Assembly (NCBI RefSeq): GCF_963667045.1
Contig: NZ_OY762934.1
Coordinates: 4,842,501-4,906,500, forward strand
Source of the DNA: an uncultured Cohaesibacter sp.
GTDB taxonomy: Bacteria; Pseudomonadota; Alphaproteobacteria; Rhizobiales; Cohaesibacteraceae
Length of the DNA stretch: 64,000 nucleotides
Reading direction: 5' to 3'
Part shown: positions 1 through 64,000 of the stretch, piece after piece
Layout of the letters: the number at the start of each line of letters is the position of its first letter
Position numbering within the stretch: position 1 is the stretch's first letter
Notes under the pieces: generated by a model
What the model was told of the DNA's origin: nothing
What the model saw: the letters and a program-made list of their open reading frames with translations, nothing else
The model's database searches: none
Translations under genes and position numbers: made by a program

Positions 1-22
1 TGATCGGCAGTCGTTCGGTCAT
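1..22 (-). CDS. 5' end of a possible minus-strand gene, cut by the window edge
   Basis: An ATG on the minus strand at 22 opens a frame that reads MTERLPI before the window ends. The next minus-strand gene upstream is the zinc-finger gene at 335-571. In related alphaproteobacteria a UbiH-type FAD monooxygenase often sits near this zinc-finger gene, so that is one possible identity. Seven residues cannot prove it, and no strong ribosome binding site is visible. Confidence 0.25.
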
Positions 23-334
23 GACAGGATCTTTCGAACTGGTCCTCTTGTTCACTCTGGCGCGGGCCAATACGGGCAAGGGCTTAATCAAGGCTTCTTC
101 CCACAATAAGCGGCGAGAAGGCTATCCGATAGAGCGGATTGCGTTTTTTAACAGACTCAAACGAAGTCGCGGGCAGATTAGTCGGCCCCCTTATAGGTGG
201 TCTTGATTAAAAACAAAAGTGCCCAATTCACAAGGATGTCACAAGGTCGTCATACTTGCTCGTACCCAGATTGGTGGCTGAGGCGCAGACAACTACAACT
301 TTTCCACGTTTCGTCGCTTGCGGCAAACGAGAGA
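23..334. other. Intergenic stretch, nothing recognised
   Basis: About 310 bases lie between the possible edge gene and the zinc-finger gene. The open frames here are short and resemble no known protein. No clear hairpin with a T-run and no repeat was seen. Confidence 0.4.
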
Positions 335-571
335 TCAGTCTTCGTGGTAGCAGTCAGCCGGACGGGTCGTGGTCGGGCCAAGATCTTCGTCATATTTGTA
401 GAGGGTCGAGCAATAGGGACAGAGGATTTCTTCCGCGTCGCCCATGTCGAGAAAGATATGCGGATGATCCTGAGGCGGCGTTGCGCCGATACATTGGAAT
501 TCCTTCGATCCGATGTGGATCACCGGTACGCCCTGATCATTCTTGAAATGGGGAATATTCGAGCTGGCCAT
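335..571 (-). CDS. Zinc-finger (NDUFS6/zf-CHCC-like) small protein
   Basis: This 78-residue protein has the layout of the zf-CHCC family, related to the zinc-binding part of complex I subunit NDUFS6. The likely metal ligands are a Cys in EFQCIG, His residues in the DHPHIFL segment, and the CPYCSTLYKY pair. The C-terminus ends in a CYHED tail. The frame stays open upstream to 802, but the extra 77 residues are basic and unlike the family, so the ATG at 571 is preferred. It is divergent from the alpha/beta hydrolase gene at 821. Its role outside complex I in bacteria is not established. The family call is firm and the function is open. Confidence 0.85.
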   Translation of the reverse strand: MASSNIPHFKNDQGVPVIHIGSKEFQCIGATPPQDHPHIFLDMGDAEEILCPYCSTLYKYDEDLGPTTTRPADCYHED

Positions 572-820
572 TGTAAACCGCTTTCTTTTGCAATGGATTC
601 CGTATGCCGTCAACCATAAGGCCTTGCGCCGGAGATTCCTATTGTCTGTCCGTTTAAACCTTGCCCCTATCCAAAGATATACGTATATTCGCTGCGGTTT
701 TTCCAGCAGGGACCGCTCCATTCGCCGCGTTTGCCGATTGCGCTTTTGTGCCAAGATGCTAAGAAGACGAAAGTGTGGGCGAAAGCTTGCTTTCCTTCTC
801 AATGTGAATCCAATTTTGAC

Positions 821-1570
821 ATGCCCTATTTCAAATCAGACGATTACACGATTTCCTATCTCGACGAGGGAACTGGCAAGCCGGTTCTGCTCATTCACGG
901 CTTTGCTTCCAACAAGACGGTCAACTGGGTCAATCCGGGCTGGGTTCAGACCCTGACCCAAGCCGGCTATCGTGTTCTGGCGATTGACAATCGCGGCCAT
1001 GGGGAGAGCGAGAAGCTCTATGATCCGGCGCTCTATTCGTCGCCGCTGATGGCGGAGGACGCGCGGGCGCTGCTGGATCATCTCGGTATCGAACAGGCCT
1101 ATGTGATGGGTTATTCCATGGGGGCGCGGATTTCAGCCTTCCTGTCGCTGAAATATCCCGAGCGGGTCAAGAAGGTGGTATTCGGTGGCCTTGGTGGCGG
1201 CATGATCAACGGCACGGGCGACCCGCAGCCGATCATCGATGCGCTGAAGGCCGAGGATGGAGCCAAGGCGACCAGTGCGGTCGGGCGGGCTTTCCGTCAG
1301 TTTGCCGACCAGACCAAGAGCGACCGGCTGGCGCTTGCTGCCTGCATGGGGTCTGCGCGTCAGAAGATCTCGGTTGATGAATTGTCCAAACTGCAGGTGC
1401 CCGCGCTGGTGGCCGTTGGTACGCGCGATGCCATTGCGGGCACGGCCAAGGAACTGGCCGACGTGTTGCCGGATGCCCGCATCTGCGATATTCCCGGGCG
1501 GGACCATATGGTTGCTGTCGGGGACAAGGTTTTCAAGAAGGCCGTTCTGGAGTTCTTCGCCGAGGCCTAA
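821..1570 (+). CDS. Alpha/beta hydrolase
   Basis: This 249-residue protein has the alpha/beta-hydrolase fold signatures. There is an oxyanion-side LLIHGFASN segment, a DNRGHGES strand, a GYSMGA nucleophile elbow carrying the catalytic Ser, and a C-terminal GRDHMVAVG segment carrying the catalytic His. There is no signal peptide, so it should be cytoplasmic. The frame opens at 731, but the upstream residues are unlike the family and MPYFKSDD at 821 is the natural start. The substrate cannot be told from sequence; esterase, lactonase and C-C hydrolase activities all occur in this fold. It is convergent with the enoyl-CoA hydratase gene. Confidence 0.88.
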   Translation: MPYFKSDDYTISYLDEGTGKPVLLIHGFASNKTVNWVNPGWVQTLTQAGYRVLAIDNRGHGESEKLYDPALYSSPLMAEDARALLDHLGIEQAYVMGYSMGARISAFLSLKYPERVKKVVFGGLGGGMINGTGDPQPIIDALKAEDGAKATSAVGRAFRQFADQTKSDRLALAACMGSARQKISVDELSKLQVPALVAVGTRDAIAGTAKELADVLPDARICDIPGRDHMVAVGDKVFKKAVLEFFAEA

Positions 1571-1672
1571 TGGCGGCGCGATGTCATTGGAATGCGAAGA
1601 GGGAGCCCGATCTGGTCGCGGCTCCCTTTTCTTATATTTGTCTGTCGGCTCGTTCTGGTGCCGCTGGCCGGA

Positions 1673-2473
1673 CTATCTGCCTTCAAAGACCGGAGCCCGT
1701 TTTTCGGCAAAGGCCCGTCGCCCTTCCTTGTAGTCCTCGCTATCAAGGCAGGTGCTGGCCATGGTGAACAGGGCGTCAAGGGAGACGCAGCCTTCCTGTG
1801 CGATGGCATTGTTGATACCTGCCTTGTGGTAGCTGGCGCTGAGCGGGGCAAGGCGGGCAACCGACTGGCAATAGGCCGCAGCTTCGGCATCGAATGTTTC
1901 GTCGGCAAAGACCCCGTTGAGAAAGCCGATCCGCTGGGCCTCTGCGGCGCTGTAGACCTTTGCCGTGAGGTAGATCTCCCGGGCGTTGGCCGGTCCGACG
2001 ATGGAGACCACGTCGGCGATGGCGCGAGTGGGGTAGCCGATGCCGAGCTTTGCGGCGGGAATGCCGAATTTTCCGGCTTCGTTGGAGAGGCGCAGATCGC
2101 AGGCTGCCGCCAGCCCGAAGCCGCCGCCCATGCAGAAGCCCTTGATGAGCGCGATGGTCGGTTTGGAGGCCTGTCGGACCACACTATAGCATTCGGCATT
2201 GACGTCGTCATAATGGGCGGCCGAGGGGGTGTCCTTGCGCACTGTGTCAAACTCGGCAATGTCGGCACCGGAGACGAAGGCCTTGTCGCCGCGCCCTTCA
2301 ATGACGATGACATGAATGGCGGGGTCGGCGTCAAGCTCCCTGAGGGACGAAGGTATGGCCTGCCACATGGCCAGCGTAACGGCGTTCCGCTTGGCTTCAT
2401 TGTTGATGATGATGCGGCCGATGGCACCGCTGCGTTCGGTCAGGATCTTGTCTGAAGTTTGGGTGTCGGTCAT
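1673..2473 (-). CDS. Enoyl-CoA hydratase/isomerase family protein
   Basis: This is a 266-residue crotonase-fold protein. The first oxyanion-hole segment (KAFVSGADIAEF) lies near residue 65 and the second (GFCMGGGFGLAAACDLR) near residue 115. The IPAAKLGIGYP segment that follows is typical of crotonases. Family members add water to, isomerise or hydrolyse acyl-CoA thioesters in the cytoplasm. The length is normal for a stand-alone enzyme. No beta-oxidation partner lies nearby, so the acyl-CoA substrate is unknown. Confidence 0.9.
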   Translation of the reverse strand: MTDTQTSDKILTERSGAIGRIIINNEAKRNAVTLAMWQAIPSSLRELDADPAIHVIVIEGRGDKAFVSGADIAEFDTVRKDTPSAAHYDDVNAECYSVVRQASKPTIALIKGFCMGGGFGLAAACDLRLSNEAGKFGIPAAKLGIGYPTRAIADVVSIVGPANAREIYLTAKVYSAAEAQRIGFLNGVFADETFDAEAAAYCQSVARLAPLSASYHKAGINNAIAQEGCVSLDALFTMASTCLDSEDYKEGRRAFAEKRAPVFEGR

Positions 2474-2648
2474 ATCTGTGCTAACTTTGTGGGATAATTT
2501 TTTACTCAGGGCCTAAAAGAGTGGGTTTTTATTCTTGAAGACCCATGTTACGCAGCCTATCTGTAAAGAGATTGTATGCCAAACAAAAGGCATGCGAATG
2601 GACTAGGCGATTTCGGCAAACTCCTTTTTGCGGGGGTACCCGAGTGAC

Positions 2649-2711
2649 AGGGCCCACCTCAGTGGACCCTATGAGCAACTGACAATCACGCCCCTTGTTG
2701 CTCACAAGGGC
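2649..2711 (+). promoter_or_regulatory. Structured leader upstream of cysE, with competing hairpins
   Basis: A hairpin forms between AGGGCCCAC (2649-2657) and GTGGACCCT (2662-2670), with one mismatch. Next, GAGCAAC (2673-2679) can pair with GTTGCTC (2697-2703). Alternatively, GCCCCTTGT (2690-2698) can pair with ACAAGGGC (2704-2711). The last two stems overlap and exclude each other, the usual form of a switch. It lies 50 bases before the cysE start. No named riboswitch class was recognised. Confidence 0.4.
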
Positions 2712-2760
2712 ATACATCGACATCGTGTCGTTTCGCCCGGATGCGGGAAACGGAGATATT

Positions 2761-3588
2761 ATGGTAGAGGCAAGCCTTAGCCACAGCGCTTACACACAGC
2801 CCAGCGTCATTGACCCTGTTTGGGAGCGCGTGCGTGCGGAAGCCGAGACTATTGTGCGCACCGAGCCGGTGCTTAGCAGTTTCATCTATTCAACGATTCT
2901 CAGCCACAAGCGGCTGGAAAACACGGTCATTCATCGCATTGTCGACCGCTTGCACAATCCTGCAATGGATTCGGAAGCGATCCGCCAGGCCTATCGCGAG
3001 GCTTGCGAGGCTGATCCGTTCATTGCCGAAGCGATGCGCGCCGACATCCGGGCGGTTGCCGATCGTGACCCGGCCTGCGAGCGGTTTGTCGATCCCATCC
3101 TCTATTTCAAGGGCTTCCATGCGATCCAGACCCACCGTCTGGCCAATTGGCTCTACAACAACGGCCGCAAGGATTTCGCCTTCTATCTGCAGAGCGTGAG
3201 CTCTCAGGTCTATCAGGTCGACATTCACCCGCGGGTGTCCTTCGGCAAGGGCATCTTCTTTGACCATGCGACCGGGATCGTTATCGGTGAAACCGCGGTT
3301 CTGGAGGATGATGTCTCTATCCTTCAGGGTGTTACACTGGGTGGTACGGGCAAGGAGGACGGAGATCGTCATCCGAAGATCCGCCGCGGCGTGCTGATCG
3401 GTGCCGGTGCCAAGGTGCTGGGCAATATCGAGATCGGCAACTGCTCCCGCGTGGCTTCCGGCTCTGTGGTGCTCAAGGCCGTGCCGAACAACACCACGGT
3501 GGCAGGGGTTCCTGCAAAGGTGGTCGGACAGGCCGGATGTGCCGAGCCAGCCATCAGCATGGATCAGATTCTTCGGGACACGGATTGA
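2761..3588 (+). CDS. cysE: Serine O-acetyltransferase
   Basis: CysE transfers an acetyl group from acetyl-CoA to L-serine, the first committed step of cysteine synthesis. The protein has 275 residues. An alpha-helical N-terminal domain runs to about residue 140, with the conserved DPA segment and the FKGFHAIQTHR motif. A left-handed beta-helix of hexapeptide repeats follows, including DIHPRVSFGKGIFFDHATGI and VTLGGTGKEDGDRHPKI. The ATG at 2761 is preferred over an upstream in-frame ATG at 2695 because MVEASLSH fits the family and a GGAGAT sequence precedes it. The C-terminal tail could be the part that binds cysteine synthase. The leader at 2649-2711 may control it. Confidence 0.95.
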   Translation: MVEASLSHSAYTQPSVIDPVWERVRAEAETIVRTEPVLSSFIYSTILSHKRLENTVIHRIVDRLHNPAMDSEAIRQAYREACEADPFIAEAMRADIRAVADRDPACERFVDPILYFKGFHAIQTHRLANWLYNNGRKDFAFYLQSVSSQVYQVDIHPRVSFGKGIFFDHATGIVIGETAVLEDDVSILQGVTLGGTGKEDGDRHPKIRRGVLIGAGAKVLGNIEIGNCSRVASGSVVLKAVPNNTTVAGVPAKVVGQAGCAEPAISMDQILRDTD

Positions 3589-3791
3589 GCCTGAACGGCA
3601 GCTCTGTGTCCATTTGTCCGTTTATCCAAGCAGAAAAACTTGAAATCATGTGGAAACCGGCTTTACTCTACATGTGTGCTATGCCACTCAACCGGTCATG
3701 AGTTCCGGGGGGCGTGTTAGTCTGCCTGGATTTTTGATCAATCCTTGATTGGTTTTTGTGATCAGTGTTGTGTAACCTGCAGGAGGCTATT

Positions 3792-4007
3792 TTGGACAAG
3801 ACCGAACTGGCAAAACTTCAAGCTTTCATGCGCAAGACCCTTCAGTCTGCCAACCTCGAAGTGCGAGCTCGTCCGCGCAAGGACGATTCTGCCGAGGTCT
3901 ATGTAGAAGATGAGTTTGTCGGCGTGCTGTTCCGCGATGAGGAAGATGGTGATTTGTCCTACAACTTCTCCATGGCGATTCTCGATTACGACCTGGAAGA
4001 AGCCTGA
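3792..4007 (+). CDS. DUF3126 family protein, TTG start
   Basis: This 71-residue acidic protein (DKTELAKLQAFMRKTL at the N-terminus, DYDLEEA at the end) matches DUF3126, a small family of alphaproteobacteria with no known function. The start is decided by a full AGGAGG at 3781-3786, which sits 5 bases before the TTG at 3792. The ATG at 3765 lies upstream of that site and would waste it. A strong terminator follows at 4071. No membrane segment or signal is present. Confidence 0.85.
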   Translation: MDKTELAKLQAFMRKTLQSANLEVRARPRKDDSAEVYVEDEFVGVLFRDEEDGDLSYNFSMAILDYDLEEA

Positions 4008-4070
4008 TGCCGCTAAGTGACGCTCTGTTTCCGTCTTGATGATCAAGTGACAGAGCCAATCCGAAATTCA

Positions 4071-4108
4071 AGGCTGTCGATCCCCTGCCGGGGCGACAGC
4101 CTTTTTTT
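4071..4108 (+). terminator. Rho-independent terminator after the DUF3126 gene
   Basis: AGGCTGTCG (4071-4079) pairs perfectly with CGACAGCCT (4094-4102) and a run of Ts follows directly. Confidence 0.9.
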
Positions 4109-4132
4109 GTTGCTTCGGTTCGGTAGGACAGG

Positions 4133-4837
4133 CTATGGCGCAAGGAAGCCGCTCAACCGCCCGAGCAGTGTAGCATCCAGCCTTTTCCAGTCTTTGAGCA
4201 GATGAGGGCGGAAGCGGTAGCTCACCTGAAGATTGCCGCCAAGAGCGATCTCCCGCATGCAAAAGGCCGGTTCCTTGTCGTTTGATGCAATGCAGCGGGC
4301 GACGAACGGTTCGGTTGCTTCCGGTTTGAAATAGATGGTCTCGCCGCCAAAGCCGGATGCCTTGTCCATTTCGAAGCCGATGAGTGTGGCTGGTCCCTTG
4401 ATCGGCGTGCCGGTGAAAAACTGGCTGTAGACGCTGAACAACCGCTCTGAGCTCTGCAACAGTTCCCTGGGCTGGCTGAGCGAGACAAAGAGCAGGCTGG
4501 AGGCCTCGGTTGCGTCACTGAAGGCGACCTGTTTCTCGTGGCTGAAGCCTTCCAGTGATGGCCAAAGGAAGACCAGATCAAGCTGCTTGAGGGTTTTGGC
4601 TGCGCGCTGTTCCGCGCTTCTGACGACATTCTCCGGCACCAACAGGCGCCGGTCGCCGATGGTGATCTGCCGGGGCGCGGTCTCGAAGCTGTAGGGACTG
4701 TTGATCAGGCTCGGGCCTGAATACTCAAAGACACGACTGAGCACATAGAGAAATGTGATGGCGATCAGGCCGGCGATCAGGATGAAGAAGATCCATCTCT
4801 GTGCCGAACCCTGCTCTTCCGGTGTCTGATGCTTCAT
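4133..4837 (-). CDS. Hypothetical protein with one N-terminal membrane anchor
   Basis: The protein has 234 residues. A short charged N-terminus is followed by one hydrophobic helix at about residues 15-34 (WIFFILIAGLIAITFLYVLS). The remainder is soluble and probably faces the periplasm. Two cysteines near the C-terminus (CIAS and FCMRE) are about 13 residues apart and could form a disulfide. I recognise no domain. It is convergent with the DUF3126 gene, whose terminator lies between them. Confidence 0.75.
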   Translation of the reverse strand: MKHQTPEEQGSAQRWIFFILIAGLIAITFLYVLSRVFEYSGPSLINSPYSFETAPRQITIGDRRLLVPENVVRSAEQRAAKTLKQLDLVFLWPSLEGFSHEKQVAFSDATEASSLLFVSLSQPRELLQSSERLFSVYSQFFTGTPIKGPATLIGFEMDKASGFGGETIYFKPEATEPFVARCIASNDKEPAFCMREIALGGNLQVSYRFRPHLLKDWKRLDATLLGRLSGFLAP

Positions 4838-5184
4838 CGAATTCTCATTTATGTCATGGGCAGGAGTGGCAGGAGTGGCAGGAAAAATCCGCCGGGATTC
4901 GCTCCGACTCTAGGCAATCCTCTGCATAGCTTCAATCATCCAAACGGAACTGCGCACAAAACCGCTTGGCGTTTGCTTCCGGCGCGATCGGGACGGACAG
5001 AAAGGGCGGCGTCCCCGTCGGCACAAGTCTTGCTCCTTTGTTAAGAAGAGATCGGCCCTTGTGTCACAATGAGACATTGCGGCCGTCGGGTTTGCTGTTT
5101 CGCTTGGAGTTGCCCCATTTTGATATGGGCTCTGCGGAAAGTCGGAATGTTGATCGCTCCGGCATCTGGCGCAACCAGAAAAGG
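4838..5184. other. Intergenic region, no gene recognised
   Basis: About 350 bases separate two divergent genes, so promoters for both should lie here. The open frames are upstream extensions of the gene at 5185 and do not look conserved. No repeat or strong hairpin was seen. Confidence 0.4.
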
Positions 5185-5523
5185 ATGGAAGTCGTGGGAC
5201 CTGAATTGTTCGCTCTTGTTTACGTCACCTCGGTGGGCTTTGTCTGCGCTGGCATTCTGGCCAACCTCTATCAGATCATGGCGCGACGACCGGCCGGGTT
5301 CCGTGTGACAATCAACAGCTGGCCGGGGGTATTTTCCTCGGTGATCATCTGCACCTTTGCTGGTCCCTTCATCATCATGCGCAATGCTGTGCGTGGGCGG
5401 CGGCTTGAGAACCGACCCATCGGCTGGCTTTTTGGCTCCTCGGCAATTGCCAGCGTCTGGAGCGCCTGTTCAGGGGTGCTTCTGCTCAACGTTCTTTCGG
5501 TTGCTGCCAACGCGATGAGTTGA
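5185..5523 (+). CDS. Small integral membrane protein, DUF6949-like
   Basis: The protein has 112 residues and about three hydrophobic segments: FALVYVTSVGFVCAGILANL, VFSSVIICTFAGPFIIMRNA and the C-terminal SIASVWSACSG region. The pattern AGPFIIMRN followed by RGRRLENRPIG resembles a conserved uncharacterised family of Hyphomicrobiales that I associate with DUF6949. The start is uncertain. The ATG at 5185 overlaps a GGA of the likely ribosome site, and a GTG at 5194 has better spacing from that site. It lies 66 bases before the carbonic-anhydrase-like gene and may be cotranscribed with it. Confidence 0.7.
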   Translation: MEVVGPELFALVYVTSVGFVCAGILANLYQIMARRPAGFRVTINSWPGVFSSVIICTFAGPFIIMRNAVRGRRLENRPIGWLFGSSAIASVWSACSGVLLLNVLSVAANAMS

Positions 5524-5589
5524 TCTCGCCGTCGACACTGGCTATCTGTTGACGCAACGATATCCAGACAGTTCTGAAAGGTGGAAGCC

Positions 5590-6117
5590 GTGACCCTTTA
5601 TCAACTCGGAGAGTTCAAGCCAAGCGTGCCAGAGGAGGGTTCCTATTGGGTGGCACCCAACGCCAGCCTCATCGGCAAGGTCATTCTCGGTCAGGACGCC
5701 AGCGTATGGTTTGGTGCAGTCCTCAGAGGGGACAATGAGCCACTGACGATTGGCGACCGGAGCAATATTCAGGAGGGCAGCACCCTGCACACCGATATGG
5801 GAGCGCCTCTGACCATTGGCACCGACTGCACCATCGGTCACAACGTGATCCTGCATGGCTGCACGATTGGTGACAATTCTCTGATCGGCATGGGAGCGGT
5901 GGTGCTGAACCATGCCAAAATCGGCCGTAATTGCCTCATTGGTGCCAAGGCGCTCATTCCAGAGGGCAAGGTCATTCCGGACAACTCGCTGGTCATGGGA
6001 ATGCCCGGCAAGGTGGTGCGGACGCTCGATGAAGAGGCGATCGACAGGTTGCGTCGCTCGGCTGCCAATTATGTGCTCAACTGGAAACGCTTCGCGGCGG
6101 AGCTGAAGCCGCTCTGA
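5590..6117 (+). CDS. Gamma-class carbonic anhydrase family protein
   Basis: This is a 175-residue left-handed beta-helix protein of the gamma carbonic anhydrase/PaaY/YrdA group. Hexapeptide turns run through most of the chain. The segments expected to give zinc ligands are visible: [18 protein letters not shown] and LNHAKIGRN. Members either hydrate CO2 or act as acyltransferase-like or assembly proteins, so activity is not certain. The GTG at 5590 is preferred to the GTG at 5581 because AAGGTGG lies at the right distance only from the former. Confidence 0.9.
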
Positions 6118-6140
6118 TCCGGTCTTTTTCGCAATGGACG

Positions 6141-6173
6141 AAAAAAAGGGCCAGCCGCGGGGACGACTGGCCC
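6141..6173 (-). terminator. Rho-independent terminator for the BTLCP gene
   Basis: GGGCCAG (6148-6154) pairs with CTGGCCC (6167-6173). On the minus strand the stem is followed by seven Ts (the A-run 6141-6147 on the plus strand). It serves the minus-strand gene that ends at 6264 and separates it from the carbonic-anhydrase-like gene. Confidence 0.8.
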
Positions 6174-6263
6174 ATCCTGATCGCAATGGACGGGATGTGG
6201 GGACGCGATCAGGTTTGCAAAGCAAAGTGTCAGCAAGAAAGAGCAGTCGAAAGCTCTTCCTCG

Positions 6264-6845
6264 TTAGCGAGTGTCAGCAATGGCAGTCCACTGTGAGGGG
6301 TGAAGCGCAGCCTGGCGCTTGATGTAGTGATAGGGGGTTTTGTCCCATGGCAGGATCCGCGGATCCTGGTTGTCCAAGATGAGATCGCCCCTATCCGTGC
6401 GCACGGTCAGAACTGCATGGCCATTGCCGTTCTTTTCCTTGACGACCGTGATGAGAAGTGCGGTGGTAGGCCAACCGGCCTTGATGAGCATGCGCCGTTT
6501 GAGCAGGGCGAAATCTTCGCAGTCGCCTGCTGCTCCCGGATAGGTCCACAGCTCTTCCGTTTTGTATTGTTCCTCGTCCGTCTCCGGACGGACAGAGTCA
6601 TTCACATAGGTGTTGATCTCAATCAGCTTGGTCCAGCTCGCCTTGGACAGCTTCACGGCCTGATCCGAATTGAATGAAAGATTGCATTCTGACGGATAGT
6701 TCCGGCAGAAGTTGACATGCCCGATCGGAGCCGACGTCTGGCCCGTGATGGTCATGAATGGTGAGTAACTGGCAGCCGCCGCTTCCCAAGGCATGGCAAG
6801 GCAGGCAAGGCTGAAAAAAGCAAATCCCCAAATGCGTTTCTTCAT
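6264..6845 (-). CDS. Bacterial transglutaminase-like cysteine proteinase (BTLCP)
   Basis: This 193-residue protein carries an N-terminal signal peptide (MKKRIWGFAFFSLACLAMP, cleaved near AAAAS). The mature part is a BTLCP domain. The catalytic triad can be placed as Cys in GDCEDFALLKRR, His in NGHAVLTVRT and Asp in LILDNQD. Characterised relatives such as LapG cleave periplasmic adhesins under cyclic-di-GMP control through LapD. No lapD-like gene is nearby, but a PilZ protein is encoded next upstream. The start has only a short purine-rich stretch before it. Confidence 0.9.
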   Translation of the reverse strand: MKKRIWGFAFFSLACLAMPWEAAAASYSPFMTITGQTSAPIGHVNFCRNYPSECNLSFNSDQAVKLSKASWTKLIEINTYVNDSVRPETDEEQYKTEELWTYPGAAGDCEDFALLKRRMLIKAGWPTTALLITVVKEKNGNGHAVLTVRTDRGDLILDNQDPRILPWDKTPYHYIKRQAALHPSQWTAIADTR

Positions 6846-7409
6846 TTTTATCTCCCGTCGTTACGGAAGATTATTAGAAGTATTCATTTGAGATTTATCG
6901 AATATTCGCGGCGAAATTTGAGTAAAAAACTATAGAAACTGTCGTAAAATTATACTTATATTTTAATTGAATTGTATCTTTATTTTAATAGCATTTGAAT
7001 GAAATTGAGTTTTAATTTGATGTTAATTTGCGGAAAGTCAGATTCAATTTCAATTAAAATTGTAATTATAAAAAGTGCATCAATATCAATAGCTTGAGTT
7101 TTTGTGATGGCGGGGAAAAGGACTGCGCCCATTAGGCAAAGAGCGCGGATGGGCTGTTTTCACCGGGCTCAGCAGAAATGGATATTGCACTTAATGGTGG
7201 TAAAATTCTAATATGTATCCGAAAACAAGCATTTCTGTTGCTTCTTGCGAACGGCAAAAAAATTGAAAAATCTGCTTTTCGATGCATTATTTCGGCGAAT
7301 AACTTTGCCAATACTGCTCGGGGAATGCCTTTGGGGCAGGCAAAAGCCGTCAGTCGGCCCTCGATAGGAGGTCCGAGGCCTTAACGACAACGGGGGAAGG
7401 GGAGCCGCT
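6846..7409. other. AT-rich intergenic region
   Basis: Roughly 6850-7100 is strikingly AT-rich against GC-rich neighbours, with many A and T runs. It is the upstream region of the BTLCP gene. No ORF here is convincing, and no phased repeat or hairpin with a T-run was found. It may be a binding region for a xenogeneic silencer or a UP-element-rich promoter. Confidence 0.5.
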
Positions 7410-8018
7410 CTATCGCAGGTTCTTGTCGATCGCGGTGCTGTCCTGAACGGCTGAGAATTCGACAGCCAGGCCATCTTCCAGATGACGAACCACGCGGGCA
7501 CGGATCTTGCCGATATTGACTTCCTTGCCAACGGCCGGGCGGGCGGTGGTCTTGATGGCAGCACCGGAAAGGGAAAGGTCGAGCACGCGGCAGATATGTT
7601 CCGAGCCATCAGCAAGGATCAGCTTGGTGATCGGATGCTTCGGCTGGCGACGTTCATGGCGGCGATCTTCGGGCAGGTCCAGAAGATGACGATTGGCAAG
7701 CCATGTGAGCTGAGAGGCCAGTTTGTCCCGTTTGCGCAGGGTTGCATCGATGGTGACGGCGAAGCCGCCCTCAATCTTGCGCACGATCTTGCCTTCAATG
7801 CGGCCGATGTGGTCGATATAGGCAATCACCCGTTCACCGATTTCACCCCGGATCGGCGTGATCATGGCCATGCCGCCCGGCGACATGTTGATGACCTGGC
7901 ACGGATATTCTGTCTTGTTCTCAAGCATGAAACGACCCAGCAGGTTCACTTTCACGCGTTGATGACGACGGCGCTCGGTAATGCGCGGTAGAACAGATTT
8001 TCTCGCTATTGCCGACAT
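7410..8018 (-). CDS. Tandem PilZ-domain protein
   Basis: This 202-residue protein appears to contain two PilZ-like domains. The first starts with RRRHQRVKV near residue 17 and continues with VINMSPGGMAM. The second starts with RRHERRQPKH near residue 117 and continues with VLDLSLSGAAI. PilZ domains bind cyclic-di-GMP through an RxxxR motif and a D/NxSxxG motif, and both are recognisable in each half. No output domain or membrane segment is present. The start is uncertain: the ATG at 8018 fits the family but lacks a good ribosome site, and ATGs at 8096 and 8087 are in frame. Confidence 0.85.
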   Translation of the reverse strand: MSAIARKSVLPRITERRRHQRVKVNLLGRFMLENKTEYPCQVINMSPGGMAMITPIRGEIGERVIAYIDHIGRIEGKIVRKIEGGFAVTIDATLRKRDKLASQLTWLANRHLLDLPEDRRHERRQPKHPITKLILADGSEHICRVLDLSLSGAAIKTTARPAVGKEVNIGKIRARVVRHLEDGLAVEFSAVQDSTAIDKNLR

Positions 8019-8177
8019 AAGGACAGACTGCTTCCCGGCCAGGGTTGGATACGATGGACGAACGTTACGCCATCCTATTCCTCGCATGGTTAACAAAGCC
8101 TTGTGTCAGTTGACTTCATTCAGAGCTATCGTAAATAAACCGCCAGACCCTAGGGTTGTGTGTGGATGTGTTGCCGA

Positions 8178-8837
8178 TCAGTCGCTGCGACCGCCTTCTA
8201 TGACCGTCAGATGGCCGATGCGGCGCTCCGGCCTGATAGGGGCGTGGCCGACGGCAGGGGACAACATCGATGTGGTCGGGGTGAGGCCGAAGTTGTGCTG
8301 GGCTTTGGGGGGCTGTTCCAGAGACCGCATGAAGGCAGGGCGTTCATCAGGCCAGATCAGGCGCATGGAGGAAATGGAAAGCTCCCGTACTGGCCAGATG
8401 CCGATCCAGTATGGCATGTCGACGGGGCTGGCAGCGCCAAGCAACCGGCTTTTGGGCTGGCCATAGTGGCGCAATGGCAGCAGGATCGCTTCGAACTCCA
8501 GTTCCTGATTGCGCTCGGTCTTGCCCTTGAACCCGATGACGGCTGCGGCCTCGTCTTCGACAACGGCAGTCAGCAACAGCTTCATGCTCGAAAGATCTTC
8601 CGTGCTCCACAGATCGTAGAAGTTGCGGCCCTTGAGTTCGCGGCAGAAGGAGCCACACAGGCGGGTGCCTGCCAGACGGAAGGTCAGACTGTTTTCGTTG
8701 TCATATTCCAGAATGAAGGTGTCACCGAGGATCTGGTGAATTTCAGCCGGGTCGATATCGCTGCGCTCAGGAGCAGTTCGTCCGCCTCTCAGTCCATCCC
8801 AATAGGAAAACAGTTCGCGCGTTACCTGATGTTTCAT
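8178..8837 (-). CDS. PAS_5 domain protein
   Basis: This 219-residue protein matches the PAS_5 family (formerly a DUF) that is common in Hyphomicrobiales. The N-terminus reads TRELFSYWDGLRGGR and the family signature continues through RSDIDPAEI and FRLAGTRLCGSFCREL. The PAS-like fold fills about residues 10-150. The rest is a variable tail ending in HLTVIEGGRSD. Its ligand and partner are unknown. It lies 160 bases downstream of the PilZ gene on the same strand. Confidence 0.85.
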   Translation of the reverse strand: MKHQVTRELFSYWDGLRGGRTAPERSDIDPAEIHQILGDTFILEYDNENSLTFRLAGTRLCGSFCRELKGRNFYDLWSTEDLSSMKLLLTAVVEDEAAAVIGFKGKTERNQELEFEAILLPLRHYGQPKSRLLGAASPVDMPYWIGIWPVRELSISSMRLIWPDERPAFMRSLEQPPKAQHNFGLTPTTSMLSPAVGHAPIRPERRIGHLTVIEGGRSD

Positions 8838-9059
8838 GTCGAGTCTCTATCTGGGGCAGTTCCGCGTCCAATCTGTTTCATCATGGGGCAGAACGGGAGT
8901 CTTTTGTATCTTGCGACTGATACGAAGCAGGGGACGTGCCAAACGTTGGGGTTGAAGCGCATAAATCTGGGGCTGGCATTTCCAACAGCACCGTTAGGGT
9001 TAACGAAGGGTTTTCGTTGTGGGTAAGCGCGGAATAGTGTAAAAAAGGTCTTAACAGAT

Positions 9060-9175
9060 CCACTGGCGCCAGATCGGACTCCTATAGTCTGGTGCCGCGG
9101 CTCTTCAAGGACTTCCCGAATTCGGGAACATCGGCCATCCTGATGATCAACAGATCCCCCGGATGGCTTTTTTTT
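9060..9175 (+). ncRNA. Candidate small RNA ending in an intrinsic terminator
   Basis: Three hairpins follow each other. GGCGCCAGA (9065-9073) pairs with TCTGGTGCC (9088-9096), with one G-U pair, and its loop carries ACTCCT. TTCCCGAATTCGGGAA (9113-9128) is a perfect palindrome. GCCATCC (9134-9140) pairs with GGATGGC (9161-9167) and eight Ts follow. No ORF uses this terminator, since the PAS_5 gene is on the other strand and the rhomboid gene starts only at 9343. The C/T-rich first loop could pair with ribosome binding sites. The 5' end and promoter were not identified. Confidence 0.55.
9134..9175 (+). terminator. Strong intrinsic terminator
   Basis: A 7-bp perfect stem (9134-9140 with 9161-9167) is followed directly by a run of eight Ts. 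It is the 3' end of the small RNA candidate. Confidence 0.85.
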
Positions 9176-9342
9176 GCCTTTTGCCCTTTTTGCTTGTCGC
9201 GTTGGCATTCTTGCGCTGCTGTTAACGTTCTTTGTTTTAATCTTCGTCAGCAGATTGCCTTATTGCCGCCTTATGGCTTTTCAGGGCAGACCATTGCCTT
9301 ATTTCTAAGGACTGAAGATCAAAGAAGAGAAAAGGATCCCCC

Positions 9343-10155
9343 ATGGCTTTGCAACCGCGTGGTTCATGGCACATGCCTCCGGGCATGAAGCCTCCAAGAG
9401 AGCCGATGTTCAATTTGCCGACCCCGGTTCTGGTTCTGGCGGGCGTCATGATTGCCATTCAGGCTGCGCAATCCTATTTCCTTTCGCTTGATCAAAGGGA
9501 ATTCTTGCTGCTGACCTTTGCCTTTCTGCCAGCCCGTTATGGTGCGGCGGCTCAGGTCTTTTCATTCCCCGGCGGCGTGCTGGGTGACATCTGGACATTC
9601 GTTACCTATGCCTTCCTGCATGGGGGATGGGTGCATGTGTTGATGAATGTCGTCTGGATGATGATCTTTGCGACGGTGATCGTCCGACGCATTGGCACGC
9701 TCAACTTCGCCTTGTTCTTTGTCATTACGGCTGCGGCGGGTGCTCTGGTGCATCTGCTCATCCATTTTGGCAGCCAGTCACCTCTGGTTGGCGTGTCGGC
9801 GGTGCTGTCCGGTGCCATGGCCGCTTCGGCGCGCTTTGCCTTCAGCAGCGGAATGGGCTTTTCCGGTCTGCAGGGGATCAATCGCTATCCCTGTCAGAGC
9901 CTTTCGGAGCTGCGGCGCAATTCCCAGGCCATGGGGTTTATCGGCATCTGGCTGGTGCTGAACCTGGTGTTCGGCGTCTTTTCGATTCTGGGCGGTGGGG
10001 CGTCCATCGCTTGGGAAGCCCATCTGGGCGGCTTCATCGCCGGATTGCTGGTCTTTCCCTATCTGGATCCCTATTCGCGGCCACCGCGCAAGCCGAAGCC
10101 GCCAAGGCAGGATCCTCCCAAGAAGCGGCCAGATCACCTTAAAGTGATCAAGTAG
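9343..10155 (+). CDS. Rhomboid family intramembrane serine protease
   Basis: The protein has 270 residues and about six membrane segments. The HGGWVHVLMN motif lies in the second segment, the nucleophile region reads VGVSAVLSG, and the catalytic His is in HLGGFIAG near residue 228. Rhomboids cleave membrane proteins inside the bilayer. The usual GxSG nucleophile motif is GVSA here, so the Ser is kept but the following Gly is not. The C-terminus is a basic, proline-rich cytoplasmic tail (RPPRKPKPPRQDPPKK). An AAAAGGATC ribosome site precedes the ATG. Confidence 0.9.
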   Translation: MALQPRGSWHMPPGMKPPREPMFNLPTPVLVLAGVMIAIQAAQSYFLSLDQREFLLLTFAFLPARYGAAAQVFSFPGGVLGDIWTFVTYAFLHGGWVHVLMNVVWMMIFATVIVRRIGTLNFALFFVITAAAGALVHLLIHFGSQSPLVGVSAVLSGAMAASARFAFSSGMGFSGLQGINRYPCQSLSELRRNSQAMGFIGIWLVLNLVFGVFSILGGGASIAWEAHLGGFIAGLLVFPYLDPYSRPPRKPKPPRQDPPKKRPDHLKVIK

Positions 10156-10207
10156 AGGCCGCGCCGGTCACGACAGTGCTCCGGCCCGCGCATTTTGACA
10201 AATTGGC

Positions 10208-10247
10208 AAAGAGGCAGATGGTCTATCAAGGAAACTGCCTCTTTTTC
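10208..10247 (+). terminator. Terminator after the rhomboid gene
   Basis: AAGAGGCAG (10209-10217) pairs with CTGCCTCTT (10235-10243) and a T-rich run follows. The rest of the interval up to 10473 holds no recognisable gene. Confidence 0.85.
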
Positions 10248-10473
10248 TTTGTCTTTTTGTTGGGGCACACTTGCATGGAGAGGGCACTGTGTAAGACGGC
10301 CCAATCGGGCAGACCGTGCTGTTATGCTTAAGTTCGGGGCCTGTCGCGCTTGTCAGGCGCTTCAACATGTCGCACACTTTAAGGTTCAAAGGCATGCATT
10401 TGCCCTGAGCCCAGCGGGTGCCTGAGGAGCGAGGCGTGCTTTGAGCCAACCTTTCAAGAGGGAGACCCGTTTA

Positions 10474-10902
10474 ATGACGATTGCCACCATACTCAATCAA
10501 AAGGGACGAGACGTATTCAAGACCGATCCCGCCACCACACTGGTCGAGGTGGTCAAGTTGCTGCGTGACAGGGGCGTGGGTGCCATTCTTGTTGCCGAGG
10601 GCGAAAAACTGTGCGGCATTCTCTCGGAGCGCGATATCGTGCGTGCTCTCAGCAATCATGGTGGCTCGGCCTTGCTTCGGCCAGCCAGCGAGTTCATGAC
10701 CAGGGATGTGATGACCTGCACCGAAGATGAAACGATCGTGTCGGTCATGTCGCGCATGACCACGGGCCGCTTCCGTCACATGCCGGTTGTCAAGGGCAGG
10801 AAGATTGCCGGGCTGGTGTCGATTGGTGACGTGGTGAAGTTCCGTATCGAGGAAACCGAACGCGAGGCCGAAGACATGCGCGCCTATATCGCGGCAGGCT
10901 AG
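10474..10902 (+). CDS. CBS-domain protein
   Basis: This 142-residue protein is built from one tandem CBS pair. The first repeat runs over about residues 10-65 (LLRDRGVGAILVAEGEKLCGILSERDIVRAL). The second runs over about residues 75-130 (EFMTRDVMTCTEDETIVSVMSRMTTGRFRHMPVV). Such pairs bind adenine nucleotides and act as energy sensors. A TTG at 10441 is in frame, but the ATG at 10474 follows a GGGAG and begins the conserved MTIATILNQKG. No partner gene is evident. Confidence 0.92.
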   Translation: MTIATILNQKGRDVFKTDPATTLVEVVKLLRDRGVGAILVAEGEKLCGILSERDIVRALSNHGGSALLRPASEFMTRDVMTCTEDETIVSVMSRMTTGRFRHMPVVKGRKIAGLVSIGDVVKFRIEETEREAEDMRAYIAAG

Positions 10903-10981
10903 AATATCGGCCAAGAGCAGTGTTGATCTGCTCTTTCGTCGCACCGTGCAGCGGATGGGGTCGGCTGCGTGTTCCGTTTTA

Positions 10982-11014
10982 GACGGGCAGCTAAGCCGCC
11001 CGTTTCGCTTTATG
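10982..11014 (+). terminator. Weak terminator-like hairpin after the CBS gene
   Basis: ACGGGC (10982-10987) pairs with GCCCGT (10998-11003), followed by an interrupted T-run. It lies between convergent genes. Confidence 0.4.
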
Positions 11015-11057
11015 GCTTTTGGGACTGTTCGGCAAGCGCAGGGCCTGTCCCGACCGG

Positions 11058-11510
11058 CTATTTCTTATAGACTTCCCTGGGGTCGAACAGCGGCTTGTCT
11101 TCCTTGAAGGTCAGTCTGGCCTTGTCCTCCTCCAGCGTGGCGGCGCGGTAGAAGCATGACTTGTAGCCCTGATGGCAGTTGGCCGTCGCGCCGCGGGTCC
11201 GTACCTTGATCCAGATCGCGTCCTGATCGCAGTCGGTTCTCAGTTCTATGACATCCTGAATGTTGCCGCTCGTTGCGCCCTTGTGCCACAGCTCTTGTCG
11301 CGAGCGGCTCCAATAGTGGGCCTCGCGGGTCTGCAACGTGAGGCCGAGGCTTTCAGCGTTCATATAGGCGAACATCACCACATCACCGCTATCGGCGTCG
11401 GTCACGATGCAGGCTATGAGGCCCTTGTCATCGAATTTGGGCAGGAAGGCCTGTCCCAGCTCGATCTCGTCATGGCTTTTTCCCTGTTGATCCGAAAAGA
11501 TGACGGGCAT
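11058..11510 (-). CDS. hisI: Phosphoribosyl-AMP cyclohydrolase
   Basis: HisI opens the purine ring of phosphoribosyl-AMP in histidine synthesis. The 150-residue protein keeps the family signatures: VVMFAYMNAESLGLT, REAHYWSRSRQELWHKG, the metal-binding DCDQDA and the CHQGYKSCFY segment. There is no fused HisE domain, as is usual in alphaproteobacteria. The frame can start at a TTG at 11552, but the ATG at 11510 gives a normal N-terminus. It lies 62 bases downstream of folE and is probably cotranscribed. Confidence 0.95.
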   Translation of the reverse strand: MPVIFSDQQGKSHDEIELGQAFLPKFDDKGLIACIVTDADSGDVVMFAYMNAESLGLTLQTREAHYWSRSRQELWHKGATSGNIQDVIELRTDCDQDAIWIKVRTRGATANCHQGYKSCFYRAATLEEDKARLTFKEDKPLFDPREVYKK

Positions 11511-11572
11511 GACCGGGGCCTCATGTTTTGAATGGGTTCTCGGGGAAGGCAATGCTGAATGGAGTGCCGCAG

Positions 11573-12292
11573 TTAGCGGCTCTCACCCACCAGATTGAGG
11601 AAGCGGTTCTGCTTTTCGAAATCTTCCTGGAATACGCCAGTGAAGCGCATGGTCACGGTATTGGCACCGCGCTTGCGGACCCCGCGCATGGTCATGCACA
11701 TATGTTCGGCTTCCACCAGAAGCGCGATGCCGCGAGGGGCAAGGGTGGCCTCGATGGTATCAATGACCTGCGCCGTGAAGCTTTCCTGAGTCTGCAGGCG
11801 GCGGGCAAAGGTGTCGACCACGCGTGCGAGCTTTGACAGGCCGACCACACCGTTGGACGGATAGTAGGCGATGTGGGCCTTGCCGACGAAGGGAACCATG
11901 TGGTGTTCGCAGGCGGAGAAGAACTCGACATCACGCAGAAGCACCATGTCCTCATAGCCGTTTACTTCTTCAAAGGTGCGGGTGAGGGGCTCTGTCGGGT
12001 CTTCGCGGTAACCGCGGTAAAGCTCTTCATAGGCTTTGACGACACGCATTGGCGTATCGAGCAGGCCTTCGCGATCCGGGTCGTCGCCGATCCACTTGAT
12101 CAGCGTGCGCACGGCCTCTTCGGCTTCGTGGCGGGATGGTCGCTTTACCAGCGCCCAGTCTTCTGCCTGATCGCCGGGTGTGGCTACCGCTTGCAGCTGC
12201 GTTTGGTTGTTGTTGTTGTTTTTCAAGGCGTTATCCTGCCCCTCTTCAGCCTTTTCGCCAGCGGAATTGCTGGGGTCGACAATCATGTCCAT
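11573..12292 (-). CDS. folE: GTP cyclohydrolase I
   Basis: FolE converts GTP to dihydroneopterin triphosphate, the entry to folate synthesis. The 239-residue protein has an unusual, asparagine- and glutamine-rich N-terminal extension of about 50 residues before the conserved core. Zinc ligands are in [12 protein letters not shown] and in [11 protein letters not shown]. Further signatures are [16 protein letters not shown] and the C-terminal [10 protein letters not shown]. An AGGT before the ATG at 12292 supports this start. The gene is divergent from the Fe-S scaffold gene and upstream of hisI. Confidence 0.95.
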
Positions 12293-12542
12293 GACAGACC
12301 TGTGCGCCTTTCATAACGGAGCATGATTGCGATCGATCCTGATCCTTCGGTGGCGCCATCATGCACTTTTTTTCCAATTTGTCAGCAGGAAATCATATCA
12401 GGTGGTTATGTTACACTATAACCTTCTCTGTCAATGATTCCCAAGGAATCGAACCTGCATTCCTTGTTTTTCTTCCTATATAGGCATTATAGGGATAAAT
12501 GCGAGTATTGGATCGCAAGCCAGGGCACAAGAGAGAATTTCC

Positions 12543-12974
12543 ATGCTGGACGACATTTATAATCAGAAGATTCTCGAATTTGCAGGCAATATCGCCCGCC
12601 TGGACCGATTGGAGCGGCCGCATGCTTCGGCCAGAGCGCACAGTAAACTGTGCGGCTCGACCATCGAGGTCGATCTCGTGGTGACGGACGGCAAGGTCAG
12701 TGACTATGGCCAGACGGTCAATGCCTGTGCCTTGGGGCAGGCTGCTTCCTCTGTCGTTGGGCGCCAGATCATCGGTTCGGACCTTGCCGAGTTGCGGCAG
12801 CTGCGCGAGACCATGCGCGCCATGCTGAAGGAGGAGGGGGCACCTCCTGCCGGAAAATGGCAAGACCTGCAGTATCTCGAGCCGGTCAGAAACTATCCGG
12901 CGCGCCATGCCTCCACGCTACTGGTGTTTGATGCCATCGTCGATGCGTTCGAGCAGATAGAACAGGCATCATGA
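12543..12974 (+). CDS. NifU/IscU-like Fe-S assembly scaffold protein
   Basis: This 143-residue protein belongs to the IscU/NifU N-terminal family. Two of the three usual cysteines are visible, in KLCGSTIEVDL (about residue 38) and NACALGQAAS (about residue 61). At the third site the chain reads RHASTLL, so Cys is replaced. This variant occurs in homologous genes of alphaproteobacteria, and its cluster-binding competence is unclear. The stop codon overlaps the start of yidD by four bases, which implies coupled translation. Confidence 0.88.
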   Translation: MLDDIYNQKILEFAGNIARLDRLERPHASARAHSKLCGSTIEVDLVVTDGKVSDYGQTVNACALGQAASSVVGRQIIGSDLAELRQLRETMRAMLKEEGAPPAGKWQDLQYLEPVRNYPARHASTLLVFDAIVDAFEQIEQAS

Positions 12975-13279
12975 AATATCTCGCCATCGGGCTCATCAAG
13001 CTTTACCAGATTTTCCTGTCTCCCTTCATCGGGCGGGCCTGTCGCTATCAGCCGACCTGTTCGCGCTATACGGAGGAGGCCATCGTCCGGTTCGGCTTCT
13101 GGGCAGGGGGGTGGATGGGGCTTGCGCGCATCCTGCGTTGTCATCCATTCGGGCATAGCGGCTTTGATCCTGTGCCTCTAGAGTTGCCTCAGGGCGCGTG
13201 CTGGTATAAACCATGGACCTATGGCCTTTGGGGCGGCGATCACATCGATCCGGAGACTCGTCTGGATAAACGTAAATGA
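12971..13279 (+). CDS. yidD: Membrane protein insertion efficiency factor YidD
   Basis: YidD assists YidC-dependent insertion of inner-membrane proteins. The 102-residue protein has the family core IKLYQIFLSPFIGRACRYQPTCSRYTEEAI, including the two cysteines, and the later GWMGLARILRCHPFG segment. An amphipathic N-terminal helix should attach it to the inner membrane. It overlaps the upstream scaffold gene by 4 bp. Yid genes usually sit with rpmH and rnpA, but location next to the scaffold gene is common in this order. Confidence 0.95.
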   Translation: MKYLAIGLIKLYQIFLSPFIGRACRYQPTCSRYTEEAIVRFGFWAGGWMGLARILRCHPFGHSGFDPVPLELPQGACWYKPWTYGLWGGDHIDPETRLDKRK

Positions 13280-13395
13280 TGTATTCTCGCCGGCCTCGAC
13301 GGACCAGGTTTACATTTCGTATCTAAGACAAACCTAAGGGTTTCGAACCCGACAGCTTACCTGCGTTGTAGGCAGGAGTTGAGCAGGAGACTACA

Positions 13396-15351
13396 ATGGT
13401 CAATCTGACTTTCCCCGATGGATCTGTTCGTGAATTTGACGATGGCGTCCGTGGCGTCGACGTCGCACAGGGCATTTCCAAATCTCTGGCAAAAAAAGCC
13501 GTGGCTGTAAAGCTGAATGGCGAGTTGGCCGATCTGGCCGATCCGATCTCCAGCGATGCCAAAATCGAAATCGTGACGCGCACCGATGAAGCTGCGCTGG
13601 AATTGATCCGCCACGATGCTGCCCATGTGATGGCTGAAGCCGTGCAGGAACTGTTTCCTGGCACCCAGGTCACCATCGGGCCGGTTATCGACAATGGATT
13701 CTATTACGACTTTGCACGCAATGAACCCTTCACGACCGAAGATCTCGCCCTGATCGAAAAGAAGATGGCTGAGATCATCGATCGCAACGCACCCTTTACC
13801 AAGGAAGTGTGGAGTCGGGATGTTGCCAAGAAGCATTTCTCCGACAGGGGTGAAAGCTACAAGGTTGAACTGGTCGACGCGATCCCGGAAGGGGAAGACG
13901 TCAAGATCTATCGTCAGGGCAGCTGGCTCGATCTGTGCCGTGGCCCGCACATGGCTTCGACCGGCCAGATCGGCAAGGCCTTCAAGCTGATGAAGGTTGC
14001 CGGTGCCTATTGGCGCGGCGATTCCAACAATGCCATGCTGAGCCGTATCTATGGCACGGCCTGGGCAACGGAGCAGGATCTGAAGGATCACCTGACCCGT
14101 CTGGAAGAAGCTGAAAAACGCGATCACCGCAAGCTCGGCCGTGAAATGGACCTGTTCCACTTCCAGGAAGAGGCTCCGGGTTCCATTTTCTGGCACGAAA
14201 AGGGGTGGACCCTGTTCCAGTCGATGATCGCCTATATGCGGCGGCGTCAGAAGAGCTGGGGCTACAAGGAAGTCAACAGCCCTGACATCATGGACAAGTC
14301 CTTGTGGGAGCAATCCGGTCATTGGGACAAGTTTGGTGAGAATATGTACACCACCCAGACCCCGGACGAGCGGGTCTTCTGCTGCAAGCCGATGAACTGC
14401 CCGGGTCATGTTCAGATCTTCAAGAATGGTCTCAAATCCTATCGTGATCTGCCGCTGCAGATTGCCGAGTTTGGCAAGGTTCATCGCTATGAGCCTTCCG
14501 GGGCTCTGCATGGCATGATGCGCGTGCGTCACTTCACGCAGGACGACGCCCATGCCTTCTGTGCCGAGGATCAGATCACCGAGGTCTGCGTGGCTATGCA
14601 TCAGCAGATCATGTCGATCTATCATGACTTCGGCTTCACCGATATTCGCGTCAAATTCTCCGACCGTCCTGAAAAACGAGTTGGCTCCGACGCTGTCTGG
14701 GATGCTGCCGAAGAGGCCTTGAAAAAGGCCATTGATGCCGCCGGTCAGGAATGGACGCTGAACCCGGGTGAGGGTGCTTTCTATGGCCCGAAACTGGAGT
14801 ATGTGCTGCGCGATGCCATTGGTCGTGACTGGCAGTGCGGTACGGTTCAGGTGGACCTCAACCTGCCGGGTCGTCTTGGTGCATTCTACATTGACACCGA
14901 AGGCAACAAGGTCCATCCGGTGATGATCCACCGCGCCCTGTTCGGATCGCTGGAACGCTTCTGCGGTATTTTGATCGAGCATTATGCCGGTCACTTCCCG
15001 CTGTGGCTTGCGCCGCTGCAGGTGGTTGTCGCGACCATTACGTCGGAAGCTGACGACTATGCTCGTGAAGTGGCAGCCAAGCTGACCAAGGCTGGCCTCA
15101 ATGTCGAGACCGACCTCAGGAACGAGAAGATCAACTACAAGGTCCGCGAGCACTCGCTGGCCAAGGTTCCGGCCCTGCTTGTCGTCGGCAAGAAGGAAGC
15201 CGAGGAGAACGGAGTTTCCATCCGTCGTCTCGGGTCCAACAATCAGGTCTCCATGTCGCTTGCCGACGCGATCGCTTCGCTGGTTGATGAGGCCATCGCT
15301 CCGGACCTGCGTCGTGCCATGGAAGCCGACAAGATCGAAGCCGCTGAATAA
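13396..15351 (+). CDS. thrS: Threonyl-tRNA synthetase
   Basis: ThrS charges tRNA-Thr. The 651-residue protein has the full domain order. A TGS domain covers residues 1-60. The editing domain has its HxxxH at [11 protein letters not shown] and the later [10 protein letters not shown]. The class II core contains motif 2 ([23 protein letters not shown]), zinc ligands and motif 3 ([19 protein letters not shown]). The anticodon-binding domain occupies the last 110 residues. The leader at 13330-13390 has small stems (GGGTTTCGAACCC and CCTGC-GGCAGG). A ribosome site AGGAG lies at about 13386. Confidence 0.98.
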
Positions 15352-15377
15352 GCGGCTTCAGGATATGGATTGAAAAA

Positions 15378-15407
15378 GGCGGTGCCGCTCACGGTGCCGC
15401 CTTTTTT
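15378..15407 (+). terminator. thrS terminator
   Basis: GGCGGTGCC (15378-15386) pairs with GGTGCCGCC (15393-15401) through nine pairs including two G-U, followed by six Ts. Confidence 0.9.
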
Positions 15408-15461
15408 GTTGTCTGCATTCTGTCGGGAAAGGGGGGGCGTTGTTGGGTAGACTTCACAAAA

Positions 15462-15569
15462 TGATTCAAGAAAATGATTCAAGCAACGGGCGCAAACCAT
15501 CACTTTAAGCTGTGTGGATTTCTTGAGTTATTTCAGAGGCTTCCTGTTGTGGGGTGAGAAAGTGATTCA
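15462..15569. repeat. Three outlying TGATTCA (GANTC) elements
   Basis: TGATTCA occurs at 15462-15468, 15475-15481 and 15563-15569. The last is preceded by TGAGAAAG, giving 15 bases identical to a unit of the 21-bp array at 17656-17725, and it overlaps the stop codon of the gene ending at 15567. These elements flank the same two-gene operon as the array, on its other side. Confidence 0.5.
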
Positions 15570-16082
15570 CTGCTTTTGCAGGTCGGGAACCAGCGCTAGC
15601 GGGTGAACGTCTGGCATGCCGGGTAGGGAGACCACGTCGCATGTCCGGTTTGCGGACTGCCATCTGGCTCGCGGGTGCAGGCCTGCGACGGGGATGGCAA
15701 TGCGCATATGCCGGTTGGACTGGGCGACATGGGCAAGGGCATGCTGGAAGCTGTAGGCGCGCGTCTCGAAGGAATAGAGCAGATAGCCTTCCTCGGTATA
15801 GATCAGCACAGAGAGACAGCAGGCGGGGTCGTAATGATACTGAAACCGACAGGAGACTTCCAGGCCGTCAAACAGCGCGTCAAATGACAGGCTGGTCAGA
15901 AAGCTCTCTTCACCAGCAGGCTCGCCTGGTGGCGGGCCGGGTGGTGTGGCCGGATCGTAGGGCGGCTCAGAGCGTAGAAGCGCACGGAGGCGATGGCGGA
16001 GGGTCTCCCATCGGGTTTCCCGCTCGGGCAGGGCGGCAATGATCGGCTTGCTGGAGGTGTCGTCTTCTGTCGGGTTGCTCAT
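15567..16082 (-). CDS. Hypothetical protein
   Basis: This 171-residue protein has no recognised family. A proline- and glycine-rich stretch (residues 38-58) separates a charged N-terminus from a probably folded domain with a FDALFDGLEVSCRFQYHYDPACC core. There is no signal peptide or membrane helix. It starts 45 bases after the stop of the secreted protein gene (16128-17333) on the same strand, so the two probably form an operon. TGATTCA elements occur at its end. Confidence 0.6.
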   Translation of the reverse strand: MSNPTEDDTSSKPIIAALPERETRWETLRHRLRALLRSEPPYDPATPPGPPPGEPAGEESFLTSLSFDALFDGLEVSCRFQYHYDPACCLSVLIYTEEGYLLYSFETRAYSFQHALAHVAQSNRHMRIAIPVAGLHPRARWQSANRTCDVVSLPGMPDVHPLALVPDLQKQ

Positions 16083-16127
16083 GGCTGGTCAGTCCTTTGC
16101 AGCAGGGCTGGCGGTAAGAGGGCAATC

Positions 16128-17333
16128 CTACTGGGCGGTGGCCAGAACCTCGATGTCGCGATTGAGGCCGGGGCTGACAGAGAAGTCGCGGTTATAGACT
16201 TCGTTGCCCTGCTTGGCGATGGCGGTGTAGTCACCAGCGGCCAGTGCCAGTGTCGGGAAGGCTCCGATGGCACGCTTGACCACATCGCCGCCAGGGGTGA
16301 AGACGGTCCAGATGGTGTTGGCCAATGCTTCGCCACCCGGTTCCGAGACAAGGCGCAGGGTTATCTTGGCGGCATTGTGGATCATCGTCACGTTGATGAG
16401 CTTGCCTTCGGTGATCTCGACGTCACCGCGGACCTTGGCGTTGGCCGTTCCGTAATTCGAGACTACGTGATAGACGCCCTGACTGAGCTTGACGACATGG
16501 TCGGGTTTGACATTCTTGATCAGCAACGTGTGTGCACCGGTGTCGGAATCTTCGCCAGTGTAGATGTCGAATTTCAGGATGTTGTTGTCGAGCGGAATGT
16601 CGCCTGCGGCCACGGCGTTGAGGCGCATGGCTCCTGCATGGAGGTTGAAGCTTTCGCGATAGTCGCCTGCCTTGGGCAAGATGACGCGCTTGGTCAGATT
16701 GGCATAGCCATAGCCTGCGTAGACGATGTAGCTGCCCGGCTGAAGGTCGACCTCCAGTGGGCCACCCTCGACATTGTTCAGCATCGGCAGATGGCCTTCG
16801 GCATCCTTTTCGTCACCGAAGATGCGCCAGTTGATTCCCCGTTGCAGGATCTGCTCGTCGTCTGAGAGCAGAGCCGTCAACTCAAGACGGGCGATGCCGC
16901 CGGGCTCGATCTTCGGTTTTTCCGGCTCTTGCTTGGCGGCGAGGGCCTCTGCCGCCCCTGCGGCGCTTGCGGCCGGTGGGGTTTCGGTGTTGGCGTCAAC
17001 CTCGGCTGCAGGACCGGCCGGGTGAGGCGTATCTGTCTGTGCGTTGGCTCCCTGTGGAGCTGCTGCTGCGGCCTCTGTGCCGGGCTGCGGCGTTGCCTCT
17101 CCTGTCGCTTCACCCTTGATCGGGTTTGAGGCTGGTACCGGAACGGTTTCCGGCAGCTTGAGGTAGACCGGGCGCTCGTTGTTGCTCTTCTCGATGATGG
17201 TGCCCAGATTGAGAGGGGCCTGTGTTCCCTGAGCCATGGCACCGTTCAGCGAGAGCGCGCCAAAGGCGACAAACAGGGAGACGCGAAGGGCCTGCAAAAG
17301 CCTGTGCGGAAGCGTTTGACCGGTTTGTTTCAT
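16128..17333 (-). CDS. Secreted conserved hypothetical protein with Pro/Ala-rich linker
   Basis: The 401-residue protein begins with a signal peptide (hydrophobic LLQALRVSLFVAFGALSL, cleavage near AMAQ). A low-complexity segment rich in Ala, Pro, Glu and Gly covers about residues 55-140. The C-terminal 250 residues look beta-rich, with repeated motifs of the type GSYIVYAGYGYANLTKRV and GVYHVVSNYGTANAKVRG, suggestive of repeated sandwich domains. Function is unknown. An in-frame ATG at 17372 is an alternative start. The long upstream region carries the 21-bp repeat array. Confidence 0.7.
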   Translation of the reverse strand: MKQTGQTLPHRLLQALRVSLFVAFGALSLNGAMAQGTQAPLNLGTIIEKSNNERPVYLKLPETVPVPASNPIKGEATGEATPQPGTEAAAAAPQGANAQTDTPHPAGPAAEVDANTETPPAASAAGAAEALAAKQEPEKPKIEPGGIARLELTALLSDDEQILQRGINWRIFGDEKDAEGHLPMLNNVEGGPLEVDLQPGSYIVYAGYGYANLTKRVILPKAGDYRESFNLHAGAMRLNAVAAGDIPLDNNILKFDIYTGEDSDTGAHTLLIKNVKPDHVVKLSQGVYHVVSNYGTANAKVRGDVEITEGKLINVTMIHNAAKITLRLVSEPGGEALANTIWTVFTPGGDVVKRAIGAFPTLALAAGDYTAIAKQGNEVYNRDFSVSPGLNRDIEVLATAQ

Positions 17334-17655
17334 GGAGTCCACAGATCTGTCCTTGCGTAGCGCCAATATCATCGGATGCGAGGTGAGTCTCAAGCTCAGC
17401 CCTCGCTTTGTGTAGCATTTGATTGCCCGATAGCAAATCCAAAAACCGTGGTTATTTGAGGGCGCGGGCTGATAAAAAGGTGCATCTGGCACCGGGGCAG
17501 GGCTATCAATTTGCAGGCTGGATTGTCGGGTATCAGTGGCGCTGCGGGCCAATGTCTGAATGCCTTCGGGGAACTGCCGGGCAATAGACGGGGTGCTGGT
17601 GACGATGAGTGGCGGGGAATCCTTGCAGGGCATTTGGTCGGCTTTGCTGAGAAAC

Positions 17656-17725
17656 TGATTCATCTTCTTGAGAAAGTGATTCAATGACTTGCGACGATGA
17701 TTCATGGTGCTTGCAAATTGATTCA
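17656..17725 (-). repeat. Four 21-bp repeats, each with TGAATCA (GANTC site)
   Basis: TGATTCA occurs at 17656, 17677, 17698 and 17719, exactly 21 bp apart. On the minus strand the unit is roughly TGAATCA followed by a variable base, TTTCTCAAG and a loose tail. Each unit contains GANTC, the recognition site of the CcrM methylase family of alphaproteobacteria. A fifth GAATC lies at about 17765. The array sits in the upstream region of the minus-strand secreted-protein gene, which starts at 17333. Confidence 0.75.
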
Positions 17726-17937
17726 GGTTTCCTTCTTATCGTGTTGAAATAAAAATATAATTTTGAATCGTAATGTGATGGTGGGTGAACGGACGAGGCA
17801 ATTTGAAGACCCTCGGGCTGGCCGATTGTCAGGGTGAATGCTCGTGGTGGTCGTGGCTTATCTGGACGATCCCCGGTGGTCATGCCATCCGATAAGCGTG
17901 GGTATTCTCGCCCCACGTTTACTTCTCGAATTACGTA

Positions 17938-17986
17938 TTAACAGTCTGTTAACCATTTCAGAAAACAATGGTTAAACAAGTTTTAA
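17938..17986 (+). promoter_or_regulatory. Two CtrA-type boxes before the transglycosylase gene
   Basis: TTAA (17938-17941) and TTAA (17949-17952) are separated by seven bases, and TTAA (17972-17975) and TTAA (17983-17986) are again separated by seven. TTAA-N7-TTAA is the binding consensus of CtrA, the cell-cycle master regulator. The boxes are 90-140 bases upstream of the likely translation start at 18075. TTAACCAT (17949-17956) and ATGGTTAA also form an inverted repeat. Confidence 0.65.
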
Positions 17987-18074
17987 CGATGTGAGTCTGT
18001 ACAAATCCGGTGTGCTTTATGTTGTCGCACCCAAGTGCACTTTGGGCACGTTAAACGCTTTCTTGGAGAACCCC

Positions 18075-19358
18075 TTGGCCAGCTCTGTTTCGTTCAACAA
18101 TTCGATCAGATTTCAGGCCGCCTTTGAAGAGGCGAGCCGGACGACCGGTACTGACTTCGAGTTTCTTCTGAATACGGCCAAGCGTGAGAGCAACTTCAAT
18201 GCTTCGGCCAAGGCCCCCACGTCTTCCGCTTCGGGTCTGTTCCAGTTTGTCGAGCAGACCTGGCTGGAGACCATGAAGCAATCCGGCCCCGAACTTGGCC
18301 TTGGCAATGTGGCTTCTCAGATCTCTCAAGCCGGTGACAAATATTATGTTCGGGATCCGGACGTGCGGCAGCAGATTCTGGATATGCGCAACGACCCCAA
18401 GGTCGCCGCCCTGATGGCTGGGGCCTATGCCCAGAGCAATCGTGAGCAGCTGAGCGAACAACTCAATCGGACGCCGTCGCAGGGCGAATTGTATGCGGCG
18501 CATTTCCTTGGAGCACAAGGCAGTGGCAAGCTGATCACGCTCGCCGAGAAAGCGCCGGACACGACTGCTGCGGCGGTGTTTCCCGCTCAGGCAGAAGCCA
18601 ACCGCAACATCTTCTATGACCGGCAGGGCAACGCCAGAAGCGTGTCCGAGGTCTATGACAATCTGGTTTCCACGGCGTCCTCCGAACCTGCTTCAACGAA
18701 GAAGAAGGGGCTGTTGGACATGCTTGGGCTGGGCAATCTGTTCAGCGCCAAGGAATCGACAAGGCAGGCGCAGCTGACCCGCAGCCCTGAAACGCCGGCC
18801 GTGCAGACGCACCATGTGGTGCAGTTGCAACAGGCCGAAGCGAGCACGCCTGTGATCAGTGACAGTCAGGAATCTCTTGAATCCTTCTTCTCGCAGCCAT
18901 TGCAGCGAGCGCTGCCCTCCCGCTATGGCCTGAGCTACATGCCCGAGAGTTCCGTGTCTGCCGTTGCGCGTGCGTCGCGTTATGGGACGGGGGATGACGG
19001 GGAACGGGCGGTCAATGAATCAAGTGGCGGCGTGCTGGCCAGCCGCTATGTCAGTCAGGGCACCGATGAGGTAACCGCCATTTCCGCAAGTGATGTTTCT
19101 GCTTCCGACATGCCGTTGCCGCGACGCAAACCGACAACGGCGGATGTCTATGTCAACGGCCTCAACGGTGCCATGCCGCAGGACAAGCTGCAATTAGGGT
19201 TGCCGGCCTCCTCAGCTACTGCAGCAACGCCGATCAATGTCCCTCTGGATCTGACGCGTCATGAGCGGCCGACGGCTGATGCGATCAAGCGCGCGGGTGC
19301 CATGGATCTGAGTGCTTTTCTCAATGGGGATGTCTTCAACTCGCGCGACAAGAGCTGA
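18075..19358 (+). CDS. Lytic transglycosylase (SLT domain) protein, probable CtrA target
   Basis: The 427-residue protein has an SLT-like lysozyme fold in its first 170 residues. The catalytic Glu is probably in LNTAKRESNFNASAKA, followed by SASGLFQFVEQTW and the later AYAQSNR and AAHFLGAQGSGKLI segments. The C-terminal half is polar and low in complexity. Such enzymes cut peptidoglycan, and here CtrA boxes suggest timing with the cell cycle or motility. The TTG at 18075 is chosen because GGAGA lies 5 bases before it; a GTG at 17991 is also in frame. No signal peptide is visible from this start. Confidence 0.85.
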   Translation: MASSVSFNNSIRFQAAFEEASRTTGTDFEFLLNTAKRESNFNASAKAPTSSASGLFQFVEQTWLETMKQSGPELGLGNVASQISQAGDKYYVRDPDVRQQILDMRNDPKVAALMAGAYAQSNREQLSEQLNRTPSQGELYAAHFLGAQGSGKLITLAEKAPDTTAAAVFPAQAEANRNIFYDRQGNARSVSEVYDNLVSTASSEPASTKKKGLLDMLGLGNLFSAKESTRQAQLTRSPETPAVQTHHVVQLQQAEASTPVISDSQESLESFFSQPLQRALPSRYGLSYMPESSVSAVARASRYGTGDDGERAVNESSGGVLASRYVSQGTDEVTAISASDVSASDMPLPRRKPTTADVYVNGLNGAMPQDKLQLGLPASSATAATPINVPLDLTRHERPTADAIKRAGAMDLSAFLNGDVFNSRDKS

Positions 19359-19544
19359 CCGGTCAGGTGTGCTCTGACAAAGTCTCTCAACCACTTTTCC
19401 ATTTATGGTGAACTGATCGTTAACAGTTGCTGGTCCAGAATGACTGCAAGCGTATGGGGGCTGATGCTCCCATTTTTGTAGTGCATGTTTTGGCTCTGAA
19501 AGGCCTGGTTTCGAATGGGCCTGATCGAGCGGGGACGAGTTGTA

Positions 19545-20699
19545 ATGATCGTAGCGAAGTTTCTCTCCTGGATAGAGACCGCGCCTGTTGATCGTCGCGC
19601 CGAAGCGACGAGTGCTCTTGCGCGAGCCTACCTCTATTCACCGCTTGATAAAGACGAAAAGGCGGCGGCTGAAACGGCTCTGACCATTCTTCTGGATGAT
19701 CCGGCTCCCGTGGTAAGGGAAGCTCTGGCGCAGGCTCTCAGGCAGTCTCCCTATGCGCCCCGACAAGTCATCCTGTCTCTGGTGCAGGATATCGATAGTA
19801 TCGCCATGCCGGTCGTTGCCTGTTCACCGGTTCTGCTCGACTCGGAGCTCGTTGATCTCGTCGCCGATCGTAGCCTTGCCATTCAGTGCGCTGTTGCGAC
19901 GCGCCCTTCGGTCAGCCCGGCACTGTGTGCTGCCATGTCCGAGGTTGCCGAAGCCGATGCCTGCTGTGTGATGCTGGAAAACCCCGGTGCTCAGATTGCC
20001 GTCTTCAGTCTGCGTCGTCTTGCCGAGCGGTTTGGTCAGAAGCCAGCCGTGCGCAACATGCTGCTGTCGCTTGATGGTCTTCCCATCGATATTCGCCAGA
20101 TGCTGATCGTGCAGCTTGGTGATGCCCTGCAGCAATTGAACCTGGTGCAATCCTTCGTCAGTTCCGAACGCCGGACGTCTCTCGTCAAGGATGCCTGCGA
20201 CAAGGCAACCATAGATCTGGCGTCTTGCTGTGCCCATGGCGACGAGTTGGAGGCTCTGGTGGAGCATCTGCGGCTGTCTGGCCAGTTGACGGCCGATCTG
20301 CTGATCCGTGCCCTGTGCATGGGCAATGTCGAGATGTTCGTCAAGGCTCTGGTCGGTCTGACCGCCCTCAGCGAGAAGCGGATCCGAGCCTGTGTCGCCG
20401 ATCCTTCGGAGGCGCTGGTGGTGACGCTGTGCAAGAAAGCCGGCATTTCCGAGCGGGTTGCTCCGGTCATCTTGTCGGCCCTGGACTCCTATCGCGAACT
20501 GCAGGACAGCATGGATAGCGATGTGACGACCAGCCATTTCGGGCGGGCAATGGTCGAACGTATTCTCAGCGACTATAACGACTATGCCGAAGATGAGCTT
20601 GATGATCTTCTGGCCCTGCTGCGGCGCTTTGCGACCCAGATTGCGCGTGACGAGGCGCGAGCGCTGACGGCTCGCTACAAGCAGATTTCCGCAGCTTGA
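19545..20699 (+). CDS. DUF2336 protein
   Basis: This 384-residue, mostly helical protein matches DUF2336. It shows HEAT-like repeats in the first half (LARAYLYSPLDKDEKAAAETALTILLDDPAPVVREALAQAL and similar). DUF2336 proteins are widespread in alphaproteobacteria, often near signalling genes, without a settled function. The ATG at 19545 follows a GGGGACG, and an ATG at 19515 is an alternative. The next two genes, on the opposite strand, encode an HPt protein and a receiver protein. Confidence 0.88.
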   Translation: MIVAKFLSWIETAPVDRRAEATSALARAYLYSPLDKDEKAAAETALTILLDDPAPVVREALAQALRQSPYAPRQVILSLVQDIDSIAMPVVACSPVLLDSELVDLVADRSLAIQCAVATRPSVSPALCAAMSEVAEADACCVMLENPGAQIAVFSLRRLAERFGQKPAVRNMLLSLDGLPIDIRQMLIVQLGDALQQLNLVQSFVSSERRTSLVKDACDKATIDLASCCAHGDELEALVEHLRLSGQLTADLLIRALCMGNVEMFVKALVGLTALSEKRIRACVADPSEALVVTLCKKAGISERVAPVILSALDSYRELQDSMDSDVTTSHFGRAMVERILSDYNDYAEDELDDLLALLRRFATQIARDEARALTARYKQISAA

Positions 20700-20855
20700 G
20701 CGCGCGTTCGGCGCGGGTGTCCTTCAAGGCGCAAAACCGATACTGGATGGCAAGGGGCAGGTTTGCCCCTGCGGTTGGACGCGGGCAGGCGAGCATCTCC
20801 TGAGCTGGCAAAAGATGCTGGCATCAAACCGGTGCTGGTCAGTCCAGTGAAATGG

Positions 20856-21365
20856 TCAGCCTTCGTTTTCCGATGGATCGGTGTCGGTGTTTTGGGCAAT
20901 ATAGTCTGCGGACAGCACGCTCAGTTCCTCGGCCAGCTGTTTGCCGATGGCATTGTCCTCTTCACGTGCACCTTCCTTGACCACGGCAGTGATGGCCTGT
21001 ACATGCTTGCGCAGCAGCTCAACAGGCAATTTGTCCGGGTCCGGGATATGCTCGATGAGGTCGCACATGGAACCGGCAATCAGACCCGCCAACGGGAAGC
21101 CCATAGTGTAGGCCTGCCCCCTGATGTCGTGGCAGGAGCGAAAGAGCTTGTCCAAATTCTCTTCCGACAGACCGGCTTTTTCGGCCAGTTCCCAGGAATA
21201 TTGGAGCTTGGCGATTTCGTCGCGCATCCAGTTGCCAAAATTGAGGGACAGGCGCTCCATGGCCTGTTCAGCCTTGGCAACCGGATCAAAGCCACTGCCG
21301 TTCGGCAGAATCTTGATCTTCTTTCTCAAGTCGACTTTGGGCTTGATGATCTCATAGTCGGCCAT
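20856..21365 (-). CDS. Stand-alone HPt (histidine phosphotransfer) protein
   Basis: The 169-residue protein contains an HPt core with the phospho-accepting His in SCHDIRGQAYTMGFPLAG near residue 79. The first 45 residues and the acidic tail (DTDTDPSENEG) lie outside the domain. HPt proteins relay phosphate between receiver domains. It lies just downstream of the receiver-protein gene on the same strand (55 bases), so the two could be relay partners. No hybrid kinase is adjacent. Confidence 0.85.
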   Translation of the reverse strand: MADYEIIKPKVDLRKKIKILPNGSGFDPVAKAEQAMERLSLNFGNWMRDEIAKLQYSWELAEKAGLSEENLDKLFRSCHDIRGQAYTMGFPLAGLIAGSMCDLIEHIPDPDKLPVELLRKHVQAITAVVKEGAREEDNAIGKQLAEELSVLSADYIAQNTDTDPSENEG

Positions 21366-21420
21366 AGGATTTGTCCTTCGGGTTTAGGTCTCTTGTCGGA
21401 TTGCAAAGGGACATAAATGC

Positions 21421-21939
21421 TCAACCCGCCATTATTTGGGCAGAAGAGGCTTCGGATGAGCGGCGTTCGGCTCCCTTGTAGGAAAGGTTCGAAAAACGCC
21501 TGCGATCAGGTCCGAAAAACCCTCCCGCTTTCACAAAAAATCGCGGGTTGACAACACAGTTTGCGACACGGGCATACAAGGCATTGGCGGAAATCGGCTT
21601 GCAGAGAAATTCCGTCACGCCGGCATCGCGTGCTTCCATCACTTTTCTTTTTTCCGAATGCCCTGTCAACATGATTATCGGAACCGTCGGATTGGCAGAT
21701 GATTCAGGGTGACGCATCATGCGTGTCAGTTCTATGCCGGAGAAGATGGGCATGAACCAGTCGGTGATCACGATATCAGGCGAATTGATCTGAAACAGCT
21801 CAAGACCGGCTGCGCCATCCTCTGCCTCGGTCACTTCTCTAGCTCCGAAACCGTTGATGAGTGTGCGCACGACACGTCGCATATGGGCGTTGTCTTCCAC
21901 AATCAGAAAACGCAATTGTGAGAGGTCAACCTTGATCAT
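21421..21939 (-). CDS. Single-domain response regulator (CheY-like)
   Basis: The 172-residue protein is one receiver domain plus a basic tail. The acidic pocket is in FLIVEDNAHMRR, the phosphorylated Asp in IVITDWFMP, the Thr in IIMLTGHSEK and the Lys in FLCKPIS. The tail after residue 125 (FFGPDRRRF and YKGAERRSSE) is typical of a group of alphaproteobacterial receivers. It has no DNA-binding output. The ATG at 21939 fits the family; 22 further residues are open upstream. It is followed by the HPt gene. Confidence 0.9.
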   Translation of the reverse strand: MIKVDLSQLRFLIVEDNAHMRRVVRTLINGFGAREVTEAEDGAAGLELFQINSPDIVITDWFMPIFSGIELTRMMRHPESSANPTVPIIMLTGHSEKRKVMEARDAGVTEFLCKPISANALYARVANCVVNPRFFVKAGGFFGPDRRRFSNLSYKGAERRSSEASSAQIMAG

Positions 21940-22207
21940 CTTGTTAGGCCCTGTCTGTCGTTTCGCTGATTTTTCGCGCGCTTGTTCAAAGCCGGGGAAA
22001 ATCAAATTTACTATAACGATAGACAGTTAATGAAGGATTTCCTTCAAAAAGCTGCTGTTTTGAGGCTGATTGAGTAATAAACAGGACTTTGTAACGATGC
22101 CGCCATGGGACTGCTATGTTGCGGCCGGGTGCGAGAGGCGAGCGCGGAGAGAGGCTTTATTCAGTGCCAATTATTGGTTGCGGAGTCTGGTCATGGCAGG
22201 TTTTGGG

Positions 22208-22981
22208 TTAGTAGCGGAACTGTTCGGTGAGGATGCGCTCGGCCCAGCCATGTTCCGGGTCGAACATGATCTTGCAGGATTTCTCGCGGCTCTCAGAGAT
22301 CTCAACTTCCAGCACCGAGCGGATTTCAGCATGGTCGGCCACCGCACTCAGCGGGCGCTTCTTGGGCTCCTTGACGATCAGCTTGACTTTTGCGGTGTTG
22401 GGCAAAAGGGCACCGCGCCAGTGGCGAGGACGGAACGGGCTGATGGGGGTAAGAGCCAGAAGAGGCGAATCGATGGGCAGGATGGGCCCGTGCACGGACA
22501 GGTTATAGGCGGTGCTGCCAACCGGGGTTGCCACCAGAGCGCCGTCGCAAATCAGCTCTTCCATGCGGACCTTGCCGTCGATGCGGATTTCCATCTTGGC
22601 TGCCTGAGCGGTTTGCCGGAAGACGGAAATCTCGTTGATGGCCATGCCTTCATGCACCGAACCATCCGCAGTCAGGGCGCGCATGATGAGTGGCCGGATC
22701 TCGGAAATCTCGGAATTGTCGAGCCGATCGAGCAGGCTGTCTTCGGAGTATTCGTTCATCAGAAAGCCGATCGAGCCGCAATTCATGCCGTAGATCGGAA
22801 TCTGGCTGTTCATGTTGCCGTGCAGGGTCTGCAACATCAGTCCGTCGCCGCCGAGGGCAACAATGACATCAGCCTGCTCGGAAGGGACGGAGCCGTAAAT
22901 GTGGGTCAGCCGTTCTTTCGCTTCCAGCGACTCTTCGGTTCCGCTGGAAATGAAGGCTATTTTCTGAAAGGGCCGTGACAT
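22208..22981 (-). CDS. nadK: NAD kinase
   Basis: NadK phosphorylates NAD to NADP. The 257-residue protein has the GGDG motif ([14 protein letters not shown], near residue 42), the NE/D segment [12 protein letters not shown] and the [19 protein letters not shown] region that lines the active site. The length is typical of the short alphaproteobacterial form. The ATG at 22981 is preferred to an open frame starting at 23068, whose extra residues are basic and unlike NadK. Confidence 0.95.
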
Positions 22982-23187
22982 TTGCTCTGTCCGTTGTGTT
23001 CGCCGCCTGCGCGGCCTCCCGACAGCTGCGGGATCAAAATTGCTTTCCTGCTTCCTCAGCCGGAGCATTGGTCAGGACTGTCGACTTCTGTATTCTTTGT
23101 CCACTTCCCGTAGTACTGGACGCATTATGCTTTAGTGGAGTAGCACGAATGTAGATGATTTCCAATGACGATAGGGGGATGGCAAAC

Positions 23188-23449
23188 ATGAAAAATGATG
23201 AAATCTTGCTGCTTTATGGGACTTGTCACCGATGGTGAAACGGCGCGCTCCATCGGATGTTCCCTGCTTGAGGCAAAACTGGTTGCCTGTGTCAACATCC
23301 TAACAGGGATGACAGCGCTCTTTCAATGGCAGGATCACTTGGTGGAATATGGCGAGGTTGTCCTGATCGCCAGAAGCCGGTGTGGCGTCTGGGATGAGGT
23401 GGCGCGGCTTCATGAACCGGGTGCGGACGGAGATGACGTCAACGGGTGA
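23188..23449 (+). pseudogene. Frameshifted and truncated cutA remnant
   Basis: An ATG at 23188 after a GGGGG reads EILLLYGTC and stops at 23236. A second frame continues from 23231 with DGETARSIGCSLLEAKLVACVNILTGMTALFQW and then VEYGEVVLIARSR. Together they match the CutA (divalent-cation tolerance) fold in order. The switch between frames at about 23224-23231 is a one-base shift. The C-terminal third, normally with a HxYxxP-type motif, is not recognisable, and the frame ends at 23449. Confidence 0.65.
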
Positions 23450-23550
23450 TGATGACACCCGGAAGGATCCTTTGCCTTGCAAGATCGCACCAGCGGGTGC
23501 ATGACCTTTACCATCATTTATTGTCAGGAACGACCGAATTGGAGAATTGC

Positions 23551-24141
23551 ATGCTTGATCGGCACGAACTGCTTTCGCGGGAAACCTTTTTGACCCTCGA
23601 CAAGGGGACCATTGATCAGACAACGGTGCGTACGGTGCATGGGGATGGGCGCGAGCATGTCATTTCCGAACCAGTCTGGTCGGATCGGGATTCGATTGCC
23701 GTCCTTCCCTATGATGCCGAGACGCGGACGGTTCTGCTGGTCAGGCAGATGCGGACGGCGGTCTTTCTGCGCGACAAGGGCATGATCCTTGAGGCCTGCG
23801 CCGGCGGGATCGAGGCAACCGACGGGTCGGTCGAGGAAGCCTGTCGGCGGGAGGCGGCCGAGGAGCTTGGGGTGACGCTTGGCACATTGGAACAGGTGGC
23901 TCAGGTTTTCATCAACCCCGCCCGGATGGTGGAAAAGGCCAACCTGTTTCTGGCAAGCTATCAGTCTGGTCAACAGCATCCGGAGGATCGTCAGCAGGAT
24001 GAAGACGAAGATATTGAAGTTGTTGAAGTATCCATCGACGACCTGAAGAATTGGCTGGGACGGGGCACCATTCGCTGCCCACGGCTTCTTATGCTTTCAC
24101 AGTTTTTGCTATCAAGGATCAATGCCACATCTGAAGCGTGA
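23551..24141 (+). CDS. Nudix hydrolase, NudK-like
   Basis: The 196-residue protein has a Nudix region ILEACAGGIEATDGSVEEACRREAAEELGV near residues 90-120, with the RE..EE metal-binding core. Before it, IAVLPYDAETRTVLLVRQMR and after it, VFINPARMVEKANLFLASY resemble GDP-mannose/ADP-sugar pyrophosphatases of the NudK type. A GGAG seven bases before the ATG at 23551 decides the start. It follows the cutA remnant by about 100 bases. Confidence 0.88.
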   Translation: MLDRHELLSRETFLTLDKGTIDQTTVRTVHGDGREHVISEPVWSDRDSIAVLPYDAETRTVLLVRQMRTAVFLRDKGMILEACAGGIEATDGSVEEACRREAAEELGVTLGTLEQVAQVFINPARMVEKANLFLASYQSGQQHPEDRQQDEDEDIEVVEVSIDDLKNWLGRGTIRCPRLLMLSQFLLSRINATSEA

Positions 24142-24474
24142 GCTTGGCTATCTGGTATCTTGGCAAAAACTGCAATTATCAAGATCGTCGATAATCAAAA
24201 CTATAGAGCCCAGCGCGGCTCTGGAAAATTTATTTCTGAATTTCACATGAATTTGATTATTTTGTTCTAAATGAGGTGAATAATTTTCAATAAGTGATTG
24301 CTTTTCTCTTCAGTTTGTATTCGACTTTTGCGTGTGCTGTTTGCTGCAGCCACAGGGGGGCTCCTGACAGGCTCTGCAGACGTCAGGCTAGATGAGATGT
24401 GTCCGTCATCAGGCGAGACACACTTCTTTTTGCCAGCACCTTTTAATGAAAAAATTATGAGAGGGATTCAAACA
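24142..24474 (+). promoter_or_regulatory. Leader region of the dpp operon
   Basis: The first 150 bases are AT-rich and probably hold the promoter. The rest has two hairpins: CCTGAC (24363-24368) with GTCAGG (24382-24387), and TGTGTC (24399-24404) with GACACA (24417-24422), the second followed by CTTCTTTTTG. The ORF that spans this stretch is not conserved-looking. Confidence 0.4.
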
Positions 24475-26067
24475 ATGAAGCTGCTTACCAAGGCTTTGGC
24501 TGCTACCGCTCTTGCTGCCGTGTTGTCTACGACAGCTCAGGCGAAGACACTGGTTTACTGCTCTGAAGGTAGCCCGGAAGGCTTTACTCCGGCACTTTAC
24601 ACGTCGGGCACGACCTTTGACGCGTCTTCGCACACCATCTTTAACAAACTCGTCGAATTTGAACGTGGCAGCACGAATGTTGTTCCTGGACTGGCAGAAA
24701 GCTGGGATGTTTCCGAAGATGGTATGGAATATACCTTCCATCTGCGCAAGGGCGTGAAATTCCACACGACCAAAGATTTTACTCCGAGCCGCGATTTCAA
24801 CGCCGATGACGTGATCTTCTCCTTCATGCGTCAGAAAGATCCGAACCATCCGTTCAACAAGGTCTCCGGCGGCACCTACGAATATTTCGGCGGCATGTCC
24901 ATGGACAGCCTGATCAAGGATATCGTCAAGGTTGATGATCATACCGTCAAGTTCGTTCTGAGCCAGGTTGAAGCTCCATTCATCGCCAACATGGCCATGG
25001 ACTTCGCTTCCATCGCTTCTGCCGAATATGCTGCCCAGGTTGAAAAGACCGGCAATCTCGACATGTTCGACCAGAACCCGGTCGGCACCGGTCCTTTCCA
25101 GCTCGTTGCCTATCAGAAAGACGCCGTTATCCGCTACAAGGCTTTTGCCGACTACTGGGGTGGCAAGGCTGCTATCGACGATCTGATCTTTGCCATCACG
25201 CCTGATGCTTCTGTCCGTTATCAGAAGCTGAAAGCTGGCGAATGCGACGTCATGCCTTATCCAAACCCTGCCGACATCGAAGCCATGAAGGCTGACCCGA
25301 ACATCAACATGATGGAACAGGCTGGTCTGAACGTTGGTTACCTCGCTTACAACAACGAGAACGACAAGTTCAAAGACGTTCGCGTTCGTAAAGCCCTGAA
25401 CATGGCAATCAACAAGAATGCCATTCTGGACGCTGTGTTCCAGGGGGCAGGCCAGGTCGCAAAGAACCCGATCCCGCCGACCATGTGGTCCTACAACGAC
25501 AAGGTTGTCGATGATCCATATGATCCGGAAGCTGCCAAGAAGCTGCTTGCCGAAGCTGGCGTTACCGGCATGAAAACCAACATCTGGGCCATGCCGGTTC
25601 AGCGTCCTTACAACCCGAATGCCCGTCGTATGGCCGAAATGATTCAGGCTGACTGGAAAGCCGTTGGTGTTGACGCAGAAATCGTTTCCTATGAATGGGG
25701 CGAGTATCTGAAACGGTCCGGTACTGGCGAGCACGAAACCCTTTTGATGGGCTGGACAGGCGACAATGGCGATCCGGACAACTTCCTGTATGTGTTGCTT
25801 GGCTGTGATGCCGTGAAATCCGGTTCCAACCGTGCAAGATGGTGCAACAAGGAATTCGACGATCTGCTGGTCAAGGCAAAGCAGACCACCGATATTGCCG
25901 AACGCACCAAGCTCTATGAAGAAGCTCAGGTTGTCTTCAAGCGCGAAGCACCTTGGGCTACCATTGCTCACTCGGTTGTCTTCATGCCGGTCAGCAGCAA
26001 GGTCCAGAACTACAAGATTGATCCGTTTGGCGGCCACATCTTCTACGGTGTGGATATCGACAAATAA
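24475..26067 (+). CDS. dppA: Dipeptide-type ABC transporter substrate-binding protein
   Basis: The 530-residue protein is a periplasmic cluster C binding protein (SBP family 5). It starts with a signal peptide cut near [12 protein letters not shown]. Signatures include [22 protein letters not shown], the ADDVIFSF helix and the [13 protein letters not shown] segment. DppA binds dipeptides (and haem in some species) for the DppBCDF complex. The codon choice is more biased than in neighbours, consistent with high expression. An attenuator follows, so it is made in excess over the permease. The exact ligand is inferred from family. Confidence 0.93.
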
Positions 26068-26077
26068 TCCGGTATCA

Positions 26078-26111
26078 GGTGGAGGTGGAATTTCCCGCCT
26101 CCACCCTTTTT
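26078..26111 (+). terminator. Intercistronic attenuator between dppA and dppB
   Basis: GGTGGAGG (26078-26085) pairs with CCTCCACC (26098-26105), followed by CTTTTT. It separates the binding-protein gene from the permease genes. Confidence 0.8.
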
Positions 26112-26289
26112 GTATCAGGCCTATGGAATATTCGGGATTGTTCCGCTAAAAGATGGCCTGAAGACTTGCCTCTCGACAGAAAAGCGCGGCACTTTGTTCG
26201 TGCGAATACAGAAAAAGAGATGTGCAAGAGGGCTGCTACACTGACAGGGAAGGGCGCAAGACCTTCTCTCAACCGGGCTGGCAATATCT

Positions 26290-27297
26290 ATGTTTGGTTT
26301 TATCATGCGCCGAGTTGGGATGCTTATTCCGACCTTTATCGGCGTGACGCTTGTTGCGTTTTTCTTCATTCGGCTTTTGCCGGGTGACCCAATTCTGCTG
26401 CTTGCTGGCGAACGCGGGATTTCCGCCGAGCGCTATGCCGAACTGCAGCATTCCTTCGGCTTCGACAAGCCGGTGATCATCCAGTATCTGAATTATCTCA
26501 TGGGCTTGTTCCATGGCGAATTCGGCATGTCGATGGTGACCCGCCGGCCGGTCTGGGACGAGTTCTTCGCCCTGTTTCCGGCGACACTTGAATTGTCCTT
26601 CGTGGCCATCATCATCGCCGTTCTTGTCGGCATTCCGGCTGGTGTGATCGCCGCCGTCAAGCGCGGGTCGTTCTTTGACCATTCGGTCATGACCGGTGCG
26701 CTCATCGGCTATTCCATGCCGATCTTCTGGTGGGCGCTGCTGGCCATTATCGTCTTTTCGGGATGGTTGCAGTGGACGCCGGTTTCGGGCCGGATTTCGG
26801 TGATGTATTTCTTCGAACCGGTGACCGGCTTCATGCTGATCGACTCCCTGTTGTCAGATCAGAGCGGCGCCTTCGGTTCCACCATATCCCACCTTATCCT
26901 GCCGTCCATCGTGCTGGCGACCATTCCTATGGCCGTGATTGCGCGCCAGACCCGGTCTGCCATGCTGGAAGTGCTCGGTGAGGATTATGTGCGAACCGCT
27001 CAGGCCAAGGGGCTGTCCAAGCTGCGGATTGTCGGGATGCATGCCTTGCGCAACGCGCTCATTCCGGTGGTGACGACGATCGGCCTGCAGGTCGGTGTGC
27101 TGATGGCAGGAGCCATTCTCACCGAGACCATCTTCTCCTGGCCGGGAATCGGCAAGTGGATGGTCGACAGTATTTCCCGCCGCGACTATCAGGTCGTGCA
27201 AGGTGGGCTTCTGATGATTGCCATGCTGGTGATGATCGTCAACCTGGTTGTCGACCTGCTCTATGGCTTGATCAACCCACGCATCCGGCACAGATAA
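26290..27297 (+). CDS. dppB: Dipeptide ABC transporter permease
   Basis: DppB is one of two membrane subunits of the importer. The 335-residue protein has the N-terminal segment of the DppB/OppB type (FIMRRVGMLIPTFIGVTLVAFFFIRLLPGDP) and about six membrane helices. The EAA-like coupling loop reads YVRTAQAKGLSKLRIVGMHALRNALIP near residue 240. It is followed by dppC after 13 bases. The ATG at 26290 is weak in ribosome site but gives the full N-terminal helix. Confidence 0.93.
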   Translation: MFGFIMRRVGMLIPTFIGVTLVAFFFIRLLPGDPILLLAGERGISAERYAELQHSFGFDKPVIIQYLNYLMGLFHGEFGMSMVTRRPVWDEFFALFPATLELSFVAIIIAVLVGIPAGVIAAVKRGSFFDHSVMTGALIGYSMPIFWWALLAIIVFSGWLQWTPVSGRISVMYFFEPVTGFMLIDSLLSDQSGAFGSTISHLILPSIVLATIPMAVIARQTRSAMLEVLGEDYVRTAQAKGLSKLRIVGMHALRNALIPVVTTIGLQVGVLMAGAILTETIFSWPGIGKWMVDSISRRDYQVVQGGLLMIAMLVMIVNLVVDLLYGLINPRIRHR

Positions 27298-27310
27298 AAG
27301 GGAGAGGGAA

Positions 27311-28213
27311 ATGACTGATAACACAATCGAAACTGTCTCCCGCCAGTCCACAAAGGCGGTTCTGAAGGAATTCTGGTTCTACTTCAGTGTCAACCGTGGG
27401 GCGGTGATCGGGCTGTTCGTGTTTCTGACGCTGGTGCTGATCGCATTCTTTGCGCCATACATCGCACCACATGATGCCAACATGCAGTATCGCGACGCCT
27501 TTCTGCTGCCGCCAGTCTGGGTTGACGGGGGCAATAGCTCCTTCATTCTGGGTACTGATGCCGTGGGCCGTGATATGCTGTCCCGCCTGATCATGGGCTC
27601 GCGCCTGTCGCTGTTCGTCGGCGTGATCGTTGTGGTCATCGCCCTGACCGGCGGGATCGTTCTGGGGCTGATTGCCGGCTATTATGGCGGCAAGGTTGAC
27701 ACCACGATCATGCGAATCATGGACGTCATTCTGGCCTTCCCGTCCCTGCTGCTGGCCCTTGTGCTGGTGGCTGTGCTCGGGCCGGGGCTGGTCAATGCGA
27801 TGATTTCCATTGCCATCGTCCTGCAGCCTCACTTCGTGCGCCTGACGCGTGCGGCGGTGATGGCCGAAAGGGAACGGGAATATGTGGTGGCTGCCCGGGT
27901 TGCCGGTGCCGGTCCTCTGCGGCTGATGTTTCTGACGATCCTGCCGAACTGTACTGCGCCGCTGATCGTTCAGGCGACATTGTCTTTCTCCAATGCCATT
28001 CTCGACGCTGCCGCGCTTGGCTTCCTTGGCATGGGAGCTCAGCCGCCGACCCCTGAATGGGGTACGATGCTGGCCGAGGCACGCGAGTTCATTCTTCGGG
28101 CCTGGTGGGTCGTGACCTTCCCCGGCGTGTCGATCCTGATCACCGTGCTTGCTATCAACCTCATTGGCGACGGTCTGCGCGATGCGCTTGATCCGAAACT
28201 GAAACGGTCATAG
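27311..28213 (+). CDS. dppC: Dipeptide ABC transporter permease
   Basis: DppC is the second membrane subunit. The 300-residue protein begins with the OppC-type helix (NRGAVIGLFVFLTLVLIAFFAPYIAPHD). It carries the LGTDAVGRDMLSRLIMGSRLSL signature near residue 75 and the coupling loop EREYVVAARVAGAGPLRLMFLTILPN near residue 195. A GGGAGAGGG precedes the ATG. It is cotranscribed with dppB and dppD. Confidence 0.95.
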   Translation: MTDNTIETVSRQSTKAVLKEFWFYFSVNRGAVIGLFVFLTLVLIAFFAPYIAPHDANMQYRDAFLLPPVWVDGGNSSFILGTDAVGRDMLSRLIMGSRLSLFVGVIVVVIALTGGIVLGLIAGYYGGKVDTTIMRIMDVILAFPSLLLALVLVAVLGPGLVNAMISIAIVLQPHFVRLTRAAVMAEREREYVVAARVAGAGPLRLMFLTILPNCTAPLIVQATLSFSNAILDAAALGFLGMGAQPPTPEWGTMLAEAREFILRAWWVVTFPGVSILITVLAINLIGDGLRDALDPKLKRS

Positions 28214-28226
28214 GGAGATTTGCAAT

Positions 28227-29081
28227 ATGAGTTTGTTGGAAATCAGAAATCTGACCGTTGAATTCGACACTGCCATGGGGCCTTTTCGGGCTCTCAAGGG
28301 GGTCGACTATACGGTCGAGAAGGGTGAAGTTCTGGCAATTGTCGGCGAGTCCGGTTCGGGCAAGTCGGTTGCCATGCTGGCGACCATGGGCTTGTTGCCC
28401 AAGTCGGCCACCGTCAATGCCGACGTGATGACGTTTGACGGGCGGGATCTCAAGACCCTATCGTCCAGGGAACGGCGCAAAGTGATCGGCAAGGACATTT
28501 CGATGATCTTTCAGGAGCCGATTGCCAGCCTTAATCCGTGTTTCACAATCGGCTTTCAGATTGGCGAGGTGCTCAAGACGCATCTCGATCTGCATGGCAA
28601 GGCGATCCGTAACCGGACCATCGAACTGCTGCAGGCGGTTGGCATTCCAATGCCGGAGAAACGCCTGACGAGCTTCCCGCACCAGATGTCGGGCGGGCAG
28701 TGCCAGCGCGTGATGATCGCCATGGCCATTGCCTGTCAGCCCAAGCTGCTGATTGCAGACGAGCCGACGACGGCACTGGACGTGACCATTCAGAAGCAGA
28801 TTCTGGATCTGTTGATGCGCATTCAGGCCGAGCGCCAGATGGGTCTCATCATGATCACCCATGACATGGGGGTGGTTGCTGAAACCGCAGACCGGGTGGT
28901 CGTGCAGTATAACGGCGAGCAGATGGAAGAAGCAGGCGTCCTTGAGCTGTTCGAGGCTCCCAAGCATCCTTACACCAGAGCGCTGCTTTCGGCCCTGCCG
29001 GAACGCGCCGACGGTGATCGCCTGCCGACGGTGGGCGATTTTGCATCAGCTTACAGCAAAGAGGACAGTCCAGCGCTATGA
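28227..29081 (+). CDS. dppD: Dipeptide ABC transporter ATP-binding subunit
   Basis: This 284-residue ATPase has Walker A GESGSGKSV near residue 38, the Q-loop in IFQEPIASLNP, the signature SGGQCQRV near residue 155, Walker B LLIADEPTT and the H-loop ITHD. It is shorter than many DppD proteins, which reach about 330 residues, because the C-terminal oligopeptide domain is cut short. The stop overlaps the start of dppF by four bases. Confidence 0.94.
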   Translation: MSLLEIRNLTVEFDTAMGPFRALKGVDYTVEKGEVLAIVGESGSGKSVAMLATMGLLPKSATVNADVMTFDGRDLKTLSSRERRKVIGKDISMIFQEPIASLNPCFTIGFQIGEVLKTHLDLHGKAIRNRTIELLQAVGIPMPEKRLTSFPHQMSGGQCQRVMIAMAIACQPKLLIADEPTTALDVTIQKQILDLLMRIQAERQMGLIMITHDMGVVAETADRVVVQYNGEQMEEAGVLELFEAPKHPYTRALLSALPERADGDRLPTVGDFASAYSKEDSPAL

Positions 29082-29923
29082 GTGACAACAAGGAAGTAAT
29101 TCTCAGCGTACGCGGGATTACCCGGGACTATGTGACCCCGGGCGGCCTGTTTGGCAAGGCTGAGACGGTACATGCGCTCAAGGGTATCGATTTCGATCTC
29201 TTCCGCGGTGAAACCCTGGCGCTGGTTGGTGAATCCGGCTGTGGCAAGTCGACCCTTGCCCGCATCCTGACGCTTATTGACGCCCAGACCTCCGGCGAAT
29301 TGCTGATCCGGGGCAATCCGGTGAATATCGCCAAGAAGAAGGTGTCGGCAGAAATGCGCCGCCGAATCCAGATCGTGTTCCAGAACCCCTATGGCTCGCT
29401 CAATCCGCGCCAGAAGGTCGGGGCCGTGCTTGAAGAGCCGCTCAAGATCAACAATCCGGAGATATCGTCCGAGGAACGGCGCCAGAAGGCGATGGACATG
29501 TTGCTCAAGGTGGGGCTGAAGCAAGAGCATTTCGGCCGCTATCCGCACATGTTCTCGGGTGGTCAGCGACAGCGTATTGCCATCGGTCGTGCCCTGATGC
29601 TCAATCCGCGTATGCTGGTGCTTGATGAGCCAGTGTCGGCGCTCGATCTGTCCATTCAGGCGCAGATCCTGAATCTTCTTAAAGACTTGCAGGAGGAGTT
29701 TAATCTCTCCTATCTGTTCATCTCGCATGATCTCAGTGTCGTGAAATATTTCGCTGATCGGGTGATGGTGATGTATTTCGGTGAGATTGTGGAAAGCGGT
29801 ACGCGGGACGAGATCTTCTCCAATCCGCAGCATGAATACACCAGGACGTTGTTGGCGGCGACGCCGAAGACCAGCATTGAATCCATTCGGGAACGCGTGC
29901 TGGCGGGCAAGGCAACCGCCTGA
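29078..29923 (+). CDS. dppF: Dipeptide ABC transporter ATP-binding subunit
   Basis: The second ATPase has 281 residues, with Walker A GESGCGKST near residue 50, the Q-loop VFQNPYGSLNPRQ, the signature FSGGQRQRIAIGRAL near residue 165, Walker B MLVLDEPVSALD and the H-loop ISHDLSVV. The C-terminus carries the EIFSNPQHEYTRTLLAATP segment of oligopeptide ATPases. It closes the operon; a terminator follows at 29949. Confidence 0.94.
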   Translation: MSDNKEVILSVRGITRDYVTPGGLFGKAETVHALKGIDFDLFRGETLALVGESGCGKSTLARILTLIDAQTSGELLIRGNPVNIAKKKVSAEMRRRIQIVFQNPYGSLNPRQKVGAVLEEPLKINNPEISSEERRQKAMDMLLKVGLKQEHFGRYPHMFSGGQRQRIAIGRALMLNPRMLVLDEPVSALDLSIQAQILNLLKDLQEEFNLSYLFISHDLSVVKYFADRVMVMYFGEIVESGTRDEIFSNPQHEYTRTLLAATPKTSIESIRERVLAGKATA

Positions 29924-29948
29924 TTCTGCTGTCGCGTTTGGCATTTCA

Positions 29949-29980
29949 GCCCGCCGGGCGTTGTTCCGGCGGGCTTTTTT
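29949..29980 (+). terminator. Terminator of the dpp operon
   Basis: GCCCGCCGG (29949-29957) pairs perfectly with CCGGCGGGC (29966-29974), followed by six Ts. Confidence 0.95.
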
Positions 29981-30089
29981 GTGCCTTGAGGCGTGGTGAT
30001 CAGAATAGATGAACGCACTGTAACTTGCTGCTGCCCCTTGCTTGCGCCTATGGTTTTTCCCGTATGATTGAAAGCAATGGGAGTTCGGT

Positions 30090-30413
30090 ATGTATCTGGT
30101 GATGAACAGGTTCCGCGTCAAAGTCGGCTCGGAGGCTGCCTTCGAGGAGATCTGGCGGTTGCGTGAAAGCAAGCTGTTGGAGCGGGACGGCTTTGTTCGG
30201 TTCGATCTGCTGAAGGGCGAGGAGAAGGACGGCTATGTGCTGTTTGCCTCGCATGCTCTGTGGCGCGACAGGGAGGCCTTTGTGGACTGGACAAAGTCGC
30301 AGCAGTTCCGCTCTTCGCACGGCAAGCCCAAGAGTGAGCAGACCGTTGAATATGCCGGCCCTCCTGTGCTCGAGTGCTTCGAGGTGATTGACGATCTGAC
30401 AATTGTCGCCTGA
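30090..30413 (+). CDS. ABM-domain protein, IsdG-like haem-degrading monooxygenase candidate
   Basis: This 107-residue ferredoxin-like protein belongs to the antibiotic biosynthesis monooxygenase fold. The residues used by IsdG-type haem oxygenases are in place by count: Asn at 6 (MNRFRV), Trp at 67 (FVDWTKSQQF) and His at 77 (RSSHGKP). IsdG itself uses Asn7, Trp67 and His77. This favours haem breakdown and iron release in the cytoplasm over a polyketide role. No haem uptake gene adjoins, and no iron box was recognised. It is convergent with thiQ. Confidence 0.82.
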   Translation: MYLVMNRFRVKVGSEAAFEEIWRLRESKLLERDGFVRFDLLKGEEKDGYVLFASHALWRDREAFVDWTKSQQFRSSHGKPKSEQTVEYAGPPVLECFEVIDDLTIVA

Positions 30414-30428
30414 GGGCCGTTGCGCTTT

Positions 30429-31121
30429 CTAGCCCAGATAGGCCTTCAAGGCGTCGGACGGGTTGGCGAAAAAGGCATCAGTCTCGCCGACCTGTTCGAT
30501 TGTCCCGTCCTGTACCAGCGCGATCTGGTCCGCCGCTAGTCGCGCGTCATCAGGGTGATGGGTGACCATGATGATGGTCTGGCCGTTCTGAGCGGCCAGG
30601 TCCCGCACCAGCTGCAACATGCCCTTGCGCAGGGCAGGGCCGAGGGCAGCGAAAGGCTCATCCAGCAGCAGCACCGGCCGCCTGCGCAGGATGGCGCGGG
30701 CAAGGCTCGCCCGCTGGCGCTGGCCGCCTGAAAGAGCCCGTGGCAGGCGCTTGCCCATGCCGTCGAGGCCAACTTGCGCCAAAGCCTCTTCCACCCGCAG
30801 CCATTCCGTCTTGCCAAGCTTCAGGGATGGATCGACCCCCAGCCCGACATTCTGTTCCACCGTCATGTGGTTGAACAGGTTATGCTCCTGAAACAGCATC
30901 GACACCGGGCGATCCGCCGGTGCGAGGGAAGCCATGTCCCGGCCATCGATGAACAGCTGGCCGCTGCCGTGGGGCAGAAAACCAGCAATGGCATTGAGGA
31001 TGGTGCTTTTGCCAGCGCCTGAGGGACCGATGAGGGCGCAGAAGCTACCCGCCGCAACCTCAAGGCTGACGGTCATTTGCCAGTCCTCGAGTGCGATGAA
31101 GAGATGGTCAAGTCTGATCAC
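30429..31121 (-). CDS. thiQ: Thiamine ABC transporter ATP-binding protein
   Basis: ThiQ powers the ThiBPQ importer of thiamine and its phosphates. The 230-residue ATPase has Walker A GPSGAGKST, the Q-loop LFQEHNLF, the signature ALSGGQRQRASLARA, Walker B VLLLDEPFAAL and the H-loop VTHHPDD. The GTG at 31121 is chosen because AAAGGA lies just before it, and it overlaps the end of thiP by 14 bases, as coupled genes often do. A longer frame to 31166 is read inside thiP and is not likely. Confidence 0.93.
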   Translation of the reverse strand: MIRLDHLFIALEDWQMTVSLEVAAGSFCALIGPSGAGKSTILNAIAGFLPHGSGQLFIDGRDMASLAPADRPVSMLFQEHNLFNHMTVEQNVGLGVDPSLKLGKTEWLRVEEALAQVGLDGMGKRLPRALSGGQRQRASLARAILRRRPVLLLDEPFAALGPALRKGMLQLVRDLAAQNGQTIIMVTHHPDDARLAADQIALVQDGTIEQVGETDAFFANPSDALKAYLG

Positions 31122-32730
31122 GGCCAGCCAATCCTTTGTCGAAGAGCAGGAAGAAAGCGAAGGCAACCGCCGTCAGCAGGAGGCCTGAGCCGTAGGCCTG
31201 ATCCATTCGGTAGGCTCCCATTTGCTGATAGAGATAGAGCGGGAGCGTTGGTGCAGTCGGTGAGCCGAACAGGGCGATCACGCCCAGATCGCCGATGGAG
31301 AGCGCAGCCGTTATGCCGAGGCTGAGGCCAATCGGCTTGCGCATCAGCGGCCAGTGGACAAGGCGCACGGCGGAGCGCCGTGACATGCCCAACTGCTGGA
31401 TCTGGCGGCCATGATCGCGCTTGATCTGTCCCATCGCCGGGCCGATCAGGATGAGCGCGAAGGGCACGGCCTGCAGCCCGTTGAGCAGGGCTGTGAGGGG
31501 CAGCGCCAGACTGTCGATGGGGATGTGCTGATTGAGCAGGATGAACAGGCCTGCGCCCAGTGCAATCGGTGGGGCTACCATGATGGCAAAGCCCGGCAGC
31601 TCCACCAGCCGCTTGGTCCTGCCCTGCAGATGGATGGAGAGTTGCGCCAGCGGCAGGCTGATCAGCCCCATGACAACACAGGAGCCGAGCGCAACCGAAG
31701 CCGAGCGTGCCGTCGCAGGCAGAAGGGCCGAGAGTTCAAGATTGTAGGCAAGAAGCCCGTGCAGGCCGCGGATGAAGGCTGCAAGCAACGGCAGTGCCAG
31801 AAAGACGAGGGCAAGGGTGATGACCATGCCGTCGAAGGTGCGCGCCAGACGGGAGGATCTGTCACCGCGTGGCACAGCGCCGCCAAGGCTTTCGCCCGTG
31901 TCATGGTCGCGGGCAATCAGTCGGGAGACAAGGGCAAGCCCTGCACAGAGCAGGATCTGCAGGAAGGCCAGAAGGGCCGCCCGTTGCAGATCGAAGTCAT
32001 AGCGGATGGCCTGATAGATTGCCAGCTCGATGGTCGTTGCCTTGGGGCCCCCGCCCAGGGCGAGAACGACCGTGAAGCTGGTGGCGCAGAGGAGGAAGAC
32101 AATGGCAAAGACGCCGGGCAGTCTTTCTTTCAGCATTGGCCACTCGATATGGCGGGCGATGGCCCCGGATCGCATGCCCAGCTGGGTGGCAAGGCGCCAT
32201 TGTTCAGGGGGGATGGCGAGCCAGCCCTGCAACAGAATGCGGGTCGCCAGCGGCAGATTGAAGAACACATGGGCCAGTAGGATACCGGAAAGACCATAGA
32301 TGGAAAAATCGCCGTAACCGAGGCCAGTGACGAACCCGTGCACCGGCCCGTTCTTGCCCCAGACCGCCAACAGGCCAAGGATGGCAACGATGACCGGCAG
32401 GATGAAGGGCGCGCCAAACAGCGACAGGATCGCAGTCTTGCCGAGGAAGTCCCGCGTGGCCAGCGCCCGGGCGAGGGGCAGGGCCAGCAGCGTCGACAGG
32501 ATCGCCGACAGGGCGGCCTGCATCAGTGTGAAGCTGATGGCGCGGCGGACATAGATGTCATTGAGAACGCCGAGCGGAAAGCCGCCGCCCGCAGCCTCGG
32601 CCCCTGTGTCTGGGGCGGCCATGGACCAGAGCGCGGCCATACTGGCAAGGACGAGGATCAGCGGTGCCAGAAAGGCGAATGCAGCCGGAATGCCAAAGGC
32701 GAATAGCTGTCGTCTGGCCAGTTTGAGCAC
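31108..32730 (-). CDS. thiP: Thiamine ABC transporter permease
   Basis: ThiP is a double-length permease of about 540 residues with roughly twelve membrane segments in two homologous halves. Each half has a coupling loop, GMRSGAIARHIEWPMLKERLPGV in the first and GMSRRSAVRLVHWPLMRKPIGL in the second. The GTG at 32730 is chosen because VLKLARRQLF starts a typical N-terminus. The 62 residues open further upstream are polar, unlike the family, and overlap the thiB end. It lies 58 bases after thiB. Confidence 0.93.
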   Translation of the reverse strand: MLKLARRQLFAFGIPAAFAFLAPLILVLASMAALWSMAAPDTGAEAAGGGFPLGVLNDIYVRRAISFTLMQAALSAILSTLLALPLARALATRDFLGKTAILSLFGAPFILPVIVAILGLLAVWGKNGPVHGFVTGLGYGDFSIYGLSGILLAHVFFNLPLATRILLQGWLAIPPEQWRLATQLGMRSGAIARHIEWPMLKERLPGVFAIVFLLCATSFTVVLALGGGPKATTIELAIYQAIRYDFDLQRAALLAFLQILLCAGLALVSRLIARDHDTGESLGGAVPRGDRSSRLARTFDGMVITLALVFLALPLLAAFIRGLHGLLAYNLELSALLPATARSASVALGSCVVMGLISLPLAQLSIHLQGRTKRLVELPGFAIMVAPPIALGAGLFILLNQHIPIDSLALPLTALLNGLQAVPFALILIGPAMGQIKRDHGRQIQQLGMSRRSAVRLVHWPLMRKPIGLSLGITAALSIGDLGVIALFGSPTAPTLPLYLYQQMGAYRMDQAYGSGLLLTAVAFAFFLLFDKGLAGRDQT

Positions 32731-32788
32731 CGGAAGATCCCTCGTTCCTGTCGATTGGTTCTGCCCGCCCGTGATGGACAGGTTGTCA

Positions 32789-33814
32789 CTATTTGCTGAG
32801 AGCACCGAGCCACTCGTCCAGAGCGATCTTGCGGATGTCGGACACCTTACCGGTGTCGAACAGCAAGGCCTTGTCCGGCCGTACGAGATCCTTGAAGGAG
32901 GCGGGCCAGTCAGCATCGGGCAGGGCGACCGGATACATCCAGTTGGTTGTCGGGATCACCTTCTGCGCCTCCGGGCCGACGAGATAGCTCAGGAACCGGT
33001 TGGCCAGTTCCTTGTTCTGGCTGGACTTGGTGATAGCGGCCAGTTCCACCTGCATGTAATGGCCTTCGCTGAACAAGGCGGCCTTGTAGTTGGTCTTGTT
33101 TTCGGCTTCGATGTGGTAGGCCGGAGATGTGGTGTAGCTCAGCACCATGTCGGCTTGACCCTCAAGGAACATGCCATAGGCCTCTGACCAGCCCTTGGTG
33201 ACGGTCACGATGCGCGGGCTGAGTTTCTGCCAGATTTCGTCGGCTCGGTCGCCATAGAGATTCTTGACCCAGAGCAGCAGGCCCAGACCCGGGGTCGAGG
33301 AGCGAGGGTCCTCGATGACGATCTTGAGGTCGTTGGGGGCATTGACAAGCTCTTCAAAGCTGGTTGGAACGGTCTTCACCTTGTCACTGTCATAGACAAA
33401 GGCAAAATAGCCCCAGTCGAAGGGCACATAGGTGCTGGTGTTCCAGACGACGGGCAATTTGAGACCGTCAACGGATATGCCGTTGGGCTCGAACAGGCCG
33501 CTTTTGTCGGCATCGGCCACAAGATTTGAGTCTAGGCCGAGCAGTATGTCAGCCTTTGACGACGAGCCTTCTAGGCGCAGGCGGTTGAAGGTTTCGGTAG
33601 CGTCGCCCGGCGCGATATATTCGACCACGCAGTCGCATGTCTTCTCGAAGCCTTCCTTGATGGCCGGGCCGGGACCCCATTCGGTGTTGAAGGAGTCATA
33701 GGCATAGACGGTCAGGACGGGCTTGGCTGCCGCAAAAGCAGACTGTGCTGTGGCAAGGCTGGCGACGATGGCCATGCCGGTTGCAGCCAGAAGAGCAGGG
33801 GTCAAAGCTTTCAT
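32789..33814 (-). CDS. thiB: Thiamine ABC transporter substrate-binding protein
   Basis: ThiB binds thiamine in the periplasm. The 341-residue protein has a signal peptide (ALLAATGMAIVASLATAQSAFA) and the SBP fold with signatures VLTVYAYDSFNTEWGPGPAI, DILLGLDSNLVADA and GWSEAYGMFLEGQADMVLSYTTSP. The ATG at 33814 follows a GGAGG. The gene heads a thiBPQ operon under a TPP riboswitch located about 150 bases upstream. Confidence 0.95.
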   Translation of the reverse strand: MKALTPALLAATGMAIVASLATAQSAFAAAKPVLTVYAYDSFNTEWGPGPAIKEGFEKTCDCVVEYIAPGDATETFNRLRLEGSSSKADILLGLDSNLVADADKSGLFEPNGISVDGLKLPVVWNTSTYVPFDWGYFAFVYDSDKVKTVPTSFEELVNAPNDLKIVIEDPRSSTPGLGLLLWVKNLYGDRADEIWQKLSPRIVTVTKGWSEAYGMFLEGQADMVLSYTTSPAYHIEAENKTNYKAALFSEGHYMQVELAAITKSSQNKELANRFLSYLVGPEAQKVIPTTNWMYPVALPDADWPASFKDLVRPDKALLFDTGKVSDIRKIALDEWLGALSK

Positions 33815-33964
33815 ATCATTCCTCCGAAGGATCGCGTTCTGCCGGTAAGGGCAGGCGCCATGCTGGTATGTCACAGGCATCTCATGGCCGCTCAGGCGCG
33901 CTGATGATGCTCTAGCTATTGACCGGATTGGGTAGAGTGGAAGAAGGCTGGTTTTACCCCAAGC

Positions 33965-34056
33965 TTCGTCGCTTCCTCCGCCGGTGTGATCCGGATCAGG
34001 TTCGACGGGTTCGCACCTTGTGCATCTCAGCCTGGTATCAGGCACCCCGGGACGGG
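33965..34056 (-). promoter_or_regulatory. TPP riboswitch (THI element)
   Basis: Read on the minus strand, this stretch holds the conserved THI-box elements in order: GGGGTGCC, GGCTGAGA, then ACCCGTCGAACCTGATC, CGGATCACACCGG and GCGGAGGAAGCG. These form the thiamine-pyrophosphate aptamer. It lies about 150 bases upstream of thiB. The expression platform was not identified; no hairpin with a U-run was seen before thiB, so translational control is possible. Confidence 0.93.
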
Positions 34057-34160
34057 TGCCATATTAGTGGCAACAATCGTGGAATTCAATCACAATTGGT
34101 CGATATCCGTTGAACAGTCCCCGACGTTGGGCTGCTCTCCGTTTCGGGCGATGGAGCCGC

Positions 34161-35174
34161 TCAGATCGGCTGGCCAGAGAGGGCTGCCTCGAGTTGTGCC
34201 TTCTTGCTCTCTGCCTGTCGGGCAACGTCATCAAGATAGACAACCTCGCCTTTGGGTAGCCACTCGGGGGTGGCCTTTGGCGTATCAGCGGTCCGCTTTG
34301 TGTCCACTCTTTCAAGGAAGGCGGCGATCGGGTCATTGACCTCGTCGAAGATCATCATTGGGGCATGGCCATGACCCCTTATTTCCACCAGCTCACAATC
34401 GGGATGGCGTTGGGCCATTTCTCTTGCGACGGACAGGGGGAGAATGTCCGAAAGCTCGCCGCGCATGACAAGCGTCGGGCAATGGGAGAGGGCCAGAAAC
34501 TGGGGCCAGAGATTGATCGTGGCCTCACTGACGTCAACGCCTTCGAGGGCCCTGATGATATAGGGATCGAAGTCGCTGACAGGCACACCGTTCTCGTCGC
34601 GGAATGTCATCAGCGCCACGCTCTCCCAATCCCTTTCTGACAGGGTGGTGAAATGGTGGGCGTTTGCTGACTTGACGAACTCGACCGCATCATCCCATGT
34701 TCGAACCGGCTCGGAGCGGGTGAGATAGGTCTTGATACGGGCGATGCCCATGGCATCGATAACCGGGCCGATATCGTTGAAGACGGCAGCAGCAACAAGC
34801 GTGGGTCGCATGGCGGCGATGGCCAGCATCAGCAAGCCACCGCGTGAGGTGCCGATGAATGCTGCCTCCGGCAGACCTGCTGCGGCAAGCGTATCGATCA
34901 CGTCGCGGGCTTCGGTCATCACATTGTAGTTGCTGGGATCCCTGTCATGGTCCGAGGGCCCTCGACCGCGGCTGTTCAGCGTCAACACAAGGCGCGGATG
35001 CTCCGGATCGGTCGACAGGCGTTCGGCGAGCTGATGGAAATCGCGACTGGTGCGCGTCAGTCCCGGCAGGCAGACAACGGGCAATCCTCTTGCTGTGTGG
35101 TCGCCAAAGACCTCTCCTCGCAGGGTCAAGCCATCACTGGAGGTCACTTCGAAGCGTCTGACAATCTGTTGCAT
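34161..35174 (-). CDS. Alpha/beta hydrolase
   Basis: The 337-residue protein has the nucleophile elbow GTSRGGLLM near residue 120, an SRGRGPSDHD segment in the preceding strand region and a C-terminal GHGHAPMM that supplies the catalytic His. The tail after the core (about residues 285-337) is polar and charged. The ATG at 35174 begins MQQIVRRFEV; an upstream in-frame start at 35234 is less likely. No neighbouring pathway points to its substrate. Confidence 0.88.
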   Translation of the reverse strand: MQQIVRRFEVTSSDGLTLRGEVFGDHTARGLPVVCLPGLTRTSRDFHQLAERLSTDPEHPRLVLTLNSRGRGPSDHDRDPSNYNVMTEARDVIDTLAAAGLPEAAFIGTSRGGLLMLAIAAMRPTLVAAAVFNDIGPVIDAMGIARIKTYLTRSEPVRTWDDAVEFVKSANAHHFTTLSERDWESVALMTFRDENGVPVSDFDPYIIRALEGVDVSEATINLWPQFLALSHCPTLVMRGELSDILPLSVAREMAQRHPDCELVEIRGHGHAPMMIFDEVNDPIAAFLERVDTKRTADTPKATPEWLPKGEVVYLDDVARQAESKKAQLEAALSGQPI

Positions 35175-35291
35175 GGCAAAATTTCCGGACAGGGCACTGC
35201 AAGCCTTGGGTCTACCGTGTCTTGGCGGACCCAATGTTAATACTTACAGTCTCTTGGCCGCTTCGCCAAGGGGTGTTCTGAGGCCCCCTGC

Positions 35292-37616
35292 TTATGGCTG
35301 ACCGCGCTTGAGGTCCTTGCTGATATCGAGCGTCTCATTGTGGATGCGCGATTCATAGACCTGCAAATTCTCGATCAGCTTCATGACATAGTTGCGGGTT
35401 TCCGAGAAGGGGATTCGCTCAACCCAGTCAATGGCGCTGACGTCGTTGGTGCGCGGGTCGCCGAAGCGTTCGATCCATTCGGGTGGTCGTCCCGGTCCGG
35501 CATTGTAAGCCGCGAAGGTGAGAATGTAGGACCCGCCAAAGCGCTCGAGATTTTCCTTGAGGAAAGCACTGCCCAAAAGGACCGCGTATTTGGGGTCGCT
35601 GGTGATGCGCGACTGGGAATAGGAGACGCCAAGCTTGCGGGCAGTCGTCTTTGCCGTTGCGGGAAGCATCTGCATCAGGCCCAGCGCGTTGGCGTGGCTG
35701 CGGGCCTTGACGTTGAATACGCTCTCCTGCTTGGTCAGAGCATAGATCAACGCAATGTCGAGGCCATTGGTGTTGACACCTCTTGGCAGGGCATGCAGCG
35801 GGAAGGCCAGCTTGTCGACCGGTAGGCCGCGGTTGAGCGCGAGCTGACCGATCTGGACCGCGTTCTGGTGCAGGTCATAGCTCTGGGCGAGCTTGTGCGC
35901 CAGTTCGATTTCTGATGGATCGTCAAGCGTGTTGGCAAGATGACGGAAGAGCGGGCCAGTCCTGTCTTCCTGCCCGATTGCCTTCAGTCGTTTGATGGCC
36001 TGAACCAGTTCTCGCCGTTCAAAGCGGGCTTTCTGGGCAGGGCCAGCTGCGGGCGGGGTGCGCAGATTGAGATGCCTGACACCCAGCTCTTCGAGGGCGA
36101 GCTGGCCGTAATAGACGGTTGGATCAGCCGCAGCCTGATAGAATTTTACCGCTCCTGTCCGATCGCCAGCCGCTTCCCAGGCTCGGCCCTGCCAATAGAG
36201 GCCACGGGCCTTGTCCTGACGACGGGTTGCCCGCTTCCAGCTGTTTTCGAAATGGACGGCAGCGGTCTTGTGGTCGTTGAGATAGCGCAGGGCGAAGAAG
36301 CCCGCGTGGAATTCCGCTTCCGAGAAATCGACCCCTGATTCTGCCGAATGGCGCGCCGCAATCCTGTAGGCGCGTTTGGCATCGCCGTTGTTGAGCATCA
36401 TGCGGGCGAGCAATCGCCTTTCGTCCCACCAGACATCATGGTTGATGAGGCGATCTTCATCAAGCGGTGCCTTGAGCAGCAGGTCTGCCGCTTCGGTTTC
36501 CTTGTTGGCGCGGCGCAGATACTGGATCTTGGAGAAGATATAGCCCGGATCATTGCGGAGCGAGCTGGGAACCGCGTTGAGCAGGGAGGCGGCATTGCGG
36601 TCGCCGCGAATGACGGCAACACGGGCGTTGACGAGCTTCATCTGGGCGTCCGTGAGATAACCTTTGAGGCGCAAGGCCCCGTTGGCCCGCTCCCTGTAGA
36701 GCAGGTAGCTTGCCCGGTAAAAATGGTCGGCGTTGGTCAGGACGCTGCCAAGGCTTGACCGTATCTTGCTCTCCGTATCGTCACTTAGCGCCTGTTCGCG
36801 CCAGATCGGGCTGATCAGTTTGGCCGCCTGTGCCTTGTTGCCGACCATCGCCTGTGAAATCGCCAGTTCGATGGCTGCCGTTGTCGATCCCGGAATGCTG
36901 TTGCCAAATGCCCGCACCATTTCTGCGCCGGAGTTCGTTTCTCGGGCAACCGCTTCTTCGATGCGGCGTTTCGTCAGATCGCGGCTCGGCCACCCTGTTT
37001 TCTGTTCGTAGAAGGCCTTGATCTCGCTTGCGGGCAGATCATGGTAGCCGCCGATGATCAAAATGTATGTCAGCAGCGTTCGGTCAAGGGAGGGCTTCAT
37101 GCCCTTTTGAATGGCGAGCGCGGTTTTCTGGTCGTTCTTGTCTAGGGCCGTCAGCGCCTCTTTGAGGGAGCCTCGTTCGGCACTGATGCCGTTGTCGTGG
37201 CGTTCAACCGCGGGCAGGGTGCTTGCGGCACTTTGCACCGTTGGAGCCGCTTTGGGCGGTTGCAGTGTTGCGCCGGATCCCACGGTCGCAACCGGCACCA
37301 TCGGGTCTGTCCGGTTCTTGGGTAGAACTGTGAGATCGGCCGGCAGCATGGCGGCGTCTGTACCCGCTTCGGAGGCTGCCCCGGCGGCGGCTTCAGCAGT
37401 CTCTTCGACTGTCTGGGCTGGCTCGGGCAGGCGCTCCGGGACGAGGGAAACAGGGGCCGGTGTCGGGGGCGGGATGACTGGTGCCATCATCGGTCCAGTT
37501 GCGGGGCGAGCCCTCGGCACGGGAACGGTTTGCGGAAGCGTCTGGGCGACGACCAGACTTGTCGTGGCCAGAAGACAAAGGCTTGCGATGGCAGATTTGA
37601 AGGGTGCTTTAATCAT
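35292..37616 (-). CDS. Soluble lytic murein transglycosylase
   Basis: The 774-residue protein has an N-terminal signal peptide (MIKAPFKSAIASLCLLATTSLVVAQ) and a proline- and alanine-rich linker to about residue 150. A long helical, TPR-like ring domain covers the middle. The C-terminal SLT domain carries the catalytic Glu in IYALTKQESVFN (near residue 635), the SHANALGLMQMLPATA motif and LTFAAYNAGPGRPPEW. It cuts peptidoglycan glycan strands to 1,6-anhydro ends in the periplasm. An alternative start at 37652 adds 12 residues. Confidence 0.93.
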   Translation of the reverse strand: MIKAPFKSAIASLCLLATTSLVVAQTLPQTVPVPRARPATGPMMAPVIPPPTPAPVSLVPERLPEPAQTVEETAEAAAGAASEAGTDAAMLPADLTVLPKNRTDPMVPVATVGSGATLQPPKAAPTVQSAASTLPAVERHDNGISAERGSLKEALTALDKNDQKTALAIQKGMKPSLDRTLLTYILIIGGYHDLPASEIKAFYEQKTGWPSRDLTKRRIEEAVARETNSGAEMVRAFGNSIPGSTTAAIELAISQAMVGNKAQAAKLISPIWREQALSDDTESKIRSSLGSVLTNADHFYRASYLLYRERANGALRLKGYLTDAQMKLVNARVAVIRGDRNAASLLNAVPSSLRNDPGYIFSKIQYLRRANKETEAADLLLKAPLDEDRLINHDVWWDERRLLARMMLNNGDAKRAYRIAARHSAESGVDFSEAEFHAGFFALRYLNDHKTAAVHFENSWKRATRRQDKARGLYWQGRAWEAAGDRTGAVKFYQAAADPTVYYGQLALEELGVRHLNLRTPPAAGPAQKARFERRELVQAIKRLKAIGQEDRTGPLFRHLANTLDDPSEIELAHKLAQSYDLHQNAVQIGQLALNRGLPVDKLAFPLHALPRGVNTNGLDIALIYALTKQESVFNVKARSHANALGLMQMLPATAKTTARKLGVSYSQSRITSDPKYAVLLGSAFLKENLERFGGSYILTFAAYNAGPGRPPEWIERFGDPRTNDVSAIDWVERIPFSETRNYVMKLIENLQVYESRIHNETLDISKDLKRGQP

Positions 37617-37872
37617 ATCGTCTGAAAATGTGAGGAAAAACCGGCTTTTCATGAAGAAGACATTATTGTTGCAAAATTATGGTGAAGAAATCCCTTAGGC
37701 CCGGCGTTATTTTCGAATTCATAAGCTTATCACAGCAATGTGATGGGCATCTGGAGGACCCGGCCAGGGCGGGCTGCGTCACGGTTCAGGGCCTGTTGTA
37801 CAGGTCGATGGGGATGAAATGACAGAAATATTGCATCTAACGGGAAAACGTGGTGTTATGGGCCTCGAATTC

Positions 37873-37915
37873 CGGCAAATTGTCGGAAAAATACAACATT
37901 TCGGCAAATTGTCGG
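37873..37915 (+). repeat. Direct repeat of CGGCAAATTGTCGG upstream of dapA
   Basis: The 14-mer occurs at 37873-37886 and again at 37902-37915, 29 bases apart. The first copy with its flanks is a near-perfect inverted repeat (TTCCGGCAA, one A, TTGTCGGAA). The pair sits 63-105 bases upstream of the dapA start, where an operator or promoter would be. The rest of 37617-37872 shows no gene. Confidence 0.55.
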
Positions 37916-37977
37916 TTTAATTTTTAAAAATAACGGAAATACCATGCGCAAGGCATGGAAAAGATGAGGAAACGGAC

Positions 37978-38853
37978 ATGTTCAAAGGATCTTGCACTGC
38001 ACTCATAACTCCTTTCAATGAGGGCGGCGTGGACTACAAGGCCTTTGAGTCTTTTGTGGACTGGCAGATCAACGAAGGCACTCATGGGCTTGTCCCGGTT
38101 GGAACAACCGGTGAATCCCCCACTCTCAGTCATGACGAACACAAGAAGGTCGTTGAGTCCTGCGTCAAGGTTGCCAACAAACGTGTTCCGGTTCTGGCTG
38201 GTGCCGGGTCCAATTCTACACTGGAAGCGATCGATCTTGCCCAGTTTGCCGAAAAGGCCGGGGCAGACGGTGTGCTGGTCGTAACGCCTTACTACAACAA
38301 GCCATGCCAGAACGGCCTCTATGAGCATTTCAAGGCAGTGGCTTCGGCGATTTCCATTCCGCTCGTCATCTACAATATTCCGCCGCGTTCAGTGATCGAC
38401 ATGAGCGTCGAGACCATGGCGCGCCTTTATGAGGATTGCCCGAACATCGTTGGCGTCAAGGATGCCACCGGCGATCTGGTGCGTGTTACCCGTCAGCGTC
38501 TGGCCATGGGCAAGGATTTCATCCAGCTTTCCGGCGAAGACGCAACAGCGCTCGGTTTCAATGCTCAGGGCGGGCATGGCTGCATTTCCGTTACTGCCAA
38601 CGTTGCCCCCAAGCTCTGCAGCCAGTTCCAGACGGCCTGCATGAACGGGGCGTGGGACAAGGCGCTGGAGCTGCATGATCTTTTGTCGCCGCTGCACCGG
38701 GCGATGTTCCTTCAGCCAAATCCGGCCGGGGCCAAATATGGTCTGTCTCGCCTTGGCAAGATCGAAAATATCGTTCGTTTGCCGCTGATGGCTGCTACGG
38801 ACCCGGTAAAAGCTGAAATCGACGCTGCAATGAAGGTTGCAGGTCTGATCTAA
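37978..38853 (+). CDS. dapA: 4-hydroxy-tetrahydrodipicolinate synthase
   Basis: DapA condenses pyruvate with aspartate semialdehyde in lysine and diaminopimelate synthesis. The 291-residue TIM-barrel protein has the [14 protein letters not shown] motif, the VIYNIPPR motif with the active-site Tyr near residue 132, and the Schiff-base Lys in [11 protein letters not shown] near residue 161. A GAGGAAACGG precedes the ATG. It lies 19 bases before smpB and is probably cotranscribed. Duplicated 14-bp elements lie upstream. Confidence 0.97.
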
Positions 38854-38872
38854 ATTGCTTATCTCTTGTGTC

Positions 38873-39355
38873 ATGGCACAGAAGAAAAAGAAAAGCGATC
38901 CGAACAACCGCGTTGTCGCGGAGAATCGGAAGGCGCGACACGATTATGAATTCGGTGATGTTGTCGAAGCAGGATTGCTTCTGACCGGCACGGAGGTGAA
39001 ATCCCTGCGTACCGGCAAGGCGACCATTGCCGAATCCTATGCGTCTGACGAGAACGGCGAAATTGTCCTGATCAACGCCAACATACCGGAATATGATCAG
39101 GGCAACCGGTTCAACCATGATCCGCGCCGACCGCGCAAGTTGCTGTTGCACAAGCGCGAGATCGCCAAGATGAGTCAGGCGGTCCAGCGCGATGGCATGA
39201 CCATCGTGCCGCTCAAGCTCTATTTCAATGACAAGGGCATCGCCAAACTGGCTGTTGCGGTCGCTCGCGGCAAGAAAAACTACGACAAGCGTCAGGATGC
39301 CAAAAAACGGGACTGGCAGCGCGACAAGGCCCGTTTGTTGCGCGACAAGGGCTGA
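38873..39355 (+). CDS. smpB: SsrA-binding protein
   Basis: SmpB binds tmRNA and rescues stalled ribosomes. The 160-residue protein has the N-terminal [15 protein letters not shown], the [19 protein letters not shown] core and the [22 protein letters not shown] segment. Its C-terminal tail [19 protein letters not shown] is the part that enters the mRNA channel. The ATG at 38873 gives the expected start; a short open extension upstream overlaps the end of dapA. Confidence 0.97.
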
Positions 39356-39520
39356 AACCGCAGAAATCCGGTTTCCGTCCAAAAATGCGGACAAGAATTT
39401 TTCCCTCTTTTTTGCCCCTGTGCAAGCTTTTCAAAGCCAAGAGCATTTTAAAGGAGGGGAAAACCCGAATTTGGGCTTCCATAATTCGGAAAGCCTTCTA
39501 TAAAGATGACACTTCAGTGA

Positions 39521-39598
<78 letters not shown>

Positions 39599-39689
39599 CC
39601 TCTGAAGATATTTCAAGGAACAGTCTTGAAATGTGCTGAACGGAAGATCACATGGTCTTTCGAAGGTTGGTGTCGCTAACTGAATTTGT

Positions 39690-39766
<77 letters not shown>

Positions 39767-39886
39767 ACACTTCCCTACATTCTTTTGAATGCGGGGTAGC
39801 GTTTCAAAGACGTGCCGCAAGAAGTCCGTGAACTTCAATTTCTACCGGCTCTCTTTCCCCTTTTTGAAATATTTCAACCTTATCGA

Positions 39887-40312
39887 TCAATCGCCCGATT
39901 TCCGCGAATACTTGCTCGCGGCCTTGTCTTCAGGCATGTCATTGATGTGTTTGGACAGATTGGTGATGATGTGTAGGTACTTCTCCGCTGAATTCTGTTC
40001 CATCGAAAAAGGACTGATTTCAGCCGGAAGACTCGCAATCTCCCGTTCGAGTTTATTCTTTTCTTCCTCCAAATCAGACATACGCTTTTCAAGCGTTTTT
40101 GAGATGTTGCCCCAGATCGCTCTTGTGCCTGTATCCGCTTGCACACGAGACGGTGATCTGCTGTTTTGCAGCAGCACAAGTCCACTGGTCGTCAAGTTGC
40201 CGATTATTGGTGTGGATCTGCCGGGCAGCGCCAATCCAACATGAAGGAGCGAGATGATGAGCTGTCGATTGATGCAAAATGTAATTGGGCCGTGCAAATC
40301 AGCCATATTCAC
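39887..40312 (-). pseudogene. Orphan coiled-coil ORF within a scar, possible recombinase tail fragment
   Basis: The frame ends in a coiled-coil (RMSDLEEEKNKLEREIASLPAEIS) followed by a helical HIITNLSKHINDMPEDKAASK. Large serine recombinases end in a comparable coiled-coil region, and the position beside tRNA genes suits an integrated element. No catalytic domain is present on either side, and the upstream part is not recognisable. A false ORF cannot be excluded. Confidence 0.3.
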
Positions 40313-40849
40313 CGCTTCCGGCTGTCAGCTCGGAAGCTCGAAATTGCGATGGTGCCGTTGCTCATAATTGTGACCATGAGCGAGGATCAACAGTCGGCTG
40401 TCATGGCCCCCAACAATATCAACCACAAGATACCGTTAGGCGATCTTGTCGCCATTTTTCTTGTCTTGCGCGGGATCGGCGAGAAGAATGATGTTGCCGC
40501 GTTGCAAACTATCCATCCAGTCATCGGCTTGCTGACTTTTCCCTGTGTCAGGCATAGATTTATCTTCATATGGGTCAATTACCTGACGCAGCAGGGATCA
40601 GCGGGTACGGTCCGCATCGTCAGACCGATGTTGCCTCGATTTCCGGAGCCGACGCTGGACGATGTCCTTGATTTCGGACCAAGAGGGTGGCCGACCCGAA
40701 ACTTCTCGAAGTGTCGTGCTGGCTCCTACATTTCTACGCACCAGAATGAGCTACAGATCCGGTCAAATTCCAACTCAATGTTACGATTGTCATTCAAGCT
40801 CGAGTTTGTTGCTTTCTTACTCCTCACATCGATGACATGCGCCTATTTG

Positions 40850-41279
40850 ACGGGGCGGCTTTCACCATTTCTGGGCTGCTGGCTGATGATGAGTTGCGGA
40901 TGATCACGCTGGATCATCAACCGTTTCTTTGCCGGACTCACTTTTTGAGCCCTTCCGACAAACAATCGTTCTCGACCGCCAGCCTCCCAATCCTGGCGTG
41001 CAGCTCCTTGACCTCAGCTTCCGTCGGGCCGTCCGGCTTGCCGCCAGAGAACATGTCAGCCATCCCGTCGATGGCCTGCCGCTTTCATGTCCTGACCTGA
41101 TTTGGGCGCAACTGATGCCTTGCGGCTATCTCTTGCACGGTCTTATCACCACGCAACGCCTCCAGCGCTACCCTGGCATTAAACTGATCTGAAATGTTCC
41201 GGCGCTTTGCCAGTTCGTATCCCTTCATAGCTTCGGGATACACCTGAGCCCACTGTCCAGGTTTCTGGGACCCACTTCA
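40850..41279 (-). mobile_element. Decayed IS3-family insertion sequence
   Basis: The minus strand holds a terminal-repeat-like sequence at 41252-41279 (TGAAGTGGGTCCCAGAAACC and on), then orfA (41228-40938), then the start of orfB. orfA has one in-frame stop and orfB runs only about 30 residues, from the GTG at 40940 to a stop near 40851. The distal orfB part and the other end are missing. Nothing is likely to be active. Confidence 0.85.
40938..41228 (-). pseudogene. IS3-family transposase orfA, with internal stop
   Basis: The frame reads MKGYELAKRRNISDQFNARVALEALRGDKTVQEIAARHQ and on to NQVRT. A TGA follows at 41087-41085, where the family has Trp. It continues KRQAIDGMADMFSGG and GPTEAEVKELHARIGRLAVENDCLSEGLKK. 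This is the helix-turn-helix and leucine-zipper part of IS3 OrfA proteins. The element is inactive through this stop and the loss of orfB. Confidence 0.85.
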
Positions 41280-41332
41280 AGTCGAACCGGGCACGCGCAT
41301 CCTAGGCACTTCTACCGGCTCGGTTGCGTCTT

Positions 41333-42313
41333 TCAGCCACCCGTCGTCGCCATGGAGCGGGCGACATGGTCGGGTTGTTCCTCGAAATTGTGCTGCCATG
41401 GTTTCATGGCCAAAGCTTCGATCAGAAGGTCACGAAGGCCGCTGTCCGAAATGCCGTCGCGCAGGTGAGGGCGCAGGGCCATATTGTGGCTGTTGCCAAG
41501 GCAAAGATGCAGCGTGCCGTCCGCAGACATGCGCACCCGGTTGCAGGTTGCACAGAAATGCTGAGACAGGGGCGTTATGAAGCCGATGTGGGTCTCTGTG
41601 CCGTTGACGCGGAAATACCGGGCAGGGCCGCCTCCTGCCATGACGCTGGGGACCAGATCGAAGCGTTCGGCAAGTTGGTCGCGGATGACGGAAAGGTCGA
41701 GATAGTGGCTATAGGCTTCCTGTCCGCTCGCGCCCATGGGCATGGTTTCGATGAAACGCAGGGCAAAGCCGTTGGCAATGCAGAAACTGGCAAGGTCGAT
41801 GACCTCATCATCATTGATGCCCTTCATCACCAGCATGTTGATCTTGATGGGCTCGAAGCCCGCCTGTTTGGCGCTGGCAAGGCCTGAGAGCACGTCTTCG
41901 AGTTTGCCGCCGCGGCTGATTTCTCTGAAACGGCTTTCATTCAAGGTATCGAGGCTGACATTCAGGCGTGATATACCGGCCTTGTAAATCGTCTCGGCCA
42001 TTTTGCCGAGCAGCATGGCGTTGGTGCTCATGGACATATCCCGGATGCCGGGAATGGCAGAGAGGCGGGAGATGAGATCCGGCAGGCCCTTGCGAACCAT
42101 AGGTTCTCCGCCCGTCACGCGGATGCGCGAGACGCCGAGATCGGAAAAGGCGGCGACAACGCGCTCGATTTCGTCAAAGGTGAGATAATGACTTGGCGTG
42201 ATGAACGATCGATGGCGCTCTGGCATGCAGTAAAAGCAGCGCAGATTGCATTTGTCCGTCACCGAGAGCCGCACATAGTCGATCTTTCGTCCGAAGGAAT
42301 CTGTCCAGGCCAT
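41333..42313 (-). CDS. moaA: GTP 3',8-cyclase (molybdenum cofactor synthesis)
   Basis: MoaA is a radical-SAM enzyme that starts molybdenum-cofactor synthesis from GTP. The 326-residue protein has the CNLRCFYC cluster motif near residue 22 and IRVTGGEPMVRKGL. The second cluster is in the C-terminal CATCNRVRMSADG segment, and the essential Gly-Gly end is present (TTGG). The ATG at 42313 follows a GGGAGGA; a GTG at 42322 is in frame. Location after torA suits the cofactor need of TorA, as in the dor loci of Rhodobacter. Confidence 0.96.
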   Translation of the reverse strand: MAWTDSFGRKIDYVRLSVTDKCNLRCFYCMPERHRSFITPSHYLTFDEIERVVAAFSDLGVSRIRVTGGEPMVRKGLPDLISRLSAIPGIRDMSMSTNAMLLGKMAETIYKAGISRLNVSLDTLNESRFREISRGGKLEDVLSGLASAKQAGFEPIKINMLVMKGINDDEVIDLASFCIANGFALRFIETMPMGASGQEAYSHYLDLSVIRDQLAERFDLVPSVMAGGGPARYFRVNGTETHIGFITPLSQHFCATCNRVRMSADGTLHLCLGNSHNMALRPHLRDGISDSGLRDLLIEALAMKPWQHNFEEQPDHVARSMATTGG

Positions 42314-42343
42314 TGCAATCACTCCTCCCTAGTCATTGGGGAA

Positions 42344-42363
42344 GAACGGGCCGTGGCCCGTTC
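42344..42363 (-). promoter_or_regulatory. Intercistronic hairpin between torA and moaA
   Basis: GAACGGGCC (42344-42352) pairs perfectly with GGCCCGTTC (42355-42363). There is no T-run on either strand. It may protect the torCDA message or set the lower level of moaA. Confidence 0.5.
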
Positions 42364-42386
42364 CTCAAATCTTCAATGCTCGACTG

Positions 42387-44852
42387 TTAGCCGTTTTTCG
42401 GTGTCGAGAAGACAGTCACCGGAGGTAGGTCACCGGTGAATTTTTCGACGTCCGCGACAGCGGTGTGGCCACAGTTGCCCTGCGCCAGCTTGGACGTTCC
42501 GATGTCAACGGTCAGGCAGTTGGCATCGCCATAGGCGTCGAGGCTGCCAGGCTTGCTCGGGTCAACCGGATCGAACCAGCCACCTTCAGACAACCGCAGA
42601 ACACCCGGACGGATGTCGTCGGTCACAACAGCACCGGCAAGAACCTGTCCACGGTCGTTGAAGATGCGGACGACGTCGCCATCTGCAATACCGCGTTTTT
42701 CTGCATCTTTGGTATTGATCAGGCAAGGTTCGCGGTCTGCAACTGCATATTCCTTGCGCAGGATCGTGCCGCAGAGCTGGCTGTGCAGGCGTTTTTCCGG
42801 ATGCTTGGTGTCCACATGCAGCGGATATTTGGTGTCCGGACCGTCAAGACGTTCGATCGGTTCCATCCATGTCGGATGGGCCGGGCAATCGTCGTAGCCC
42901 ATTTTCTCGATGTTGCGCGAATAGATCTCGATCAAACCTGTTGGCGTGCCGAGTGGCTCGAGCAACGGATCTTCGCGGAAATCGGCATACCGAACAAAGC
43001 TCTTGGCTTCGTCGGTGACTTCGAACTCTTTGATGCCTGCTTCCCAGAAGGTGTCGAAATCGGGCACGTCGATATTCTTGGCTTTGCCCTGTTTGACGGC
43101 TTCCTCGTAGAAGGACTTGATCCAGCCCATCTCGTCTTTGCCTTCAGTGAACTCTTTCTTCTTGCCCAGGCGATCAGCGATTTCGGTGAAGATATCAAGA
43201 TCCGTACGGGCTTCGAAGACTGGGTCGATGACTTTTTTCATCGCGATGATGGCACGCATGGAATAGTCACCGACATGTTCGATGTCGTTGCGTTCATAGG
43301 CTGTTGTCGCCGGCAGTACGATATCGGCATGGCGAGCCGTTGGCGTCCACTGGAAGTCCTGCACGATGAAGGTTTCCAGCTTCTGCCAGGCCTTGACCAT
43401 GCGGTTCCTGTTCTGATGGTGGGCGAACGGGTTGCCGCCGACCCAGTAGGCCAGTTTGACATCGGGGTATTTTGCCTTGGTGCCATTGAAGTCGAATTCT
43501 GCACCCGGATTTTCGAGCATGTCGACAACACGGGCGAGTGGGATCGATGCGGCCCCGGCGCTGGTGAGCCATGCGGCCCCGTCGACAGCCTGTCCACCAT
43601 CGGTGATGCCGGGAAGAACCGGGCTGTTGGCGGAAGGCGTGCCGCCGTTTGCATAATGGTAGCTAAGACCAAAGCCGCCACCGGGCAGACCGATCTGGCC
43701 GATCATCGACGCAAGGGTGACCAGCATCCAGTGGGCCTGTTCACCATGGTGCTGACGCTGAAGCGACCAGCCGCTCGAAAGCATGGTGCGGGTGGACTGG
43801 AACAGTTTTGCCAGTTCCTTGATGGTGTCAGCCGGAACACCGCAAATGCTTTCAGCCCATTCGGCGGTCTTCGGCGTGCCGTCGCTTTCGCCCGTCAGGT
43901 AAGGTACGAACTCATCGAAGCCCGAGGTATAGCCATCGAGGAAGTCCGCATCATGCAGCTCTTCGGCATAAAGCGTATGCGCGATGCCGAGCATCATGGC
44001 GACGTCGGTCTGCGGCTTGATTGCAATCCAGTCTGCATCGAAGAACTTGGCGGTTCTGGTCTTTACCGGATCGATGACGATGACTTTCTTGCCGGTTTTC
44101 TTGAACTCATCGAAGTATGGGAAGTTGCCATGATCGCCTACCAGCCAGCTGATCTGGTTGGTGTTGAGCGGGTCGCAACCCCAGAACACCAATGTGTCAG
44201 TGTTTTCGATCACAACCGGCCAGACTGTCTGTTGTTCGTAGACCTCCAGTGTGCCCAGCACATGCGGCATGATGATCTGGGAGGCGCCGGTCGAATAGTC
44301 GCCCGAGCTGTTCACGAAGGCGCCTTCGAGGCCGATGTTGAGGGCGCGACGCAGGAGGGCCTGGCAGTTGTGCAGTTTGCCCGGGCTCTTCCAGCCATAG
44401 GAGCCAGCGAAGGTTCCGGCGGAGCCATATTTTTCTTTCACGCGTTTCAACTCGGAAACGACAAGCTCCAGTGCTTTATCCCAAGAGACGCGGACGAAAT
44501 CGTCCTGTCCACGGGTCTCGACCGAGGCACCCGGTCCGTTTTCCAGATAGGCACGGCGGACCATCGGATATTTGATGCGGCTCGGGGAATAGACCGAGTC
44601 GAGAATGCCCGGAAGCTGATCGCTCGGAGCGGGATCGCCTTCCCAGGGCTTGATGTCTGCAAAGCGGCCATCCTTGATGATGGCGTTGAAAGCACCCCAG
44701 TGCGAGCCGGTCAGAACCTGGCCGTCCGGTCCGGCAGCGTTGGCAATGCCGGCGCGCAGAAGCGATGGTGCAAAGACCCCGAATGCGCCCAGTGCCGTAG
44801 CTCCGCGCATGAAGTCGCGTCTGGATTTGTAGCTGTTGAATGGATTTGACAT
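42387..44852 (-). CDS. torA: TMAO/DMSO reductase, molybdopterin enzyme
   Basis: The 821-residue periplasmic enzyme is the terminal reductase of TMAO (and/or DMSO) respiration. The N-terminus has a Tat signal (SRRDFMRG, then a hydrophobic stretch ending ANA-AGPDG). In the core, YGW at 152-154 matches the Tyr and Trp that distinguish the active site of the TorA/DorA family, and the Ser of GDYS (about residue 187) is the expected Mo ligand. Bis-MGD binding motifs continue to the C-terminus. The order torC-torD-torA-moaA matches Rhodobacter dorCDA clusters, so dorA is an equally fair name. Confidence 0.95.
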   Translation of the reverse strand: MSNPFNSYKSRRDFMRGATALGAFGVFAPSLLRAGIANAAGPDGQVLTGSHWGAFNAIIKDGRFADIKPWEGDPAPSDQLPGILDSVYSPSRIKYPMVRRAYLENGPGASVETRGQDDFVRVSWDKALELVVSELKRVKEKYGSAGTFAGSYGWKSPGKLHNCQALLRRALNIGLEGAFVNSSGDYSTGASQIIMPHVLGTLEVYEQQTVWPVVIENTDTLVFWGCDPLNTNQISWLVGDHGNFPYFDEFKKTGKKVIVIDPVKTRTAKFFDADWIAIKPQTDVAMMLGIAHTLYAEELHDADFLDGYTSGFDEFVPYLTGESDGTPKTAEWAESICGVPADTIKELAKLFQSTRTMLSSGWSLQRQHHGEQAHWMLVTLASMIGQIGLPGGGFGLSYHYANGGTPSANSPVLPGITDGGQAVDGAAWLTSAGAASIPLARVVDMLENPGAEFDFNGTKAKYPDVKLAYWVGGNPFAHHQNRNRMVKAWQKLETFIVQDFQWTPTARHADIVLPATTAYERNDIEHVGDYSMRAIIAMKKVIDPVFEARTDLDIFTEIADRLGKKKEFTEGKDEMGWIKSFYEEAVKQGKAKNIDVPDFDTFWEAGIKEFEVTDEAKSFVRYADFREDPLLEPLGTPTGLIEIYSRNIEKMGYDDCPAHPTWMEPIERLDGPDTKYPLHVDTKHPEKRLHSQLCGTILRKEYAVADREPCLINTKDAEKRGIADGDVVRIFNDRGQVLAGAVVTDDIRPGVLRLSEGGWFDPVDPSKPGSLDAYGDANCLTVDIGTSKLAQGNCGHTAVADVEKFTGDLPPVTVFSTPKNG

Positions 44853-44912
44853 GATGCTACCCCTTTCAGTCCTCCTTGGATTTGCTATCTCGAATTGGCC
44901 CCAAGCCCGGGG

Positions 44913-45620
44913 TCAACATCCTGCTTGTTTTCTCAGGCCCCGGCCTTCATCGAGCCGGTGCCGGTCTGTTTCGACCATTGCGACCAATGCTGCGGATGCC
45001 GAGGCATAGAAGCCGTTTTGATCATATGCCTTGCAGCGCTCGGCAAAGACCGGGAGCCACGGCATCAGGTGGGTGTCGATGAATGTAATCTGCTGCTCCG
45101 GAGAGGCGGTCTCCACCAACAGGGCCATCACATTGAGCTGAATGCTGATGTGATCGGCCGGTTCGGGAAACTCGTCCGGCAGTTGCATGCCCATTGTGCG
45201 CAGGACGACATTCATTCGGCCCGTTGCGTCGCCATAAAGCCGTCCGCTTTCGCCTTCGTAGGCCGATTGATAGGGAGGGGCGGTGCGTCGTCCTCCTGCT
45301 CCCAGAAACAGTCTTGAAAAGTCACCACTCAGAGCCTTTATTGTTTCAGCGGATGTCTCGCCGGGAACAATGAAGCGACGGAGCTCCTCGAAGAGGCCCT
45401 CATCGGTCGCCATCAAGAGGTCGAGGAAGGCTTGCCCTTCTTCGGTTTCGTAGGCGGCAATCATGTCCAAAGACAGCTCACGGGCGAACAGGCTTCCCAG
45501 CCAGCGATAGATGATGGCGCGATGGGCGTCTGCTTCTTCATTGCTCCCCGCCAATTTCTCGGCGGGGCTGTGCGTTTCCACCATGTCCTGAGCGACATTA
45601 GGGGAGAGTGGCTTATTCAT
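44913..45620 (-). CDS. torD: TorD-type chaperone
   Basis: TorD binds the Tat signal of TorA and helps insert the cofactor before export. The 235-residue protein is all-helical and has TorD-family segments: IYRWLGSLFARELS near residue 35, and the conserved EPADHISIQLNVMALLVET near residue 155. The start overlaps the end of torC by 8 bases. The order torC-torD-torA is unlike E. coli (torCAD), but it fits Rhodobacter. Confidence 0.9.
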   Translation of the reverse strand: MNKPLSPNVAQDMVETHSPAEKLAGSNEEADAHRAIIYRWLGSLFARELSLDMIAAYETEEGQAFLDLLMATDEGLFEELRRFIVPGETSAETIKALSGDFSRLFLGAGGRRTAPPYQSAYEGESGRLYGDATGRMNVVLRTMGMQLPDEFPEPADHISIQLNVMALLVETASPEQQITFIDTHLMPWLPVFAERCKAYDQNGFYASASAALVAMVETDRHRLDEGRGLRKQAGC

Positions 45621-46797
45621 GCTTGCCCGCCCCGCCCGTATCCTTGGCGTTCAACTGGAGGTACTTCTGCAGGAAGCGGTATTGCTCGGCGTCGATCGAG
45701 ACGAAGCGCTTCATGGACTTCAGAACGCCGATCCACTGGTTCGACAGATAGTGTCCTGGATCCGGGCGCGAGTGGCAGGTTGCGCAGGAGGCACTATAGA
45801 GTTCCTCGGCGTATTTCCAGAGCTTGTCTTCGTCACTGACGAGGTCGCTTTGAGTGACCCAACCTTCGATCTGCATCTTGTGCCATACCAGTTCGGTATC
45901 AGGATCAGTTTCCGATGACAGGCGTTTAATGGCATCCGTACTGCCCTTGGAGAGGGTTGCCTCGAAAATGCGCTGGCCTCTCATCGCATAAACCACCCGG
46001 TCAACCCCATCCTGCTGCCAGCCTTCAAGACGCACCTTGAGAAGGTCTCCGGAGCGTTCGAGAACCGAGACTTCAGTGGCTGCGAGCAGTTTGCCTGCTT
46101 CCTTGCTATCATTCGCAGCGGCATCCTTATCGAGGAAGAAGGATTTGGTTTGAACGGTGATCAGCTTGTCCGCGTCCTTGGCCTGAGTGCCAGAAAGCGA
46201 GGTGAGTTCTTTGAAGAGTTTCTTGTAGCCGGATGAGAGGTCCGGCATTTTGTGAGCGATGCCCTTGTGACACGAGATACAGGTGTCGCCGTTTTCCTTT
46301 GCCTGCATCATCTGCTTTGAGGCATCGGGGTGCTGCTTTTCGAAGTTCATGGCATCGAATGAATGGCAATTGCGGCATTCACGGCTGTCGTTTGCTTCCA
46401 TTTCCGCCCAGACCGACTGAGCAAGCTCAAGCCTGTGGTTTTCAAACTTCTCCATCGTGTCGATGGTGCCCATCATGTGATGGTAAAGCTCTTTCGAGGC
46501 CACGATCTTGCGGCGGATTTTATGATACCAGTCTTTGGGGACGTGGCAGTCCGAGCAGATGGCGCGGACACCCGACGGGTTCGAATAATGAACGGACTTC
46601 TTATATTCAGGATAGACAGTACTCTCCATCTCGTGACAGGACGTACAGAATTCTATGCTGTTGGACGATTCCATGGCCCAGTGGAACCCGCCCCAGAAAA
46701 TGATGCCTGTGCCGAATGCACCGATCAATAGAATTGCTATCGGAATTGCAGCCTGCTTGCTCCACAATGCGCGCCACAATGCTCGCAACAGTTTCAT
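45613..46797 (-). CDS. torC: Pentahaem c-type cytochrome, quinol-to-TorA electron carrier
   Basis: The 394-residue protein belongs to the NapC/NirT-TorC group. One membrane helix (AIPIAILLIGAFGTGIIFWGG) anchors it. Five CxxCH motifs are seen: CTSCH, CSDCH, CRNCH, CISCH and CATCH. The first four belong to the NapC-like domain and the fifth to the C-terminal domain that contacts TorA. The ATG at 46797 follows GGGAG. It is the promoter-proximal gene of the operon. Confidence 0.95.
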   Translation of the reverse strand: MKLLRALWRALWSKQAAIPIAILLIGAFGTGIIFWGGFHWAMESSNSIEFCTSCHEMESTVYPEYKKSVHYSNPSGVRAICSDCHVPKDWYHKIRRKIVASKELYHHMMGTIDTMEKFENHRLELAQSVWAEMEANDSRECRNCHSFDAMNFEKQHPDASKQMMQAKENGDTCISCHKGIAHKMPDLSSGYKKLFKELTSLSGTQAKDADKLITVQTKSFFLDKDAAANDSKEAGKLLAATEVSVLERSGDLLKVRLEGWQQDGVDRVVYAMRGQRIFEATLSKGSTDAIKRLSSETDPDTELVWHKMQIEGWVTQSDLVSDEDKLWKYAEELYSASCATCHSRPDPGHYLSNQWIGVLKSMKRFVSIDAEQYRFLQKYLQLNAKDTGGAGKHE

Positions 46798-46879
46798 CAA
46801 CGATCTCCCTTGCTTATGCGTAGAATCCCGGAGAGTCCGGTCTCGAATCCCCTTTTCTTACAGAGATTTAATCTTGCGG

Positions 46880-46931
46880 TGTTAATAAGGTTCGCTGCGA
46901 GTGTGTATGGGATGTAAAATCATGTTAACAG
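46880..46931. promoter_or_regulatory. Candidate TorR/DorR sites between torC and torR
   Basis: TGTTAATAAG (46880-46889) and, on the minus strand, CTGTTAACAT (46922-46931) resemble the TorR box CTGTTCATAT, with two or three differences. Both lie in the 164-base divergent intergenic region. The match is loose and needs a test. Confidence 0.35.
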
Positions 46932-46961
46932 AATGTAATATTTCGACCGGGAGAACCCTAT

Positions 46962-47675
46962 ATGTCTGAAAGAGCACACATTCTGATCGTCGAGGATGAG
47001 CTGACCAACCGCACGATGCTCGCGGGTTATTTCGAAGCCGAAGGTTATCTCATCACCGAGGCGGAGACCGGAGCAGAGATGCGGCGGGCATTTGCTGCTG
47101 GAAATATCGATCTGATCATGCTCGACATTCATCTGCCCGACGAGGACGGGCTGACCCTGCTCAAAGACGTGCGACGCTATTCCGATGTCGGCGTCATCAT
47201 GGTGACGGGAAAATCGGATGATATAGATCGCATCGTTGCTCTCGAGATGGAGGCGGATGACTATGTGACCAAGCCCTTCAATCCCCGAGAATTGCTGGCG
47301 CGAGCCAAGAATGTCATCCGGCGGGTGAAAGCTGCGCGTCACAACAACACGCAGAATCGTGTGGTCCGGTTCGCCAACTGGCGGCTCGATCTGGATCAGC
47401 GTCTGCTTATCGACCGGAACGACGAGCCGGTACACCTGACGCGCGGCGAATTCGAAATGCTGTCGGCCCTGACCTCGCACAAGGGGCAGGTGCTTACCCG
47501 GGACATCCTTCTTGATCATCTCGACAACAGGCAATTTGATACCAGTGATCGTACAGTCGACGTGCTGGTCGCCCGGCTGCGCAAGAAGATCGAGGACGAC
47601 CCGAAAAAGCCGTCGCTGATCGTCACGGTGCATGGAGTCGGCTATGTCTTTACCGGAGGGGGGCGGGCAGTCTGA
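46962..47675 (+). CDS. torR: Response regulator of the Tor/Dor system
   Basis: The 237-residue OmpR-type regulator has a receiver domain with the acidic pair in ILIVEDELTN, the phosphorylated Asp in IMLDIHLPDEDG and Lys in YVTKPFNPRE. A winged-helix domain occupies about residues 135-230 (LTRGEFEMLSAL, DRTVDVLVARLRKKIEDD, TVHGVGYVF). It should activate torCDA in anaerobic growth on TMAO. The gene is divergent from torC and convergent with torS (12 bases apart). Confidence 0.93.
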   Translation: MSERAHILIVEDELTNRTMLAGYFEAEGYLITEAETGAEMRRAFAAGNIDLIMLDIHLPDEDGLTLLKDVRRYSDVGVIMVTGKSDDIDRIVALEMEADDYVTKPFNPRELLARAKNVIRRVKAARHNNTQNRVVRFANWRLDLDQRLLIDRNDEPVHLTRGEFEMLSALTSHKGQVLTRDILLDHLDNRQFDTSDRTVDVLVARLRKKIEDDPKKPSLIVTVHGVGYVFTGGGRAV

Positions 47676-47687
47676 TCCAGTGACCGG

Positions 47688-50123
47688 TCACGCCGTTTCG
47701 ATCATGGTTTGCCAGCAGTCCAGCAGTTTCTGCGATGCGTCCTCGCCAACGTGACAGATTTTTTGTGCAAGGAACTGGGCTTTATCCTCGTTGCGATGCT
47801 CCGAAGCCTTTTCCAGATCAAAAGCCAGATCGGCGAGATAGGACAGGCCAACATTGCCGCAAGCCCCCTTCAGCGAATGCGCTGCATGTCTCAGCTCATC
47901 AAAATTGTCTTTGCCCGTCGCAATGCGGATCTTGTCGATCAGATGGGAGGACGAGGTCAGATAGGCGTCGATGATACGTTGGGTCCGGTCCTTTCCAAGC
48001 GCCTTCAAGTGCTGTCGAAGCTGTGCTTCGTCGATGATGTCGGGCGGAACCGCCGGGGCTTCTTCCTCCATTGTATCTGGCGCCTCGGGTTTGGGGCCTG
48101 ACTGCAACCCGGCCGCCATGCAGTCCCCGATGGCAAGGGCGAGATCATCAGGAGTGAAGGGCTTACTCAGGAAGCCATCGGCACCATAGGTGAAAGCCCG
48201 GTCGACTTCGTCCTTGGTGATGCAGGCGCTGTGAATGATGACGGGAAGATTGGCGCGGGACGGATCGGGATGGGCGCGCAGCTGACTGAGGGCTTCAAGG
48301 CCGGTGAGGACGGGCATCCGGTCATCCATCAAGACCAGATCAAAGGATTGCCTGTCGAGGATCTCAAGCGCCTCTCTCCCGTTGGTCACGCTGGTGCATT
48401 TGTGCGACAGATTCTCGAGATAGCCTTCGGTAACCATGCGGTTGACCGGGTTATCCTCAGCAAGAAGGATCCTGAGCCCGGAGAGCGCTGTTCCGTCGAT
48501 GAGTTTCGGCTTATCTGAAGCGTCAGCAGCAAGGACGGGATTGTAGGGCACCGCAAACCAGAACAGGCTGCCTCCCTCGGGGCGAGCCTCGCAGTCGATG
48601 GTGCCACCCAGTGACGCCGTCAGTTTCCTGCAGATCGCAAGACCCAGACCGGTTCCTCCGAAGAGGAACTTGTTGCGGGTGGTTCCTACCTGTGTAAAAG
48701 GCTCGAACAGGCGCGCCTTGTCCGTTTCTCCAATTCCGATCCCCGTATCGCGAACCTCGAAGCGGACGGCATTGCCCCGCTTTGCACCGGTTGCGTCCAG
48801 AATTTCCTCGTGCCGGATGCGCACTTCCACACGTCCCTGCTCAGTGAATTTGACCGCATTGCCAACGAGATTGAGCAGGATCTGGCAGATTTTCGTCGGA
48901 TCGGAGCGTAACGCATGCGGCAGCTGATCATCAATTTCGACGGAAAAGTCGAGGGACTTGTTGATCACCGTAGCGTCGACCGCATCAGTCACCCGTTTGA
49001 CAATCGAAGACAACTCGAAGTCCATGACCTCGACTTCCAGCACACCAGCTTCGATCTTGCGATAGTCGAGAATGTCATTGATCACCGAACGCAGCACTTC
49101 GCTCGAGCTTCGGATGCCGTTGATGTAATTCTTTTGGCGCTCCGATGTTTCTGTATCGGCAAGAAGCCTTGCAAGGCCAAGAATGCCATTGAGCGGTGTC
49201 CGGATTTCATGGCTCATCGTGGCGAGAAAATCCGATTTGGCACGATTGGCTTCCTCGGCGGCTTCTCGTGCACGCTTGTGCTCGCTGATGTCATTGAAGA
49301 GCATCACGGTGCCCAGAAACTTCTCGCTGATGTCGAGCATGTCCTGAACGCGCACGTCGAAATGCCGCGCGCCTTCGTTGGTCTGAAGCACGCTCTGGAA
49401 ATTTGCCTTGGTTTTCGCAAGTGGGATCAGGCTGTCCAGCTGGCTTTCCAGTCTGATGCTCTGCTCCGTGGAATAGTAGATCGCCCCCGGTTCACTCCAG
49501 CCAACGAACAAGGTCTGGGCAGCGAGATTCATGTTCTGGATCTTGTAACTGGAATCGAGAAGGACCACCGGATCATTGAGGCTTTCAAAAATAGTTAGAT
49601 ACTTGTTCTTCTCATTGGTGATCTGGCGATTCTCATTCTGGATTTCGAGGAGCTTGGCGTCTTCGGGGACGCTGCGCCATTCCGAGCAGAAGCCGACTTC
49701 AACGAGATCGAAAAAGCGATCGACAAACAGGCGCGCCTTCTTGCGGTCATTGAGACTGTCGCCCATCTCGTCAACGAGATCCGCATAACTCTGATGATAG
49801 TATTTCGTCAGACCAAGAAACTGCGCAAGGGTGATGCCGCGGGCGCGGTGATGCCGCGCCTGTTCGATGCCGAAGGCGGTAATCGGATGGCGATTGAAAT
49901 CGTCACCTGCGATGATTTCGGGCGGCTCTTCATAGAGTTCAATAGCGGCGATCATGGGCCCGCTCAAGCCGCATATGGAAGCCCGCCAGGCCTCCTTGAG
50001 GGTCGAGGTATATTCGGTATAGCGGTAGGTTTTGGCATAGTCGACGACACGCGTTATCAACCAGTCTTCGTGCTCTTCAATCAGGCGTTTCAAGCTTTGC
50101 ATTGCAGGGATCCGTTCGGTCAT
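47688..50123 (-). CDS. torS: Hybrid sensor kinase of the Tor/Dor system, apparently cytoplasmic
   Basis: The 811-residue protein has domains in the order: helical N-terminal sensor region (about 1-165, RsbRD_N-like); coiled-coil; PAS domain (about 170-290); HisKA with the His in [15 protein letters not shown] (about 305); HATPase with NLVGNAVKF and GTGLGLAI; receiver domain ([13 protein letters not shown], phosphorylated Asp in VLMDDRMP); HPt domain ([14 protein letters not shown]). No membrane segment is visible, unlike E. coli TorS, and no torT gene is near. The start is uncertain; a TTG at 50171 is in frame. Confidence 0.88.
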
Positions 50124-50255
50124 GCCAGCATCCGCCCGGATTGCCAAATTGCCAAAATCCGGGGCAGTCAAGAGGCCTGATCAGCTGCTTCAACTTGCCA
50201 TGATCAGCCTCGACGACAGTATTGAGATACCTCACCTAGCGGTGAAATGCCACTG

Positions 50256-50348
50256 TCAGCGCAGTCGCCGTTCGATTTCAAGGGCATATTTCTGAATCCA
50301 GCGGTAGATCATTGAGCGATCCACGGGCCCGCCGCGTTCTGTCCTCAT
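50256..50348 (-). pseudogene. Fragment of an IS6-family transposase
   Basis: A 30-residue frame reads MRTERGGPVDRSMIYRWIQKYALEIERRLR. This matches the conserved ERG-V-D-S-IYRW stretch near the N-terminus of IS6/IS26-type transposases. The stop comes where the family continues with the DDE core. No terminal repeats were recognised around it. The remaining intergenic sequence to 50478 has nothing clear. Confidence 0.7.
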
Positions 50349-50478
50349 TCGCTATTGCATCATTGAGATCAAATTGCCTCCGGGCCCCCGGAGCGGTTCA
50401 TTTCAACTCCGCTGAAAGCGAACCCAAGGATTCCTGGGCTCGTTTCCAGCTGAGGTCTATGCTTTTCCTGTCGTGTGA

Positions 50479-51732
50479 TCAGGCGAACATGTAAGCGCCT
50501 ATATAGGAGCCCTTCTGCGGGGCGGGAGGGGCGAAAAAGATCGCTGATCCGATGTGTGATATATATTCGTTGAGGCGGTCCAGTGACCCCAGCCGGCTCT
50601 GAATTGCTTCGAAAATGGCTGGGTCATTCTGATAGCTGACAAAATGCAGCCCGGCATCCAGCATCCCGACCTGGTTGATACCGTCCGTATAATTGTAGGA
50701 ACGGCGCAACAGCTTGAGGCCTCCCATATTTTCATGGGCGGCAAGGCTCATATGCGACGTTTTCGGTATGACCGTGTCGCCACTTTTCTTCAGGGCTTCG
50801 AAATCGGGCTCGTCAAATTCATGTTCTCCGGAAAGAGGGGCGCCTGATACCTTGAAACGTCCAAACACGTCATTTTGGTCATCAACCCGGTCCGTGTCCC
50901 AGCTTTCGATAAACATGCGGATCTTGCGGGAGACCATATAGGAGCCGTTATGCTGCCATTCCGGGCCATCCTTGATCCAGACAAAACGCTCATAGTCTTC
51001 CTGTGTGGTGATGTTGCGCGTGCCGTCCCGGAAGCCGAGCAGATTGCGCGGGGTTGTCTGTCCCGGCCCTGCGGATGCCCGGCCAAAGCCCATGATTGCC
51101 CAACGGGTGGAGGCCACACCGGCTGCCTTGGCGATGCGCGCCAGAATGCGAACGGCATGATAGGTTACCTGCGGATCATCCGCACAGGCCTGCACGGCCA
51201 GATCGCCGCCGGAAAGCTCGGCCTTCAGGGCATCTCCAGGCAGATCATGGAGTGAGCGCATCAGGGGCGGCCTGTAGTCTTCAAGCCCTTTGACATCAGA
51301 GAAGACCTTCGGGCCGAGCCCGACTGTGACGGTGAGCGATGCCGGGCCCAGATCAAGGGCCTCGCCAGTCTCCAGAACCACAGCATTGTCGCGCTCCGGA
51401 TCCACAAGTCCAACCGGTTTGCCCGCCATCATCTGTGCGATGGCGGCGGACCATCGAGCGAGCAGGATCTGGATATCTCGCGGGTTCAGTGACGTCAGAT
51501 TGAACGCCATGAATTGGGAATAGCGCTGGGGAGCGGTTTGAATGCCTGCCTGAGGCCCTTGGCCATAAAAGGGGTAGGACTTGCTCAGGTCGATGTGGTC
51601 TTGAGGTGACTCTGCCGATGCTTGGGTCGCTTTGGCGACAACGGCTCCCAAGGAGGCGGTTGCTGCAACCCCGAGCAGATTGCGCCGCGACACCCCCGTG
51701 TTCGAGGTTGAAACTGGTTTCTTGTTCGTCAT
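50479..51732 (-). CDS. efeB: EfeB, Dyp-type haem peroxidase/deferrochelatase, Tat-exported
   Basis: The 417-residue protein has a Tat signal (SRRNLLGVAATASLGAVVAKA). The Dyp fold includes the GxxDG motif as GFRDGTRN near residue 235 and a conserved His-containing DDQNDVFGRFKVSGAPL segment downstream. EfeB acts with EfeO and EfeU in iron acquisition, either as a peroxidase oxidising Fe(II) or as a haem deferrochelatase. An AAGGA precedes the ATG at 51732. A stable hairpin lies between efeO and efeB. Confidence 0.93.
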   Translation of the reverse strand: MTNKKPVSTSNTGVSRRNLLGVAATASLGAVVAKATQASAESPQDHIDLSKSYPFYGQGPQAGIQTAPQRYSQFMAFNLTSLNPRDIQILLARWSAAIAQMMAGKPVGLVDPERDNAVVLETGEALDLGPASLTVTVGLGPKVFSDVKGLEDYRPPLMRSLHDLPGDALKAELSGGDLAVQACADDPQVTYHAVRILARIAKAAGVASTRWAIMGFGRASAGPGQTTPRNLLGFRDGTRNITTQEDYERFVWIKDGPEWQHNGSYMVSRKIRMFIESWDTDRVDDQNDVFGRFKVSGAPLSGEHEFDEPDFEALKKSGDTVIPKTSHMSLAAHENMGGLKLLRRSYNYTDGINQVGMLDAGLHFVSYQNDPAIFEAIQSRLGSLDRLNEYISHIGSAIFFAPPAPQKGSYIGAYMFA

Positions 51733-51775
51733 GGTCTGAGGTTCCTTCTGGGGCTGGTCTCGCAAGGCCCGAAAG

Positions 51776-51800
51776 AGGCTGCCGGACTTTCCGGCAGCCT
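51776..51800 (-). promoter_or_regulatory. Intercistronic hairpin between efeO and efeB
   Basis: AGGCTGCCGGA (51776-51786) pairs perfectly with TCCGGCAGCCT (51790-51800) around a 3-base loop. On the minus strand it is followed by CTTTCGGG, a poor T-run. It may lower readthrough into efeB or stabilise the efeUO message. Confidence 0.6.
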
Positions 51801-51811
51801 TGGGCGCGCAA

Positions 51812-53008
51812 TCAGTCAGCGGTTGCGACTTTTTCCGCGATACGGGAAAGAGGCTCTTGCAGGGACTGGATTGCCTGGCTCAGCTTGACGGTGTCTTCTG
51901 CCTTCAGCTCTTCGGAATAGAGCTTGTAGCCACCGGGAACAGAGGCATCCCGATATCCGTCCAGAAGGGTCCGGACCTTTTCAAATTCTGCGCTGACCCG
52001 CTCGGACAGATCGGCATCGATTTGTTCCATGCCTGGCTGCAGATAGGCAAAGGCCTGCTGGGCGCCTTCCACATTGCCCGCAAAATCGAGCATATCGAAG
52101 TGGCTGTAGGCTTCTTCTTCGCCGGTGATCTTGGTGTTCTGAACCTCTTCGAGCAGGTCTGCTGCACCATTGGCCAGATCTTCAGGCAGATACTCAAGGG
52201 TCGGAGACACGTCGTCGAGCAGCTTCACATTCTTGAGCAACTCGGCCGCATAGGCCCTAGTCTGATCCGTGATCTTGCCCGCCTCGAACAGGTCCCTTTC
52301 GATGGCGTGGTAACCGTGCCAGCCGACTTCGGGGTCGATATTGGAGGCACGCATATCGATCAGATAGTCAAGGTTGCCGTGATTGTCTGTTGCGTCAAAG
52401 CCGTCGAGCACGAAGCCGTCGACATCAGATTCAACGCGTTCATAGAATGGGCGCGCCAGCGGGTAGTCGTGTTTGGCTTTTTCAAGATCGCCAGCGTCGA
52501 TGTCGTTCTTGAGGCGGGAAACGGCAACAACCATGGCGTCGATCGTTTCATTGACATATTGGGCGTAGCCGTCGGTGCCTTCTTCAAGGATCTTGGAAAT
52601 TGTGCCAGAGGGCCGTGGGGCTGCCTCACCGGTTACGCTGAAGGCAACCTTGTCCTCTTTCGCGCCCGGGCAATAGATTTCATAAGTGCCGCCACCAAGG
52701 GTCACCGTGAAGGATACGGTCGGCAGGCCGGGGGCAAGATTTTCCTTCTCCCCGATGATGCGGTTGCCGTTAAGCAACTCGACCTCGGTGAGGGCCGTGG
52801 CTGTCTTGTTGGTAACCGAGAAGGTGACGGGACCTGCCTCGACGCTGGATTTGTCGAGCACGCAGGCGCCGCCATTGTCGTCTGTCAGGGTGATGGCAAC
52901 CTGTTCGACTTCTGCTGCGGCGAGCGGGCTTATCAAGCCGCCAAGGATCAGAAATGTGGATAGGGAGGTGGTGGCAAGAATGGTTTTGGATAGAGAATTA
53001 CGCTGCAT
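51812..53008 (-). CDS. efeO: EfeO, periplasmic iron-uptake protein
   Basis: The 398-residue protein has a signal peptide (TILATTSLSTFLILGGLISPLAAA). An N-terminal cupredoxin-like domain covers about residues 32-120, with CVLDKSS and EIYCPGAK as Cys-containing parts. The imelysin-like (M75) domain that follows holds the metal motif GWHGYHAIERD near residue 240. EfeO passes iron to the EfeU permease. An AAGGAC precedes the ATG at 53008, and the start overlaps the end of efeU by 11 bases. Confidence 0.95.
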   Translation of the reverse strand: MQRNSLSKTILATTSLSTFLILGGLISPLAAAEVEQVAITLTDDNGGACVLDKSSVEAGPVTFSVTNKTATALTEVELLNGNRIIGEKENLAPGLPTVSFTVTLGGGTYEIYCPGAKEDKVAFSVTGEAAPRPSGTISKILEEGTDGYAQYVNETIDAMVVAVSRLKNDIDAGDLEKAKHDYPLARPFYERVESDVDGFVLDGFDATDNHGNLDYLIDMRASNIDPEVGWHGYHAIERDLFEAGKITDQTRAYAAELLKNVKLLDDVSPTLEYLPEDLANGAADLLEEVQNTKITGEEEAYSHFDMLDFAGNVEGAQQAFAYLQPGMEQIDADLSERVSAEFEKVRTLLDGYRDASVPGGYKLYSEELKAEDTVKLSQAIQSLQEPLSRIAEKVATAD

Positions 53009-54638
53009 GATGATGTCCTTTTGCTGCAGTGTCGTCGGCGTCTTGGCCAATGTTGGAATGAAAACGCTCCGGAGCGAGGCGTCGGGCTTGAGCGAGATTC
53101 CGGGCGCCAAACAGCGCTAGAAAAACAGAAATGAAGGCTAGAATGGTGGGCAGAATACGGGCCCAGAACGTCCACTCATCCTGAGCGATCTTGAAATTGA
53201 CGAGAGCTGTCTGGACCCGCGAGATGTGGTCGTCGCTGACATGCCAACGCCCCAAAGGCAGAACCAGATCGGTTTTCAAATCCTGCGGTATCGAGCGCAC
53301 ACTCAGGGTTCTGGGGGATAGCAATCCACCATCGTTGAGGGTCATCGTCAGCGAATTTCGGCCAGAGGCATCGAACAGAATGCCATTGGTTGTCCAGACG
53401 CTTGCCTGTAGCGCGTGCAACCACCTGACTTGATAGGGGCCGGGATAGCGCGTCGGATTGAGGCCTATCGGCTTGCGGCCTCCTGATAATTTGACGATCT
53501 CAGAATAGGTCAACTCTTCAGGCAAACCGGAGGGCTCGCTTTTGCTGTTGATGTCCCACAACCGGGAAGGCAGCCCGTCATGCTCACCTTGGGTGGCCTC
53601 AGACTGGGGGAGGGGCAGAGACAGAGTCAGCGTGCCGATGTTGTCGGGTCGAGCCAGAACCAATGCGCCCTGATCCGATAGACTGGCGCTGGCGACATCG
53701 GCCTTGCGCACCATCACCCTTGCTGCGGTGTTCGGGAAACGGATCGAAGGGGTTGGCGAGAGAAGGAAAAGAAATGCGGAAACAGTAAGGCAAAGCAGAG
53801 CAACACCAATCTTGATCCTGCCAGAACCAGAAAGGCCCGGTCTATGGGATTGCGGCCAATAGATGAGGAGCGCAACAGGTAGCAGATAGAGACACCAGCC
53901 AAGTCCCTCGATCAGTCTGGGATCAGGAGGGATGCCCAGCATTCCCGTTATCAGTGCCGAGCGCATGGTTCCGGCTGCTACCAGCCACGACAGATCGAGT
54001 ATCTGTTGTTGGCCTGCATTGAGCCAGCCAGCTTCATGAGCCGTTCGCAAAGTAGAAACACAGAGGCCAGCGGCCACCAGAATAAGAAAGGCACCTGTTA
54101 TCCGGAAAAATCGGGAGAGATTGATTTTTACCCCGCCGATATAGATGCCCCAACCAATCACGACTGACAGCAACAGCCCCAGGGTCGCGCCAACAGCGGC
54201 CCAAGCCGCCGATTGCGCCACGGAAAAGGTTGCCAGAAGAAATACGCTGGTTTCAAAGCCTTCTTTGAGGACGGCGAGAAAGGCCATGCTGGCCAGTGCG
54301 TAGGAGCCCGGTTTTGAAATGGTCACGGCAGCCCTTGCTTCAAGCTCGCCTCTCATAGCGCCGCCGTGGCTGTTCATCCACGCGATCATGCCAGTCACGA
54401 AGAAGATTGCGACCACGCCAATCAGCGTTTCCAGCGTCTCCTGCTGGGCTTGGGGCAGGGCCTTTTCGACCATGTGCAGGCCAATGCCGACCATAAGGGA
54501 AATCAAGATAGCCAACAGGACGCCAATCCACATCGGACGCATGCTTTGATGATTTCGATCGAGGAAAGCCGCGATGATGCCAACGATAAGAGAGGCTTCC
54601 AACCCTTCACGCAGGCCAATGACGAGTGTAGCCAGCAT
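52998..54638 (-). CDS. efeU: EfeU iron permease with long C-terminal extension
   Basis: EfeU is an FTR1-family permease for ferrous/ferric iron. Residues 1-280 form the usual seven-helix permease with REGLE at 10-14 and the second motif KEGFE at 125-129. The protein continues to 546 residues, nearly twice the E. coli length. The extension has one helix at about residues 285-305, a polar, beta-rich region of about 200 residues that should be periplasmic, and a final helix (ARILPTILAFISVFLALFGA). The ATG at 54638 follows AAAGGACAC. Confidence 0.93.
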   Translation of the reverse strand: MLATLVIGLREGLEASLIVGIIAAFLDRNHQSMRPMWIGVLLAILISLMVGIGLHMVEKALPQAQQETLETLIGVVAIFFVTGMIAWMNSHGGAMRGELEARAAVTISKPGSYALASMAFLAVLKEGFETSVFLLATFSVAQSAAWAAVGATLGLLLSVVIGWGIYIGGVKINLSRFFRITGAFLILVAAGLCVSTLRTAHEAGWLNAGQQQILDLSWLVAAGTMRSALITGMLGIPPDPRLIEGLGWCLYLLPVALLIYWPQSHRPGLSGSGRIKIGVALLCLTVSAFLFLLSPTPSIRFPNTAARVMVRKADVASASLSDQGALVLARPDNIGTLTLSLPLPQSEATQGEHDGLPSRLWDINSKSEPSGLPEELTYSEIVKLSGGRKPIGLNPTRYPGPYQVRWLHALQASVWTTNGILFDASGRNSLTMTLNDGGLLSPRTLSVRSIPQDLKTDLVLPLGRWHVSDDHISRVQTALVNFKIAQDEWTFWARILPTILAFISVFLALFGARNLAQARRLAPERFHSNIGQDADDTAAKGHHHAA

Positions 54639-54794
54639 TTTGTGTCCTTTGTGACCAGACAAGTGGCTGACAGAAAGCGCAGCTCACCTGATCAGCGGTT
54701 GTCACGCCAACCAACAGGACAAAGCCTCTCTGTTCCGCCTTCCGGGAAGGGAGGCAGTTGGGCAGGATCTGATCGTGTTGTTGGTTGTAAGTTA

Positions 54795-54817
54795 TTTATG
54801 AGTTATTTACTCATAAA
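54795..54817. promoter_or_regulatory. Palindromic operator candidate upstream of efeUOB
   Basis: TTTATGAG (54795-54802), seven bases, then CTCATAAA (54810-54817) form a perfect inverted repeat, 157 bases upstream of efeU. It is embedded in a short direct repeat of GTTATTTA. AT-rich palindromes of this size are typical for Fur, Irr or RirA. It matches none of their published consensus sequences exactly. Confidence 0.45.
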
Positions 54818-54839
54818 TTAGTGAAGGGTGCCGCTCTGT

Positions 54840-55749
54840 CAATCTGTATGATTTAGAACGTTTCTACGAACGCGTGCCAGCGGCGCATTTCCGGGAAAAA
54901 ATGGCTGTTGAAACATGAGTATGATTTTCATATTTTCTGTTGGTGACGTCATTTTCCGGATTTCTCAGTGCAGGGATAGCATCTCTGGAGCCGATATTGG
55001 TGGGCCTCCAAGAAATCCCTCCGGTTTGGGATAGAGGTAAGCGCTGTGCCGCTCACACATTAGGTTTGAAGTTCCAAGGCAGGGGCCCATCAATGTCGCT
55101 TTGCTTATAACCATTTGTGATAGCTATGAGGCGCGCGCGCTAAGGAGTTTCGCGCCGTTGGCAAATGGTGGCCACCGGTATCATGCTGTTCCTTGTTGGG
55201 GCGTCCTCGACCATGTCATGGGTGATAGCCTTCACCGGGGTGCCGGGCATGACCTGAACATAGGTGCCAGACAGGTTCCACGGAAAGGTCTCTCTCGGGG
55301 AGCCTAGGCCGAACCGGTTGTGCTCAAAGTCCTTGGTGGCAACCACGAGGCCGGTGATGTGCCTGTTCCTGCAGTGAGAATTCTGACCGCTGTGGTGCTG
55401 GTCAGGAACGGGATGACGAGGCGGATGGACTCGTTCAGAAGCACCTCGAGCATCAGGCGGGATGTATGTTCTCGGCCTGCAGCTCGTTGCGGGCCATCGT
55501 CATCATGGTCTGTCTGATAGCGCAGGATCGCGCCGAACTGATCCTACGGTGGATCCAGCCCCAAATACTGCAGCCCGGTCATGGCATTGATGGACCCGGC
55601 TGCCTCCACATAGCGATGTCGGCGTGTCAAATACGGAAGATTACGGTGTGTAGAGGTCGCGATGGATAGCGTTTGGTGCCGGATCGGGGAACCATGCCGC
55701 AGGCTGATCGGGGCCGTGTCGAATGACTTGGCGGTCTGTAGATACAGCA
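54840..55749. other. Non-coding, possibly eroded coding DNA
   Basis: About 0.9 kb has no convincing gene. Short minus-strand frames carry protein-like stretches, for example LMLEVLLNESIRLVIPFL (about 55390-55460) and VVATKDFEHNRFG (about 55320-55350), in different reading frames. That pattern suggests an old gene broken by frameshifts. I could not identify the family. Confidence 0.4.
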
Positions 55750-55783
55750 ACGGGGTGCTTCCTGGTGTCAGGATGCACCCCGT
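55750..55783 (-). terminator. Long hairpin downstream of the AKR-Rid gene
   Basis: ACGGGGTGC pairs with GCACCCCGT, and the inner TCCTG pairs with CAGGA around GTGT, with one T-T mismatch. The stem is about 15 pairs. No T-run follows on the minus strand, so it may be a 3' end protector or a Rho-dependent end. Confidence 0.45.
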
Positions 55784-55814
55784 GATTGCGTTTCAGGACC
55801 GATTTGGGGACTGG

Positions 55815-57287
55815 TCAGGCTTTTGAGGGTGGCAGCACGGCCTCCGCTTCGATTTCCACCCGATAGGGGCCGACGAGCTTTGCCACCTGCAACAGGGTGT
55901 TGGCCGGGCAAACCTCGGAGAAGAAGCGACCATGGGCGATGGATACGGCTTCGCAGTCTTCCACATCAACGAGATAGACACGGGTCCGCACCACATGCTC
56001 CGGTCCGGCACCATGGGCCCGGATGGCGCCGACGATCTTGTCCAGAATATAGGTTGTCTGGGAGGCGGCGTCGTTTGGCGCGACGATATGGTCCGCACCG
56101 TGCGTTGCCGTCGTGCCGGAGACGAGAATGCGATCCCCAACGCGGATGGCACGGCAATATCCCGCCAGAGGTTCCCATTTGGAGCCGGAGAAAACGCGGG
56201 CGCGATCCTCAAGCTTCGGGTCTGGCACAGAGGGGTTGACCGGTGCAATGGAGGAGAGGTGGTGGGACAGGTCGCCTGATGCTGTCAGGAAGGGGGGCTT
56301 GCGATATTCGTCGCCACAGTCACCCGGTACGGGTGTCATCCCGGCAAAGGCAGCGTCAAGAGCGGCGTGGTCTTCGGCGTCGAGTTGGAACTTAAAGACA
56401 TTGAGGTTGCTGGCCCGATGTTCGGCCTCTGTAATGCGTGCCCCGATGATGGTTGCTGCGACAGAGGGGTGTTCCAGCACCCAGCGACTGGCGACGTTGG
56501 AAAGTGAGACGCAGTGTTTTCTGGCAATGGCATCGGCGGCTGCCAGCAGCGCCTGGAAGGAGCCCCAGCCACCGGCGGTGTCGATGAAGCGCTTGTATTT
56601 CATCCGGCTCCAGTCGGCGATCTCAATCGGCTCCGGTTTGCCCAGCCACTTCTCGGAGATGAACCCGCCGCAAAGGGTGCCATAGGCCAGCAGCTTGATG
56701 CCATATTTGGTGCAGAGCGCGGAGAGCGGCCCTGCTGCGCGGCGATCGACGAGGGAGAAGCTGACCTGGTTGGACACAATCCGGATCCCTTCCTCAAGTG
56801 CCAGTGCCAGATGGGCGGCGTCGAAGTTGGTGACGCCGATGGCATTGATGAGCCCTTCATCGCGCAGCTTTTCCAGCTCATGCATGGCGTCAAGCCAGCG
56901 CGGGTCTTCAAAGCTCCACCAGTGGAACTGCAACAGATCGACCTTGGCTACGCCGAGGCGGTCTAGGCGTTCCTGTACACCGGCACGGACGACTTCCGGC
57001 GTCATGGGCCCAGGTTCCGGGCACCATTTGGTGAAGGCACGGATCGACGTGTTCTTGGGGCTGTTGGCCAGCAGGGCGCCGGTGATCAGCTCCGCCGAAC
57101 CATAATGGTCGGCCATGTCGAAGCTGTCAAAGCCCGCCTCGGCATAGGCGGCAAGGCGTGGGGCGGTCTCTGCCGGGTCGAGCAGGTCTCCGTCCTTTTC
57201 CAGATCGGCAACCTGCCACAAGCCGCAGACGAGGCGGGAAATGTTGAGCCCGGGGGCGAGATCGATACGATCAGGTGTGTCAGACAT
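55815..57287 (-). CDS. Aldo/keto reductase fused to a Rid (YjgF/YER057c/UK114) domain
   Basis: The 490-residue protein has two parts. Residues 1-350 are an aldo/keto reductase with the catalytic tetrad Asp57, Tyr62 (SFDMADHYG), Lys87 (AFTKWC) and His122 (LLQFHWW). Residues 378-490 form a Rid domain (RVGDRILVSGTTA, VVRTRVYLVDVED, VEIEAEAV). At the position of the RidA Arg105 (PAR in RidA) this chain reads PAN, with Asn463. That loss is characteristic of Rid4-7 subfamilies and argues against ordinary enamine deaminase activity. It is the last gene of the livGFHM operon, overlapping livM by 8 bases. Confidence 0.9.
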   Translation of the reverse strand: MSDTPDRIDLAPGLNISRLVCGLWQVADLEKDGDLLDPAETAPRLAAYAEAGFDSFDMADHYGSAELITGALLANSPKNTSIRAFTKWCPEPGPMTPEVVRAGVQERLDRLGVAKVDLLQFHWWSFEDPRWLDAMHELEKLRDEGLINAIGVTNFDAAHLALALEEGIRIVSNQVSFSLVDRRAAGPLSALCTKYGIKLLAYGTLCGGFISEKWLGKPEPIEIADWSRMKYKRFIDTAGGWGSFQALLAAADAIARKHCVSLSNVASRWVLEHPSVAATIIGARITEAEHRASNLNVFKFQLDAEDHAALDAAFAGMTPVPGDCGDEYRKPPFLTASGDLSHHLSSIAPVNPSVPDPKLEDRARVFSGSKWEPLAGYCRAIRVGDRILVSGTTATHGADHIVAPNDAASQTTYILDKIVGAIRAHGAGPEHVVRTRVYLVDVEDCEAVSIAHGRFFSEVCPANTLLQVAKLVGPYRVEIEAEAVLPPSKA

Positions 57288-58278
57288 TTGTCTTTTGTCC
57301 TTCAGAGAGAGAATTGGGAGCGCGGCGCAGGGCCCGCCGCAGGGGCGCGCGCAGGGTGCCTGCCTCGCCCAGGATTCCATATGGGCGTAGCAACAGCACA
57401 AGGCAGAGGGCAACGCCGATGAGCACGATTTGCAAGGAGGCAGCGCGGGCCTGTTGGTCGGGCGGAAAGATGCTGGCCACGAGGCTGCCGGACAGAGCCC
57501 AGATCGCCCAGACCAGTATCGCACCGAGGATAGCACCGCGCATGTTGCCTGATCCGCCGACAATCAGCATGGTCCAGACCTGAAAGGTGAGGGTCGGCAG
57601 ATAGTTGTCCGGCGCGATGAAGCCGATGAAGTGGGCCTGTGCCGCGCCACCAAGCCCCATGACGAAGCCGCCGATGGCGAAGGCCTGCAGGCGATAGGTG
57701 ACGGGATCCTTGCCCAGCGCCTTGGCCGCTTCTTCGTCCTCCCGCAAGGCCCGCAGAACGCGCCCCCACGGAGAGCGAGTCAGGTGCTGCAAGGCGAGAT
57801 AGCAGACCAGCACCAGCACGATCAGCACGGCAAGATTGGCTGCGGCGAACAGGCCGGGCTGTTCGGCAAGAGTGCCGAAGGGGCGGGGAATGAAGCCGAT
57901 GCCGAAGGGACCGCCGGTGATGCCTTCCAGATTGAGCAGGGCGAGCTGGATGACCACAGCCGCACCGAAGGTGGCGATGGCCAGATAGTCCGATCGCAGG
58001 CGCATGGTGAGGGCTCCGAGCAAGAAGCACAAGAAGCCTGCGCCCAGCCCGCCGCCGAGCCAGCCGATGACAATCGGCAGATCGAACCCGCCCAGTCGTC
58101 CGTCGATTGCGGGCGTTGTCAGGATCGAGGAAACATAGGCCCCGACGGCGACGAAACCGGCAACGCCGACATTGAACAGGCCGGTCTGGCCCCATTGCAG
58201 ATTGAGGCCGAGGCAGATGACCGCGTAGGTCAGGGCCATGGTGAGGAAAAAGGCGCCGTAGGAGAGAAGGTCGATCAT
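57280..58278 (-). CDS. livM: Branched-chain amino-acid type ABC permease (LivM)
   Basis: The 332-residue membrane subunit has about eight to ten helices. LivM signatures include NLQWGQTGLFNVGVAGFVAVGAY near residue 28 and the coupling segment GRVLRALREDEEAAKALGKD near residue 180. The ATG at 58278 overlaps the end of livH by 4 bases, and the last 8 bases overlap the next gene. The ligand of this importer is not necessarily an amino acid, since HAAT-type systems carry many small molecules. Confidence 0.92.
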   Translation of the reverse strand: MIDLLSYGAFFLTMALTYAVICLGLNLQWGQTGLFNVGVAGFVAVGAYVSSILTTPAIDGRLGGFDLPIVIGWLGGGLGAGFLCFLLGALTMRLRSDYLAIATFGAAVVIQLALLNLEGITGGPFGIGFIPRPFGTLAEQPGLFAAANLAVLIVLVLVCYLALQHLTRSPWGRVLRALREDEEAAKALGKDPVTYRLQAFAIGGFVMGLGGAAQAHFIGFIAPDNYLPTLTFQVWTMLIVGGSGNMRGAILGAILVWAIWALSGSLVASIFPPDQQARAASLQIVLIGVALCLVLLLRPYGILGEAGTLRAPLRRALRRAPNSLSEGQKTNV

Positions 58279-59189
58279 GCCGCAGCCTTTCCGAAGATAC
58301 CCTGCGGCCGCAACAGCAGCATGGCAACGAGGATGACGAAGGAAACCGCTGCCCGCCATTCAGCCCCGATGATCTGCACGGTGAAGGCCTCTGCCAGTCC
58401 CACCATCAGCCCGGCCAGCATGGCACCGGGGACCGAGCCGATACCACCGAGGATGGAGGCGGCAAACAGCGGCAGCAGCAGGTCCAGCCCCATGGTCGGG
58501 CGGATCTGGACGACAACGCCGGACATGACGCCGCCAACGGCAGCCAGCGCTGCCCCGAGCATCCAAACCATGCGGATGACGGCCCGCGTGTCGATTCCGG
58601 CAAGGCTGGCAAGCGCCGGGTTCTCCGACACCGCCCGCATGGAGCGGCCCGCAGCGGACCGGGTCAGCAGCAGGTGGACGGCGATCACCATGACCACGGC
58701 CAGCACCAGCACCAGCAACTGGTCCGGCGTGGCGCGCAGACCAGGCAGGATGGGCCGAGCAATCTGCAGTGCCGTCGTGAAATAGGCAGGGCTTGAGGTG
58801 TAGATGAATTCAAGCAGGTTGCGCAGCGCAAGGGCCGCGCCGAAAGACGACATCACCAGAATGATCTGGGCCGAGCCAGCATTGCGCAGGCGCCCGAACA
58901 GCAGCCAGTCGACCGTCAGGGCGACAAGACCGGTGAGAATCATCGAGGCAATCATGGCGATGGGCACGGACCAGCCAAAGGAGAAAGGGCCGATCGGGGT
59001 GCCAAGGCCGGGCAACAGGGCGCCGAGCGCGGCACTGACCGTGAGGGCCAGATAGGCCCCCCAAGACAGGAGCTCGCCGTGGGCGAAGTTGGCAAAACGC
59101 AGGATGGAATAGGTGAGGGTGACCCCAATGGCTCCAAGGCCGATGATCGAGCCGTTGACAAGGCCATCCATGATTGGTTGCAGGGTCAT
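58275..59189 (-). CDS. livH: Branched-chain amino-acid type ABC permease (LivH)
   Basis: The 304-residue membrane subunit has the LivH features GSIIGLGAIGVTLTYSILRFANFAHGE near residue 14 and the coupling loop TRSAAGRSMRAVSENPALASLAGID near residue 180. It starts with ATG at 59189 and overlaps livF by 4 bases and livM by 4 bases, so translation of the operon is probably coupled throughout. Confidence 0.93.
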   Translation of the reverse strand: MTLQPIMDGLVNGSIIGLGAIGVTLTYSILRFANFAHGELLSWGAYLALTVSAALGALLPGLGTPIGPFSFGWSVPIAMIASMILTGLVALTVDWLLFGRLRNAGSAQIILVMSSFGAALALRNLLEFIYTSSPAYFTTALQIARPILPGLRATPDQLLVLVLAVVMVIAVHLLLTRSAAGRSMRAVSENPALASLAGIDTRAVIRMVWMLGAALAAVGGVMSGVVVQIRPTMGLDLLLPLFAASILGGIGSVPGAMLAGLMVGLAEAFTVQIIGAEWRAAVSFVILVAMLLLRPQGIFGKAAA

Positions 59190-59923
59190 TGCGCTGTCTC
59201 CTCGGAACCACCGCCCAGATAAAGCTCGGCGACCACCGGATCGCCCCTGAGCTCATCCGAGGGAGCGTCATGGGCGACCTTGCCCTCAACGAGGATCACC
59301 CCGCGGGACGCGACATTGAGCCCGACGCGAACATTCTGCTCGACCAGCAGGATGGTAATGCCGGTCTGGTTGATCATGCTGATCCGGGCAAAGACCTCAT
59401 CGACCAGCATTGGGGACAGACCGGCGGATGGCTCGTCAAGGATCAGCAGTTTCGGGTCGGTGATGAGGGCGCGGGCCACCGCAAGCATCTGCCGCTGGCC
59501 GCCCGAAAGGGCTCCGGCGCGTGTGGACGGACGTTTGGCGAGATCGGGGAACATCGCGAACATTGCCTCGATGCGCTCTGAACGGAGCTGTTTGGGCAAG
59601 ATCTGGGCCGAGATCTGCAGATTTTCGCGGATGCTCATCTGGGTGAAGATGTTTTCCGTCTGCGGCACAAAGGTCATGCCGCTGTGCAGCTTCATGTGGG
59701 CTGGCAGATGGGTGATGTTTTCTTCCCTGAGGAACACCAGCCCCGAGTGGATTGGTACCAGACCGGCAATCGCCTTGACCAGTGTCGACTTGCCAGCGCC
59801 GTTTGGTCCCAGCAGGACGACGAACTCACCTTGTCGGATCGTGAGGTCTATGCCGTTGATGATCGGCAGGTCGGGCTGGTAGCCGGCATGAAGATGCCTG
59901 AGTCTGAGAATGTCCGGCGTCAT
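59186..59923 (-). CDS. livF: Branched-chain amino-acid type ABC ATPase (LivF)
   Basis: The 245-residue ATPase has Walker A GPNGAGKST near residue 40, the Q-loop FVPQTENIF, the signature LSGGQRQMLAVARAL near residue 145, Walker B LLILDEPSAGLSP and a C-terminal LYLGGG. This is the LivF type by length and Q-loop. The ATG at 59923 overlaps livG by 4 bases. A longer open frame upstream lies inside livG. Confidence 0.93.
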   Translation of the reverse strand: MTPDILRLRHLHAGYQPDLPIINGIDLTIRQGEFVVLLGPNGAGKSTLVKAIAGLVPIHSGLVFLREENITHLPAHMKLHSGMTFVPQTENIFTQMSIRENLQISAQILPKQLRSERIEAMFAMFPDLAKRPSTRAGALSGGQRQMLAVARALITDPKLLILDEPSAGLSPMLVDEVFARISMINQTGITILLVEQNVRVGLNVASRGVILVEGKVAHDAPSDELRGDPVVAELYLGGGSEETAQ

Positions 59924-60738
59924 GCGGCATCTCCCAGATAGGCGCGGACAACTTCCGGGTCGCGGATAACCACGTCGGGGGCTCCTTCGGCCAGCTTCTG
60001 GCCAAGAGCCATCACCATGACCCGGGAACACAGCCGGGCCACCATGTCCATATTGTGCTCGATGAGCAGGATGGTCACGCCCTGCTCATTGAGGGTGACA
60101 ATGCGGGTCATGATGTCCTGAAGCAGGGTCGGGTTGACGCCGGCCGCCGGTTCATCGAGCAGGATGACCTTGGGATCGGCCATCAGGATGCGTGCCAGCT
60201 CCAGCAGCTTGCGTTGCCCGCCGGAAAGCACGCGGGCTTTCTCGTTCTCCAGATGGGAGAGCATCAGGAAGTCCGTCAGGTGGCGGGCTTTTTCGAGCGC
60301 CTGTGCTTCATCGCGGCGACTTCTGGCCGGGCGAAAGAAGGCGCTTATGGCCTTCTCGCCAGACTGGTCCTGCGCACCGCAGAGCACATTTTCAAGCACG
60401 GTCATTTCGGGAAAGGGGCGGGGGATCTGAAACGTCCGGCCAAGGCCGCGTCTCAGTCTCTTCTCGGCTCCTTCGCGGCTGATATCCTGCCCCTTGAGGT
60501 GGATCGTGCCCGATGTGGGGAGCAGGGATCCGGCCAGCATGTTGAACATGGTGGTCTTGCCCGCGCCGTTGGGGCCAATGAGGCCCATGATTTCACCTTG
60601 GTGGAGATCAAGGGACAAATCATCCACTGCCTTGAAGCCCTGAAAGCTGCGGCTGAGAGACCGGGCTTTCAAAATTGGCTCTTCATCCGATGGCCGTGCG
60701 TCTTGCGCGCTTTGTCGGCCTTCCATGGTCTGCGTCAT
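59920..60738 (-). CDS. livG: Branched-chain amino-acid type ABC ATPase (LivG)
   Basis: The 272-residue ATPase has Walker A GPNGAGKTT near residue 57, the LivG-typical RTFQIPRPFPEMTVLENVL, the signature LSGGQRKLLELARILM near residue 170, Walker B ILLDEPAAGVNP and the H-loop IEHNMD. It is the first gene of the minus-strand operon. The ATG at 60738 follows GGGGAT; a GTG at 60741 adds one residue. The 16-bp palindrome at 60807 lies in front. Confidence 0.93.
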   Translation of the reverse strand: MTQTMEGRQSAQDARPSDEEPILKARSLSRSFQGFKAVDDLSLDLHQGEIMGLIGPNGAGKTTMFNMLAGSLLPTSGTIHLKGQDISREGAEKRLRRGLGRTFQIPRPFPEMTVLENVLCGAQDQSGEKAISAFFRPARSRRDEAQALEKARHLTDFLMLSHLENEKARVLSGGQRKLLELARILMADPKVILLDEPAAGVNPTLLQDIMTRIVTLNEQGVTILLIEHNMDMVARLCSRVMVMALGQKLAEGAPDVVIRDPEVVRAYLGDAA

Positions 60739-60806
60739 CACATCCCCAGATGCTTCCTGTCCGGCATGTGATCGCGAGGTTTGGTCCGGACGGGTTTATA
60801 TCTTTT

Positions 60807-60822
60807 ATCTTTGATCAAAGAT
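60807..60822. promoter_or_regulatory. Operator candidate between livG and gntR
   Basis: ATCTTTGATCAAAGAT is a perfect 16-bp palindrome lying 69 bases from livG and about 105 bases from the gntR start. Such TTTGATCAAA-centred palindromes are common for GntR-family regulators with FCD domains. A TTGACA that could be a -35 element is at 60825-60830 on the plus strand. Confidence 0.6.
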
Positions 60823-60926
60823 TATTGACACAAGCCGCTTTTGCAAGCAAAAAAAGAGAGAGCAACAGAAAAAGCCCCATACAGGTGGGAATGCCATTTT
60901 CTGAGAGTGGGAGACGCAGCCAGACC

Positions 60927-61664
60927 ATGAAAAACTTGCTAAAGGCAGATCAGGCAGGCGATGACAAGGCGATACCGGGGCTGGGGTCCATTGCACGGGG
61001 ATCCTTGCAGGAACGGGTTTACCAGGAACTTGCCCGATCACTGATGCATGGCGTCTTTGCTGCCGGTCAGGTGCTGAGGATGCAGGCGCTGGCTGACACG
61101 CTGCAGGTTTCCATCATGCCGGTGCGTGAGGCGCTGGCGCGGCTGGTCTCGGAACAGGCATTGGAAATGATGCCCAACCGCTCGACTCGCGTGCCGCTGA
61201 TCACCTCCGAGCGGCTGGAAGACCTTGCCCGGGTCCGCTGCCTCATCGAGGGGGAACTGGTGCGGCTGGCCACCCCGCACACCGATGCAGCCACGTTGCA
61301 AAGCCTGCGCGACATGACCGCCGCCTGCGAGGCCGCGTTCCAGAAGCCTCTCGATGATGAGCAGGTCAGTGTAACCTCCGGGCTCAATTATCAGTTTCAT
61401 TTTACCGTCTATGGCATGGCCGGGTCGGATGTGTTGTTACCGATCGTGCGCAGCCTGTGGATGCAGTCCGGCCCCTTTGTGCGCGCCTCCGCGCTCGTCT
61501 ATGGCCGCAATCCCTCCCTGACCGCCGTGCATCATCACTGGGCTCTGATTGAGGCGCTTGCCGCTGGCGATGCCGAGGCTGCCGTTGAGGCGCTGCATGC
61601 CGATATCACCCAGTCCTTCAATCTGTTGCGCAGCGACATAGCCGAAGGAGAGGGCGATGACTGA
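60927..61664 (+). CDS. GntR-family transcriptional regulator (FCD type)
   Basis: The 245-residue regulator has an N-terminal winged helix-turn-helix (about residues 25-90, LQERVYQELARSLMHGVFAAGQVLRMQALADTL, then VSIMPVREALARL). A helical FCD-type effector domain follows, with NYQFHFTVYGMAGS and a HHHWALIEALAAGD segment that should hold the metal-binding histidines. The neighbours suggest it controls both divergent operons through the 60807 palindrome. The ATG at 60891 is an alternative start. It overlaps the next gene by 8 bases. Confidence 0.9.
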   Translation: MKNLLKADQAGDDKAIPGLGSIARGSLQERVYQELARSLMHGVFAAGQVLRMQALADTLQVSIMPVREALARLVSEQALEMMPNRSTRVPLITSERLEDLARVRCLIEGELVRLATPHTDAATLQSLRDMTAACEAAFQKPLDDEQVSVTSGLNYQFHFTVYGMAGSDVLLPIVRSLWMQSGPFVRASALVYGRNPSLTAVHHHWALIEALAAGDAEAAVEALHADITQSFNLLRSDIAEGEGDD

Positions 61665-62016
61665 CAGCTTTGAATTGTGGGATCTCCGCGTGGAAGTCGT
61701 GGCCCCCGAAGGCGGGCCGATCTATTGCGGCGCCAAGGTTGGCGACTATTTCGAACTGCATGGCGAGATGATCCACATGCCTCCCGGACAGGGATTTTCC
61801 CTCTATTCGCTGGCGGCGCTTCTGCCTCTTTTGCCAGCCAAACAACGCGACACGCACCCCAATGACTGGATGAGCACCGACGCCGAGGTTGCTTGCCCTG
61901 ATCCCAATTGCAGCACGCGATTCCGGATCACGCGCACCCGCAAGCGCAGCTTCCGTCACGCGGAAACAACAGCCGTGCCGCTTGATGCGCCCAAGGCGCC
62001 AGAAAGCGAGACCTGA
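61657..62016 (+). CDS. TIGR04076 family protein
   Basis: The 119-residue protein matches the TIGR04076 family by its order of features: DLRVEVVAPEGGPIYCGAKVGDYFELHG at the start, then a MPPGQGFSLYSLAALLPLLPAKQR middle and the VACPDPNCSTRFRITR end. The family is small, its function is unknown, and it often sits in oxidoreductase operons. The CPDPNC motif and Cys24 could bind a metal. It overlaps gntR by 8 bases and lies 1 base before the second aldo/keto reductase. Confidence 0.82.
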   Translation: MTDSFELWDLRVEVVAPEGGPIYCGAKVGDYFELHGEMIHMPPGQGFSLYSLAALLPLLPAKQRDTHPNDWMSTDAEVACPDPNCSTRFRITRTRKRSFRHAETTAVPLDAPKAPESET

Positions 62017-62017
62017 G

Positions 62018-63070
62018 ATGATCCGAGTTCCAAGATACAGCCTGACGCCGGACTATGAGATATCGCGCGTCATCCGCGGTGGCTGGCAGTTGGCCGGTGG
62101 TCATGGTGCCATTGACAAAAAGGCCGCTGTCGATGATCTGCTGGTCACGGCAGAGGCTGGGATCGTCACCTTCGACTGTGCCGATATCTACACCGGCGTT
62201 GAAGAGATCATCGGGGCGTTCCGCAAGGTTTATGGCGACAGGCATGGGGCCGAGGCGCTGGATGCCATTCATGTCCATACCAAATGTGTGCCCGATCTCG
62301 ACAAGCTTACCAGCCTGACCCGTGTGCAGTTGCAGGAAACCATTGATCGCTCGCGCGTCCGTCTGGGCGTAGAACGGCTTGATCTGGTGCAGTTCCACTG
62401 GTGGGATTATGAGCTGGGAGACTGGCTTGAGGCGATGCATTGGCTGCATGAGTTCCAGCAGGAAGGTCGCCTCAGGTTCCTCAGCTGCACCAATTTCGAC
62501 AGCGATCACGTCGCCACCATGAAGGCCGAAGGGCTGCCACTGGCTACGATCCAGCTGCAATATTCGCTGCTGGACCGCCGCCCGGAGAAGCGCATGGCCT
62601 CGCTTGCCGCAGCGCATGATTTCCATTTTCTGTGCTATGGCACGGTGGCCGGTGGCTTTCTCTCCGACCGCTGGCTGGGCGTGGCTGAACCTCAGGGCGA
62701 GCTGGAGAACCGGTCGCTGACCAAATACAAGCTGATCATCGAGGATTTCGGTGGCTGGGAGCTGTTCCAGTCGCTGTTGCAGACCCTGCGCAGCATTGCC
62801 GACCGGCATGAAACCGACATCTCGACCATTGCTTCGGCCGCCGTTCTGACCCGTCCCCATGTGGCTGGCGTCATCGTTGGGGCGCGCAACCGCAGCCATC
62901 TCGATGCCAATCTGGGCATTGGCGCGGTCACGCTGTCGCCGGAAGATCTTTCCCGGATCGAGGCCATTCTCGATCAGTCGACCCCGCTTGAGGGCGATGT
63001 CTACACATTGGAGCGCGATCGTTTCGGGCGGCACGGGTCCATCATGAAATACAACCTCAACAAAGAATAG
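62018..63070 (+). CDS. Aldo/keto reductase
   Basis: The 350-residue NAD(P)H-dependent oxidoreductase has the tetrad Asp53, Tyr58 (TFDCADIYTG), Lys89 (HVHTKC) and His127 (LVQFHWWD). It is a paralogue of the reductase part of the fusion at 55815: both share QFHWW and the LDRR, KWLG/RWLG and KYK patterns. It lacks a Rid domain. The start at 62018 leaves one base after the TIGR04076 stop. It is followed by the livJ-like gene after 53 bases. The substrate is not known. Confidence 0.9.
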   Translation: MIRVPRYSLTPDYEISRVIRGGWQLAGGHGAIDKKAAVDDLLVTAEAGIVTFDCADIYTGVEEIIGAFRKVYGDRHGAEALDAIHVHTKCVPDLDKLTSLTRVQLQETIDRSRVRLGVERLDLVQFHWWDYELGDWLEAMHWLHEFQQEGRLRFLSCTNFDSDHVATMKAEGLPLATIQLQYSLLDRRPEKRMASLAAAHDFHFLCYGTVAGGFLSDRWLGVAEPQGELENRSLTKYKLIIEDFGGWELFQSLLQTLRSIADRHETDISTIASAAVLTRPHVAGVIVGARNRSHLDANLGIGAVTLSPEDLSRIEAILDQSTPLEGDVYTLERDRFGRHGSIMKYNLNKE

Positions 63071-63123
63071 GCTGAAGCCTTCGCCAATCGGCCCTTGAGG
63101 GCCCCTTCCTACAGGAGCGTGAA

Positions 63124-64000
63124 ATGAAGAAAACTTGTTTAGCACCATTGGCCGTTCTGGCGGGTCTTGGGGGCACCATGCTGCCCGCCATGGCGTGTGA
63201 CGTCGAAGTGGGCATGGTCATGGAACTGACAGGGCCTGCCGGTGTTTACGGTCAGGCTGGTGCCAAGGCCGTTGAAATGGCCTTCAAGGATATCAACGAT
63301 GCTGGCGGTGTGCTGGGCTGTTCGCTGAAAGCCGACACCCGTGACAGCCAGAGCCAGGGCAACGTGGCCGTTGATCAGGCAACGCAGCTGGTCAACATCA
63401 AGCATGTGCCGGTCGTCATCGGTGGCATCATCTCCTCGGTTTCCCTGCCGATCCTCACTTCAGTGACGGCGCCTGCCAAGGTGGTTCAGGTTTCTCCGGC
63501 TTCCTCTTCCCCGACGCTCACCCAGTTGGGCAAGGAAGGCAAGACTGGCGGCTATTTCTTCCGCACCATCACCTCTGATGCTCTGCAGGGAACGGCTGCG
63601 GCGCAGTATGCCATCGACAAGGGCCTCAAGAAGCTGGCGATCATTCACGTCAACAATGACTTCGGCGTCAACATGATGCGTGAATTCTCCTCTGCCTTCG
63701 AGGCACTCGGCGGCGAAATCACGTCCGTTACTGCCTATAATGAAAAGCAGGCCAACTATTCCTCGGAAGCCACAGCAGCGCTGTCCGGCGATCCGGAAGC
63801 GCTCTATCTCGTCAGCTACCCGGTTGACGGAGCCACCATCGCCCGTGCCTGGATCTCCAACGGCGGCCCGCAGAAATTCCTGCTCAATGATGGCATGAAC
63901 TCCTCCGACTTCATCAAGGCAGTCGGCGCGCAGTATCTCAACGAAGCCTATGGCACGTCTTCGGGCACCGACGAGACCGCTTCGACCAAATATTTCTATG
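63124..64000 (+). CDS. LivJ-like ABC substrate-binding protein, cut by window end
   Basis: At least 292 residues are present; the C-terminus lies outside the window. A signal peptide (LAPLAVLAGLGGTMLPAMA) is followed by a type I periplasmic binding fold of the LivJ kind (VEVGMVMELTGPAGVYGQAG, AFKDINDAGGVLG, VIGGIISSVSLPILTSV, YFFRTITSDALQG, HVNNDFGVNMM). It should deliver the ligand to LivHMGF encoded across the divergent promoter. An AGGAG lies 7 bases before the ATG. Its ligand is unknown. Confidence 0.92.
   Translation, partial: MKKTCLAPLAVLAGLGGTMLPAMACDVEVGMVMELTGPAGVYGQAGAKAVEMAFKDINDAGGVLGCSLKADTRDSQSQGNVAVDQATQLVNIKHVPVVIGGIISSVSLPILTSVTAPAKVVQVSPASSSPTLTQLGKEGKTGGYFFRTITSDALQGTAAAQYAIDKGLKKLAIIHVNNDFGVNMMREFSSAFEALGGEITSVTAYNEKQANYSSEATAALSGDPEALYLVSYPVDGATIARAWISNGGPQKFLLNDGMNSSDFIKAVGAQYLNEAYGTSSGTDETASTKYFY

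Follow-up and report, generated by a model that had tools for sequence, protein, structure and literature searches.

A conserved nine-gene cassette of Cohaesibacter that joins a LIV/HAAT-type importer to two aldo/keto reductases, a Rid domain and a TIGR04076 protein

Gene content and layout

The DNA analysed here, referred to as the window, is a stretch of 64,000 nucleotides from an uncultured Cohaesibacter sp. It contains a nine-gene cassette arranged as two divergent operons, on the minus strand at 55815-60741 and on the plus strand at 60927-64386, which encode an AKR-Rid fusion, LivMHFG, a GntR/FCD regulator, a TIGR04076 protein, a second aldo/keto reductase (AKR2) and LivJ. A previous sequence-only reading had described an importer, paired reductases, a TIGR04076 protein and a GntR/FCD regulator on divergent operons; every gene that it named was recognised by profile, but its count of eight genes has to be raised to nine.

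In coordinate order, the minus-strand operon begins with the AKR-Rid fusion (55815..57287, 490 aa), in which an AKR domain (Pfam PF00248) is followed by a Rid domain (PF01042) carrying N463. Next come a LivM-type permease (57280..58278; PF02653, with a start codon and an 8-base overlap), a LivH-type permease (58275..59189; PF02653, with a 4-base overlap), a LivF-type ATPase (59186..59923; PF00005), whose best NCBIfam match is UrtE and then LivF, both below their cut-offs, and a LivG-type ATPase (59920..60741; PF00005 and PF12399), best matched by LivG, again below cut-off. The plus-strand operon opens with the GntR/FCD regulator (60927..61664; PF00392 and PF07729, both above cut-offs), followed by the TIGR04076 protein (61657..62016, 119 aa; 68.8 bits against a cut-off of 33), AKR2 (62018..63070, 350 aa; PF00248) and a LivJ-type binding protein of 420 aa (PF13458, Peripla_BP_6). 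The last gene occupies 63124..64000 of the window and runs past its edge to a true end at 64386; a complete copy lies at 9625-10887 of the window's own locus, L088. Coding overlaps of 4-8 bases, claimed for most genes, were seen at 5 of the 7 within-operon junctions: 8 bases at AKR-Rid/LivM and at regulator/TIGR04076, and 4 bases at LivM/LivH, LivH/LivF and LivF/LivG. TIGR04076 and AKR2 are separated by 1 base, and AKR2 and LivJ by 53. The two AKRs are paralogous, as proposed, with 36.8% identity over 329 aa.

Profile search shows the LIV/HAAT-type set to be complete, with two ATPases, two BPD_transp_2 permeases and a Peripla_BP_6 binding protein; for each of these five subunits the listed NCBIfam hits fall below cut-offs. 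Among solved structures, those closest to LivJ are for the most part amino-acid binding proteins of the LIV type. LivJ of the window's clade has Asp (in an NDG motif) aligned with an acid position that we take to be amine-binding in LIV-type proteins, and other LivJ clades have Asn or Gln there. If the Ser and Asp sites of LivJ have the roles we assume, they are suggestive of an amino acid ligand.

The divergent spacer holds the perfect palindrome ATCTTTGATCAAAGAT (60807..60822, without strand), a candidate operator of the GntR/FCD protein. Among 68 such spacers its core, TTTGATCAAA, was found in 56, against a shuffle mean of 0.075 (55 of 67 when only distinct spacers are counted), and TTGATCAA in 64. 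Allowing up to 1 mismatch, the palindrome is the single site in the 5.24 Mb genome of the window, and therefore the cassette looks self-contained; a wider regulon of the regulator was considered, and none was seen. Promoter and terminator scans gave hits no more frequent than in shuffles.

Conservation of the cassette and its enzymes

Of the 64 related loci whose sequence extends 9 kb or more on each side of AKR-Rid, 58 contain all nine genes, 53 of them in identical order, and the set spans a median of 8.5 kb. The set is far above chance, and the proposal that these genes belong together is clearly upheld by their co-occurrence. This supports the cassette being an uptake-plus-enzyme unit conserved across many genomes, and identity argues that it has probably spread between orders. 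Base composition was uninformative as to a foreign origin (G+C of 0.611 in the cassette, 0.564 upstream and 0.607 downstream). Literature searches, judged on titles and abstract openings, found no characterised pathway with this gene set, in agreement with the sequence-only reading.

The catalytic tetrad of AKRs is D-Y-K-H, and both cassette enzymes combine PF00248 with these residues. D57, Y62, K87 and H122, as well as N463 of the Rid domain, are each present in 96 of 96 aligned fusions, whilst AKR2 has D53, Y58 and K89 in 103 of 103 rows and H127 in 83 of 103, the window copy included (two records occur twice in each row set). In the TIGR04076 protein C24, C80 and C85 are near-invariant, each in 99 of 101 rows. 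Across 385 alphaproteobacterial genomes, TIGR04076 adjoins an AKR2 homologue at 21 of the 23 places found, which points to it as a probable partner of AKR2. Moreover, the pair lies near other importer types, namely TRAP-like genes (L131) and dipeptide-type ABC genes (L135, L119), the first and second of these loci being read by eye and the third from annotation; this suits a catabolic module. In the one paper listed for TIGR04076, PMC8667426, its function is no more than a guess.

The Rid domain, whose best solved relative is 3i7t (which we take to be of Rid6 type), keeps the active-site Glu (E478) in 96 of 96 fusions, and the Arg of RidA (Arg105, E. coli TdcF numbering) is Asn in all 96 and in three unfused relatives. 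That Arg is described as required for RidA imine hydrolysis and as a mark of deaminase activity in passages of PMC4433059 and PMC5619798, which place the Arg-less Rid4-7 outside the predicted deaminases. On this residue test, imine handling by the Rid domain, as the sequence-only reading had suggested, is weakened.

Possible substrates

In several lineages, genes for kynureninase and tryptophan dioxygenase lie next to the cassette or inside it. Kynureninase scores above cut-off in five loci (L023, L046, L077, L081, L185), two of which, L077 and L081, carry kynureninase and dioxygenase genes between livM and AKR-Rid. KynU-like genes occur in L130 and L133 and adjoin HyuA-HyuB in L177, L178 and L179; those of the loci scanned, L133 and L177, score just below cut-off. 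A class V PLP enzyme in L120 was considered as a kynureninase and is unsupported by NCBIfam. A kynureninase-type neighbour was present in 5 of the first 81 loci, most cassettes being without one. L177, L178 and L179 come from genomes that hold the AKR module (defined for genomes by an AKR match at 1e-60 or better).

At the genome level, kynureninase was found in 33 of 50 cassette genomes (hand-picked from 80), compared with 64 of 289 in the class. Of the 16 AKR-module genomes, eight of which have the fusion, 7 show at least two kynureninase matches, against 5 of 273 others (Fisher p 2.5e-7, in tests that ignore relatedness and genome size). Part of the co-occurrence, however, is due to generalist genomes: hutU is also enriched (11/16 module genomes versus 72/273), and when hutU genomes alone are compared the surplus of kynureninase does not reach significance (p 0.19). 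Divergent or second kynureninases occur without the module too, for example in G194. Neither kynureninase nor tryptophan 2,3-dioxygenase was matched at 1e-30 in the 8 Cohaesibacter AKR-Rid genomes, the window's included, and among the 9 AKR-Rid genomes of the family only G307 has both. Kynureninase is likewise absent from 17 of the 50 other cassette genomes, 12 of the 17 being Rhizobium and kin.

In the window genome and its close relatives G300 and G291, the cassette is followed by asparaginase-like, LysE-like, thiolase and paa genes, which were unmatched in the five other Cohaesibacter AKR-Rid genomes over the stretches compared. With 3 of 8 genomes, this phenylacetate link is not general and was dropped as a clue.

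Gene neighbourhoods and genome co-occurrence point towards a tryptophan metabolite, of kynurenine type or oxidised, as the likeliest ligand. We tentatively favour, at rather less than even confidence, a self-contained uptake and redox processing cassette for a kynurenine-type or oxidised (lactam-type) tryptophan compound. LivJ-GFHM would import a small amino-bearing compound, and the GntR/FCD regulator would repress both operons from the palindrome until released by the compound or its product. Of two carbonyl/alcohol conversions, AKR2 with TIGR04076 as a subunit may carry out one and AKR-Rid the other, whilst the Rid domain would bind a reactive nitrogen-bearing intermediate rather than act as a classical RidA deaminase. 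In many other genomes the carbon of the compound could then pass through kynureninase and on to anthranilate; Cohaesibacter, in which no kynureninase was matched, would have to make do with the AKR steps, for instance for nitrogen gain.

The amine- or lactam-like substrate of the sequence-only reading gains indirect support from variant loci in which HyuA/HyuB, FAD oxidases of DAO type or kynureninase-like enzymes are added. Variant loci also speak for a rival that we consider unlikely, in which a cyclic amide such as a lactam or hydantoin, with no relation to tryptophan, would be the ligand and the AKRs would act on its opened or oxidised product. HyuA, HyuB and an unfused Rid, Asn-type in all three aligned, occur in L130, L133, L136 and L184, together with a DAO oxidase in L136 and L184 and an arylmalonate-decarboxylase/Asp-Glu-racemase-type protein in L130 and L133; HyuAB also adjoins TIGR04076 in L191, where no AKR2 match is present. 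However, in the 109-locus set HyuB was matched only in L130, L133 and L136, and HyuA only there and, at 26%, in the haloarchaeal L125, none of which is a nine-gene cassette. Locus L088 gave no match to either gene in or beside the window's cassette. Moreover, Hyu genes accompany a kynureninase-like enzyme in L130, L133 and L177-L179, which a tryptophan-derived lactam fits equally well.

It is improbable that the system is an ordinary importer of amino acids, whether branched-chain or general, with reductases that merely share its operon. The mostly LIV-type relatives of LivJ and its Ser and Asp positions are what such an importer would show, but 58 of 64 loci keep these enzymes together with the importer, the one palindrome of the genome sits between both operons, and the NCBIfam matches listed for its five subunits are below cut-offs. 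The presence of enzymes such as DepB and DON 3-epimerase, presumably toxin-processing, among the solved AKR relatives could suggest detoxification of reactive carbonyls or xenobiotics instead of catabolism. We regard this as quite improbable: a dedicated importer fits nutrient uptake, and TIGR04076 with AKR2 is seen again beside other importers and catabolic genes. Import of an indole acid and its conversion towards isatin and anthranilate is very improbable. In its favour, four loci (L034, L063, L064, L067) have striking neighbours of the cassette, namely MarR-like and IOR-like genes and an isatin hydrolase B-like protein (PDB 4j0n; the L067 copy matches at E 2e-132), and a Variovorax iad binding protein binds indole-3-acetate according to PMC10374108. 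The neighbours have no counterpart at the genome level: isatin hydrolase was unmatched in 20 Cohaesibacteraceae genomes, the window's own among them, in a search without a positive control, and in all 16 module genomes with a query that matched 10 of 289 in the class.

Under the favoured tryptophan-derived substrate, we can also sketch a narrower scheme, speculative and on balance unlikely: kynureninase-independent scavenging of kynurenine or oxidised-tryptophan compounds by two enzymes of an AKR group that is itself uncharacterised, one needing TIGR04076 as an obligate subunit (possibly metal-binding via three Cys), the other with a Rid domain that, through its Arg-to-Asn change, would act in a new way on a nitrogen-bearing intermediate. 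The cassette is a bounded, testable unit for the role of TIGR04076, the task of an Arg-less Rid and an orphan nutrient of alphaproteobacteria from soil and sea. In many genomes, the ligand of LivJ could replace annotations such as 'branched-chain amino acid transporter' with an actual substrate.

Comparison with known systems

Tryptophan-kynurenine-anthranilate catabolism resembles the cassette in that its genes adjoin or interrupt it in several lineages, whereas kynureninase and tryptophan dioxygenase are unmatched in the window genome. The iad auxin-degradation operon of Variovorax similarly combines the import of an aromatic compound, by way of a binding protein, with the genes for its catabolism, but in the main text of PMC10374108 the terms 'aldo', 'isatin' and 'dioxindole' are absent. 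With LIV/HAAT importers (LivJ-HMGF) the cassette shares the same five subunit types; it differs in splitting them over two divergent operons, in combining them with AKR and TIGR04076 genes, and in that none of the five reaches its cut-off among the NCBIfam matches listed. The Rid domain is like RidA/YjgF imine deaminases and their Rid6-type relatives in PF01042, the active-site Glu and its best solved relative, 3i7t, yet has Asn for Arg and is fused behind an AKR. Lastly, the AKR superfamily (IolS, YhdN, DepB and kin) shares PF00248 and the D-Y-K-H residues with both reductases, which match solved chains only distantly (phmmer, best E 2e-18 and 1.5e-19) and are set apart by their company, one copy being fused to Rid and the other paired with TIGR04076.

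The cassette and its distribution

The window (G000:C1:4842501-4906500 of a 5.24 Mb genome) contains a real, conserved uptake unit with unstudied enzymes, and the parts of this cassette are themselves of known kinds. The minus-strand operon encodes an aldo/keto reductase-Rid fusion (AKR-Rid), LivM, LivH, LivF and LivG (55815-60741), and the plus-strand operon a GntR/FCD regulator, TIGR04076, a second reductase (AKR2) and LivJ (60927-64386). As LivJ ends beyond the window edge, the full gene was taken from the extended locus L088. Profile searches bore out the gene names proposed in the sequence-only reading.

A scan of genome contigs with AKR-Rid gave at least 594 pattern matches, at least 570 of them coding for a relative; the comparison was carried on with the best 80. 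At least 9 kb was present either side of AKR-Rid in 64 of these loci, the remaining 16 being short or cut; L026 and L036 were too short and were left out of the locus comparison. All nine genes occur in 58 of the 64 full-flank loci (from the best 80 of at least 570 relatives), and the order J-A2-T-R / G-F-H-M-AR, in gene initials, is identical in 53. Among the six exceptions, L056, L061, L066 and L070 are missing the regulator, and L016 and L028 are without regulator, TIGR04076, AKR2 and LivJ. In a sample of 289 alphaproteobacterial genomes an AKR match at 1e-60 or better was found in 16 (module genomes), eight of which, including the window's own, carry a near-full-length fusion; within the family this holds for 9 of 20 genomes.

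Among the matches listed, the nearest named relative is Cohaesibacter marisflavi (fusion protein 91%), and outside the genus the best-matching copies come from Mangrovicoccus (80%) and an Alloyangia plasmid (78.8%), both members of the Rhodobacterales. The copy in a sister genus of the same family reaches only 63% and lies in a different gene arrangement (L144). Since the Rhodobacterales copies are thus the closer, the sequences suggest that the cassette has passed between orders. In the Cohaesibacter genome G298 the livG match (L151:14033-14759) is split into two pieces in different frames, and therefore this copy may be broken.

Other DNA surrounds the cassette. Three minus-strand genes at 50479-54662 resemble a Dyp-type peroxidase, an EfeO-like protein and an FTR1-type iron permease, which by eye reads like EfeUOB-like iron uptake. 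The following 1.15 kb or so (54663-55814) has no ORF of 80 aa or more besides the ends of the flanking genes, and 55406-55612 is 69% identical to an FAD-binding protein gene of two Rhizobium plasmids; it is therefore perhaps a decayed gene. Downstream of the cassette (L088:10999-18957) lie asparaginase-like, LysE-like, thiolase and phenylacetate-type (paa) genes. Genomes G300 and G291 share this stretch, and five further Cohaesibacter genomes gave no match to it next to their cassettes. A tandem pair of tRNA-Met genes (CAT) is found at 39521-39766.

A palindrome in the divergent spacer

Spacers were counted only if LivG and the regulator were divergent and separated by less than 900 bases; each spacer was extended by 30 bases into either gene. 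This gave 68 spacers, 67 of them distinct, as C. marisflavi was entered twice (L008, L150). TTTGATCAAA is present in 56 and TTGATCAA in 64 of the 68, compared with a mean of 0.075 and a maximum of 1 in 200 Markov-type shuffles. In the window's genome ATSTTTGATCAAASAT, allowing up to one mismatch, occurs at a single place, 60807-60822. We infer that the palindrome is a candidate operator through which the GntR/FCD protein may act, and the cassette is apparently under one switch. This switch seems unshared by other genes; therefore, the specific function should sit within the nine genes.

Substrate clues

The general function of the cassette is, with good confidence, uptake and redox processing; the fuller reading, in which the ligand is kynurenine or an oxidised tryptophan, is put forward tentatively. 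Tryptophan dioxygenase was detected by tblastn in 5 of 109 loci, kynureninase in the same five, and KynU-like genes in L130 and L133. Kynureninase is above the curated cut-off in L023, L046, L077, L081 and L185, as are the dioxygenases of L023 and L077; that of L185 (165 bits against a cut-off of 390.7) is partial or divergent, and those of L079 and L046 were left out of the profile scan. Some 0.19 chance kynureninase neighbours are expected among 33 cassette genomes with kynureninase versus five seen (Poisson 2e-6, a rough bound), or 1e-3 by the same rough bound if about three independent lineages are counted instead.

Ignoring relatedness and genome size, kynureninase is found in 12/16 module genomes versus 52/273 others (p 5e-6), two or more matches in 7/16 versus 5/273 (p 2.5e-7), and the control hutU is enriched too (11/16 versus 72/273, p 7e-4). 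Genome G162 was counted as non-module by the 1e-60 rule, though its locus L184 shows the module. When only genomes with hutU are compared, the difference in kynureninase is not significant (8/11 versus 34/72, p 0.19), whilst a second copy is still enriched (5/11 versus 4/72, p 0.0015, relatedness ignored).

Against a kynurenine link, a search at 1e-30 of the eight AKR-Rid-bearing Cohaesibacter genomes, one of them the window's own, gave no match to kynureninase or to tryptophan dioxygenase, and kynureninase is missing from 17 of 50 further cassette genomes; hence the cassette does not need the kynureninase route. Either the AKRs suffice to process a kynurenine-class compound, or these gene neighbours mark aromatic-catabolism islands. 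The amine position of LivJ is Asp in the window's clade and Asn or Gln in other clades.

Parts are also exchanged. On a Mesorhizobium plasmid (L118) a DAO oxidase occupies the place of AKR-Rid and DUF3830 is added; on a Caballeronia plasmid (L120) the importer accompanies an FAD oxidoreductase, DUF3830 and a class V PLP enzyme, with no AKR annotated. L120 was rejected as a kynureninase locus, its tblastn match being weak (28%) and not called kynureninase by NCBIfam. DUF3830, for which a literature search found nothing, accompanies DAO-type oxidases and related importers in L118, L120 and L127. HyuA-HyuB occur in L130, L133, L136, L184 and L191, and adjoin KynU-like genes at L177, L178 and L179; there, in three genomes that all have the module, the neighbour is a divergent kynureninase paralogue, possibly part of a separate pathway from a lactam to a kynurenine-like acid. 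One block in L034, L063, L064 and L067 comprises an isatin hydrolase, a MarR-like regulator and an IOR-like two-subunit oxidoreductase, which could convert isatin via isatinate to anthraniloyl-CoA.

TIGR04076 was found at 23 places in 21 of 385 class genomes, with an AKR2 homologue inside the fetched 1.5 kb flanks at all but two (L153, L158). In the locus set it lies immediately upstream of AKR2 in 96 of 101 pairs, and C24, C80 and C85 are each kept in 99 of 101 rows. A phmmer search against solved chains (E up to 1) gave no match. The authors of a Bilophila study list a family member as having a potential part in redox or iron-cluster metabolism (PMC8667426). We infer that TIGR04076 is probably a subunit or accessory protein of AKR2. 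Relatives of both lie on haloarchaeal plasmids (L119, L125), which extends the pair beyond bacteria; in L119 indoleamine dioxygenase and kynureninase are no more than 10 kb away from it. A Rhizobium jaguaris plasmid (L122) carries an AKR2 relative that adjoins an acyl-CoA dehydrogenase and lies near a non-ribosomal peptide synthetase, with no TIGR04076 annotated nearby. A SnoaL/DUF4440-like protein of about 140 aa (DUF4440 Pfam score below cut-off) occurs in 22 of 109 loci, including L045, L118 and L124, its gene mostly between AKR2 and LivJ.

The Rid domain compared with RidA

Among 96 fusion rows (94 distinct records) the Rid-domain Glu (E478) is conserved in all and the Tyr position is Y or F in 95. 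The position of the RidA Arg is Asn in all 96, as it is in three unfused relatives. Such an Arg-less domain may have a related binding or catalytic role. Changing the RidA Arg to Ala is reported almost to abolish imine hydrolysis, and Rid4-7 to be without this Arg (PMC4433059); deaminase activity was shown for six Arg-bearing Rid1-3 proteins, the Arg being held to be the determinant (PMC5619798). The passages cited from these two papers contain no test of any Rid6 protein. Thus, where RidA deaminases have this decisive Arg the AKR-Rid fusions have Asn, and at that residue AKR-Rid falls outside the RidA deaminases.
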